The notes beneath the pieces were generated by a model. It saw only the letters and a program-made list of their open reading frames with translations. It made no database searches and had not been told where the DNA came from. This document shows, one piece after another, positions 1 through 33,627 of a stretch of 33,627 nucleotides of DNA. A program made the position numbers and the translations under genes. The DNA is taken from positions 1 through 33,627 of the IMG/VR virus record IMGVR_UViG_3300043823_000509, one strand, 5' to 3'. The DNA is from a virus. Position 1 is the stretch's first letter. The number at the start of each line of letters is the position of its first letter.

Positions 1-3000
1 TTCCCCCGGGTTCGGCGCTGGTGAAAATCCAACCGTTACAACAACGGTTATGTTGTTATAAGTTGATGAAGTAGTTCCGTTGGTGATTGAACTAACAACG
101 TGAGCATTGCCCGAGAAGTTCACTTGACCGGTAATACCAAGTGCAGATGTTGGATTTTGCGTAGCAAGATTTACCAATGTCCCTGAGGTGTTTACCCCAG
201 AAACAGTAACTGTGTCACCCGTAGCAATGGAATGCGCCGATGCCGTAATTGCGGTTACTGTCGTGCCCGTTGACGAAATGCTAGAAAGCGAGCCAGAACC
301 AGACGGGACGCTGATGTTTACCGTTTGGGCAAGCGTCTGCGTCCCAGTTGGGGTTGCAAAGGATTGGGTAGCAGTCAGACCATGGGGATTTTGTGTCGTT
401 ACGGTAACAACCCCACCGGATTCAACAATCGAAGAAATGTTGCCCTGGCTTGATGGGGCGGTAACAACGAGCGTGGCGGGGTTGCTCGAAGAAATTGAAT
501 AACCCTGCCATGTTGTCAACGAAGAAAGGTTTGTTAGCGAATAGGTCGTTGATACGAAAACCCCTTGTGGGTTTCCAGTCTGCGAAACATAGTTGACATT
601 GCCACTTGGAAGGGTGGTTGAGCCACCACTCTTTGTTACAGTCAAAACAGAGCCAGCCGTCCCCGCCCCGACGCTGTTAATCGAGTAAGAGCCATTGACC
701 GAATTCGCTCCGGTTTGACCAGCGATTGTGACAGAGTCGCCAACGGCAAGGGACGGGCTTGGAGTGCTGTTCAGGTAGATTAAGACAGAGTTCCCAGACG
801 TTACGGTTTCAGTAACAGTCCCCGATTGCGAGTTTCCATCAATACCCGCAATGGTTACTGCATTACCGGAAGAAAGACCATGCGGAGTTGCGGTGGTGAC
901 TGTGGCGACTGTTCCGTTGCCCGTTATCTGTGAGATGGCTCCAGTCAATCCGACAATGCTTGTGGTTACGGTGTCATTGGAAACTAGACCATGAGGGCTT
1001 GCAGTCGTAACCGTTACAAGCCCATTCGTTCCTGCGGTAGCAGTTGCAGTAGAAATGGTCCCGCTTAGTTCAGGTATGCCCGAGATGGATACTTGCGAGC
1101 CCGTCAAAAGTTGCTTCCCAAAAGAAGTACTTGTGGTGACCAGGGCGGAACCGGTCAGCGGAGGTACGTTGCCTTCTACGTAGTTAATCCCAAATGAAAC
1201 GCCACCGCTCGTGACATTGATTACTGAGCCCACGCCAAAAGAGGCAGGCTGGAGGGCTACAAAAGTATTCGTTGAACCGCTAGTCGTGGAACTCGTAGCG
1301 GCGACCGACATGGTTATGCTTCCTGGGGTACTCCCGGAGGGCGCTGTGATTGAGGCAATTGTTGCATTCGATGCGAGGTGCGAGCCGGACAGAGTATTGC
1401 CAACTTGTAGACCAGTTGTGCTCGGAACGTTGCTGATTGTTGTGCTTCCAGATGTTGCGACACCAGTGAAAGAAACACCTGTTGTCAAAGTCGCCACGCC
1501 TGCCGTCGGGGTTGTCCCGTTATAGCCACCCGAAATAGAGCCAACGGGGATTGTCGTGGAGCCGGATGACGTAGTTGCGCTGTTCCCGCTTACCGTCACC
1601 GATTGACCAACGACAAAAGAGTTTGATGAAGATGTTGTTACCGTTGCGGTTCCGGCAGAGCCGGTAATCGATGCAATTGGTGATGCGCTTCCAGAAGTCC
1701 CCGCAACAGTTACGGCGACCGTCGCTACTGATGCATAGCCACCGCTAGATGACGAAAGAGCGGAAAGGACCGGGAAGGTGAAAGAGGTTGGGCTCAAGAC
1801 GGTGATGCTGTGGTTGCCGTTGTAGCCCGATACCGAAGAACCACTGATGTAAGCGGTAGACCCGCTAGTGAAGTTGTTCGTTGCAGTTGTAGCCGTAGCA
1901 AGATATGTCGTTGAAGCGGAACTAGAGGAAACTGCGCTAATACTTGCCACCGAAGAACCGCTCGCCGTCGCAGAGGAAAGGGTTGCCGAGGATGGCAGTG
2001 AGCCCAGCGTATAGGTGAACTGAGTGGCGCTCAGGGCGGTAACAGAAAAAGAACCGTTATACGTGGTTGGTGAAACGCCAGCAATGGTAACTGTTTGTCC
2101 GGTAGAGAAAACGTTATTACTCGATGTCGTTACAGTCACAACATTTGATGAGCCAATTGCCAGTTTCAAGATGGCAAACGGCGTGGTCGGGTATTGACGG
2201 AATGTGATGTACAAGTTCCCAGAGGAACCCGTCTTTATTGATGACGCCAGGGCATTGTATGTCGTAGTAAACAACGAAGCGATGCCAGTTGAAATTGGGA
2301 TTTGCAATACGTTCCCATTTTGGTCAAGCACGTAAACGTTGGTACCGGAAGTGTCTATCGCCAAGCCGACAATGAATGTGTTACCGATACCAGCAACAGA
2401 AGTGGAAGCCCATGTAGTCGCAATGCCCGAGGTGTTTATGCGATATACCGGACCGTTACCGCTAAGACTTAGGAGATATAGGTAGGTGCCGGAACTGTCC
2501 CATTGGAGGGGACCGGGTTGGTTGATACCCGAAGAGCAGAAGTTTGTTGCAGTACCGCCGGAGGAACTAACCGTCATAACCGAGTTATTCCCGGCGTTTG
2601 ATATATAGAGGTTCGCACCCGCATTGTCCCAGGCAAGGTACGTCGGCTGGTTCAACCCAGTTGCAAAAGAAGTAGCGCTCAGACTACCAACGGCTACGGT
2701 GCCACCAGTACCAGTTGATGAGCCGTAGGTGGGTGTCAGGTAGGTGAAAGTTGTCGAGCCGGTTACAGTGATAATCCAACTTCCGTTATATGTTGAAACG
2801 GAGTTGCTTGCAACCGTCACGGTTGTGCCGGTGGTCAGACCATGTGCTGATGCTGTCGTTACAGTTGCAAGATTGTAGACAATGGCAATCTTAGTAATTA
2901 AGTTTGTACCGTTAGATGGTGTATATAAAGCGTTGCCATACAGAGCCAGGGCACCGGGGCTTCCCGTACCAGATAGGGTTGTCAGGAGAGTTGTCGTACC

Positions 3001-5121
3001 ACTTGAGTTGATTGTGTAAACATGGCGACTGTTATCGACAACATAGACAGTCCCTGCGGTGTCCACGGCAATGCCGGAGCCACTGTAAGGGTTTGCGGCA
3101 TATGTTACCCAGATTGTTGAAACACCGGCGGGCGTTATTTTTGTAATCTGCCCATTGCTACTCGTCGTGTAAACATTCCCGTTGAAGTCGGTGACGACGC
3201 CAACCCCGCCACTTAGAACCGTCCCAAATGTTGACACAGTTCCAGCAAGGGAAATCTTGTAAAGAGAAGTGCCCGTTGAGTTGGTCGCATACAGACTGTT
3301 CGAATAAGAGTCGTAACAAATCCCCTGAGAGTTGGGCGCACTTGAGGTAAAAAGCGCAAACGAAGTGAACGACGTATTTGTTATGTATATGTTTCCGTCG
3401 TTACAAGTAACGTAAATGTTGTTTGATGAGTCAATCGCCAAGTCATAACAAAAATGCGAAGTATTCGCAAAGTTGTAAGTGTATGTACTTGCAACACTTC
3501 CGGAAGAATTGACCTTGCTAAGAACAAGTTGGGCAACGCTAGTCCCACTGACAGATACGATATTCATCGTTATTGTGTAAAGATTTCCGCTTGAGTCAAA
3601 AGCAACACCGTTTGGGTTGCTGGTTCCGGTTGAACCAAAACCTGAAGCAAAAGTAGAAGTCGATAGCGTCGCATTTTGCGAAGGGGCGATATTTGTGATG
3701 CTTGTTTGGGTGTAGTCCTCGTTCACCTTGTAAACAGTGTTGACGCCGTCAGAAAAATAAAGATTTTCATTCAGATAGGCAAGACCACGAACGGAATACC
3801 CCGAAAGATAAGTGCTTACCGCACCACCTGATGTCGTCTTCCAAATCTTTTGGTTGACATTGTCGACTGAAAAAAACTGCCCCTCGTCTGCATCGAAGAC
3901 AAAGTCGATGGAGTCACCGACCGCACTTTGAGCCACAAAAGATGGGGTTGCGCTGATTGCCGTTGCGCTAATGCTGGAAATTCCATACGAGACGCTCTTT
4001 GTTGCGGTTGCGCTTGTTGCACTTGGGCTGGTGAGCGAGCCAGTGACGGTGTAAGAGAATGTGGTTGTGTTGGAAACGGTAACCGTGAAGGTGCCGTTAT
4101 ATCCAGATGGTGAAAGACCTGCGATGACAATCGAGTCATTTGTCAAGAAGCCGTGCGCCGAAGCGGTGGTGATTGTTACGTAGGTCGAAGTTGCACTGGT
4201 CGTCGTTGTAATGGAAGTGATTGGAACCGTTTGGAGCGAAGAACTGGAACTACCGCCAAGGGCTAAAATAACTCCGTCTTGCGTTGCCCCGGTTGACAAT
4301 GACGCCGAAGCATTCATTACATAACCGCTGACAATGAGGGAACCAGAAGAAATATTTGCTGTCAACCCACGGTTGATTGTGACCGTGGTGCCACTGATGG
4401 CGGTAATGACGGTTCCAGGAGCGACTCCGGTTCCGCTGATGCTCAGACCAGTAACTACACCAGAGGGGACACTTGCAAATGTAAGACTCGTACCAGCGCT
4501 AGTTCCCGAAGCGGTTACAGCAATGGTGTTATTTGCCCCGCCGGACCAGGCGGAAGTATCGGTGTAGTCAGATGCGATTGTCACGCCCGGCAGGATTCCG
4601 GTTCCAGAAATTGACTGACCCGCTTTTACTAGGTTTGGCTGGGCTGAAGAAAGAAGGGGAGGGTAGTAGACGTTCCCAATTCCGGTCGCACCATTTGTAA
4701 CAGTGCCGAGAACATACGGGAAAAAGTCTGCTGATGCGGAAGTCGCAGTAGTGCCGACGGCATTGATTTTAATATTTTCGGTGATGTAGCCATCTGTCGT
4801 GTAGCGGGAACCGTAGTCGTTTAGGTATTCTCCCTCAACAATCGCAAGGGTGCTACCCGCAGAAAAACCCGTGATGTCTTCCACGGTAATTGCACGGCTC
4901 CCTGGGTCGGCATCTGCGTAGAGGCTTGTCGTGCCAGTAAAAAACTGGGTTACGTCCGCAACGTGGGCGGTGAACGTCTTGCCAGAATTGGAGGCGAGCG
5001 TGCCGACAGAAAGTTGCGTGGCTTTATTCTGCGCCGTCACCGCATCTGGCGCATTAACTACTAGCCAGTTTGTGTTTGAGATGGTGGCGTCAACGGGCGT
5101 AGAAACATTGGTAGTAGTCAT
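1..5121 (-). CDS. Giant tail protein with beta-propeller and Ig-like/HGL repeats, 3' end cut by window
   Basis: This frame is open for 1,707 codons from ATG at 5121 to the left edge with no stop in the parts I read, so the C-terminus is missing. The ATG follows a strong ribosome site (GGTAGGAGCC). The N-terminus (MTTTNVSTPVDATISN) leads into Ser/Thr/Gly-rich beta segments. A repeated module reads roughly TTASAHGL..G..VTVA....YNGS(F/W).VT...TFTYT, near 4200-4060, 2890-2740, 2160-1990 and 1000-850. Between about 3890 and 2890, and again 2700-2170, are NHL-like beta-propeller blades (GVAFDSSGNLY, LAIDSSNNIYVT, GIAVDTAGTVYVV, LAIDTSGTNVYVL). One HGL module sits between the two propeller blocks. 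The gene follows the tape measure gene, where siphoviruses usually encode distal-tail or receptor-binding proteins, so a minor tail or fibre protein is inferred. No enzymatic motif was seen. Confidence 0.85.
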   Translation of the reverse strand, partial: MTTTNVSTPVDATISNTNWLVVNAPDAVTAQNKATQLSVGTLASNSGKTFTAHVADVTQFFTGTTSLYADADPGSRAITVEDITGFSAGSTLAIVEGEYLNDYGSRYTTDGYITENIKINAVGTTATSASADFFPYVLGTVTNGATGIGNVYYPPLLSSAQPNLVKAGQSISGTGILPGVTIASDYTDTSAWSGGANNTIAVTASGTSAGTSLTFASVPSGVVTGLSISGTGVAPGTVITAISGTTVTINRGLTANISSGSLIVSGYVMNASASLSTGATQDGVILALGGSSSSSLQTVPITSITTTTSATSTYVTITTASAHGFLTNDSIVIAGLSPSGYNGTFTVTVSNTTTFSYTVTGSLTSPSATSATATKSVSYGISSISATAISATPSFVAQSAVGDSIDFVFDADEGQFFSVDNVNQKIWKTTSGGAVSTYLSGYSVRGLAYLNENLYFSDGVNTVYKVNEDYTQTSITNIAPSQNATLSTSTFASGFGSTGTSNPNGVAFDSSGNLYTITMNIVSVSGTSVAQLVLSKVNSSGSVASTYTYNFANTSHFCYDLAIDSSNNIYVTCNDGNIYITNTSFTSFALFTSSAPNSQGICYDSYSNSLYATNSTGTSLYKISLAGTVSTFGTVLSGGVGVVTDFNGNVYTTSSNGQITKITPAGVSTIWVTYAANPYSGSGIAVDTAGTVYVVDNSRHVYTINSSGTTTLLTTLSGTGSPGALALYGNALYTPSNGTNLITKIAIVYNLATVTTASAHGLTTGTTVTVASNSVSTYNGSWIITVTGSTTFTYLTPTYGSSTGTGGTVAVGSLSATSFATGLNQPTYLAWDNAGANLYISNAGNNSVMTVSSSGGTATNFCSSGINQPGPLQWDSSGTYLYLLSLSGNGPVYRINTSGIATTWASTSVAGIGNTFIVGLAIDTSGTNVYVLDQNGNVLQIPISTGIASLFTTTYNALASSIKTGSSGNLYITFRQYPTTPFAILKLAIGSSNVVTVTTSSNNVFSTGQTVTIAGVSPTTYNGSFSVTALSATQFTYTLGSLPSSATLSSATASGSSVASISAVSSSSASTTYLATATTATNNFTSGSTAYISGSSVSGYNGNHSITVLSPTSFTFPVLSALSSSSGGYASVATVAVTVAGTSGSASPIASITGSAGTATVTTSSSNSFVVGQSVTVSGNSATTSSGSTTIPVGSISGGYNGTTPTAGVATLTTGVSFTGVATSGSTTISNVPSTTGLQVGNTLSGSHLASNATIASITAPSGSTPGSITMSVAATSSTTSGSTNTFVALQPASFGVGSVINVTSGGVSFGINYVEGNVPPLTGSALVTTSTSFGKQLLTGSQVSISGIPELSGTISTATATAGTNGLVTVTTASPHGLVSNDTVTTSIVGLTGAISQITGNGTVATVTTATPHGLSSGNAVTIAGIDGNSQSGTVTETVTSGNSVLIYLNSTPSPSLAVGDSVTIAGQTGANSVNGSYSINSVGAGTAGSVLTVTKSGGSTTLPSGNVNYVSQTGNPQGVFVSTTYSLTNLSSLTTWQGYSISSSNPATLVVTAPSSQGNISSIVESGGVVTVTTQNPHGLTATQSFATPTGTQTLAQTVNISVPSGSGSLSSISSTGTTVTAITASAHSIATGDTVTVSGVNTSGTLVNLATQNPTSALGITGQVNFSGNAHVVSSITNGTTSSTYNNITVVVTVGFSPAPNPGE

Positions 5122-5158
5122 AATGGCTCCTACCTAGATTACCCCCGTTTGGTAAAAA

Positions 5159-7792
5159 CTACCGTCCTGTTGCCTTGAGATTTGCTAGAAGGGAGTTAAA
5201 TGATGCCTCTACTTCCCTCTTCACAACACCAGCCACGTTCTCGTTTGCTCCGCTGGCATTGACGTGAATGACGACAGCGCCTTGTGCAATGTTTAGGTGC
5301 TGAACAGAGCCAGTCGTACGACGTGGGGCTGAACCGCCACCTCCGCCAAAAAGACCACCAAACAAGTGACCAATGCCGTGAAGGATTCCAGAACCAACGT
5401 GCTCAGCACTCTTTCCTATGCCTTCGGCAAACTTTCCGGCATCCTTGAACCCCGTTTCTATTCCCTTCATGTGCTTGGCAATAAGTGGGGCAACCATCGC
5501 TACTCCCTGAACCGCCATCGCCGCTTCGCCAATTCCGGGGATTGCATCAAGACCAACGCTGGCGAGCATTCCACCCATACCACCACCACCAAGCAAGTCC
5601 CCTGCGATACCGCTTATGGCGCCCTCTCCCCCACCAAGGAGACCTCCAAACTTAGACCCAATGCCACCAATCTTTTCTGCGATGCCACCCACCTTCGAGA
5701 CATCACCAACGACGCCTTCTGCTTCGCTTCCTAGACCTTCAAGTTTCTTTGCTTCAGAAAAATCCTTTTCGAGATTTCCATAGCCACCCTTGATTCCGCC
5801 ATTTTTGGTTTGCTGAACCAACTGACTAAGCGGGGAAGAACTCCCAGAAACCTTGTTTGTCATGTTGATAATTGCTTGGGTGTTCTGGTCTAGGGCGTCG
5901 GTGTGGTCAGTTTGAGCCTGGAGTTTTGCGGTTTCGGGACCCAGCAACCAGTTTTTGATGTCACCGCCCTGACCGCCAAAAAAACGACCGAGCCCTGGAA
6001 TCTCTTGGAGACGAGAGCGTCGATACTCAGCCTTTTCGAGTGGACCTTGGGTTTGGAGGCGTGCTGAAAGAGTGCGCCACGTCCGGTCCGGGATTTCCCC
6101 ACGCATCCGCATTTCATTGAGTTCACGTTGCGACAGTTCTTTTTGCCCAGAAGCCTTGCCGAGTCGGAAGCCCTGCATACCTTTGGGTCCACCGTTTTTA
6201 CCAAGCAAACCGCCGAGGGCGCCGGAGCGACCGTAAACGGTATCAAGGCGAAGAATCTGGGTAATGAGACCGGTAATACCTTCGCCAATAGCCTTAATTG
6301 GTTGTAAGAATAACTTGTTGCCGAACCATATTGCACCAAGACCCAGAAGAACCACACCGATTCCCTTAATCATCCCGGTGAAGTGGGTTATGTACTTGGT
6401 GATGCCATCAAAAAAACCAACAACTTGGCGGAGGGCAGTAGCAAATACCGTAATCATCATGGTTGCCCACTTTGCCGCAATGGTGATTAGGGGCGCAAGG
6501 GCGGTAAGAATCTGAGCAAGCGATGTGGCGATTGTCGGGAGTATTGGACCGAGCGCTTGGAAGACGGAGAGCATTGCTGTAAGCAAAGACATAAGAGTTC
6601 CGTTGTTTGCCATTTGGTTGAAAACATTTACAACTGCATCCAAGCCTGGTTTTAAGTTCTTGACTACTTGGGTCGCAATGTCCGTAAAGAAAGTGGTGAT
6701 GTCAGTCATTACTTTCTTGTTGAAAAGATTGGAAAATGTAGTTGCAAGACTCGCAAAAAACTGGAGAATCGGCGTAACAACTTGAACAAGGGCGGGGACA
6801 AAGCCCTGGACAAAAAGAGTTAGGAGTGGCGTAAAGGCAGTTACCAAATTACCAATTGCTTGACCAAGCGATGCTGAAATATTTGCCATAGCCTGACCCG
6901 CTAATTGGAAGAGCGGTACCAGTGGCTGAATAGCAACCGTAAATATTCCAGCCATTTGGTCGAGGATTGGCAAAAGACCTGTTCCAAGAGCCTGGGCGAG
7001 CATCATAATGTCGTTCTGCATACGTTCAACTGGCGACATCGACTTTTCAGCCAACTGCTGAGTGTGAACATTCATGTCAATCAAGAACTGGTTTTGCGCC
7101 GCAAGTAGACCGCCACTTGATTCCAAACTCTTGATTCGAGCCTGCTCGGTTTGCGAAAGGGTAATCCCATATCTAGTCATAGCGCTCATGTGCTTTGCAG
7201 GGTCTGCGAGAACACGAGTAATCATGCGTGTGGCGCCAACTATGGAACTGCTACCGCCACCCCCTCCACCGCCCATCACCGCTGAGAGGTTTGCCGCAAG
7301 CATCGTCGTCTTTTGGAAAGAGTCGTTTTGCTTCTCAAATAAATTTGCCAAGTCTTGGTTTGGCAAAAGAAGATTCTGTGCTTGAATAACCTGATTCTTT
7401 GCGATACCAGTTTGCAAAGAAATTGCTGTCGCCTGGGCATCAAGGGTCTTTGAGTACTGTTCGCCCTGCTGGTTCAGTTGAGATACTGAACCAGCAACAG
7501 TTTGGAGGGAGCCAAGAAACTCGCTCCCTGTCATTTTTTGGTTTCGGATTAATTGAGCCTGAACAGCCTGAAGGCTTTGCTGTTGAGAGGCAAGGTCCAT
7601 CCCCTTGTCGATTGCGGCAGTTATTCCCGCAACCGCAAAAGAACTGGTGATTATGCCTCCGAGGTCGCTAAAAAACCCGCCAATGCGCTCAGAGGCATTA
7701 CTGGCATAACCAACAAGTTTGTCGAGCGATGCTTCGACGTTGGTTGAATCTCCGAGTATTTGTACTCGTAATTGTTCGGCTGAATTCGCCAT
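5159..7792 (-). CDS. Tail tape measure protein
   Basis: An 877-residue protein starting at ATG 7792 behind an AGGAG ribosome site. It has the hallmarks of a siphovirus tape measure protein. There is an alpha-helical, Gln-rich N-terminal third, a long stretch of hydrophobic helices (about residues 265-500, e.g. GIGVVLLGLGAIWFGNKL), and a Gly-rich C-terminal region (GGLLGGG, GGLFGGGGG) before a short beta-strand tail. Seven glycines in a row at residues 174-180 are a probable flexible hinge. It sets tail length and is threaded through the tail tube. With the usual rule of about 1.5 Angstrom per residue the tail would be near 130 nm. It lies directly downstream of the frameshifted chaperone pair, the standard order. 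No peptidase or lysozyme motif was recognised. Confidence 0.93.
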   Translation of the reverse strand: MANSAEQLRVQILGDSTNVEASLDKLVGYASNASERIGGFFSDLGGIITSSFAVAGITAAIDKGMDLASQQQSLQAVQAQLIRNQKMTGSEFLGSLQTVAGSVSQLNQQGEQYSKTLDAQATAISLQTGIAKNQVIQAQNLLLPNQDLANLFEKQNDSFQKTTMLAANLSAVMGGGGGGGSSSIVGATRMITRVLADPAKHMSAMTRYGITLSQTEQARIKSLESSGGLLAAQNQFLIDMNVHTQQLAEKSMSPVERMQNDIMMLAQALGTGLLPILDQMAGIFTVAIQPLVPLFQLAGQAMANISASLGQAIGNLVTAFTPLLTLFVQGFVPALVQVVTPILQFFASLATTFSNLFNKKVMTDITTFFTDIATQVVKNLKPGLDAVVNVFNQMANNGTLMSLLTAMLSVFQALGPILPTIATSLAQILTALAPLITIAAKWATMMITVFATALRQVVGFFDGITKYITHFTGMIKGIGVVLLGLGAIWFGNKLFLQPIKAIGEGITGLITQILRLDTVYGRSGALGGLLGKNGGPKGMQGFRLGKASGQKELSQRELNEMRMRGEIPDRTWRTLSARLQTQGPLEKAEYRRSRLQEIPGLGRFFGGQGGDIKNWLLGPETAKLQAQTDHTDALDQNTQAIINMTNKVSGSSSPLSQLVQQTKNGGIKGGYGNLEKDFSEAKKLEGLGSEAEGVVGDVSKVGGIAEKIGGIGSKFGGLLGGGEGAISGIAGDLLGGGGMGGMLASVGLDAIPGIGEAAMAVQGVAMVAPLIAKHMKGIETGFKDAGKFAEGIGKSAEHVGSGILHGIGHLFGGLFGGGGGSAPRRTTGSVQHLNIAQGAVVIHVNASGANENVAGVVKREVEASFNSLLANLKATGR

Positions 7793-7833
7793 CGCACGCT
7801 CCTAGGAAAAAAGTCTAGTAGCGGTTTGGTTTT

Positions 7834-8028
7834 TTACCCGTTGCGTGCTCGTGACATGGCTTCTTCATGCTCAAAGGCACGAAGTTTATAAACAGCCAGC
7901 CACTCGACCAACTCAGAGGATGAAAGAGGGCGGTGGGCTGGTGAACCCTCTAGGAGTTCACCAACCGTCCGACCAAGTGCTTCTGCTAGTTCGAAGAGGA
8001 AGCGTCGCTCTGGGTTGGCGATAAGCCT
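7834..8028 (-). CDS. Tail assembly chaperone, -1 frameshift extension (gpT-like part)
   Basis: This 64-codon segment has no convincing start of its own. It is reached by a -1 ribosomal slip on GGGAAAA (8034-8028) inside the upstream chaperone gene. The segment begins RLIANPERRFLFELAEALGR and ends LAVYKLRAFEHEEAMSRARNG before TAA at 7836-7834. The fused product would be 115 + 64 = 179 residues. The pattern S.ELVEWLAVYKLRAFEHEE is typical of the T part of G/GT chaperones of siphoviruses, which binds the tape measure protein and recruits tail tube subunits. Position just before the tape measure gene agrees. The slip itself is inferred from the sequence; no expression data are available here. Confidence 0.88.
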   Translation of the reverse strand, partial: RLIANPERRFLFELAEALGRTVGELLEGSPAHRPLSSSELVEWLAVYKLRAFEHEEAMSRARNG

Positions 8029-8372
8029 TTTCCCGCTTCGTCGACCGCCTCGTCGTTCATGCCAGAAAGACGCATTGCGACTGTGGCAATCTGCTCAACG
8101 GCTGATGCCGACTTTGCCATAACAGCGTCACGGTCTCCCGGGCTAAAAACACGCTCACCCGATTCCGGGTCAAACGTGCATTCAATAACGAGGTCCGGCA
8201 AAACTTCCTCAAGACTGAAACGTCCCGAGTCGCTTTGAGCGTTACCAATCATTCGTGCACGTGCACGTGCCGTCATAGAACGAACCTGTACGGTTACATC
8301 CCAAACGTCAACGTATACGTCTTCCGACTGAATGTCATCTACGGCAAAAATCTTGTCACTGAGGTTAGACAT
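7986..8372 (-). CDS. Tail assembly chaperone, short form (gpG-like)
   Basis: A 128-residue acidic protein starting at ATG 8372 after GGAGAACA. It is identified mostly from position and architecture: it follows the tail tube genes, precedes the tape measure gene, and carries a canonical slippery site near its 3' end. Its sequence (DVYVDVWDVTVQVRSMTARARARMIG, then a helical second half) resembles short tail chaperones of Gram-positive phages. In the lambda model the short form coats the tape measure protein and the rarer fused form recruits tube subunits. The last residues after Lys115 (GLSPTQSDASSSN) are low-complexity, as expected for the non-shifted tail. It is absent from the mature virion in known systems. 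Confidence 0.85.
   Translation of the reverse strand: MSNLSDKIFAVDDIQSEDVYVDVWDVTVQVRSMTARARARMIGNAQSDSGRFSLEEVLPDLVIECTFDPESGERVFSPGDRDAVMAKSASAVEQIATVAMRLSGMNDEAVDEAGKGLSPTQSDASSSN
8028..8034 (-). promoter_or_regulatory. Programmed -1 frameshift slippery heptamer GGGAAAA
   Basis: Read on the minus strand in the zero frame this is G GGA AAA, which fits the X XXY YYZ rule and is close to the lambda GGGAAAG site. The zero frame stops at 7988-7986, while the -1 frame stays open to 7834 and encodes a chaperone-like tail. No strong downstream pseudoknot was identified by eye. Confidence 0.87.
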
Positions 8373-8380
8373 TGTTCTCC

Positions 8381-8401
8381 AATCTGGGGAAACCCCAGAT
8401 T
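8381..8401 (-). other. Perfect 9-bp hairpin just upstream of chaperone ribosome site
   Basis: AATCTGGGG and CCCCAGATT form a perfect stem with a three-base loop in the 50-base gap between the tail tube gene and the chaperone gene. On the minus strand it is followed at once by GGAGAACA-ATG, not by a T run, so it is not an ordinary intrinsic terminator. It could protect the 3' end of the tail tube message after cleavage or damp expression of the chaperone. Confidence 0.75.
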
Positions 8402-8422
8402 AGAGCATAGCCCACTCCAGCG

Positions 8423-9115
8423 CTACAGGGTGGTACGGCTAACGACGCCCGTAACCTGCATTTCACCGTCAAACGTCACAACGCCAGAAACCGACGACTT
8501 GAGGTCGTACTTCGTCAAGTAAGCCTGACCGTAGAACTTAGGCGATGCCGTTACACCCGTGAAGGCGCCCGGGTTGGCGGGACCGTACACGAAAGGCAAG
8601 GTGTTTCCTGCGTTCTGGAAGTTGATAGCGTCATTGACAATCTGGTCGATTCCACCGGCGTAGCCAGAGGTCGAGGCGGTCAAGTCGAACATCCCCGAGA
8701 AAGTAACCGTGTAGCCCTTGAGACCGACAATGTAGGTCTTGACGCCAGCCTGCGAAAACGTAGTTGTCTCGTTGGCGTCGATGGCAGTCGGGAAGCCGAT
8801 GTCATTGGTGAACTGGGAGATGTTGACCATTGGCAAGGCGATGGAGCCCGAGGCGGGAGCCGAGGGGAGAACCAAGCCGGTAGCCAGGGTGGTGGTTGAT
8901 GATGGAGCCGAAGCCGAGCCACAAGGAACGCCGTTGACGAACAAGCCGTAAACAGAACCGCCCTGAAGAGTAGCGATGCCCGAAGAAAGCATCGTGGTCA
9001 CTCCAGTGAGGGGAAGACTGCTGGTCGTTGCCGACGAACCCACCGTGGTAGGCGTTGAGGCGGTGTCGTATCCAATGGCTAGAAATGCGTTCTTACCGTG
9101 CTGGAAGGTAGCCAT
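8423..9115 (-). CDS. Tail tube protein paralogue 2, with N-terminal insertion
   Basis: A 230-residue protein starting at ATG 9115 behind AGAAAGGAATTTC. It is clearly paralogous to the next upstream gene. Both share HGKN near the N-terminus, then NISQF.ND / DISQFFND, D.NETTTF..(A/G)GVKTYI.GLK, (G)(I/V)DQI, and (T)KYDLKS.VSGVV. This is the pattern of actinophage-type major tail (tube) proteins. Here the N-terminal HGKN segment is separated from the core by about 80 residues (roughly 17-95) rich in Ser, Thr and Gly, absent from the paralogue. It ends soon after the shared core (VVTFDGEMQVTGVVSRTTL). It may be a second tube subunit, a decorated variant or a tail-end protein; which of the two is the main tube protein cannot be told from sequence alone. 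Confidence 0.85.
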   Translation of the reverse strand: MATFQHGKNAFLAIGYDTASTPTTVGSSATTSSLPLTGVTTMLSSGIATLQGGSVYGLFVNGVPCGSASAPSSTTTLATGLVLPSAPASGSIALPMVNISQFTNDIGFPTAIDANETTTFSQAGVKTYIVGLKGYTVTFSGMFDLTASTSGYAGGIDQIVNDAINFQNAGNTLPFVYGPANPGAFTGVTASPKFYGQAYLTKYDLKSSVSGVVTFDGEMQVTGVVSRTTL

Positions 9116-9126
9116 GAAATTCCTTT

Positions 9127-9864
9127 CTAAAAGCGGGCGAACCCGAAGAAGATGTTTGCGGAGGGGTTTGTACCCGTCAGTGTCCAGTTCAAACGGGTGT
9201 ACTGACGGATTGGGTTAGGAAGAGCAAGCGTGGTGTCCACTTGAGTGCCGACTGCTGTAATCGCCGTAGAAGTAGCGTTTACGTATGTCACACCGTCACT
9301 GGAGTGCTGGAACGTCAGGCTGAGGGTACCTGACAAAGCCAGAACACCGATTACCAGCAAACCACCATTGATGGTTGCGCTTCCATTGTTTAGAGCGACG
9401 GTGCTACCACTTCCGGTGGCGGTAAAGTACTTGCCCTTACCACGCCAAACACCGCCGTCTGCCTGAACTTCTGCATCAATCGCAACAACGCCGGATACCG
9501 GTGACTTCAAGTCATACTTGGTGGTGATTGCGTTAGCCATGTAACACACTTCGTTTTCCGAAGTACCACCAGCCGGGAAAACAAGCGTTGCCTGGTCTCC
9601 CGAGTTGCTAATTGCGGTTGAAAAAATCTGGTCTACACCCGTCGAGGTGCCGTCATACAGACCCGAAAGGGCGATTGTGCCCTCCTTCAAGCCTGGAATG
9701 TAGGTCTTTACTCCGCCGTTTTGGAAAGTGGTCGTCTCATTGGGGTCGACCGAATAGGAGATAGAGGCGTCGTTGAAAAACTGGGAAATGTCGTATGAGG
9801 CGTTGGCAACAGGGTTGCTAAAAAGAACCCGAGTATTCTTACCGTGCAGGAAAGTAGCAGACAT
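9127..9864 (-). CDS. Tail tube protein paralogue 1 (probable major tail protein) with C-terminal extension
   Basis: A 245-residue protein starting at ATG 9864, overlapping the upstream stop as TAATG. The core (residues 1-148) has the tail-tube signature DISQFFNDASISYSVDPNETTTF, GVKTYIPGLK, GVDQIF and TTKYDLKSPVSGVVAIDAEVQ, matching its downstream paralogue. Residues 149-245 form a separate beta-rich extension (SLTFQHSSDGVTYVNAT..., LNWTLTG), resembling surface domains on tail tube proteins such as the Ig-like tail of lambda gpV. It probably polymerises into the tail tube around the tape measure protein, with the extension displayed outside. It is called the major form because it has the uninterrupted core and comes first in the operon; that choice is an inference. 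Confidence 0.87.
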   Translation of the reverse strand: MSATFLHGKNTRVLFSNPVANASYDISQFFNDASISYSVDPNETTTFQNGGVKTYIPGLKEGTIALSGLYDGTSTGVDQIFSTAISNSGDQATLVFPAGGTSENEVCYMANAITTKYDLKSPVSGVVAIDAEVQADGGVWRGKGKYFTATGSGSTVALNNGSATINGGLLVIGVLALSGTLSLTFQHSSDGVTYVNATSTAITAVGTQVDTTLALPNPIRQYTRLNWTLTGTNPSANIFFGFARF

Positions 9865-10028
9865 TAGTTGTCACCTTCCACAAGAACGATGTGACCACCC
9901 TCGACAAGCCACTTGATGGACTCGCCCGGAAGGTCTGAAACCAGTTCACCCACGTCAGCAACCTTGCCGTTGTAAGTCAACGGGGACAAGTCGGTCACCT
10001 TATAAGTAGCCTGCTTCGATTTTGCCAT
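9864..10028 (-). CDS. Small conserved phage protein before the tail tube gene (54 aa)
   Basis: A short gene with ATG at 10028, a purine-rich site upstream (GGTAGGTG) and a stop that overlaps the tail tube start (TAATG at 9866-9862). The product begins MAKSKQATYKVTDLSPLTYN and continues GKVADVGELVSDLPGESIKWLVEGGHIVLVEGDN. The pattern 'K..dvgelv.dlp.esikWL...G.I' recalls small proteins of about 50 residues common in the connector-tail region of actinobacterial phages; the function is unknown. It is probably the first gene of the tail segment, since it follows a strong terminator by about 45 bases. Tight coupling to the tail tube gene suggests equal timing. Confidence 0.8.
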   Translation of the reverse strand: MAKSKQATYKVTDLSPLTYNGKVADVGELVSDLPGESIKWLVEGGHIVLVEGDN

Positions 10029-10132
10029 AACACCTACCGTCAAACTGGTCTCGGTGCTAAAAGCGTATCATCGAAAAACAAAAAACCCCTTGGCGCACTA
10101 CCGTGAGTGACCAAGGGGTGTCTAGGTTTTGC
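10029..10132 (-). other. Intergenic gap of 104 bases with terminator
   Basis: This is the longest non-coding gap in the window. It contains the intrinsic terminator of the 93-residue gene and, after it, about 45 bases before the small tail gene. No convincing -35/-10 pair was seen after the terminator, so expression of the tail genes must rely on read-through or on a promoter of unfamiliar sequence. Confidence 0.6.
10075..10119 (-). terminator. Intrinsic terminator after the 93-aa gene
   Basis: On the minus strand a perfect 9-bp stem (ACCCCTTGG with CCAAGGGGT, 10119-10111 and 10093-10085) is extended inside by CACT/AGTG. It is followed directly by TTTTT-G-TTTTT. Stem plus U tract is the standard factor-independent form. 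It lies 14 bases after the stop of the 93-residue gene. Confidence 0.9.
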
Positions 10133-10414
10133 TTAGTCTGATGAATCTTCGGAGGCGCTCGATTTGCGCTGTCTGCGCTTAGGAACCTTCTTCACCCTTT
10201 CAGGAGCGAAGTACCTAAAAGCCTGGTGACCCTTTTGTCCGCCCAGCACACAAATGGAGTCAACTGCTGTGCCGTCTGGTGAAAGCCATGCAAAGCGGAA
10301 TGAAAACTCACCACGCTCTCCAGTCACCTTTACTGGGTCCCCAGAGTTGAAACCGTCCCACTCTGGGGACTTCCGCTCATTAGATGATTCGATAATTTGG
10401 ACACGACGTGCCAT
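10133..10414 (-). CDS. Small basic-tailed protein of unknown function, own promoter and terminator
   Basis: A 93-residue protein starting at ATG 10414 after GAAGGGAG. I do not recognise its function. Residues 1-70 look like a compact beta-rich domain (FNSGDPVKVTGERGEFSFRFAWLSPDG..., SICVLGGQKGHQAFRYFAPERV). Residues 75-84 are strongly basic (KKVPKRRQRK) and the end is acidic/serine-rich (SSASEDSSD). The basic tail could bind nucleic acid or an acidic partner. It is flanked by an extended -10 promoter about 27 bases upstream and an intrinsic terminator right after the stop, making it a self-contained transcription unit inside the structural operon. Such an arrangement resembles a 'moron' cassette, although related small genes may also be normal parts of actinophage connector regions. 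Confidence 0.82.
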   Translation of the reverse strand: MARRVQIIESSNERKSPEWDGFNSGDPVKVTGERGEFSFRFAWLSPDGTAVDSICVLGGQKGHQAFRYFAPERVKKVPKRRQRKSSASEDSSD

Positions 10415-10440
10415 AGAACTCCCTTCGTCGGCACATATTT

Positions 10441-10449
10441 ATTATACCA
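10441..10449 (-). promoter_or_regulatory. Extended -10 promoter (TGGTATAAT)
   Basis: The minus strand reads TGGTATAAT, a perfect TATAAT box with the TGn extension. No good -35 box lies 16-18 bases upstream, which is usual for extended -10 promoters. Predicted start of transcription is near 10434, about 20 bases before the ATG of the 93-residue gene. Confidence 0.7.
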
Positions 10450-10458
10450 TACGGTGGT

Positions 10459-10710
10459 TTAGTTATCAGACACTTGTTCTTGGTGCCCGCAATCGCAAAC
10501 CAAAAACCTGCCGTCTACCGTTGAAACTTTTATAGCGAGAGAGTGAGAGCAGGGCTTTTCTCCCAAGTCGATAACTTCACTTGGTGATTCCCCTTCTTCT
10601 TCTACGGGCACAACCAGCATACGCTGGACTGCCTCTATAGCACGAATTGACGCCTCGCTTGCAAGCCGTGAAGCCTCAAGGCTTTGGAAGATGATGTCCA
10701 TCTCGCTCAT
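10459..10710 (-). CDS. Small Cys/His-containing protein in connector region
   Basis: An 83-residue protein starting at ATG 10710, overlapping the upstream stop as ATGA. The N-terminal 30 residues are a predicted amphipathic helix (IIFQSLEASRLASEASIRAIEAVQRML). An acidic linker follows. Near the C-terminus Cys54-x-His56 and Cys72-x-Cys74-x-His76 form a small metal-ligand-like set (KPCSH...GRFLVCDCGHQ), compatible with a zinc ribbon. No function is recognised. Its stop lies close to the extended -10 promoter of the next gene, so it is probably the last gene of the upstream connector transcript unless that transcript reads through. Confidence 0.75.
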   Translation of the reverse strand: MSEMDIIFQSLEASRLASEASIRAIEAVQRMLVVPVEEEGESPSEVIDLGEKPCSHSLAIKVSTVDGRFLVCDCGHQEQVSDN

Positions 10711-11159
10711 ACGATTGGCATACCGGTGGAGTCTGCGTTGGCGTGGAACTCGATGTTCATGGTGAAAGACGGTCGGTCCAATTCGTCGTACGGCATCGGG
10801 TTTGGAATGTTCAGTGGCTCGATTCGGGCAATATTGGGGAAGTATGTTGAATCGGGCACCACGTATCCAGCCAGGGTGTCCCTGACCAAATGCGCCAATG
10901 CATACGTGTTTGGGTAGTCCTCACGAGCCCCACGAACATAGATTTGGATACGGGGGTGCTCCATTGCAGATATCTGCGTACCCATGGTGAAGGTCGGCGG
11001 AACGCCTTCGTATTGTTGAATCAATACGACAACGTCGGGAGCCTCAGCGGGAACACGTCCAAGGAAAAGGTTTACGCCGGAGACTAAGCCTTGCGGGGGG
11101 TAAACGCCAGAAGTTACTTGAGCGTTCAAAAAAGTTGCGATGTCATCAAGCAATGCCAT
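10707..11159 (-). CDS. Probable tail terminator protein
   Basis: A 150-residue protein. ATG at 11159 (MALLDDIATFLNAQ) is preferred over an in-frame TTG at 11183, because it gives a shorter overlap with the upstream gene and has GGGG about 10 bases before it. The sequence shows the layout of siphovirus tail terminator/minor capsid proteins. An N-terminal helix (LLDDIATFLNAQ) leads to a strand with PDVVVLIQQYEG, then a central HPRIQIYVRGARED.NTYALAHLVRDTLAGY, and ends in strands (SFTMNIEFHAN). Such proteins cap the tail tube once the tape measure length is reached and join the tail to the head. The position after the HK97 gp10-like gene and before the tail genes is the standard one. Confidence 0.78.
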   Translation of the reverse strand: MALLDDIATFLNAQVTSGVYPPQGLVSGVNLFLGRVPAEAPDVVVLIQQYEGVPPTFTMGTQISAMEHPRIQIYVRGAREDYPNTYALAHLVRDTLAGYVVPDSTYFPNIARIEPLNIPNPMPYDELDRPSFTMNIEFHANADSTGMPIV

Positions 11160-11574
11160 TATTAGAGCCCCATGCCTTTCCAATATTCGATTTTAGCAAT
11201 TCAACAATACGCTCACGGTTTCTGGCAAGAGGTATCTCAAGAAACTTAGCCTGAGTTGGCGCTTGGTGAAATTTCGTTAGGTCTTCGTGTACGTAGACGG
11301 CATAGTCCACATCCGTGTCATTTCCGTATTCGACGTTAACGTCATAAATCCCATTTTCAAATGCTTCTGTTGCTTTGGTGATTCGCCCAGACGCTTTGAG
11401 TGCGCCGGTTTTTACTGGGACAAGGATTTGGCTTTCTTTGTAAACTTCCAAAATAATTTGCTCAAGAGCCTTTTGCATTGCGTCACGTATAGCAAGTTGT
11501 TGCTTTTTTCTTTGTAGCGGGCTTGCAAGATTCCCTTGGCTATTCGACTTGTCAAGTTGAACCTTGAATTTCAT
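11146..11574 (-). CDS. HK97 gp10-like head-tail connector / tail completion protein
   Basis: A 142-residue protein from ATG 11574. The central block reads ILVPVKTGALKASGRI..., then VEYGNDTDVDYAVYVHEDLTKFHQAPTQAKFLEIPL. The 'P..TGALK.S......Y..YVHE.....H..P..AKFLE.PL' pattern is characteristic of the HK97 gp10-like family. These small proteins act at the neck, completing the connector between head and tail. It overlaps the tail terminator gene by 14 bases and lies 9 bases after the head closure gene, consistent with a conserved connector cassette. Confidence 0.85.
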   Translation of the reverse strand: MKFKVQLDKSNSQGNLASPLQRKKQQLAIRDAMQKALEQIILEVYKESQILVPVKTGALKASGRITKATEAFENGIYDVNVEYGNDTDVDYAVYVHEDLTKFHQAPTQAKFLEIPLARNRERIVELLKSNIGKAWGSNNGIA

Positions 11575-11583
11575 CTCGGCTAC

Positions 11584-11973
11584 TTACTCGAAGTGGATAG
11601 TTGTACTGTACGGACCGTACTCGTCGTAGTTGTTGTCAATGAACATAATGACGGGGTTCCGCAAAGACGGTTGGGTTTGGCTTGGGATTGTTACCCGACT
11701 TTCCGTGGAAACCTCGGGGTGAAAAGCACTCAGGTAAGCACGTCCCGAACTTTGCCGGTTACGCCCCTGGTCGTCGGTAAAAATCTTTGTTTCAAATTCA
11801 AGTCGGCAACGGTAAGGCTGGGCGTTCCCCCACTCTTCTGAACTACCATCTGCCTGTGCGTGGCGCCCGTATACGTCAAGCGGTGCACTTGCTGTGGGAG
11901 TTTGGTATAACGCAGGATTCTCAATGAGAATCATCTGAGTCATCAACTCAAGAAGTAGCGGGTCAATCGGCAT
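11584..11973 (-). CDS. Probable head closure protein
   Basis: A 129-residue, beta-rich protein from ATG 11973, two bases after the stop of the adaptor gene. It contains YGRHAQADGSSEEWGNAQPYRCRLEFETKIFTDDQGRNRQSSGRAYLS and ends with strands (RVTIPSQTQPSLRNPVIMFIDNNYDEYGPYSTTIHFE). Size, composition and location between a gp6/gp15-like adaptor and an HK97 gp10-like protein match head closure proteins, which plug the portal after DNA packaging. The family assignment rests on context and the RGRAYL/P..S....D....G...T.V.FE layout more than on a unique motif. Confidence 0.72.
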   Translation of the reverse strand: MPIDPLLLELMTQMILIENPALYQTPTASAPLDVYGRHAQADGSSEEWGNAQPYRCRLEFETKIFTDDQGRNRQSSGRAYLSAFHPEVSTESRVTIPSQTQPSLRNPVIMFIDNNYDEYGPYSTTIHFE

Positions 11974-11975
11974 AA

Positions 11976-12500
11976 TTAATAGCCAATACCAGGGGCTTCG
12001 CCGTCATACGGCTCAATGCCAAGGTCAGCCTCGCCCTCGGAGCCAGGTGAATAGCCGGTGCCGTAGGTGGTTGTGACGCCAGTGACGGAGTTTGAGGGCC
12101 AAGTATTGGCAATGGTGTAGTACGGGTCAAACTCGCCCATAACGAATTCTGCGCCAAGCGCCCCTGGGTCAGCGTTGACAATCGGCGGAGCGACACGACG
12201 GCTACGCTCAAGCAGAGCCTGCGCTAACTTCTCGTAACGTTGCCCACGGTCTGCATACTCTTGGCTAAGAGAAAGCCCGCCAACGGTCTTGCTCACCTGC
12301 TGTGCTTGGCGAGCAAAAGTTGCTGAAATGGAAATGCACGTATTTGCGGCGGCTCGGTAGTATTCGTTATTTACTTCCATCAAGTTAAAGTTGATTTCTT
12401 CGTCTTGAACAAGTGGCTCTTCTTGGATGGTGTCGCCAATCAAATAGCGAACAGCATCTTTAGCCGAATTGGTGGGGTCTTGAGAGTAAGTCCAACTCAT
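11976..12500 (-). CDS. Head-tail adaptor (gp6/gp15-like connector)
   Basis: A 174-residue protein from ATG 12500. The N-terminal part has the adaptor signature AVRYLIGDT..EEPLVQDEEINFNL, then a helical block NEYYRAAANTCISISATFARQAQQVSKTVGGLSLSQEYADRGQRYEKLAQALLERSRR. This 'vR.lIGDtd...l..DEEI...l....Y.AAa..c..iA..fa...d..vG.ls.s...ra..y..la..L' pattern is that of connector proteins binding beneath the portal. The C-terminal third is low-complexity and acidic (SPGSEGEADLGIEPYDGEAPGIGY). A portal and major capsid gene would be expected upstream, but the upstream neighbours here are oxygenases and fibres, which is unusual. Confidence 0.87.
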   Translation of the reverse strand: MSWTYSQDPTNSAKDAVRYLIGDTIQEEPLVQDEEINFNLMEVNNEYYRAAANTCISISATFARQAQQVSKTVGGLSLSQEYADRGQRYEKLAQALLERSRRVAPPIVNADPGALGAEFVMGEFDPYYTIANTWPSNSVTGVTTTYGTGYSPGSEGEADLGIEPYDGEAPGIGY

Positions 12501-12507
12501 TATCTAC

Positions 12508-12837
12508 CTACTGAATAATCGACGCATCAATACGCAGGGTCCCGGTCATGATGCGCTGATGTCCGGTTGCATTGGTTGCTGTCAATTGGATATACCACGT
12601 GCCCGGCGTCAAAACGCTCAGTTCCTGCGGGTCCCAAGCGACGGAAAGGTTTGGGTTACCGCTAGTTGCTGTAAAGCCCGTCGTTTTCGTAATTTTTGCT
12701 GGTGTCGGTGGTTGACCAATGGTCATTTTGAAGGTCCAGCCACTGCTCAAATCAATGGTGTTCCCATTTACGTCAACCCAATGGAATTCTGCGTCCGGCA
12801 AACTTGCCGCTGGTGTGGGGTATTGGATTGTAGCCAT
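12508..12837 (-). CDS. Small beta-sandwich virion protein (unknown role)
   Basis: A 109-residue protein from ATG 12837, overlapping the upstream stop as TAATG. It reads as one all-beta domain: AEFHWVDVNGNTIDLSSGWTFKMTIGQPP, then FTATSGNPNLSVAWDPQELSVLTPGTWYIQLTATNATGHQRIMTGTLRID. This layout, with W.D..G..IDLS....F and a late 'pGtY.v.l.at...g..r...g.l.I' block, is similar to the N-terminal domain of BppU-like baseplate proteins and to small beta proteins found before connectors in actinophages. A head, neck or baseplate component is likely; the exact role is not known. Confidence 0.72.
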   Translation of the reverse strand: MATIQYPTPAASLPDAEFHWVDVNGNTIDLSSGWTFKMTIGQPPTPAKITKTTGFTATSGNPNLSVAWDPQELSVLTPGTWYIQLTATNATGHQRIMTGTLRIDASIIQ

Positions 12838-13247
12838 TAGTAGTCCTCTTTGTTGAACTCTTCAAATTGATTAAAACCAGGCATCTGGTCAGTGGTGAAA
12901 ACGCCATCCATAGACGATTGGTCCGCACCGAACTGGTCGGCACTGGACATTTGGTCTGGGTAAAGCGTCACTGGTGAACCATCTCGATAGGAAGAAACAA
13001 CTTCTCTTTCCTGAACAGAAGAAACAACTTCTCTTTCCTGAACAGAAGCAATGATTTTATCTCTACCGTTGACAATTAGCGCTTCGCTTAATTGGTTCCA
13101 ATTAAACGGCGCACTGATAATCATTTGCTCAAATACGGCTGACCCAAGCGTGTAGTTCTTTGTGGCGTGCGTTGTCGTTGTGGCACCGTAGAGTACCCCG
13201 GAGCCGTATAACGGCTCGGTGAACCCGTAGATTGAATTTGGTGCCAT
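12837..13247 (-). CDS. Unknown protein before connector genes, carries a 9-residue duplication
   Basis: A 136-residue protein from ATG 13247. I do not recognise a family. The N-terminus is Gly/Tyr-rich (MAPNSIYGFTEPLYGSGVLYG), followed by a beta-like stretch (AVFEQMIISAPFNWNQLSEALIVNGRDKIIAS). Residues around 68-86 contain a duplicated VQEREVVSS, and the C-terminal 50 residues are acidic and Gln/Met/Phe-rich (DQMSSADQFGADQSSMDGVF). It is the first gene after the oxygenase cluster and a 77-base gap containing a hairpin, so it may open the connector operon. Coupling to the next gene by TAATG suggests a structural role. Confidence 0.7.
   Translation of the reverse strand: MAPNSIYGFTEPLYGSGVLYGATTTTHATKNYTLGSAVFEQMIISAPFNWNQLSEALIVNGRDKIIASVQEREVVSSVQEREVVSSYRDGSPVTLYPDQMSSADQFGADQSSMDGVFTTDQMPGFNQFEEFNKEDY
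12991..13044. repeat. Two exact 27-bp tandem repeats
   Basis: Bases 12991-13017 and 13018-13044 are identical, and the next four bases begin a third copy. The unit is in frame and adds nine residues (VQEREVVSS) to the 136-residue protein. Perfect identity suggests a recent slippage event. Confidence 0.95.
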
Positions 13248-13286
13248 TAATCCGCCATCCGTACTCTGGTGTGCGAACTAAGTTTA

Positions 13287-13314
13287 GAGCAGGTTTCCGC
13301 CCGAACCCCTGCTC
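13287..13314 (-). other. Hairpin between oxygenase cluster and connector genes
   Basis: GAGCAGG and CCTGCTC form a 7-bp stem, which can extend by TT/AA with two bulged bases, in the 77-base gap 13248-13324. There is no T run after it on the minus strand, so it is at best a weak terminator. It could mark an RNA processing point between the two gene groups. Confidence 0.5.
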
Positions 13315-13324
13315 GTGGATTTGG

Positions 13325-14092
13325 CTATCTCTTGCGCTCTACAAATGATTGGTGGTCCGGGAACTGCTTGCCCCAGGCGTCTTCACCACGGAAATACCGT
13401 CGCCCCGCCCCATGGCTTTTAACCGTGTCTTCCTGGGTGCGTTGCCTGGAGAACTCACGATTTGTTTGGGACTCCATAAACAGTTGCTCTTCGGTAAAAA
13501 TATCTTCCGCAAACACTGGAGAAAACTGGTCTGCGAAGTACCTGGGTATCGTTATAAACGCCCCGACTGGCTCTCCCTTTTCGAAATGAATTGGGTAATT
13601 TGGTTCGGTGATTTTTAGGTTGAAAGTAAAGTCACGGCGGAGATTATCCGTCTCGACAACCCCCGTCATGTGGGTAATCCCACGCTTGAAAAAGTTTGGT
13701 GGGTTGATTGTCATTATGTTGACGCCCGGCGATGTCCGGTAATGCCAAAAATTTTGAACAGTAAGAATCCCAGACCCAAAGTGCCCTTCGTAAGCCTGAA
13801 CGGGCTGTTGTGGCTTGTCCCACTCAACCACAACGTCACTATCCAAATCTCCGCCATTCCATGTAACCGTGAAGTCGTAGGCTGAGCGCACAATAAAACC
13901 ATATTGATTGCCAATTGACAGGGGGAGGCAGTAGTAGAAATGAGAGTTGAACCACTCCCTCTTACGCTTTCCAGCCATCGGCTCAAGCAATTCTTCAATC
14001 GTCTCACGTGCTACGTAGGGCTCACGTATAACAACAAGGGCGTTTTGAGGAACTTCATTGCCGGGACTATTAATCGTGTTTTGCTGATTCAT
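13325..14092 (-). CDS. DUF6065-like protein, copy 2
   Basis: A 255-residue protein from ATG 14092, overlapping the previous gene by 23 bases. It is paralogous to that gene along its full length. Shared motifs in order are NSPGNEVP, W(F/Y)..HFY.CLP..IGNQYGF, F.V.WNGG, HFG.G..T..N.W..RT.PGVN.MT, PN.FKRG..MTGV(V/I)ETDNLRR.F.FNLKITEPN, F.KGE....FI..PRY and FPDHQSF at the end. The combination CLP..I.NQ.G..., HFG.G, RT.PG and 'G..ETD....F..N.K.T.P' is that of the DUF6065 family, as I recall it, found in bacteria and aquatic phages. The biochemical role is unknown. It is the last gene of the enzyme-like cluster. Confidence 0.75.
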   Translation of the reverse strand: MNQQNTINSPGNEVPQNALVVIREPYVARETIEELLEPMAGKRKREWFNSHFYYCLPLSIGNQYGFIVRSAYDFTVTWNGGDLDSDVVVEWDKPQQPVQAYEGHFGSGILTVQNFWHYRTSPGVNIMTINPPNFFKRGITHMTGVVETDNLRRDFTFNLKITEPNYPIHFEKGEPVGAFITIPRYFADQFSPVFAEDIFTEEQLFMESQTNREFSRQRTQEDTVKSHGAGRRYFRGEDAWGKQFPDHQSFVERKR

Positions 14093-14846
14093 TTCTTGGC
14101 TTCTTTATAAACGATTGGTGGTCGGGGAAAGGGTTTTCAAAAGCATCCACACCACGACGATAGTGATTCTCAGGGCTGTCTGGCGACTCCCGCAAGCGAC
14201 CGTGCTCTTCGCAGTTCATAAACTCTAAGTCAATTTGCTCCCTGCTGTAAATGTCGTTAGCGTAAGCAATAGAAAACTTGTCAACGTAATATCGTGGCAA
14301 AAGAATAAACGATGCCAGCATTTCGCCTTTTTGGAAGAAAATCTGGTGATTCGGTTCCGTTATTTTTAGATTGAAAATAAAGTTGCGACGCAAATTGTCT
14401 GTTTCGATTACCCCGGTCATCATATGGACCCCACGCTTGAAAACATTTGGTGTTTGAACGGTCATGAAATTTACCCCCGGCGGGGTACGCATCAACCAAC
14501 GGTTCTCAATCGTTATGGTCCCATAACCAAAATGGGACTTGATGTGCTGGATGTCACCAGAAACCGCTTCATCTATTGTGATTTTCGTGTCTTCGGGTTT
14601 GTTTCCCCCATTCCAAATAACCGAAAAATCTTTCTCTGCATAAAGAGCGAAGCCGTACTGGTTACCAATAAGCATCGGAAGACAGCGGTAAAAATGCGGG
14701 TCGTACCAATCCCGTTGCTTTTCCCCGGCAAGCGGTTTTAGGATATTTTCAATTCTCTCGATAGTTACGTCCGGGTCTTGGTAGGGGATTACGAGAAGTT
14801 TCCAATCCGGGACTTCATTTCCGGGCGAATTTATTAATTCCGTCAC
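14070..14846 (-). CDS. DUF6065-like protein, copy 1
   Basis: A 258-residue protein. The GTG at 14846 (MTELINSPGNEVPDW) overlaps the stop of the upstream oxygenase as GTGA, and its N-terminus aligns with the ATG start of its downstream paralogue, which supports the start. Motifs include FYRCLPMLIGNQYGFALY, IWNGGNKPED, SHFGYGTITIENRWLMRTPPGVNFMT, KRGVHMMTGVIETDNLRRNFIFNLKITEPN and KGEMLASFILLPRYYVD. The two copies are strongly similar in the central 150 residues but differ in their C-terminal 50, apart from FPDHQSF. DUF6065 proteins have no assigned activity. The genomic neighbours suggest action together with 2OG oxygenases. Confidence 0.75.
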   Translation of the reverse strand: MTELINSPGNEVPDWKLLVIPYQDPDVTIERIENILKPLAGEKQRDWYDPHFYRCLPMLIGNQYGFALYAEKDFSVIWNGGNKPEDTKITIDEAVSGDIQHIKSHFGYGTITIENRWLMRTPPGVNFMTVQTPNVFKRGVHMMTGVIETDNLRRNFIFNLKITEPNHQIFFQKGEMLASFILLPRYYVDKFSIAYANDIYSREQIDLEFMNCEEHGRLRESPDSPENHYRRGVDAFENPFPDHQSFIKKPRNESAKHD

Positions 14847-15427
14847 GACCGTCGGGACATTTTGTCAGACCGCTCCGGGTCGAAGCACCAAAACCCCGCA
14901 CACGTGTAGCGGGTTCCAGAGGTGATTTTGCTAACTCCGTGTAGGTATTCGTTGGTTCCGGTCCATGTAGCGAGCAGACCCGCTTGGGGGACTATAGCAA
15001 TTTCCTGATTTGGGAAATATGTGTTGCCACCTTCATAATCGGTGTTTAAATAAATAATTGAGGCGTAGCGTCTCCATGGATATGGGTGCTCTGTTCCATC
15101 TTCCAATTCTGCGTCGGCGTGCGGAGGTTGCGCCATGCCCGTCTTCCAACGAACAATTTGAAAAGAATCAGAGTAAACTTCGTCCTTCTCGTACACTTCT
15201 TTTATGAAAGCACGAACCCTTTTATGAATCCCGAAAAGGGTTTCATAAACTTTCTCATTCTTCGGGTCATCGGTTTTTTCAAGTGAATCGGCAAATAAAA
15301 CCCTGCCGTTCCAATTTGGGTCATCACCGCTCCAGTCCCAACGATTCTCGTTTGACTCGTCACGGGCGAAAGCCAAAAGTGTCCGAATCTCGTCCGAATT
15401 CAAAAAGTTCTTTTCAGCGTAAATCAT
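14843..15427 (-). CDS. 2-oxoglutarate/Fe(II)-dependent dioxygenase (prolyl hydroxylase-like)
   Basis: A 194-residue protein from ATG 15427, near the minimum for a double-stranded beta-helix oxygenase. The iron triad is visible: His103-x-Asp105 in PPHADAE and His163 in YLHGVSKI. Arg173 in SGTRY is the expected 2-oxoglutarate carboxylate ligand. The block YASIIYLNTDYEGGNTYFPNQEIAIVPQAGLLATW is typical of the P4Hc/2OG-FeII_Oxy_3 superfamily (SMART P4Hc, Pfam PF13640). The reaction would be hydroxylation of a substrate coupled to decarboxylation of 2-oxoglutarate. The substrate cannot be read from sequence. It overlaps both neighbours by 3-4 bases. Confidence 0.88.
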   Translation of the reverse strand: MIYAEKNFLNSDEIRTLLAFARDESNENRWDWSGDDPNWNGRVLFADSLEKTDDPKNEKVYETLFGIHKRVRAFIKEVYEKDEVYSDSFQIVRWKTGMAQPPHADAELEDGTEHPYPWRRYASIIYLNTDYEGGNTYFPNQEIAIVPQAGLLATWTGTNEYLHGVSKITSGTRYTCAGFWCFDPERSDKMSRRS

Positions 15428-16137
15428 TCTTCTTCTCCTAGCAAAAATCGCTTCTTTTTCCAGTGGTCTTTTTTATACATTGTTTTTTGCGCCCGCCACT
15501 GGTCATCATAGGACGGATTTGAAAACATAATTTCTTCAAAATGCGACCTGGTTACATGAACCAGTCCCGGCTTTTCCGTCATTGAAAAATTTTCCGTTTT
15601 GAACGGAATCACTTGGGCAAAAGGTGTACCCGCTGGTATGAGACCTTGGAAATCTTGCCTTATACAAAAGGCAATGTTTCCAGGTGGCATTTTGTAATAC
15701 CCATCGACAACCGCAGAAAACGTTATAAATGGTGTGTCAAATCGATTCATGGGTTGGGTAAAAAGCGCACTATACCCGTCGGGCACTTCAATAGCCAACT
15801 TGTTTTCCCAAGAAAAACGAACCCGCTGGTATCCCGCAGGTAGTGGCATATCCCCCGTTTCGTCGCCCGGGCGCTCATGTATCTCCGCTCCCGATGAAGA
15901 GGTGATTAGGAGACCTCCGGGCGCCCGCTCCACTAAATAATCTTCGTGGGTCAACAAAAGCCACCCTACTGTCAGCGCCTCCAAGAACGGGAAGCAGTGC
16001 TTCAGCGAGGGCACCGAGGCGCCATCATCTGAGTCAAACATCAAAGGCACACGCTTGTACCAATCCGGTATCGAGCGTGATGCAGAGGCTATGAGCGGGT
16101 CGTTGTGCCCTTCATTTTCATAATAAAAATTAATCAT
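15424..16137 (-). CDS. Phage protein of unknown function in oxygenase cluster, distantly DUF6065-like
   Basis: A 237-residue protein from ATG 16137. Motifs are IPDWYKRVP, LKHCFPFLEALTVGWLLLTHEDYLVER, RFSWENKLAIEVPDGYSALFTQPMNRFDTPFITFSAVVDGYYKMPPGNIAFCIRQDFQGLIPAGTPFAQVIPF and a basic C-terminus (KKDHWKKKRFL). Proteins of this type are frequent in marine T4-like and other aquatic phages and have no known activity. The order 'C.P...A...G', 'P.GYS.LF..P.NR', 'VVD......N..F.I' and 'GTP..Q.IPF' parallels that of the two DUF6065-like genes downstream (CLP..I.NQ.G, RT.PGVN.MT..PN, ETD...F.FN.KI, KGE....FI..PR), so a common fold is possible. It overlaps its neighbours by 4 bases on each side. Confidence 0.72.
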   Translation of the reverse strand: MINFYYENEGHNDPLIASASRSIPDWYKRVPLMFDSDDGASVPSLKHCFPFLEALTVGWLLLTHEDYLVERAPGGLLITSSSGAEIHERPGDETGDMPLPAGYQRVRFSWENKLAIEVPDGYSALFTQPMNRFDTPFITFSAVVDGYYKMPPGNIAFCIRQDFQGLIPAGTPFAQVIPFKTENFSMTEKPGLVHVTRSHFEEIMFSNPSYDDQWRAQKTMYKKDHWKKKRFLLGEEE

Positions 16138-16871
16138 TGCAACCAGTAGGGCTCAAAAGTCCCGTCGTTTATACTTTCTTGTACCCAAGTTTTTGTATTC
16201 GGGTGACGGCACCAAAAAGCCGTATTTACGTATCTGGTCCCGCTGGTGATTTGCCTGACGCCGTGTGGGTGTAAAAGGTCTCCACTAAAAATGACCAGAA
16301 GTCCCGCCTTGGGCTTAATTGAGAAGTCGCCATTCATCGGGAAATATATTTCCCCGCCTTCGAAATCGCCGTTTAGGTACAACATACTCGTGTAGTGCTT
16401 GTTCGTGTTGTAGCGCTTCCAAACGGGTTCTGCTGAAGCCGGGAAAAGACTCTCGTCATAATCGGGGGGCAAATCTGTTTCCCGATTGAAATCAGGGTCG
16501 ATGTAATCGATGTGCGGTTTTTGAGCAAGTGGGTAATACCACTTAACAACCTCCCAACTTTCTAAGAACAGTTGGTCGGGAGAGCGCCGGAAGAAACCCG
16601 CTACCTGAGCCTTCGATTTTTGCAAAATATCCCACGCCCGACCAACGAACTCGCCATTCGTCCCCTCGGATACAAGGCGGTGAAAATTGATGACCCTATC
16701 GTTCCATTGAGCCGAGTGCTCGGCAAAATGCTTGGGGTCCGGATAATTTTCCGGGGTTGCGTTTTGGATAGACCACAAACCAGTTTCGTTTGCAGTGCTG
16801 ATTAAATAATCGCACGTTTCCTGGTCAATGAAATTTTCAATAACCCTTACTTTTGGTTCTGTAAAGTCCAT
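16134..16871 (-). CDS. 2-oxoglutarate/Fe(II)-dependent dioxygenase (prolyl hydroxylase-like)
   Basis: A 245-residue protein from ATG 16871. The N-terminus (VRVIENFIDQETCDYLISTA) is the usual lead-in of P4H-type oxygenases. The catalytic set is His120-x-Asp122 (KPHIDYID), His203 in HPHGVRQITSGTRY and Arg213 as the 2-oxoglutarate ligand. HYTSMLYLNGDFEGGEIYFPMNGDFSIKPKAGLLVIFSG is a textbook P4Hc core. An insertion of about 30 residues follows the HxD motif (DPDFNRETDLPPDYDESLFPASAEPVWKRYNTN), compared with the 194-residue neighbour. All catalytic residues are present, so the enzyme is probably active. Substrate unknown; the cluster lies next to collagen-like and polyproline virion genes. Confidence 0.9.
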   Translation of the reverse strand: MDFTEPKVRVIENFIDQETCDYLISTANETGLWSIQNATPENYPDPKHFAEHSAQWNDRVINFHRLVSEGTNGEFVGRAWDILQKSKAQVAGFFRRSPDQLFLESWEVVKWYYPLAQKPHIDYIDPDFNRETDLPPDYDESLFPASAEPVWKRYNTNKHYTSMLYLNGDFEGGEIYFPMNGDFSIKPKAGLLVIFSGDLLHPHGVRQITSGTRYVNTAFWCRHPNTKTWVQESINDGTFEPYWLQ

Positions 16872-17434
16872 GCTTCCTCCGTCATCCGTCCTTGGGTTAC
16901 CTCCACATAATCGTGACCCTTGCTATAGAACCAATGCTCGGGCTCAACGAAATGGAAAAAAACCAAAGCAATATTTTTCCCCTCTGGCTCCACCATCATG
17001 GGGCGCCCATGTTCCTGGTCTTCACCGTAGAAAGCCAGTGCCTGATTGGGGTAGAGCGTGAAAGAGTCACCCTCCACGATAATGTCCCACGGGTCGGTTT
17101 GGTAAACACACAAATCAAGTGTGTAAGTACAAGCATTTGTATCTTTATGATGCAAAAGGTTGGGCATTGAGTCACCAACTTTTTCGTAGTGAGAAAAAAA
17201 ACAGTAACTTGGCAATAGCGTTGGACTATTAAAAACCTCCTTCGCAACCGGCAATAGAGAATCAAATGCTTTCATCACCAGTTGATTGCCTTCGCCGCCC
17301 ATTATGTACCTACCATAATTATCTTCGTAGTAGCAATCCCCAGCCCTCACTTGCTCAAGCAAACTGCTTGCAAGCATTTTGTGGGTATCATCATCTAAAA
17401 GGTTTTCAATAACTTTTGCTTTCAACTCACCCAT
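16847..17434 (-). CDS. 2OG/Fe(II) oxygenase-like protein, paralogue of 18009-18587
   Basis: A 195-residue protein from ATG 17434. It opens with the common lead-in (KAKVIENLLDDDTHKMLAS). The probable iron site is His96-x-Asp98 (LLHHKDTNACTYTLDLCVYQTDPW) with a distal His142 (EDQEHGRP). The downstream signature FFHFVEPEHWFYSKGHDYVEVTQGR..EEAW is nearly repeated in the paralogous gene two positions upstream, with CTYT.D.C.YQT.PW.(I/L)(I/V)VEG also shared. This is a divergent member of the 2OG oxygenase/cupin fold in which the 2-oxoglutarate arginine is less obvious; Arg144, two residues after the distal His in QEHGRP, is one candidate. It overlaps its neighbours by 13 and 25 bases. Confidence 0.78.
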   Translation of the reverse strand: MGELKAKVIENLLDDDTHKMLASSLLEQVRAGDCYYEDNYGRYIMGGEGNQLVMKAFDSLLPVAKEVFNSPTLLPSYCFFSHYEKVGDSMPNLLHHKDTNACTYTLDLCVYQTDPWDIIVEGDSFTLYPNQALAFYGEDQEHGRPMMVEPEGKNIALVFFHFVEPEHWFYSKGHDYVEVTQGRMTEEAWTLQNQK

Positions 17435-18036
17435 TGAACCACCGCATACCTTTCACCGCTTATTACTGGCTTGACTTCGTGTAAATACATAAAACCCGAG
17501 GGGAAGAGAATGGTTTGGTTCGCCCGTGGCTTCACGGTGACGCCAAACTTTGGAAAAACTATTTCCCCGCCTTCATAGTTTTCATTGGCGTAATGCACCA
17601 GCGAAACACGGCGAAGTTGACTTCTACCGTCATCAACATGAAGCGTAAATTTTTGCCCTTTACCGTACTTCAGAACACTGAAGTTTTCGTAAACCCCCAG
17701 CAATTCGGGGTTGTGGCGCCGGAAGTAATCTTCGTAGTACGGCAAAAACGCCTCCCGGAAAACATCGGAAAGTTTGAATCGGAAAAAATCGGGGTGCAAT
17801 TCCGGGGTGTATTCGTTTTCTGGGCGCTGAGCCGGTACGCTAAAAATTTTACAGTTTCGAGATACTTCATCAATTATTGCCGTGCCCGACTCGGTATAAA
17901 CCTTGGATGGCTCCCATAGGCTTCTCAAACCAACGGAGCGACGGTCTATCTCTGAAATAGCGTCCATAACGCCACCGGATGTGTTGTCGTAAAGAACAAT
18001 TCCAGGCGCTAATTCTGACGACGTGATTCCATCCAC
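17422..18036 (-). CDS. 2-oxoglutarate/Fe(II)-dependent dioxygenase (P4H family)
   Basis: A 204-residue protein if it starts at GTG 18036 (followed by DGITSSELAPGIVLYDN). A longer reading to 18099 would overlap the upstream gene by 91 bases and adds residues without family support, so the GTG is preferred. The triad is His133-x-Asp135 (TLHVDDGR) and His186 (MYLHEVKPVISGERY), with Arg196 binding 2-oxoglutarate. RRVSLVHYANENYEGGEIVFPKFGVTVKPRANQTILFPS is the P4Hc core. The N-terminal half carries an extra helical region (residues 20-110). The ELAPGIVLY lead-in is common in phage-encoded members. It sits between the two paralogous oxygenase-like genes. Confidence 0.87.
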   Translation of the reverse strand: MDGITSSELAPGIVLYDNTSGGVMDAISEIDRRSVGLRSLWEPSKVYTESGTAIIDEVSRNCKIFSVPAQRPENEYTPELHPDFFRFKLSDVFREAFLPYYEDYFRRHNPELLGVYENFSVLKYGKGQKFTLHVDDGRSQLRRVSLVHYANENYEGGEIVFPKFGVTVKPRANQTILFPSGFMYLHEVKPVISGERYAVVQWVS

Positions 18037-18587
18037 TCTTCTTCGCTCTTTCGTCCATGCACTACTTCGTAGTAGTCCCTCCCTTTGGTAAAAAACCAAT
18101 GGTCTGGCTCTGCATAATGGAAGAATACCATTGCCACGTGTTGCGTGTCTGGATTTGGGAACTGTGGGCGCCAGTGCCGTAGGTCACAACTTTGGAAGGC
18201 GAGCCCCTGGTTTTCTAGGAGAGTAAACTCCTGCCCCTCTACAACTAGACCCCATGGCTCCGTTTGGTAAAGACACATATCTATCGTGTAAGTGCAGGCG
18301 TTATCGTCCACGTGTAAGGGTAGTGCGGGTTTGTAAAAGCCTTTTGCTTCGTAGTGTACAAAGGAGGTATATGTTGGTCGGAGTGTCTTGCTACCAAATA
18401 TTCTCATTGCGTCCGTCAAGTAAAGTCTTGCAAAATTATCAATAATGTCGTTTGGTCCACCGGATGTCAGGTAGCGCCCGAGCAACGGATTGTATGGGAA
18501 GGTTTTTGCCAGCGGTTCCAGGCGGTTTCGAAGTATTGAGTAGTACTCGTCGGTAAAAACCTTGGGTATAAAAAGCGGACTATGCAC
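18009..18587 (-). CDS. 2OG/Fe(II) oxygenase-like protein, paralogue of 16847-17434
   Basis: A 192-residue protein. The start chosen is GTG 18587, which overlaps the upstream stop as TAGTG and has GGTGG just before it. A GTG at 18629 is possible but overlaps 43 bases and adds 14 unconserved residues. The motif LHVDDNACTYTIDMCLYQTEPWGLVVEG has His92-x-Asp94, and the distal ligand is probably His138 in CDLRHWRP. The C-terminal block FFHYAEPDHWFFTKGRDYYEVVHGRKSEEEW matches the paralogue closely. The pair look like an old duplication with a P4H-type gene between them. The substrate is unknown. Confidence 0.78.
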   Translation of the reverse strand: MHSPLFIPKVFTDEYYSILRNRLEPLAKTFPYNPLLGRYLTSGGPNDIIDNFARLYLTDAMRIFGSKTLRPTYTSFVHYEAKGFYKPALPLHVDDNACTYTIDMCLYQTEPWGLVVEGQEFTLLENQGLAFQSCDLRHWRPQFPNPDTQHVAMVFFHYAEPDHWFFTKGRDYYEVVHGRKSEEEWMESRRQN

Positions 18588-19189
18588 TAGCCACCGACAT
18601 GGTGAAAAACATTGCTCATCAGAATGCACGCCCTCTTTTGCGTCATGCTTGTAACTTCGTGCTCAAGCGGAAATGGAATGTACAAAACATCGCCTGGATA
18701 CAAAATTTCGTATTTCACACTGCCGTCTTCCCCATAAATTTGCCAGAAAGATGACCCGATGCAATTCCAGTGGATTGCATCATTGTGGTCACGGTGGCGG
18801 GCGCTACCGGACAAACCAGAACTATTAGTGCTGATAAGAGTGTAAATATCCGGCAAAAAACAACACCATAATGCCTTTTGAACCGTGTTCCAATACGGTC
18901 GGGATTCCGGGAAAAATTCTATGTGCTCTTCTAAGTTATTTGACAGGATATTACAAAACCCATTACTTCCAAGTAAGCGAACCGTAGTTGCCCCCGGATT
19001 TAGTGAGTTGCTTTTTTCGTTTTTATACTTTACGAATGCCTCCCACGATGGAGTGATGGGGAAAGCATTCCTAAATACCGTTACTTCTTGAATCTTGGGT
19101 TTGTGATTACCTACAAATTCACACAAATCATGGTTGTATTCTTCTGAAGGACCAAAATCAATTTCATAAGGCTTGGAAAGAATTGACAT
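18587..19189 (-). CDS. Cupin/JmjC-like putative oxygenase
   Basis: A 200-residue protein from ATG 19189, overlapping the stop of the Hint-domain gene as TGATG. The C-terminal half looks like a cupin or JmjC-type barrel: ARHRDHNDAIHWNCIGSSFWQIYGEDG, then YEILYPGDVLYIPFPLEHEVTSM. Likely metal ligands are His132-x-Asp134 (or the adjacent His-Asn-Asp) and the distal His177 in PLEHEV; 'PGDVLYIP....H.V' is a hallmark of JmjC/cupin hydroxylases. The N-terminal half (residues 1-100) is not recognised. Its place at the head of the oxygenase cluster, translationally coupled to the polyproline/Hint gene, suggests a related substrate, but this is inference. Confidence 0.78.
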   Translation of the reverse strand: MSILSKPYEIDFGPSEEYNHDLCEFVGNHKPKIQEVTVFRNAFPITPSWEAFVKYKNEKSNSLNPGATTVRLLGSNGFCNILSNNLEEHIEFFPESRPYWNTVQKALWCCFLPDIYTLISTNSSGLSGSARHRDHNDAIHWNCIGSSFWQIYGEDGSVKYEILYPGDVLYIPFPLEHEVTSMTQKRACILMSNVFHHVGG

Positions 19190-20271
19190 CAAAGGGCTGA
19201 ACTCTTAACTTGAGCATTGTTGTGTGTCAATATTCCACCGCCAATAAACAAGTCGTTTGGACCAACAGTTGTCATGAATACCATTGCATCTTCGGCAACG
19301 ATGTCAATCGTTTCGACGTTCTCTTCGGTCATCTGTTCTGTTAGGAAGATGTCTCCGACCTGAATCGACCATGCACGCACAAACTGCCAAATGCCTTGAC
19401 GGTTTATAAAAACAAAGTGCTCCCCCGTCAACTTGACACGATTGTTGAAACAAAAGTATCCAGATGCAGTAATGCCTTGGTTCGTATTGACAATAGTTGT
19501 GTCGTATGTGCAACTGCCAATATCCAAATCAGGTATTGACCAAATTGAGGCGGGGAACCATAGGGAAGCATTTTCCCCATTAGGGAATGTCGGGATGATA
19601 ATTGATTTCACGACATCGCCAGGGACAATGTTTTCAATGTTCTTGTATGTTCCGTCAGCCATCAAAATTGGTGAGCCTTCGACATAGCAACCACCACCGT
19701 GGGGAGGTGGTACATACGGGGGCGCAACGGGTGGTGGTACGTACGGTGGCACGTACGGTGGTGGCTTTGGTGGGGCGTAGGGTGGTGGGGCGTACGGAGG
19801 TGTGTACGGTGGTGGTACGTACGGAGGTGTATAAGGCGGTGGTGTGTACGGTGGTGGTACGTACGGAGGTGTATAAGGCGGTGGTACGTACGGAGGTGTG
19901 TACGGTGGTGGGATGTAATAGGGGACATCCGTACTGCTGTAAGCGCTTAGTGCACTAGTACCGGCATCATTGACCGCCTGCACTGCATACTCATATGTGT
20001 AGTTGGCGGTAAAACTGTAGGAAACAAGTGCGGGGCTGGAGGTGAAGCCAGTCTGGGTGGACACCACAGTACCAGTATTGATGCAATAAATGACTACGTT
20101 GTAACTAGTCGCTTTAGAACCACTTGGGTTCGGCGTGAAATAAACATACACTTGTGTTGTCGTGTAAATCGACGGTGTGCCAATCGTCGGCGTTAGCGGT
20201 TTTTGTAGTAAAAACTCGCCACCTTCATCGTCTGCCGACAACCCGCCACGAAAACCAACAATTGGACTCAT
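19189..20271 (-). CDS. Virion-associated protein: Fn3-like domain, Pro-Pro-Tyr rod and Hint self-processing domain
   Basis: A 360-residue protein from ATG 20271 with three parts. Residues about 25-115 resemble a fibronectin type III domain (PTIGTPSIYTTTQVYVYFTPNPSG..., YTYEYAVQAVNDAGTSALS). Residues 119-190 are a rod of PPYTPPYVPP-like repeats. Residues 195-351 form a complete Hint domain. Cys195 opens it (GGGCYVEGSPILMADG), followed by IENIVPGDVV, block B TGEH (Thr282-His285), and the C-terminal His350-Asn351 (GGILTHNN), leaving nine residues after Asn351. Hint domains perform N-to-S acyl shift and Asn cyclisation, giving cleavage, splicing or transfer of the N-terminal part to a nucleophile. 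Here there is no Cys, Ser or Thr after the Asn, so cleavage or ligation to another molecule is more likely than splicing. It is the last gene of the fibre region and is coupled to the first oxygenase gene. Confidence 0.87.
   Translation of the reverse strand: MSPIVGFRGGLSADDEGGEFLLQKPLTPTIGTPSIYTTTQVYVYFTPNPSGSKATSYNVVIYCINTGTVVSTQTGFTSSPALVSYSFTANYTYEYAVQAVNDAGTSALSAYSSTDVPYYIPPPYTPPYVPPPYTPPYVPPPYTPPPYTPPYVPPPYTPPYAPPPYAPPKPPPYVPPYVPPPVAPPYVPPPHGGGCYVEGSPILMADGTYKNIENIVPGDVVKSIIIPTFPNGENASLWFPASIWSIPDLDIGSCTYDTTIVNTNQGITASGYFCFNNRVKLTGEHFVFINRQGIWQFVRAWSIQVGDIFLTEQMTEENVETIDIVAEDAMVFMTTVGPNDLFIGGGILTHNNAQVKSSAL
19801..19884. repeat. Two exact 42-bp tandem repeats in the Pro-Pro-Tyr rod
   Basis: Bases 19801-19842 and 19843-19884 are identical, and less exact copies of the same pattern flank them (about 19690-19915). 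Each unit encodes 14 residues of PPY(T/V) repeat, so rod length can change in frame by slippage. Confidence 0.93.
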
Positions 20272-20298
20272 GCGGTAAACACTACCACGGTATTGTGG

Positions 20299-21168
20299 CT
20301 AGAACTGTGTTAGAGAAGCAAAAACTGTGTAGGTGGCATTCGCCGTTTTGGTAATGGTGAAGTTGTAGCCGTCGTATCCGTTTGCATAGCCCGACGTAGG
20401 GGCGGTTCCCTGTTGCCAATATATCGTTACGCCGGATGTCGTACCGTCCACCAAAACGCTTGTGCAGTAATAAGATGCGCCCGAAGACCCCTGGAGGACC
20501 ATGACCGCCACGGATAGCGACTGACCCGTCGACAAAAGGGCGTTTATAGTCCCCCCTCCCGATGTTCCGGTGAAGTTGAAGGTGAAGGTGCTGGTTGCGC
20601 TGGCTGTGTATACAATAAGCGAGCCAGAACCCGACAGATAGATGGGCTGGGTTCCGTTTGCGCCCGTTCCGTTGAGGTATGTGGCTTCAATCGGAGAGGT
20701 AAAAACCGTATTCAGGACAGTAGCCGGTACGCCCTGTGTTCCCTGGTTTCCTTGGTAGCCCTGCGCCCCTTGATTGCCCTGGGTTCCCTGAGAGCCCGTT
20801 GAACCCTGGACACCCTGAGTTCCTTGGCTTCCCTGAACGCCCTGGTATCCTTGATAACCCTGATAGCCCTGCGAGCCGGTTGTACCCGTCGAGCCCTGCG
20901 GACCCTGAAAACCTTGCGGTCCCTGGGCTCCAACCCCCTGAGGTCCCTGGCTCCCCTGTAGCCCTTGGTAACCCTGCGAGCCCTGTGTGCCCGATGAGCC
21001 AGTAGTGCCAGATACTCCTTGATACCCCTGGAAACCTTGGTTGCCCTGGGGTCCTTGATAGCCCTGCGTCCCTTGGTTGCCTTGCGAACCTTGCGAGCCA
21101 GAAGAACCTTGTGCGCCGACAAAAGCCGTTGTCCACTGAGAACCGTTGTAAGTTTTTAAGACGGACAT
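20299..21168 (-). CDS. Collagen-like fibre protein with conserved C-terminal head
   Basis: A 289-residue protein from ATG 21168 behind a strong CAGGAGAAATC site. The N-cap MSVLKTYNGSQWTTAFVGAQG is shared with two other genes in the window. Residues 18-148 are Gly-X-Y triplets with Gln at most Y positions, broken once near residue 79 (GVGAQG). Residues 150-289 form a beta-rich head ending in VDGT..VTIYWQQGTAPTSG....YNFTITKTANATYTVFASLTQF. The same head, with variations, ends the collagen-like proteins at 22224-23915 and 25200-26372. Collagen-like stalks trimerise, and the head probably nucleates trimerisation or binds a receptor. Expected location is a fibre on tail or head. Confidence 0.88.
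   Translation of the reverse strand: MSVLKTYNGSQWTTAFVGAQGSSGSQGSQGNQGTQGYQGPQGNQGFQGYQGVSGTTGSSGTQGSQGYQGLQGSQGPQGVGAQGPQGFQGPQGSTGTTGSQGYQGYQGYQGVQGSQGTQGVQGSTGSQGTQGNQGAQGYQGNQGTQGVPATVLNTVFTSPIEATYLNGTGANGTQPIYLSGSGSLIVYTASATSTFTFNFTGTSGGGTINALLSTGQSLSVAVMVLQGSSGASYYCTSVLVDGTTSGVTIYWQQGTAPTSGYANGYDGYNFTITKTANATYTVFASLTQF
20725..21117 (-). repeat. Collagen-like Gly-X-Gln triplet region
   Basis: About 43 consecutive nine-base units encode G-X-Q, G-X-T or G-X-S triplets. Codons vary between units, so identity is kept at protein level more than at DNA level. Confidence 0.93.
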
Positions 21169-21192
21169 GATTTCTCCTGAAAGTAGTTTACT

Positions 21193-22224
21193 TTACGAAT
21201 TTCTGGTGATTGTTATGGTTCCATATGCGTTGGCTGTCCCCGTGGTTACGCCCGTAGCGCTGGAAATGTAGTAAATAGAGCCCCCGCCACCGTTAGCGCC
21301 AGCCCACGATGTGTTCCATGCACCGCCCCCGCCACCCGAATATCCGCCACCGCCACCACCTCCGGCGCTTCCACCGCCACCTCCACCAAAACCACCGGGG
21401 TAGGCATTCGAAGAGTTTCCTGTTCCAGCGCCTGAAATAATGGAGTTGCCTCCATAAACACCCGATGTGGAGTTACCCCCATTACTAAGAATCCCTGCAC
21501 CACCGGCGCCACAGTTTGGAGAACCCGGGCTATTTCCACCGGGTGTGGTCCCGTTACCAGCAGTTCCTCCGTTGGCAGAGTTGTCAGACGCACTCCCGGC
21601 GCCACCCCCACCACCGTTTATTCCGCCCTTGCCTTCATATGTGGCATTCCCAGAAGTACTTGCATAGCCGTTATTACCGGTCGCTGACGTTGAACCAGTC
21701 GCCAAAGTCGTGTTTCCCCAAGACCCACTTCCGTTGCCACCAGCACCACCACCCGCAAAAAGTAGATTTGTGCTCGAAATGGAAGAAGGCGATGAACTGA
21801 AAACAAACGAACCGCCCGAGCCAGCGGCGTTGTTAGAAGGCTGTTGACCAAAAATGAGCGTCAAGTACTGACCCCCGAGCAGGTTTACTGAGCCTTGTGC
21901 GTAAGAGGCGCTTGCACCACTGTTGTTCGCACCGGCGCAATAAATTGTGTAATTCCCCGTCGCCGGGACCATCCACTGGAGATACCCTTGTGTCGAAGGG
22001 ATTGACCAATAACTGCTGTTGCTCGTCCAAGATGTAGAGCCGTTTGAAGAGACGGTGATTGACGAAGTAGAAGTAGGTCCGGCATACCCTGTAAGGGTTG
22101 TTACAAAAGTTGCATATGTTCCGACATTAAACGTGTAAATAGACGGCGCCGTAAACATATTCCTCATGACGCCGATGCCGAGGTGGAATGCACGCATTGC
22201 ACCAAAGCCGTTCAAAATGGGCAT
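21193..22224 (-). CDS. Glycine-rich adhesin-like fibre tip protein
   Basis: A 343-residue protein from ATG 22224, overlapping the upstream collagen-like gene as TAATG. Residues 1-135 are a Ser/Thr/Tyr-rich beta domain (YSIYTFNVGTYATFVTTL-like strands, GYLQWMVPATGNYTIYCAGANNSG...LIFGQQ). From about residue 150 onward it is built of polyglycine stretches (FAGGGAGGNGSG, GGINGGGGGAG, GGFGGGGGGSAGGGGGGGYSGGGGG), closing with a short strand region (TGTANAYGTITITRNS). Packed glycine-rich polyglycine-II helices occur in the tip adhesin of phage S16, and glycine-rich domains of this type are common at fibre ends. Overlap with a collagen-like gene suggests a stalk and tip pair. Enzymatic motifs are absent. 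Confidence 0.8.
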   Translation of the reverse strand: MPILNGFGAMRAFHLGIGVMRNMFTAPSIYTFNVGTYATFVTTLTGYAGPTSTSSITVSSNGSTSWTSNSSYWSIPSTQGYLQWMVPATGNYTIYCAGANNSGASASYAQGSVNLLGGQYLTLIFGQQPSNNAAGSGGSFVFSSSPSSISSTNLLFAGGGAGGNGSGSWGNTTLATGSTSATGNNGYASTSGNATYEGKGGINGGGGGAGSASDNSANGGTAGNGTTPGGNSPGSPNCGAGGAGILSNGGNSTSGVYGGNSIISGAGTGNSSNAYPGGFGGGGGGSAGGGGGGGYSGGGGGAWNTSWAGANGGGGSIYYISSATGVTTGTANAYGTITITRNS

Positions 22225-23915
22225 TAGAACTTGACCTGGCTTCCCACTACAAAATAGGTTGCGTTTCCAGTCTTCAAGATGGTGAAGGAGTAGATGTCCG
22301 TAACGCTGTCTCCGGATGTCGGCGCCGAACCACCGCTCCAGTTGACTGTTTGCGACGTCCCATCAACGCTCATACTGCTTGCGTAATATGCGCCCGGGCT
22401 TGCAACAATGGCGCTAAAGGTGATTGACTGCCCCGTAGACATCAATGAGTTAAGTGAAGTGCTCGAAGTTGAGGCGACGTTGAAAGAAAAGTTTGCTGTT
22501 GCAGTAGTGCTTAGGTAGATGACCGTTCCGTGCGTACTGACGTAAACGTTGTACGTTCCGTTCAATGCGGTTGACGAGTCGATGTACCCGGATTCCAAAG
22601 GTGCCGTAAGCACGACGTTTGGCGTGTTGTAGCCGAGACCTTGGTAACCCTGATTTCCTTGCGTTCCTTGGGTCCCCTGGGTTCCTTGATATCCTTGATA
22701 CCCCTGCGAACCGGTAAAACCCTGTGGACCCGTGGCGCCTTGGGTCCCCTGGGAGCCGTTGGAGCCAGTTGCTCCTTGCGCTCCCGTAAAACCCTGAGAC
22801 CCCTGTGAGCCCGTTGAGCCCTGTGTGCCTTGCGGACCTTGTGCACCGCTTGCACCTTGATAGCCCTGAGGACCCTGCGTTCCAATAGTCCCAGTTACGC
22901 TTGTGTCCATCCACAAAAGGGTGGTGTCGCCGGGCGCAACCCCATTTGAGGTGTATACGCCCTGGACGCCTTGAGTGCCTTGGTAACCCTGGGTCCCTTG
23001 GTTTCCTTGTGGACCCTGATATCCCTGCGTTCCTTGTGCGCCAGTTGAGCCTTGTGAGCCAGTCGAACCTTGGTAACCCTGGTAGCCCTGACTGCCTTGA
23101 CTTCCTTGGGCACCAGTTGAGCCTTGGTACCCTTGGTAACCTTGATTTCCTTGCGTGCCTTGTGCGCCTGTTGTTCCCTGAACACCCTGCGTACCTTGAT
23201 ATCCCTGAACCCCCTGATATCCCTGGTAGCCCTGAGGACCCTGTAAACCGTCGAGGTTGACAGTCCATGCGCTGAATGTTCCAGAGCCACCAATGACGGT
23301 GACGCTTACGGTCATTGAACCGGTTGACGAGTTGTAGGCGGTAACCGAGCCGACCATGTAGTTAGCCGGGGTCGAAGTGCTAAAAACACGAATAGTCTGC
23401 CCGACGCTGTATGCCAGACCCGCTCCGACCGTCAGCGACTGGCTAGTTATTCCAATTGTCAGAGAAGTCGACGAAGTTGTAGCAAAAGAGGCTCCCTGGT
23501 TGCCCTGGTTTCCCTGAAACCCTTGGTAGCCCTGATTTCCTTGGTTCCCTTGGTACCCCTGAAAACCCTGCGTTCCCTGGACGCCTTGCGTACCTTGAGA
23601 GCCCGTTGAACCTTGTGCACCCGTCGCCCCCTGATAGCCCTGGGGTCCTTGCGAACCAGTTGCTCCCTGAGAGCCAGTTACGCCTTGCGTACCCTGGGGT
23701 CCAGTCGCACCCTGATATCCCTGATTACCTTGCGTGCCAGTAGCGCCCTGCGAGCCAGTAATGCCCTGGGCCCCCTGTGGACCGGTTGAGCCTTGATAGC
23801 CTTGAGCACCCTGTGACCCTTGGGCTCCTTGGGTTCCCTGGGAGCCTTGGAACCCCTGCGAACCGACAACGGCGGTGACCCATGCGCTCCCGTTGTAGTA
23901 CTTGAGTTGAGTCAT
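22224..23915 (-). CDS. Collagen-like fibre protein with three collagen blocks
   Basis: A 563-residue protein from ATG 23915 with AAGGA upstream. The N-cap MTQLKYYNGSAWVTAVVGSQG matches its paralogues. Collagen blocks at residues 18-142, 223-320 and 345-428 are separated by two islands. The first (143-222) is a beta module TSSTSLTIG...LTVGAGLAYSVGQTIRV...GSVTAYNSSTGSM...SGTFSAWTVNLDG. The second is the short GVYTSNGVAPGDTTLLWMDTS motif. The C-terminal head (435-563) ends APTSGDSVTDIYSFTILKTGNATYFVVGSQVKF. The first island recurs in the giant collagen-like protein at 32520-32760. A trimeric virion fibre is inferred, probably carrying the glycine-rich protein encoded next. Confidence 0.88.
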   Translation of the reverse strand: MTQLKYYNGSAWVTAVVGSQGFQGSQGTQGAQGSQGAQGYQGSTGPQGAQGITGSQGATGTQGNQGYQGATGPQGTQGVTGSQGATGSQGPQGYQGATGAQGSTGSQGTQGVQGTQGFQGYQGNQGNQGYQGFQGNQGNQGASFATTSSTSLTIGITSQSLTVGAGLAYSVGQTIRVFSTSTPANYMVGSVTAYNSSTGSMTVSVTVIGGSGTFSAWTVNLDGLQGPQGYQGYQGVQGYQGTQGVQGTTGAQGTQGNQGYQGYQGSTGAQGSQGSQGYQGYQGSTGSQGSTGAQGTQGYQGPQGNQGTQGYQGTQGVQGVYTSNGVAPGDTTLLWMDTSVTGTIGTQGPQGYQGASGAQGPQGTQGSTGSQGSQGFTGAQGATGSNGSQGTQGATGPQGFTGSQGYQGYQGTQGTQGTQGNQGYQGLGYNTPNVVLTAPLESGYIDSSTALNGTYNVYVSTHGTVIYLSTTATANFSFNVASTSSTSLNSLMSTGQSITFSAIVASPGAYYASSMSVDGTSQTVNWSGGSAPTSGDSVTDIYSFTILKTGNATYFVVGSQVKF

Positions 23916-23923
23916 TGTATTCC

Positions 23924-24391
23924 TTAGTTAGAAGTCGCTGGTGCCGTCGTTGGTGCCGTAACTGGTGCCATGGGCCACGGTGTTCCCGTGGGCCAACCAT
24001 CCGGGGCTACGGTCAATTTGTTGGCTTTTGCATCCGACCAAACTGGAGGGAATGCAACCCCTTGGGGCCAATTCAGAGGCGCAACGGGTGTGGTCATGGT
24101 GATTTTACCCCAGGATTTTGTCTGCTCCATCCATGCGTAAGCGTTGCCATCGCTTGGCATTGGTGTCGGCGCTTGCCATTGATTATTGGTGTCCAAAACC
24201 CACGACGGGAAAGGCTTGGGCGGGGTGTAGGTGTTTGTGGTGGCGTTGTAGGTGAAACCAACTCCGACATTGTCGGGGAGTTGTTGCCAGGTTCCACCGA
24301 GAGACTTGAATAACTCCGTGTTGTCCGCAGATTCATTGACGATTATGCAATTGATTACTAAACCGTTTTGAATTAAACCGTAATTTACCAT
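23924..24391 (-). CDS. Proline/tryptophan-rich fibre accessory protein
   Basis: A 155-residue protein from ATG 24391, overlapping the stop of the glycine-rich gene as TAATG. The N-terminus (MVNYGLIQNGLVINCIIVNESADNTELFKSLGGTWQQ) and the motif GVGFTYNATTNTYTPPKPFPSWVLDTNNQWQAPTPMPSDGNAYAWMEQTKSW are typical of a family common near fibre genes in aquatic phages. In T4-like cyanophages similar proteins stand next to tail fibres. The C-terminal 40 residues are Pro/Thr/Ala-rich. It may be a fibre assembly factor or small virion protein; no enzymatic role is suggested. Confidence 0.78.
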   Translation of the reverse strand: MVNYGLIQNGLVINCIIVNESADNTELFKSLGGTWQQLPDNVGVGFTYNATTNTYTPPKPFPSWVLDTNNQWQAPTPMPSDGNAYAWMEQTKSWGKITMTTPVAPLNWPQGVAFPPVWSDAKANKLTVAPDGWPTGTPWPMAPVTAPTTAPATSN

Positions 24392-25200
24392 TAGAAAGTA
24401 AGACTCCCTGAAGTCAGAAGTTGCATGATTGTGTAAGAACCCGAAGTGCTGATTGCGTGCCCGCCAGTGTAAGTGGGCGTCCCTGGGTAACTAGAAGTTA
24501 GCCAAGATAGTAAAATTAATCCGGGGTCACCAGGAGAGGTTCCGTATGAAAACGGGTAGCCAGTACCGCCCCCACCATAAATACTAGATGTGTAGAAGTA
24601 GTAAGTACCAGTGCCGTAGTAGTAGTCAAAGTATTGACTGCCAGACCCATTCCCGCCCGAAGAAACAGTACCGCTGTTTATTCCGTACGGAGCAAGGGTG
24701 TAGCCAGAACCGCCAAGTGCGTTCCCAGAATATCCGTTCTGCCCGCCACCGGTTGCACCTCCACCACCACCGCCTACGTACCAAGTGATATTGCCATCGT
24801 CGTATCCGTATAAGACGCCCGCACCCGAGTAAGCAGAACTACTGTAGTCCGCTCCGTATCCCGTACCGGAAGAGCCCCCGTAGTAGGAAGAAGCGCTCCC
24901 CCCGCCAGTCCCGTAGACAAGAGAATAAGAAGGTCCGTAGAAATAACTGTTTCCGCCAAAACCGCCAACGACACAGGTGTACGAAGTGCCCGCCGTAAAT
25001 CCCGACATAGAATTTGTTACTCCAACTCCGCCTGCACCGCCACCGCTATATGTGTATCCAAAATAATCGGCGTACGGGTATCCCGAGAATCCGCCACCTC
25101 CGACCGCTGCTACGTATACAGAAGCAGGTGCACCGCCCTGAGAGGTGAACTCACCGTAGGTAAATGAGCCTGCGCCCCCCTGCATAGCAACGATTGGCAT
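24391..25200 (-). CDS. Gly/Tyr-rich adhesin-like fibre tip protein
   Basis: A 269-residue protein from ATG 25200, overlapping the upstream collagen-like gene as TAATG. Glycine, tyrosine and serine dominate, e.g. YPYADYFGYTYSGGGAGGVG, GGGSASSYYGGSSGTGYGADYSSSAYSGAG, WYVGGGGGGATGGGQNGYSG. The C-terminus (GLILLSWLTSSYPGTPTYTGGHAISTSGSYTIMQLLTSGSLTF) looks like a beta-stranded cap. The design matches the glycine-rich protein at 21193-22224 but with many more tyrosines, a common feature of ligand-contacting surfaces. It is probably a receptor-contacting tip paired with the collagen-like stalk encoded just before it. Confidence 0.8.
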   Translation of the reverse strand: MPIVAMQGGAGSFTYGEFTSQGGAPASVYVAAVGGGGFSGYPYADYFGYTYSGGGAGGVGVTNSMSGFTAGTSYTCVVGGFGGNSYFYGPSYSLVYGTGGGSASSYYGGSSGTGYGADYSSSAYSGAGVLYGYDDGNITWYVGGGGGGATGGGQNGYSGNALGGSGYTLAPYGINSGTVSSGGNGSGSQYFDYYYGTGTYYFYTSSIYGGGGTGYPFSYGTSPGDPGLILLSWLTSSYPGTPTYTGGHAISTSGSYTIMQLLTSGSLTF

Positions 25201-26372
25201 TAGAACTTAACCACGCTTCCGATGACGACGTAACTGTTGGCGGTAGAGTTCTTGGAAATGGTGAATGTGTAGGTGGTGAGAAACGTCGAACCGGATGAAG
25301 GTGCGCTTCCGCCTTGCCAGTTAATCAAGAAACCCGTGCCGTCAATGTAAAAGTTACCGCTGTAGTAGAAGTTGTTAGGCGCATACACATTGAACACGAC
25401 GGTTATTTGCTGACCCGTGTTTAGCGTGTTGCCAAAAGTAACCGTATCTGTTGCACTGCCAGTTATGCCAAAGGTGAAGTTGGCGGTGGGATTATTCCAT
25501 ATCCAAGCGACGCTCGGTTGGTCGAGGATGCTAAGGACGTATGGTGAAGTACTTAGCGCCGTAGTTGCGTCTGAAACCACAGCCTCAAATGGTGATTGCA
25601 AAACGGGGTTGATTGTTGCCCCGCCCGAGATGCAAATCCACGTCGTCGAAGAACCGTTGTTGCTGGCGACCATGGTTATTGATTGGCGTGGGCTGAGAAT
25701 GTACGTCGTTCCAGGACCGCTCAGCACCAATCCGGGGAACCAAGCCACATCGCCTGATTGGGGTTGGATGTAAGCCTCACCAAAAAGGCTGGCACAATAG
25801 AGCGTGATGATTGAGCCCGTCGTTGCGCCTGTCGGCAATGAGTATGTAAATCCGGCGAATTCAATGTAATTGAATGTGTTGACGGCGAATGTACCGCTCG
25901 ATGTCCACGTAACAAGTGTCGTAGCCGGGGCGCCCTGTGCGCCCTGTGCGCCGTTGAAGCCTGCGACACCCTGTGCGCCCTGAGTACCTTGAGGACCCTG
26001 GAGACCCTGGGCTCCGATGCCAACATCGCCCTGATACCCTTGTGCCCCTTGCGGACCCTGCACGCCGGTCGCACCTTGTGTTCCTTGAGCGCCCTGTGCA
26101 CCCTGTGTACCGCTTCCACTTGCGCTGGTGTCAAGCCAGAGAAGCGTCGTGTCTGTTGGCGCTACGCCGTTAGAGGTGTAAACGCCTTGAGCACCTTGAT
26201 AGCCTTGACCGCCTTGGTTGCCCTGGTATCCCTGTGGACCTTGATACCCTTGTGTTCCCTGGTTTCCCTGGCTCCCCTGAGGTCCCTGGTTCCCTTGGTA
26301 CCCTTGATACCCCTGGGCGCCAACAATAGCGGTGACCCATGAGGTGCCGTTGTAATACTTAAGAAGACCCAT
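25200..26372 (-). CDS. Collagen-like fibre protein with two short collagen blocks
   Basis: A 390-residue protein from ATG 26372, overlapping the stop of the giant fibre gene as TAATG. The N-cap MGLLKYYNGTSWVTAIVGAQG is the shared one. Collagen triplets cover residues 18-63 and 88-149, split by GVYTSNGVAPTDTTLLWLDTS. A beta domain (150-255) with FAVNTFNYIEFAGFTYSLPTGATTGSIITLYCASLFGEAYIQ and SPRQSITMVASNNGSSTTWICISGG follows. The C-terminal head is the shared one, ending APSSGSTFLTTYTFTISKNSTANSYVVIGSVVKF. This is the shortest collagen stalk but the longest head of the three paralogues. It is probably a virion fibre. Confidence 0.87.
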   Translation of the reverse strand: MGLLKYYNGTSWVTAIVGAQGYQGYQGNQGPQGSQGNQGTQGYQGPQGYQGNQGGQGYQGAQGVYTSNGVAPTDTTLLWLDTSASGSGTQGAQGAQGTQGATGVQGPQGAQGYQGDVGIGAQGLQGPQGTQGAQGVAGFNGAQGAQGAPATTLVTWTSSGTFAVNTFNYIEFAGFTYSLPTGATTGSIITLYCASLFGEAYIQPQSGDVAWFPGLVLSGPGTTYILSPRQSITMVASNNGSSTTWICISGGATINPVLQSPFEAVVSDATTALSTSPYVLSILDQPSVAWIWNNPTANFTFGITGSATDTVTFGNTLNTGQQITVVFNVYAPNNFYYSGNFYIDGTGFLINWQGGSAPSSGSTFLTTYTFTISKNSTANSYVVIGSVVKF

Positions 26373-29300
26373 TAGCCCAATCTTTCAATCGTGATGTGCC
26401 CGCCAGTAGTGGCGTCCCCGTGGATACAGGTGACTCGGTAAACACGGAAGTTAGTTTTATCCATGATGTGGGCAATGATGACATCGCCACCAGATGAGAT
26501 GGTGTGAACCGCATTGATACTTGTCCAGGTTCCTGCCGTAAAGGAAATACCACTGGAGTTAGTCTGGGAAGTAATTGATGAGCCTGCCACAATTTCTATT
26601 GTCGTAACGTAAGCAGTAAACGTACCGGATACGGCAGAAGCCTGAATCAAACCCGCTGAACCACCGTTGGCGTAAATACGCACATTGAGGTTGTCCATTG
26701 CAAGGGAAGTATTGAAAGCGGTGTCAAGACCCGATTGGGATACTTGAGAAATGTAAGCATTGCCAGTGTTAACACTGCTGGAGATTGGTCCACCAACATA
26801 AAGACCGCCATTGCCCGAGTTGATTTCGGTGTTTACCTGTACGGCGGAACCGTCGGTGGCATTAATCCATAAGGTACCCGAACCCGAGTGAAGGTGAAGG
26901 TTGCCATCGTCAAACAAGTAGCCATTGTTGTTGAGGTTGATGGCATTGGTCGTAGGCAGATTACTTGTTACAGAAGCCTGCGGAAGACCAACAAGACCAT
27001 TGTCTGCAATAGAAAACACCGCAGAGGTGTATCCACTATTAAGGACTTCGAGACCGCCCGTAGGGTTGATACGAATATATTTGGTGCCGTTTGTAGCACC
27101 GGATGAAGTATTGGTCAGAGTGACCATGCCAGCAAAGTTGGTTCCGCCGTGACCATTATTTGAGTTAATTGTCAGCGGGTCTGATGTGCCACTAGATGTA
27201 AGCGTGTACGGAGCGGTGGGTGTCGCACCCTGCGTTCCTTGGTTGCCCTGGCTACCCTGTGCTCCTTGCGCTCCTTGCGAGCCTTGCGAGCCTTGGGAAC
27301 CTTGAGAACCAGTCGAGCCCTGAACACCTTGCGTACCCTGCGGTCCGGTCGAACCCTGGAATCCTTGGTTGCCCTGTGAGCCGGTTGCACCTTGCGTACC
27401 CTGAGTGCCTTGACTTCCCTGTGTGCCCTGTGGACCTACGCCCGGAACAGCCGTCGCTGTTTCGTCATACCAGAGAAGTGAGGTGTCGCTCGGCGCAATT
27501 CCATCATCGGAAACGTAGAGTCCTTGGACTCCTTGGTGACCTTGCGTTCCTTGGAAACCTTGGTTTCCCTGGGTGCCTTGAGTGCCTTGGTATCCCTGCG
27601 GTCCTTGATACCCCTGGGTCCCTTGAGCACCCGTCGAGCCTTGCGAACCGGTGGCTCCCTGGACGCCCTGCGTACCTTGGGAGCCGGTTGCACCTTGAGC
27701 GCCGGTAGAGCCCTGGGCTCCTGTTGCACCTTGGTTGCCTTGCGGTCCCTGGTAGCCCTGGTTGCCCTGGGTTCCTTGGTTCCCCTGCAAGCCAGTTGCA
27801 CCCTGATTGCCTTGGTACCCCTGAAATCCTTGGTTTCCCTGCGAGCCAGTGGAACCTTGTGCCCCGGTAGAGCCTTGCGAACCGGTTGAACCCTGGAGTC
27901 CTTGGAATCCTTGGAATCCTTGGTGTCCCTGAGTTCCCTGGTTACCTTGTGGTCCAAGTTGTGTGTACATTACTTGAGTAATGTTTGCAATAACCGAAGG
28001 CGTTGCGGGGTAGTTTGAACCGGCGACAGAGGCAAGAAGCGTTACGCCAGTACTGGGCGTCATCCAGTAAATTTCGATGTAGTCATTCGGGTTGGCTGAA
28101 GTACCAACAAAAGAAGACGTGTAGATAATCTGCCCGGCAACGTTTCCCGACTTGGCGGGGACGGTAACAATGTCATTACTGTTTCCCCAGTCACTACCCA
28201 TGTAGCGAATCCAAACATTTACGTTTTCGTTGGAGTTCGAAGAGTTGTTGAACTGAAGCGTAAATTGAAATTGATACGTGGCAACATTTGCCATGATGAT
28301 GTGCGAACTACTGCCGAGCGAAACGCCGTTTGCTCCATATGTTCCATCAATGGTTACAGCAGTTGGTGTGTTTGCGGTTGCGCTCTGAGTTACATCACTG
28401 TAAAAAGCACCGTAATAACCGAGCGCTCCACCTGCTCCAGTTGCTCCCTGGGCACCCTGCGGTCCAACACCAGCGACTTCAGCAAAGTCAATATTGTCGG
28501 TACCAATTTTAATTGCGCCGTCACTATTGCTTCCGTAAATGTACTGAACCCAGGACGAATTTGCTTGCGTTGTTCCGTCGGTAACGAACAAGTAGTCACC
28601 CTGTTCAACCTGACCTTCCAAATGGTTGTCGTAGTCTGTGGCACGTGTCAATACTGCTGATGTTGTGCTGTTACCGCCAGTTGTAAGCGTGTAAATACCA
28701 TTTTGGCGATTGTCGGTTTGGTTCTTGACCAAAATTCTTTGTCCGACAAGCGGGGTGTAGCCGTCAATAGTTAATGTCCCAACGGCAGACATCGTTAGCG
28801 TAGCGCCGACTCCATATCCGTTGTCCGCATCAGCGGTACCAGCGGTGTAAGTTGCGGCAAGATTTGCAGTAGTTGCAACAACGGCAGATTGGTGGGCATT
28901 GTTAGAGCCAGAAACGCCTTGGTACCCTTGATTACCTTGATAACCCTGGTTTCCTTGGTAACCCTGAAATCCCTGCGTACCTTGAGAACCAGTCGAGCCC
29001 TGGTAGCCCTGAAATCCCTGATTTCCCTGAACGCCTTGAGTTCCTTGCGTACCCTGCGCTCCTTGTGAGCCGGTCGAGCCTTGTGAGCCGGTCGAACCCT
29101 GTGAGCCAGTCGTACCCTGGTTACCTTGCGTACCTTGGGCGCCCGTTACGCCTTGGTACCCTTGGAATCCTTGGTAGCCTTGGGGACCCTGTGCGCCGGT
29201 TGAACCCTGCGAGCCGGTTGAACCCTGAACGCCCTGAACGCCCTGATACCCCTGGTAGCCTTGAGCGCCAGTTGAACCTTGCAAGCCAGTTGAACCCTGG

Positions 29301-32300
29301 TTGCCCTGGTACCCCTGGGTTCCTTGGACCCCTTGATAACCCTGCGAACCCTGGGCTCCGGTAGAGCCGGTCGAGCCTTGGGCTCCGGTTGTTCCTTGGT
29401 TACCCTGCGTTCCCTGAAAACCCTGGTACCCCTGGAATCCCTGGTTCCCCTGATTACCTTGCGTACCCTGGAAGCCCTGTGAACCTTGTGCACCAGTCGA
29501 ACCAGTTGAACCCTGGTATCCCTGGAAACCTTGACTGCCCTGAGCACCAGTTGAGCCCTGTGCACCAGTTGAGCCCTGCGAGCCAGTATCACCAGTCGAG
29601 CCTTGGTATCCCTGGAAACCTTGGTTCCCTTGGGTCCCTTGGAATCCTTGTGTTCCCTGTGCGCCAGTCGCCCCGGTTGCGCCCTGGCTTCCTTGGAAAC
29701 CCTGATTTCCCTGGAAGCCTTGTGCACCCGTCGAGCCCTGGGCTCCGGTGGAGCCCTGTGACCCAGTCGAGCCCTGACTACCCGTTGCCCCCTGTGAGCC
29801 GGTTGTGCCTTGAGCGCCAGTAGAACCCTGAGCGCCAGTAGCACCCTGGAAGCCCTGATAACCCTGATTTCCTTGAGAGCCCTGGAAGCCCTGGCTTCCC
29901 TGTGCGCCTGTTGAGCCCTGAACTCCGGTAAGACCAGAAAGTTGTAGGCGCCATGTTGCGCTTGGGTCTGAAACTGCTGTTCCGCCGAACCCGGTTACAA
30001 AGAAATAGAAAGAAGACGAGTTTGGAAGAAGAGTTACTTCACCCGTGTAGTAAAAAGACGAGCCAATAGTTTGGTCTACGAGCCTAACGATATCTCCGAC
30101 CTGAAAGGCGCCTGTTCCATTCGGTGCGTCGAGGTTCCACGTGCCGTTTATGTACGTCGCCCCGCCAGAAGTTGTTTGCAGAGAAGTATCGCAAGTGATT
30201 CCGTCGTAACTTGCGCCCTGAAAACCCTGGTTGCCTTGGTAGCCCTGATGTCCCTGCGTTCCCTGAGAGCCCGTCGCACCTGTCGAACCCTGGTATCCCT
30301 GGTTTCCTTGTGTTCCCTGTGAGCCAGTTGCACCGGTCGAACCTTGGACGCCCTGGTACCCCTGGTTGCCTTGGAGACCCTGTGACCCAGTTGCGCCAGT
30401 TACGCCCTGGAAACCCTGGACCCCCTGGACCCCCTGGGCGCCTTGCGTGCCCTGACTCCCAGTTGAGCCTTGATATCCCTGAGGACCCTGGAAGCCCTGG
30501 GGACCGACCTCTCCTGCGAGGTTGACAATCCAACTACCAAGTTGGTTGCTGTAGGAGTTGGTGTAGGTAACAACAATTTCCAAAGCGCCAGAAGAAGAAT
30601 CGTACCCGACAATTTGTCCATTGATAAAAATGCTACGGTCATCGACGTAGCAAATTGTTACTGCTTCACCGAGGCTGTATGCGAGATTTGCACCTACCGT
30701 GAGCGTCGCAACCGAATTGAGCGAGTAGGAACTCAGTGTGAGCAAGGTTGTTGACGAAGTCAGATAGCGGTCACTTTGTGGACCTTGGTTACCCTGATAT
30801 CCCTGCGAGCCCTGATATCCCTGCGAACCTTGCGAGCCGGTTGCACCTTGGTACCCCTGCGAGCCCTGCGAGCCCGTCGAACCCTGAACGCCCTGGTTGC
30901 CCTGAGCCCCCTGGAACCCTTGATTTCCCTGAGCCCCCTGGTAGCCCTGATTGCCTTGCGAACCCTGGGCGCCAGTCGCCCCCGTGGAGCCCTGCACGCC
31001 CTGAGAGCCCGTGACACCCTGCGGTCCCGTGCCCCCAGTACTTCCGACACTACCTTGGAAGCCCTGGAAGCCCTGAAAGCCCTGGTTCCCCTGTGAGCCA
31101 GTAGTTCCCTGGAAGCCCTGAACCCCCTGGAAGCCTTGGTAGCCCGTCTGACCCTGCGAACCCTGCGGTCCGGTGAATCCTTGCGAGCCCTGTGAACCGG
31201 AAGCACCTTGGGGTCCTTCGAGACCGGGAGAACCCGTTAAGCCGGTTGCGCCCTGGGCACCCTGAACGCCCTGGAATCCCTGGAATCCTTGGTCTCCCTG
31301 ATAGCCCTGGAGACCCGTCACGCCCTGTGCGCCTTCGACAGCGAGAACCGCCCAGTATGACGGATTCGTGTCGGGCTCTTTGTTTGTGGATGCTTGCGAG
31401 GCGAAGTAAGACGAGCCGTTGTATGAGACAGTATCACCTATCACATAAGCAGTAGTACTCTGCCATCCTCCAGTGTAGAAAAAGCCAGGACCTTGATTTC
31501 CTTGATAGCCCTGAGGTCCCTGTTCACCAGAAAGGTACAACCATAGGTACTCGGATGTCAGTGTTCCGTAAATGCTAATTATGTAGACGTTTACAACTGT
31601 TGTACCTTGACCCAAGTACCCGGTTGCATCGTCGATTGAATCGACATTTCCAAAGGCGTAGTTAGACCCATCTTGCCAAATCAAAACTGTTTGCCGGGAT
31701 ATAAAAGCCGAAGCGTCAACCGCCCCAAATCCGTATGTGCCCCCAACCGTTATGGATACAGAAGGGTCGTGGAAGATTTGGGTATAGGCGGACGAACCCT
31801 GTGGTCCCTGTGGTCCTTGGAACCCCTGATAACCCTGGTTCCCTTGATAGCCCTGGACACCCTGCGAGCCCTGATATCCCTGCGTGCCGGTAGAGCCCTG
31901 CGAGCCAGTTACGCCTTGGTTGCCTTGGAAGCCTTGGTTACCCTGGGGACCCTGGTAGCCCTGGGAACCTTGGACACCCTGAAGACCCTGGAAGCCCTGA
32001 AAACCCTGGAATCCCTGGTTTCCCTGGAATCCCTGGAAGCCCTGCGGTCCCGTTATGTTCCCAATCCCGTACCACGTTGAGTTACTGGAGTTGTACTGCC
32101 AAACAGAACCGTCGGTTGTCTTGAGGTAAAAATCGCCATTCTGGATTCCGGGAATTGTTGACAGTGGGTTGCTCGTCCCCTCGAACCACTCGGTTCCACG
32201 GTTACCCTGATTGCCTTGATTGCCCTGATTGCCCTGGTAGCCCTGATTTCCTTGGACGCCCTGAAAGCCTTGAAAGCCCTGGTTGCCTTGCGACCCAGTT

Positions 32301-33627
32301 GAGCCAGTGGCTCCTTGAAAACCCTGCGTCCCCTGATTACCTTGATATCCCTGTGGACCAGTTGTGCCTTGGTAGCCCTGCGTGCCTTGAACGCCCTGAG
32401 AACCTTGTGAGCCAGTCGAACCAGTCGAACCCTGCGAACCTTGGAATCCTTGGTTGCCCTGTGAGCCGGTAGCACCTGTTACGCCCTGGAACCCCTGATA
32501 TCCCTGTACACCAGTTGCGCCGTCGAGATTGACGGTCCATGAGGTGAATGTACCAGAGCCGGTAAAGTCGGTTGCTGTTGCGGTCATCGCCCCGGTCGAG
32601 TGATTGTATGTGTTGACCGTTGCGTGCATGAAGTGCGTCGTATCGTATGAGATAACGATGCTTTGGTTAAGCGTATAGGCGAGACCCGTACCGATGGTGA
32701 AGGAAAGAGCACCGGTAGCGAGGGTCATCGACGAGGAACTTGATGTTTGGTACTGGTCACCAGTTACACCCTGGACACCCTGGTTGCCTTGATAGCCCTG
32801 GAATCCTTGTGCGCCCTGTGAACCCTGTGAACCCTGCGAACCGGTTGAGCCGGTCGAACCCTGTGAGCCAGTCGTGCCTTGGGCACCAGTGGACCCCTGG
32901 TAACCCTGGAATCCTTGATTGCCCTGCGAGCCCTGAACGCCTTGGCTACCCTGACTCCCCTGAGGTCCGGTGAACCCCTGATTTCCCTGGGGACCTTGCG
33001 TTCCAGTTGTTCCCTGGGGACCTTGCGAGCCGGTTGCTCCAGTTGCTCCCTGGGTACCCTGCGGACCTGTTACGCCCGTAAAGCCCTGTGTGCCCTGAGC
33101 ACCCTGTGAGCCGGTTACTCCCTGCGAGCCTTGTGGACCCGTTGCCCCCTGATAGCCCTGAAAGCCTTGGTGACCTTGCGTGCCTTGCGTGCCTTGCGTG
33201 CCTTGGGCGCCGGTAACACCCGTCAATCCCTGCGTTCCCTGAACGCCCTGTGTTCCTTGGAGACCTTGCGGACCCTGCTGACCAGTTAAACCCGTTGCCC
33301 CCTGGACGCCTTGTTGCCCGATGACGCCCTGCAAGCCCTGTGTTCCCTGAACGCCCTGAACTCCCTGAACTCCCTGGACTCCCTGGTTTCCCTGGTAACC
33401 CTGTGGTCCAATGTTCTGAGTCCACGTAACGACACCGTTTTTTACCGCAACAATTTGCCCCTCGGAGCCAATCGGCAATCGAGACATTTGGTTCTGCCCA
33501 CTTCCGATGAGCAGGTCACCCGAAGACTGGATTTGTCCAATTGTTTGAGATGCGGCTTGGTTTGCCTCTTCCAAATCTGTTGCTGTTACAACGGGTACTA
33601 CTGGCTCGCCAGCACCATGTGCTGATG
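26372..33627 (-). CDS. Giant collagen-like fibre protein, 5' end cut by window
   Basis: The frame is open from the right edge to TAA at 26372, giving at least 2,417 residues; no ATG is in frame near the edge, so the start lies outside. The N-terminal part GDLLIGSGQNQMSRLPIGSEGQIVAVKNGVVTWTQ is a phage-fibre motif. The rest alternates collagen-like Gly-X-Gln blocks with at least eight globular islands: beta modules (about 32520-32757, 30505-30775), a DFYLKTTDGSVWQ module (32053-32205), a chitin/cellulose-binding-like module (31330-31490), unknown beta domains (31527-31795, 29930-30210, 27950-28425) and a TIDG...GQRILVKNQTDNRQNGIYTL module (28465-28905). The C-terminal domain (26372-27225) is an Asn/Ser-rich beta head. 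It is expected to trimerise into a very long fibre. Confidence 0.88.
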   Translation of the reverse strand, partial: SAHGAGEPVVPVVTATDLEEANQAASQTIGQIQSSGDLLIGSGQNQMSRLPIGSEGQIVAVKNGVVTWTQNIGPQGYQGNQGVQGVQGVQGVQGTQGLQGVIGQQGVQGATGLTGQQGPQGLQGTQGVQGTQGLTGVTGAQGTQGTQGTQGHQGFQGYQGATGPQGSQGVTGSQGAQGTQGFTGVTGPQGTQGATGATGSQGPQGTTGTQGPQGNQGFTGPQGSQGSQGVQGSQGNQGFQGYQGSTGAQGTTGSQGSTGSTGSQGSQGSQGAQGFQGYQGNQGVQGVTGDQYQTSSSSSMTLATGALSFTIGTGLAYTLNQSIVISYDTTHFMHATVNTYNHSTGAMTATATDFTGSGTFTSWTVNLDGATGVQGYQGFQGVTGATGSQGNQGFQGSQGSTGSTGSQGSQGVQGTQGYQGTTGPQGYQGNQGTQGFQGATGSTGSQGNQGFQGFQGVQGNQGYQGNQGNQGNQGNRGTEWFEGTSNPLSTIPGIQNGDFYLKTTDGSVWQYNSSNSTWYGIGNITGPQGFQGFQGNQGFQGFQGFQGLQGVQGSQGYQGPQGNQGFQGNQGVTGSQGSTGTQGYQGSQGVQGYQGNQGYQGFQGPQGPQGSSAYTQIFHDPSVSITVGGTYGFGAVDASAFISRQTVLIWQDGSNYAFGNVDSIDDATGYLGQGTTVVNVYIISIYGTLTSEYLWLYLSGEQGPQGYQGNQGPGFFYTGGWQSTTAYVIGDTVSYNGSSYFASQASTNKEPDTNPSYWAVLAVEGAQGVTGLQGYQGDQGFQGFQGVQGAQGATGLTGSPGLEGPQGASGSQGSQGFTGPQGSQGQTGYQGFQGVQGFQGTTGSQGNQGFQGFQGFQGSVGSTGGTGPQGVTGSQGVQGSTGATGAQGSQGNQGYQGAQGNQGFQGAQGNQGVQGSTGSQGSQGYQGATGSQGSQGYQGSQGYQGNQGPQSDRYLTSSTTLLTLSSYSLNSVATLTVGANLAYSLGEAVTICYVDDRSIFINGQIVGYDSSSGALEIVVTYTNSYSNQLGSWIVNLAGEVGPQGFQGPQGYQGSTGSQGTQGAQGVQGVQGFQGVTGATGSQGLQGNQGYQGVQGSTGATGSQGTQGNQGYQGSTGATGSQGTQGHQGYQGNQGFQGASYDGITCDTSLQTTSGGATYINGTWNLDAPNGTGAFQVGDIVRLVDQTIGSSFYYTGEVTLLPNSSSFYFFVTGFGGTAVSDPSATWRLQLSGLTGVQGSTGAQGSQGFQGSQGNQGYQGFQGATGAQGSTGAQGTTGSQGATGSQGSTGSQGSTGAQGSTGAQGFQGNQGFQGSQGATGATGAQGTQGFQGTQGNQGFQGYQGSTGDTGSQGSTGAQGSTGAQGSQGFQGYQGSTGSTGAQGSQGFQGTQGNQGNQGFQGYQGFQGTQGNQGTTGAQGSTGSTGAQGSQGYQGVQGTQGYQGNQGSTGLQGSTGAQGYQGYQGVQGVQGSTGSQGSTGAQGPQGYQGFQGYQGVTGAQGTQGNQGTTGSQGSTGSQGSTGSQGAQGTQGTQGVQGNQGFQGYQGSTGSQGTQGFQGYQGNQGYQGNQGYQGVSGSNNAHQSAVVATTANLAATYTAGTADADNGYGVGATLTMSAVGTLTIDGYTPLVGQRILVKNQTDNRQNGIYTLTTGGNSTTSAVLTRATDYDNHLEGQVEQGDYLFVTDGTTQANSSWVQYIYGSNSDGAIKIGTDNIDFAEVAGVGPQGAQGATGAGGALGYYGAFYSDVTQSATANTPTAVTIDGTYGANGVSLGSSSHIIMANVATYQFQFTLQFNNSSNSNENVNVWIRYMGSDWGNSNDIVTVPAKSGNVAGQIIYTSSFVGTSANPNDYIEIYWMTPSTGVTLLASVAGSNYPATPSVIANITQVMYTQLGPQGNQGTQGHQGFQGFQGLQGSTGSQGSTGAQGSTGSQGNQGFQGYQGNQGATGLQGNQGTQGNQGYQGPQGNQGATGAQGSTGAQGATGSQGTQGVQGATGSQGSTGAQGTQGYQGPQGYQGTQGTQGNQGFQGTQGHQGVQGLYVSDDGIAPSDTSLLWYDETATAVPGVGPQGTQGSQGTQGTQGATGSQGNQGFQGSTGPQGTQGVQGSTGSQGSQGSQGSQGAQGAQGSQGNQGTQGATPTAPYTLTSSGTSDPLTINSNNGHGGTNFAGMVTLTNTSSGATNGTKYIRINPTGGLEVLNSGYTSAVFSIADNGLVGLPQASVTSNLPTTNAINLNNNGYLFDDGNLHLHSGSGTLWINATDGSAVQVNTEINSGNGGLYVGGPISSSVNTGNAYISQVSQSGLDTAFNTSLAMDNLNVRIYANGGSAGLIQASAVSGTFTAYVTTIEIVAGSSITSQTNSSGISFTAGTWTSINAVHTISSGGDVIIAHIMDKTNFRVYRVTCIHGDATTGGHITIERLG
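27225..33415 (-). repeat. Discontinuous Gly-X-Gln collagen blocks of the giant fibre
   Basis: Nine-base units encoding G-X-Q or G-X-T triplets fill most of this span, interrupted by the globular islands listed for the gene. X is mainly Thr, Tyr, Phe, Val, Ser, Ala, Asn or Pro. Proline at Y is essentially absent. A few neighbouring units are identical in DNA (near 33345-33380 and 33175-33205), but most differ by synonymous changes. Confidence 0.9.

Follow-up and report, generated by a model that had tools for sequence, protein, structure and literature searches.

Whether phages hydroxylate their own fibres is the question raised by a run of putative oxygenase genes that lies directly behind the gene for a proline-rich rod. 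The window, by which we mean the whole 33,627-nt (33.6-kb) stretch analysed, comes from a freshwater-type phage and is probably a genome fragment. Its minus strand carries nine tandem overlapping ORFs between 13325 and 19192 (ox1 to ox9), preceded by a gene for a 360-aa rod/Hint protein. The features are as follows.

13325..14092, minus strand: ox1, DUF6065 protein with a predicted dUTPase-like fold (PF19541, E 1.9e-44)
14070..14846, minus strand: ox2, DUF6065 protein (PF19541, E 3.4e-38)
14843..15427, minus strand: ox3, prolyl-4-hydroxylase (P4H)-type 2-oxoglutarate (2OG) oxygenase (PF13640, E 8.8e-9; HAD..H..R)
15424..16137, minus strand: ox4, DUF6065-like protein grouped with the dUTPase-fold family (phrog_7084, E 1.7e-25)
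16134..16871, minus strand: ox5, P4H/P3H-type 2OG oxygenase (PF13640, E 2.7e-9)
16847..17434, minus strand: ox6, second paralogue of the X family (phrog_2954, E 6e-11)
17422..18099, minus strand: ox7, P4H-type 2OG oxygenase and partner of X (PF13640, E 1e-16)
18009..18629, minus strand: ox8, a member of the X family with a predicted 2OG-oxygenase fold (phrog_2954, which carries a ferrochelatase annotation)
18587..19192, minus strand: ox9, JmjC/cupin-like putative 2OG oxygenase (JmjC_2, E 5.4e-4, below cut-off)
19189..20271, minus strand: fn3-like, Pro-Pro-Tyr rod and Hint protein, the proposed substrate (weak fn3 and Hint matches)
20299..21168, minus strand: collagen-like fibre protein of 289 aa, second candidate substrate class (G-X-Q triplets)
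26372..33574, minus strand: collagen-like tail-fibre protein of 2400 aa, upstream (PHROG tail fibre families)

Organization of the gene cluster

With the likeliest starts, the overlaps in the run measure 1, 1, 28, 13, 25, 4, 4, 4 and 23 bases, and the stop codon of the rod/Hint gene shares a TGATG with the start codon (ATG) of ox9. This matches the original description of genes that overlap by a few to about 28 bases and are coupled to the rod/Hint gene. The order of the cluster, together with the rod/Hint gene, is kept in two relatives, L058 (a 95-kb contig, without ox8) and L063, and the arrangement is therefore not due to chance.

Six of the nine genes encode probable 2OG oxygenases: three PF13640 proteins, two X paralogues and one JmjC-like protein. 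HxD..H could be read in all six, and a distal Arg in ox3, ox5, ox7 and ox9. The HxD motif is missing from all three DUF6065-type genes. What had been called a nine-gene oxygenase cluster thus has its nine genes, but is correctly worded as six oxygenases plus three DUF6065-type genes, since the latter are not oxygenase-like.

P4H-type and JmjC-like oxygenases

The proteins ox3, ox5 and ox7 match PF13640 with 36.6, 38.3 and 62.0 bits, respectively (curated cut-off 27), and the iron triad HxD..H and a distal 2OG-binding Arg can be read in each, in agreement with their earlier description as classical P4H-type enzymes. The nearest solved structures include bacterial P4Hs for ox7 (E 4.5e-6) and prolyl 3-hydroxylase 1 for ox5 (E 7.8e-8). 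A motif search found HxD..H..R in 59 of 60 distinct P4Hs linked to X. At the position of the substrate-contacting Tyr140 of Chlamydomonas P4H (Cr-P4H), equated by motif spacing, 55 of these 59 have Phe, as does ox7. Because of this Phe, we call ox3, ox5 and ox7 P4H-like rather than strict P4Hs. The Chlamydomonas enzyme binds (Ser-Pro)5 (PMC9676403).

The match of ox9 to PF08007 (JmjC_2) reaches 19.9 bits, below the cut-off of 22. Relatives were found neither by tblastn against phages nor by a viral scan, and were obtained via synteny instead; in the resulting alignment of 15 sequences, H133, D135, H178 and R187 are invariant. With the match under the cut-off and HxD..H..R invariant, the original assignment of one cupin/JmjC-like gene is kept as a tentative one.

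The X family

The two X paralogues, ox6 and ox8, are 40% identical. An AlphaFold2 model of ox8 (pLDDT 89.6) matches 2OG oxygenases at Z 14–16.7, with the double-stranded beta-helix (DSBH). In the X alignment, H106, D108, H152 and R154 (ox8 numbering) are invariant. In ox8, no Arg or Lys for 2OG binding lies ~10 residues past the distal His; the invariant Arg154 stands two residues after His152. The HxD..H motif and the predicted fold of ox8 favour the view of ox6 and ox8 as divergent paralogues that are probable oxygenases.

We also considered the ferrochelatase annotation of phrog_2954. Neither the X proteins of the window nor two 'ferrochelatases' of phage S-SM1 matched a Pfam ferrochelatase family up to E 1, and the ox8 model is a DSBH. 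The phage 'ferrochelatase' phrog_2954 therefore appears to be the X oxygenase family. X is present in many IMG/VR phages, and a scan of bacterial genome contigs, which rests on short peptide patterns, found none with X; the family seems to be virus-specific.

DUF6065-type genes

The DUF6065 assignment was confirmed by PF19541 for ox1 and ox2 (152 and 132 bits, both over the cut-off). For ox4 there was no Pfam match; it is placed by phrog_7084, which ox1 and ox2 also match, and it aligns with both (13% identical to ox1). Counting these three as oxygenases, as the original name of the cluster did, was not supported. In an AlphaFold2 model of ox1 (pLDDT 90.2), all 50 of the 50 listed structure matches are dUTPases (Z 9.1–10.0, 115–139 residues aligned). 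By eye, the GVVxxD and KGxP stretches of DUF6065 resemble dUTPase motifs 3 and 4. The fold was modelled for ox1, with ox2 and ox4 placed by alignment; the DUF6065 proteins probably share this predicted dUTPase-like fold and have an accessory role. In haloarchaeal viruses, a DUF6065-like gene lies near an adhesin and a tail fibre, which gives no clue to function.

Rod and other fibre genes of the window

The rod comprises residues about 119–190 of the rod/Hint protein, reading YIPPPYTPPYVPPPY..., and uses all four Pro codons. In an alignment with four relatives, the Hint residues Cys195, TGxH and the C-terminal HN are invariant. The fn3 match, weak in the window copy, exceeds the cut-off in one relative (L326).

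Upstream of the cluster, the window also encodes four collagen-like and two Gly-rich proteins, and the enzymes might instead modify such fibres of the same virion. Half of the 26 X loci (13) contain a collagen-like ORF at some position, and marine X relatives (S-SM1, Bellamy, HTVC023P and HTVC008M) adjoin Gly-rich rather than Pro-rich fibres. In animals, collagen P4H targets Pro at the Y position of G-X-Y. By contrast, Pro in the 289-aa protein is mostly at X of G-X-Q, and in the 2400-aa protein Y is Gln in 325 of the 426 triplets counted. Any of these oxygenases was found in only 5 of 115 collagen-type loci. Moreover, the 3-kb interval upstream of X holds a collagen-like gene in 1 of 26 lineages and a Gly-rich gene in none, against the Pro-rich majority described below. 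We therefore regard a collagen-like or Gly-rich target as unlikely.

Pairing of X with Pro-rich genes

Clustering at 70% identity, with at least 2 kb of upstream sequence required, gave 26 X lineages. A Pro-rich ORF was defined as one with 11 or more Pro within 30 aa, on the same strand and ending within 3 kb upstream; this criterion was fixed after inspection of the first locus set. Such a gene was found in 23 of the 26 lineages, a count that is not fully independent because the loci are related by descent. Six of the lineages came from the second scan only, and all six have it. As controls, Pro-rich genes lay upstream of 26 of 660 anchors in collagen-type tail loci (3.9%) and of none of 110 distant anchors (other genes) in the same X loci. 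The original prediction had asked whether related phages regularly carry the cluster without a Pro-rich partner; at these frequencies, the X lineages do not. The partner is lacking in two lineages (L013 and L040 types), and a third, L027, falls under the threshold yet bears SPVSPV repeats. Gly-rich ORFs near the module proved to be antisense images of Pro-rich genes.

The repeat units vary, including (PT)n, PPVA, VTP, PPPV, PPYV and PAPSPAPP, with mixed codons; what is kept is therefore Pro content, not sequence. In the reverse direction, of 114 loci where an ORF codes for (PT)n, only 7 have any such oxygenase, and Pro-rich repeats thus do not imply the enzymes.

Common ancestry of all X loci raises the prospect that a single fibre locus was inherited, with rod and enzymes functionally independent. 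A small gene for a Zn-finger-like protein, which resembles DUF6171 but falls slightly short of the cut-off, indeed accompanies the module in 19 of the 26 lineages. Complete turnover of the repeat unit with Pro-richness retained is, however, unexpected without selection linking the two, and we hold mere co-inheritance to be highly improbable.

In L040-type loci, X and P4H lie outside a fibre context. These loci, the predicted dUTPase-like fold of DUF6065 and published readings of cyanophage 2OG oxygenases as acting in 2OG/nitrogen control or DNA repair (PMC3037559) would fit enzymes that act on the host or on small molecules (2OG level, nucleotides, DNA, surface glycans), tail loci being hotspots of gene exchange. 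This account predicts neither a pairing specific to Pro-rich genes of varying repeat nor the glycosyltransferase beside X, and we give it little credence. For DNA modification of the TET/JBP kind, considered as a function, no sequence evidence was found.

A PF11397-like gene occurs in 22 of 119 X loci, often directly after X, and in none of 120 collagen loci; in L321 and L323, it directly follows P4H and X. A PF11397 search of the window and of six relatives' records gave no match, but neither did the control genomes, so that this negative does not indicate absence. We take PF11397 to describe the GT60 family. The GlcNAc-transferase acting on Skp1 hydroxyproline is a GT60 member (PMC6939170).

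A proposed fibre hydroxylation module

That oxygenases adjoin Pro-rich fibre genes despite differing repeats suggests that they hydroxylate the fibre. With a probability of roughly 0.64, we interpret the cluster as a virion-fibre hydroxylation module acting on the Pro-rich rod, with some relatives also glycosylating it. The rod had been put forward as a credible substrate; the recurrent pairing strengthens this proposal. It is weakened by the two lineages without a Pro-rich partner, the marine relatives beside Gly-rich fibres, the Phe that replaces the substrate-contacting Tyr, the scarcity of these oxygenases at (PT)n loci and the PBCV-1 virion analysis cited below. From the observed gene order, motifs, predicted folds and pairing, we infer the following activity, substrate, target residues and benefit. 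Late in infection, ox7 most likely, perhaps also ox3 and ox5, would act with the X-family oxygenases to hydroxylate proline in the rod of the tail-associated fn3/rod/Hint protein, encoded just upstream, using Fe(II), O2 and 2-oxoglutarate. Tyr, Thr or Val could be hydroxylated as well. Hydroxylation may stiffen or stabilize a polyproline-II rod and provide attachment points; in relatives, the PF11397 glycosyltransferase could place GlcNAc on hydroxyproline or Thr.

Comparison with known systems

Hydroxyproline is otherwise known from collagen and from plant or algal walls. Viral prolyl 4-hydroxylase turned up at 62% of water-column stations in the Baltic, and what viruses use it for has been called cryptic (PMC9301287); the pairing of P4H and X with Pro-rich genes offers a testable answer, namely hydroxyproline in phage fibres. 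The phage 'ferrochelatase' annotation is employed in recent ecology (PMC11561400), and its reading as a metabolic gene would need revision because phrog_2954 belongs with X and its predicted 2OG-oxygenase fold. We see about an even chance that many aquatic phages make hydroxyproline-rich, partly glycosylated, extensin-like fibre rods with a virus-specific P4H and X module, supplemented by a PF11397 glycosyltransferase or JmjC-like enzymes, and that the viral 'P4H' and 'ferrochelatase' genes, abundant and so far assigned to host metabolism, in part encode fibre-modifying enzymes.

T4-like cyanophages and pelagiphages also carry a phrog_61 2OG-Fe(II) oxygenase together with a phrog_2954 'ferrochelatase', in several records adjoining tail-fibre genes (PMC11561400). 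They differ in that their fibres are Gly-rich, their X relatives are distant and the genes are read as metabolic in the literature. Chlorovirus PBCV-1 likewise encodes a viral P4H, but infects a eukaryotic alga. Peptide substrates of this enzyme are named in the title of Eriksson et al. 1999 (cited in PMC9301287 and PMC7019647); as cited in PMC7019647, an unpublished amino-acid analysis found no hydroxyproline in PBCV-1 virions despite the viral P4H.

The Skp1 pathway of Dictyostelium and Toxoplasma (PhyA and Gnt1) similarly combines a P4H with a GT60-type GlcNAc-transferase. It is eukaryotic and modifies a single Skp1 proline, whereas the phage glycosyltransferase is found in relatives only. 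Plants and algae hydroxylate proline-rich wall proteins, and the P4Hs of Chlamydomonas and plants that act on HRGPs and extensins offer a further parallel: P4H-type DSBH enzymes are paired with extensin-like Ser/Thr-Pro or Pro-Pro-Tyr repeats and, in some phage relatives, with a glycosyltransferase too. The phage system differs in that its substrate is a proposed one and that the substrate-contacting Tyr of the Chlamydomonas enzyme is replaced by Phe in X-linked P4Hs. It is, moreover, phage-encoded beside a fibre gene, and comprises several paralogues together with X, JmjC-like and DUF6065 genes.

Composition of the cluster

The virus record is 33,627 bases long and the window covers all of it. 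Judged by its sequence families (major tail proteins, tail assembly chaperone, tape measure, neck/connector), the source is a tailed phage. Along the minus strand, its genes are ordered as follows.

Gene order in the window (minus strand)
Upstream of the rod/Hint gene: four collagen-like fibre genes (2400, 390, 563 and 289 aa) with Gly-X-Gln repeats
Upstream of the rod/Hint gene: two Gly-rich genes
19189-20271: rod/Hint gene
13325-19192: nine overlapping genes, numbered ox1 to ox9 from 13325 upwards, including the X-family (phrog_2954) genes ox6 (16847-17434) and ox8 (18009-18629)
Thereafter: neck and tail genes

In the 2400-aa collagen-like protein (26372-33574), the Y position is Gln in 325 of 426 counted triplets.

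Three genes, ox3, ox5 and ox7, exceed the PF13640 cut-off and carry HxD..H..R. Among solved structures, those closest to ox7 include bacterial prolyl 4-hydroxylases (E 4.5e-6), and those closest to ox5 include prolyl 3-hydroxylase 1 (E 7.8e-8). The sole family match of ox6 and ox8 is phrog_2954, annotated 'ferrochelatase'. An AlphaFold2 model of ox8 (pLDDT 89.6) matched the 2OG-oxygenase fold, HIF and other prolyl hydroxylases included (Z 14-16.7), and H106, D108 and H152 (ox8 numbering) are invariant in the X family alignment. The JmjC/cupin-like ox9 scores under the Pfam cut-off; its H133, D135, H178 and R187 are invariant in an alignment of 15 sequences.

The original prediction of a nine-gene oxygenase cluster thus holds for these six putative oxygenases and fails for the other three genes. 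DUF6065 (PF19541) is matched by ox1 (13325-14092) and ox2 (14070-14846), with ox4 (15424-16137) related through phrog_7084. Comparison of the three sequences found no shared HxD motif, and the ox1 model (pLDDT 90.2) matched dUTPases in 50/50 rows (Z 9.1-10.0); we therefore count six oxygenases and three DUF6065-type genes. By this model, the three are probably dUTPase-like proteins, and DUF6065, a Pfam family of unassigned function, may gain a dUTPase-like fold. In haloarchaeal tailed viruses, too, a DUF6065-like gene is located close to genes for tail fibre and adhesin (HRTV-14, L188 7905-8738).

The rod/Hint protein

In the 360-aa product, a region resembling fn3 is followed by a Pro-Pro-Tyr rod and then a Hint domain. 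In an alignment of five copies, those of the relatives L058, L063, L326 and L339 are 48-67% identical to the window copy. All five keep Cys195 of the Hint domain, its TGxH and its C-terminal HN, and the rods vary in length and composition while remaining Pro-rich. The Hint domain begins right behind the rod, its HN lies about ten residues ahead of the C-terminus, and its motifs are kept in relatives. With this layout, Hint self-cleavage could release or attach the rod. The order of this and the subsequent genes is kept in L058 (a 95-kb contig), from which ox8 is absent, and in L063.

Pairing of X with Pro-rich genes

From IMG/VR we collected 53 X loci, in which the pairing was originally spotted; a second profile scan gave 417 matches, of which 80 were kept. 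Of 117 X loci, 82 extended 2 kb or more upstream of X and formed 26 lineages at 70% X identity. A same-strand ORF that reaches 11 or more Pro per 30 aa and ends within 3 kb upstream of X was present in 23/26 lineages and 65/82 loci, against 26/660 anchors (3.9%) in oxygenase-free tail loci of the collagen type and 0/110 distant anchors within the X loci themselves; these counts, like those for the glycosyltransferase below, are phylogenetically non-independent and their p-values indicative only. Related phages regularly carrying the cluster without a Pro-rich partner, named in the original prediction as evidence against it, are thus not what these counts describe. Six lineages were unique to the second scan and provide a replication; all six had a Pro-rich ORF. 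Other repeat genes were rare in the same 3 kb (Gly-rich 0/26, collagen-like 1/26 lineages).

Repeat units vary by lineage: (PT)n, PPVA, VTP, PPPV, PPYV, PAPSPAPP and PTPQ. Most arrays use mixed Pro codons and are therefore not simple DNA repeats. The L013 and L040 types have no Pro-rich partner; L027 falls under the threshold but has SPVSPV repeats. At L043 (8653-16193), a different setting for the family, X and several P4H-type genes lie away from any Pro-rich gene, and an adjoining long ORF resembles catalase-peroxidase by eye.

A common module and its proposed function

The usual order in relatives is Pro-rich fibre, small four-Cys protein, P4H (prolyl-4-hydroxylase-type, ox7 in the window) and X. 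The conserved four-Cys protein (about 80 aa; phrog_13558, DUF6171-like slightly below cut-off) occurs in 19/26 X lineages; a search of the window gave no match.

Small four-Cys protein between Pro-rich fibre and P4H
L311, 2396-2632
L337, 4611-4856
17 other lineages

A PF11397-like glycosyltransferase gene (seven were checked against Pfam) lies nearby in 22/119 X loci, directly behind P4H and X in L321 and L323, compared with 0/120 collagen-type and 8/120 (PT)n loci. We take PF11397 to be family GT60; the acceptor could be hydroxyproline or Thr. Members of GT60 include the GlcNAc-transferase that acts on Skp1 hydroxyproline and a polypeptide GlcNAc-transferase of Trypanosoma (PMC6939170).

Fibre-rod hydroxylation is the reading best supported by the observed anatomy, motifs, predicted folds and pairing. 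The P4H-like and X enzymes would act as hydroxylases on the Pro-rich rod in the fibre encoded immediately upstream, giving a hydroxyproline-rich polyproline-II rod that, in some phages, would subsequently be glycosylated. Enzyme activity, the rod as substrate, the modified residues and a benefit to the phage are what we infer. Two points call for caution: the substrate-contacting Tyr of Chlamydomonas P4H appears to be Phe in 55/59 X-linked P4Hs, and an unpublished analysis of PBCV-1 virions, as cited in PMC7019647, found no hydroxyproline.

Marine relatives and published readings

In cyanophages and pelagiphages, the phrog_2954 'ferrochelatases' appear from their sequences to belong with X (hhalign probability 98.4 for X against that of S-SM1, L187 8148-9264), and adjoin 2OG oxygenases in several records. 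In S-SM1, Bellamy, HTVC023P and HTVC008M, a search near phrog_2954 gave Gly-rich fibre genes and no Pro-rich ones; therefore what the family has in common may be that it modifies repetitive fibres, Pro-rich rods being the partner in the branch to which the window belongs. A library search covering titles and abstract openings showed no link between phage P4Hs and Pro-rich fibres, and the use of viral P4H has been termed cryptic (PMC9301287). Published readings of marine phage 2OG oxygenase and 'ferrochelatase' genes are metabolic (PMC3037559, 2OG control or DNA repair; PMC9602691; PMC11561400), and marine virus ecology treats phrog_2954 as an auxiliary metabolic gene (PMC11561400). The X family has no match to Pfam ferrochelatase, and in our analysis phrog_2954 groups with X, a predicted 2OG-oxygenase fold.

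Follow-up and report, generated by a model that had tools for sequence, protein, structure and literature searches.

A C-terminal Hint domain of the A-type BIL class in a phage fibre-like protein, with a recurrent lysine in its short tail

What does a Hint domain do at the extreme end of a phage fibre-like protein, where its terminal asparagine is followed by nine residues? The stretch of DNA analysed here (the window) is a linear virus record of 33,627 bases that contains tail genes: PHROGs matches include major tail proteins, a tape measure and connectors, and Pfam places several collagen-like fibre genes upstream of the Hint gene. One of the four collagen-like fibre genes (26372-33574) encodes a 2,400-residue protein with many GxQ repeats, and a 1,707-residue frame runs past the left end of the window. 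A single Hint domain is present, and the stop codon of its gene overlaps the ATG of the following gene as TGATG. The features of this locus are as follows.

20299..21168, minus strand: collagen-like tail fibre gene, directly upstream of the Hint gene (Pfam Collagen, E = 2e-20; PHROG tail fibre families)
19189..20271, minus strand: gene of the Hint-ended fibre-like protein (P0001), 360 aa, ATG start
19924..20271, minus strand: N-terminal domain, residues 1-116, weakly Fn3-like (Pfam fn3 below cut-off)
19699..19923, minus strand: proline-tyrosine stalk, residues 117-191, with PPPYTPPYV repeats (from sequence)
19690..19698, minus strand: Gly192-194 directly before Cys195, the presumed acyl donor (Gly at -1 in relatives)
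19219..19689, minus strand: Hint domain, residues 195-351, without endonuclease insert (alignment, profile, model and fold match)
19687..19689, minus strand: Cys195 (Cys1), invariant in 20 of 20 rows
19417..19428, minus strand: block B TGEH, residues 282-285, with Thr and His invariant in 20 of 20 rows
19219..19224, minus strand: His350-Asn351, invariant in 20 of 20 rows
19192..19218, minus strand: C-terminal tail NAQVKSSAL, residues 352-360 (from sequence)
19204..19206, minus strand: Lys356, candidate acceptor (Lys in 13 of 13 terminal tails)
18587..19189, minus strand: JmjC/cupin-like oxygenase gene, next after the Hint gene (Pfam JmjC_2, E = 5e-4)

The original prediction of a complete Hint domain at the end of this protein is borne out residue by residue. 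A script located Cys195, TGEH at 282-285 and a single His-Asn pair at 350-351, and the nine residues after Asn351, with Asn352 at position +1, read NAQVKSSAL. Pfam Hint and intein models match the single protein weakly (E = 0.006 to 0.034, below cut-off), and a profile from 20 relatives finds the solved bacterial intein-like (BIL) domain 2LWY at E = 1e-14, with chains of BUBL BIL2 next (E = 2e-11). The 20 aligned rows are 22 to 54% identical to the window protein, with a mean column identity of 43%; invariant among them are Cys1, a Gly, a Gly-Asp pair, an Asn, the Thr and His of TxxH, a further Gly, the block F Asp and His-Asn. The family profile also matches residues 1082-1224 of a 1,368-residue "Intein C-terminal splicing domain-containing protein" (PDB 8W20/8W22; E = 4e-10).

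The AlphaFold2 model of the Hint domain has a pLDDT of 89.2 and a pTM of 0.85, and the C-terminal tail is disordered in the model (pLDDT 27). Its best structural match is 6y75, the BIL2 domain of the Tetrahymena BUBL1 locus (Z = 19.5, rmsd 2.0, 140 residues), followed by 6tmm (Z = 18.8), 6frg (17.7), 2lwy (17.6) and 1at0 (16.9), such that DnaB mini-inteins (Z = 17.7) and the Clostridium thermocellum BIL (Z = 17.6) rank after the BUBL1 BIL2 structures. Among viral models, the top three matches have the lengths of NCTB proteins (1304, 506 and 153); uncultured phage proteins bearing the labels Hint, PASTA or Fibronectin type III come next. With a Hint fold, Cys1, TxxH and His-Asn all present and with Asn352 in place of Cys, Ser or Thr at +1, the domain is, on sequence and model, an A-type BIL Hint domain. 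The accompanying expectation that its self-cleavage chemistry should be intact is well supported by the invariant catalytic residues and the predicted fold. Against the nearest relative (locus L033), the Hint region has a dN/dS of about 0.17, a rough value with dS near saturation that points to purifying selection.

The domain belongs to a family with a common plan: a repetitive stalk, then glycines, the Hint domain and finally a short tail, which in the terminal set defined below measures 1 to 28 residues. Stalks within the family are mutually unrelated and comprise collagen, PPPYTPPYV, YNPPPYDNTYY, INTIDT, SPVGVSP and YYTAPVYY types. Position -1 is Gly in 11 of the 13 terminal lineages, and most members carry an additional segment with a tryptophan, located between blocks A and B. 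Position +1 is Thr in Alexandra, AD1, Y3 and Yoloswag, and V, M, A, P, I, F, Y or K elsewhere. Members come from metagenomic phages and from cultured jumbo phages (Alexandra, AD1, Y3, Yoloswag and NCTB). The scans of viral contigs yielded 6 loci from 13 candidate stretches, 25 from 193, 11 from 14, 3 from 4, 2 from 4, 1 from 14, 18 from 25 and 75 from 341, many loci of the last scan being other kinds of Hint.

The reach of the family in a phage collection depends on the query: the window protein matches NCTB alone (1 of 50,697 records), a second family member matches 35 records, and the Hint domain of Dickeya phage AD1 matches 55, mainly Erwinia jumbo phages. The Hint gene is gp112 in Erwinia phage Alexandra and gp108 in AD1. 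In these phages the Hint domain ends a collagen-like protein within the tail fibre cluster, and the proteins are annotated as "virion structural protein", "tail fiber" or "contains intein domain". PHROG 38766, a phage virion structural protein family, matches 18 of the 20 Hint rows, the window row and the full window protein being without a match. The label "virion-like" that had been given to the window protein stands on gene order and homologues rather than on proteomics, and no virion proteomics of Alexandra-like phages was found among the papers listed. On these sequence grounds we would place the arm in the virion. The Fn3 assignment of its N-terminal domain proved weaker than claimed: a Pfam fn3 (PF00041) match exists, at E = 0.031 and 14.9 bits against a gathering cut-off of 25, and the model of residues 1-120 is poor (pLDDT 46), with seven strands. 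This domain is 70% identical to that of the nearest relative.

Several loci depart from the common plan. In L009, an S74 chaperone domain follows the Hint domain (Pfam E = 2.5e-8). S74 domains cut themselves off at their start, forming a self-removing C-terminal module of phage fibres; if that occurs in L009, a 12-residue lysine-bearing tail would be left, like those of other members. L037 (protein 2598-10049), L184 and L194-L196 encode proteins with A-type Hint domains in tandem, two or three each, linked by HN-K-G-(G)n-C, so that a lysine lies between neighbouring domains at each junction. In many proteins of an Elusimicrobia genome (L093, L095-L098, L100 and L101), an in-frame, Cys-less partial copy comes after an intact Hint domain, and some of these proteins have poly-Pro or poly-Asp ahead of Cys1. 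Free-standing Hint-like proteins that lack Cys1 are encoded at 9744-10205 of L008 (NCTB gene 135) and at 5692-6222 of L024; the former retains His-Asn and lies directly behind an intact Hint fibre gene, and the latter has no His-Asn. A Cys-less "pseudo-Hint" partner was considered as a general rule: NCTB gene 135 conforms to it (E = 1e-25) and a protein downstream in L011 does so weakly (E = 6e-4), but the idea was set aside once a profile comparison between the L011/L013 pair and the Hint alignment returned a probability of 2.4%.

A lysine recurs in the tails. Within the first set, all 17 tails contain lysine, against 7.8 expected from equal-length C-termini of 143 other ORFs on the same contigs, and 2 contain arginine, against 6.3 expected. 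The terminal set was limited to proteins with at most 30 residues after the Asn (a cut of our own); it includes one bacterial protein (L183), and L009 entered it with the 12 residues ahead of its S74 domain. When these tails are clustered below 40% identity, lysine is present in 13 of 13 (6.4 expected, P = 2.8e-5) and arginine in 3 (4.9 expected); below 60% identity, lysine is present in 19 of 19 (10.2 expected, P = 2.8e-6) and arginine in 3 (7.4 expected). Arginine is not enriched and is no substitute for the tail lysine. The tails of the window protein and L033 share none of their nine aligned residues, and each has a lysine.

The excess extends to A-type Hint domains in any context. After the exclusion of 191 rows (111 partial, 8 without HN, 12 without Cys1, 14 without TxxH and 46 duplicates), 92 domains were kept, giving 58 representatives below 60% identity, 47 of them A-type and 11 with Cys, Ser or Thr at +1. 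Lysine occurs within ten residues after His-Asn in 45 of the 47 A-type representatives (null, 16.6), at +1 itself in 23 of the 47, and in 21 of 22 domains below 40% identity with one domain per protein (null, 6.7; reached in 0 of 5000 draws). The position of the first lysine varies from +1 to +9. A-type domains with no lysine in the first ten residues are the representatives L180 and L146 and, outside the representatives, L099. The lysine idea arose from inspecting tails, and only later-fetched loci count as prospective: among those less than 60% identical to earlier ones, lysine is present in 15 of 17 (null, 6.2), and in the small set below 40% identity, in 7 of 8 (P = 0.015). Lysine also occurs in 5 of the 6 domains, a small number, that have Cys, Ser or Thr at +1 (null, 2.8; P = 0.07), indicating that the lysine rule may not mark A-type domains alone; a contrast with inteins in this respect is not established.

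How such a lysine might be used is suggested by the chemistry of related domains. The original prediction had offered two outcomes, release of the arm or its transfer to another protein, and this pair was incomplete, the tail lysine as a candidate built-in acceptor having been omitted. In the mechanism that we propose, Cys195 would attack Gly194, converting the end of the proline-rich arm to a thioester, and the arm would then pass to the amine of a lysine, first of all Lys356, in the same chain or in a neighbouring fibre chain. Where inteins make an ester with Cys, Ser or Thr, this step would yield an isopeptide bond. The Hint domain would then be released by cyclisation of Asn351, and the mature arm would end in an isopeptide-capped or cross-linked glycine with the Hint domain gone. 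Transfer from Gly194 to lysine is favoured because every terminal tail has a lysine and because BUBL BIL2 is reported (PMC8616854) to form an isopeptide bond with the epsilon-amine of lysine, joining ubl4 to ubl5 or Ras without ATP. That the window's domain is an active A-type BIL Hint that follows this course, with Lys356 the first acceptor, cyclisation of Asn351 and a freed Hint domain, is a reading to which we give a little less than an even chance. We infer the reaction itself, the lysine used and the virion location of the arm. Taken together, the analysis suggests that the phage cuts off the Hint domain and, in assembling its fibre, makes a covalent bond of an unusual kind. Alternatively, the tail lysine could aid solubility or the cyclisation of Asn.

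An arm that is simply set free offers a possible, if rather unlikely, account of the same module. The thioester would be hydrolysed by the Hint domain, Asn351 would trim the tail and the arm would be released as residues 1-194, such that the Hint serves as a removable domain that keeps a sticky or slow-folding stalk orderly in assembly. Such a role would suit an end module that stays constant beside highly varied stalks, as well as the combination in L009 of Hint with a self-removing S74 chaperone, and cleavage products predominate among A-type BILs (PMC4031507). It leaves unexplained, however, the lysine in every terminal tail and the retention of His-Asn ahead of tiny tails (a single Lys in L021, FKL in L106 and IKQL in L107).

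Transfer of the arm in trans, to an amine (of lysine or otherwise) on the host surface or on a different virion protein, which would fasten it covalently to that partner, is distinctly unlikely. There is a precedent in BUBL BIL2, which can join ubl4 to unrelated proteins, e.g., Ras (PMC8616854), and the glycine at -1 in most terminal lineages would provide an unhindered thioester, but a tail lysine beside the active site would compete with any outside acceptor, and no partner gene is common to all members.

Splicing had been discounted on the ground that Asn occupies +1. This argument was too strong, given that A-type BILs can splice without a +1 nucleophile and that relatives have Thr, V or M at this position. 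According to PMC4031507, absence of the +1 nucleophile defines A-type BILs, which mostly undergo cleavage but can splice: Cys1 forms a thioester, His-Asn is present, and splicing is proposed to proceed through the freed amine of the C-terminal fragment. Applied to the window protein, Asn351 would cyclise first and the new N-terminus of the tail would attack the thioester, leaving Gly194 joined to Asn352...Leu360 by a normal peptide bond. We regard this as very improbable: the route has been proposed for this class and His-Asn is invariant, but any +1 residue would suffice, which leaves the lysine excess unexplained, and a short tail, once freed, would diffuse off. Least probable is a dead or selfish intein remnant that happens to end a fibre gene, for which the Cys-less Hint copies in NCTB gene 135 and the L024 protein are the precedent, and against which stand catalytic columns that are invariant in distant members despite the low mean column identity, purifying selection and the absence of an endonuclease insert.

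The genes behind the Hint gene may bear on the nature of the stalk. In the window, about nine small genes occupy 13325-19192, among them one JmjC-like gene, two DUF6065 genes and the following three.

17422..18099, minus strand: 2OG-Fe(II) oxygenase gene (Pfam PF13640, E = 1e-16)
16134..16871, minus strand: 2OG-Fe(II) oxygenase gene (Pfam PF13640, E = 3e-9)
14843..15427, minus strand: 2OG-Fe(II) oxygenase gene (Pfam PF13640, E = 9e-9)

A similar group lies behind the Hint gene of L033, with a JmjC_2 match at E = 1e-8. Elsewhere in the family, L009 encodes a 2OG oxygenase, a group 1 glycosyltransferase and a fusion resembling glycosyltransferase-25 and OGFOD2 (7296-10410), L014 encodes a 2OG oxygenase and a PF11397 glycosyltransferase (3120-4949), L015 and L017 have 2OG oxygenases near the Hint gene, and L011 has a GT7 gene near it (6942-8351). 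PF11397, which we take to be the family of the Skp1 hydroxyproline GlcNAc-transferase, is found directly downstream of the Hint gene in L106 (4456-5535) and L107 (2429-3448). By annotation or by eye, no oxygenase or glycosyltransferase was seen in the flanks of L003, L010, L021, the Alexandra-like phages, NCTB or Afa-NA1, and the one gene among them compared with Pfam (L010, 1883-3064) had no match. As a lead, these neighbourhoods raise the prospect that the stalks may be hydroxylated and glycosylated, as glycosylated hydroxyproline or collagen-like stalks.

A broader generalization, which we hold to be doubtful, is that A-type Hints form a lysine class, in which a lysine within about ten residues past His-Asn replaces the Cys, Ser or Thr of inteins and isopeptide formation is followed by self-excision. 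For phages, this would be the closing step of fibre assembly, leaving fibres that are capped or cross-linked covalently and that have hydroxylated, glycosylated stalks akin to plant extensins or collagen.

Already known are BIL domains, BILs that form isopeptide bonds, and database entries in which phage tail proteins are labelled as Hint. Among the open-access papers searched, none on phage fibre-end Hint domains or on the lysine rule was found; in the passages of phage papers examined, "intein" concerns terminase or ribonucleotide reductase, or goes unmentioned. A-type BILs have few assigned roles, and a fibre-tip family with intact predicted chemistry and a kept lysine would give them a concrete job, one that is testable in cultured phages. 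Should the isopeptide step be real, phages would possess compact, ATP-free, self-excising ligation tags of use to protein engineers, and their fibres would be added to pili and adhesins on the list of proteins held together by isopeptide bonds.

Among known systems, the Peptidase S74 or endosialidase chaperone is unrelated in fold and chemistry; it is absent from the window protein and lies behind the Hint domain in L009. A polymorphic toxin of the Pretoxin-HINT type (PF07591) was set aside, as nine residues, and no toxin domain, follow the Hint. Inteins such as the Ssp DnaB mini-intein (Z = 17.7) and gp41-1 have the fold and blocks A, B, F and G in common with the window protein, which lacks a +1 nucleophile and a real C-extein and whose host protein is not a conserved enzyme; a true intein was set aside in view of Asn352 at +1 and of the nine-residue tail in place of a C-extein. 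The Hedgehog autoprocessing domain (PDB 1AT0; Z = 16.9) is also a C-terminal Hint, one from which the N-terminal protein is handed via a thioester to a nucleophile, but the phage Hint keeps His-Asn and lacks the sterol-recognition region, whose absence, with nine residues after Asn351, led to a Hog domain being set aside.

The A-type BIL of C. thermocellum (PDB 2LWY) has in common with the phage domain the Hint fold, Cys1, TxxH, a C-terminal His-Asn and the lack of an endonuclease, and the window protein has no Cys, Ser or Thr at +1. The phage domains differ in sitting at the extreme end of fibre proteins with a short tail after the Asn, in the extra Trp-bearing stretch that most of them share between blocks A and B, and in an Alexandra-like sublineage with Thr at +1. 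The nearest fold is that of Tetrahymena BUBL1 BIL2 (PDB 6Y75 and 6TMM), for which lysine isopeptide chemistry is reported and which, like the phage protein, has a lysine in its C-terminal flank. Unlike BUBL1 BIL2, the phage protein has no ubiquitin-like flanks, with a weakly Fn3-like domain and a Pro-Tyr stalk on its N-terminal side and nine residues on its C-terminal side; the lysine of BUBL lies in a folded ubiquitin-like domain, whereas that of the phage protein lies in a short tail.
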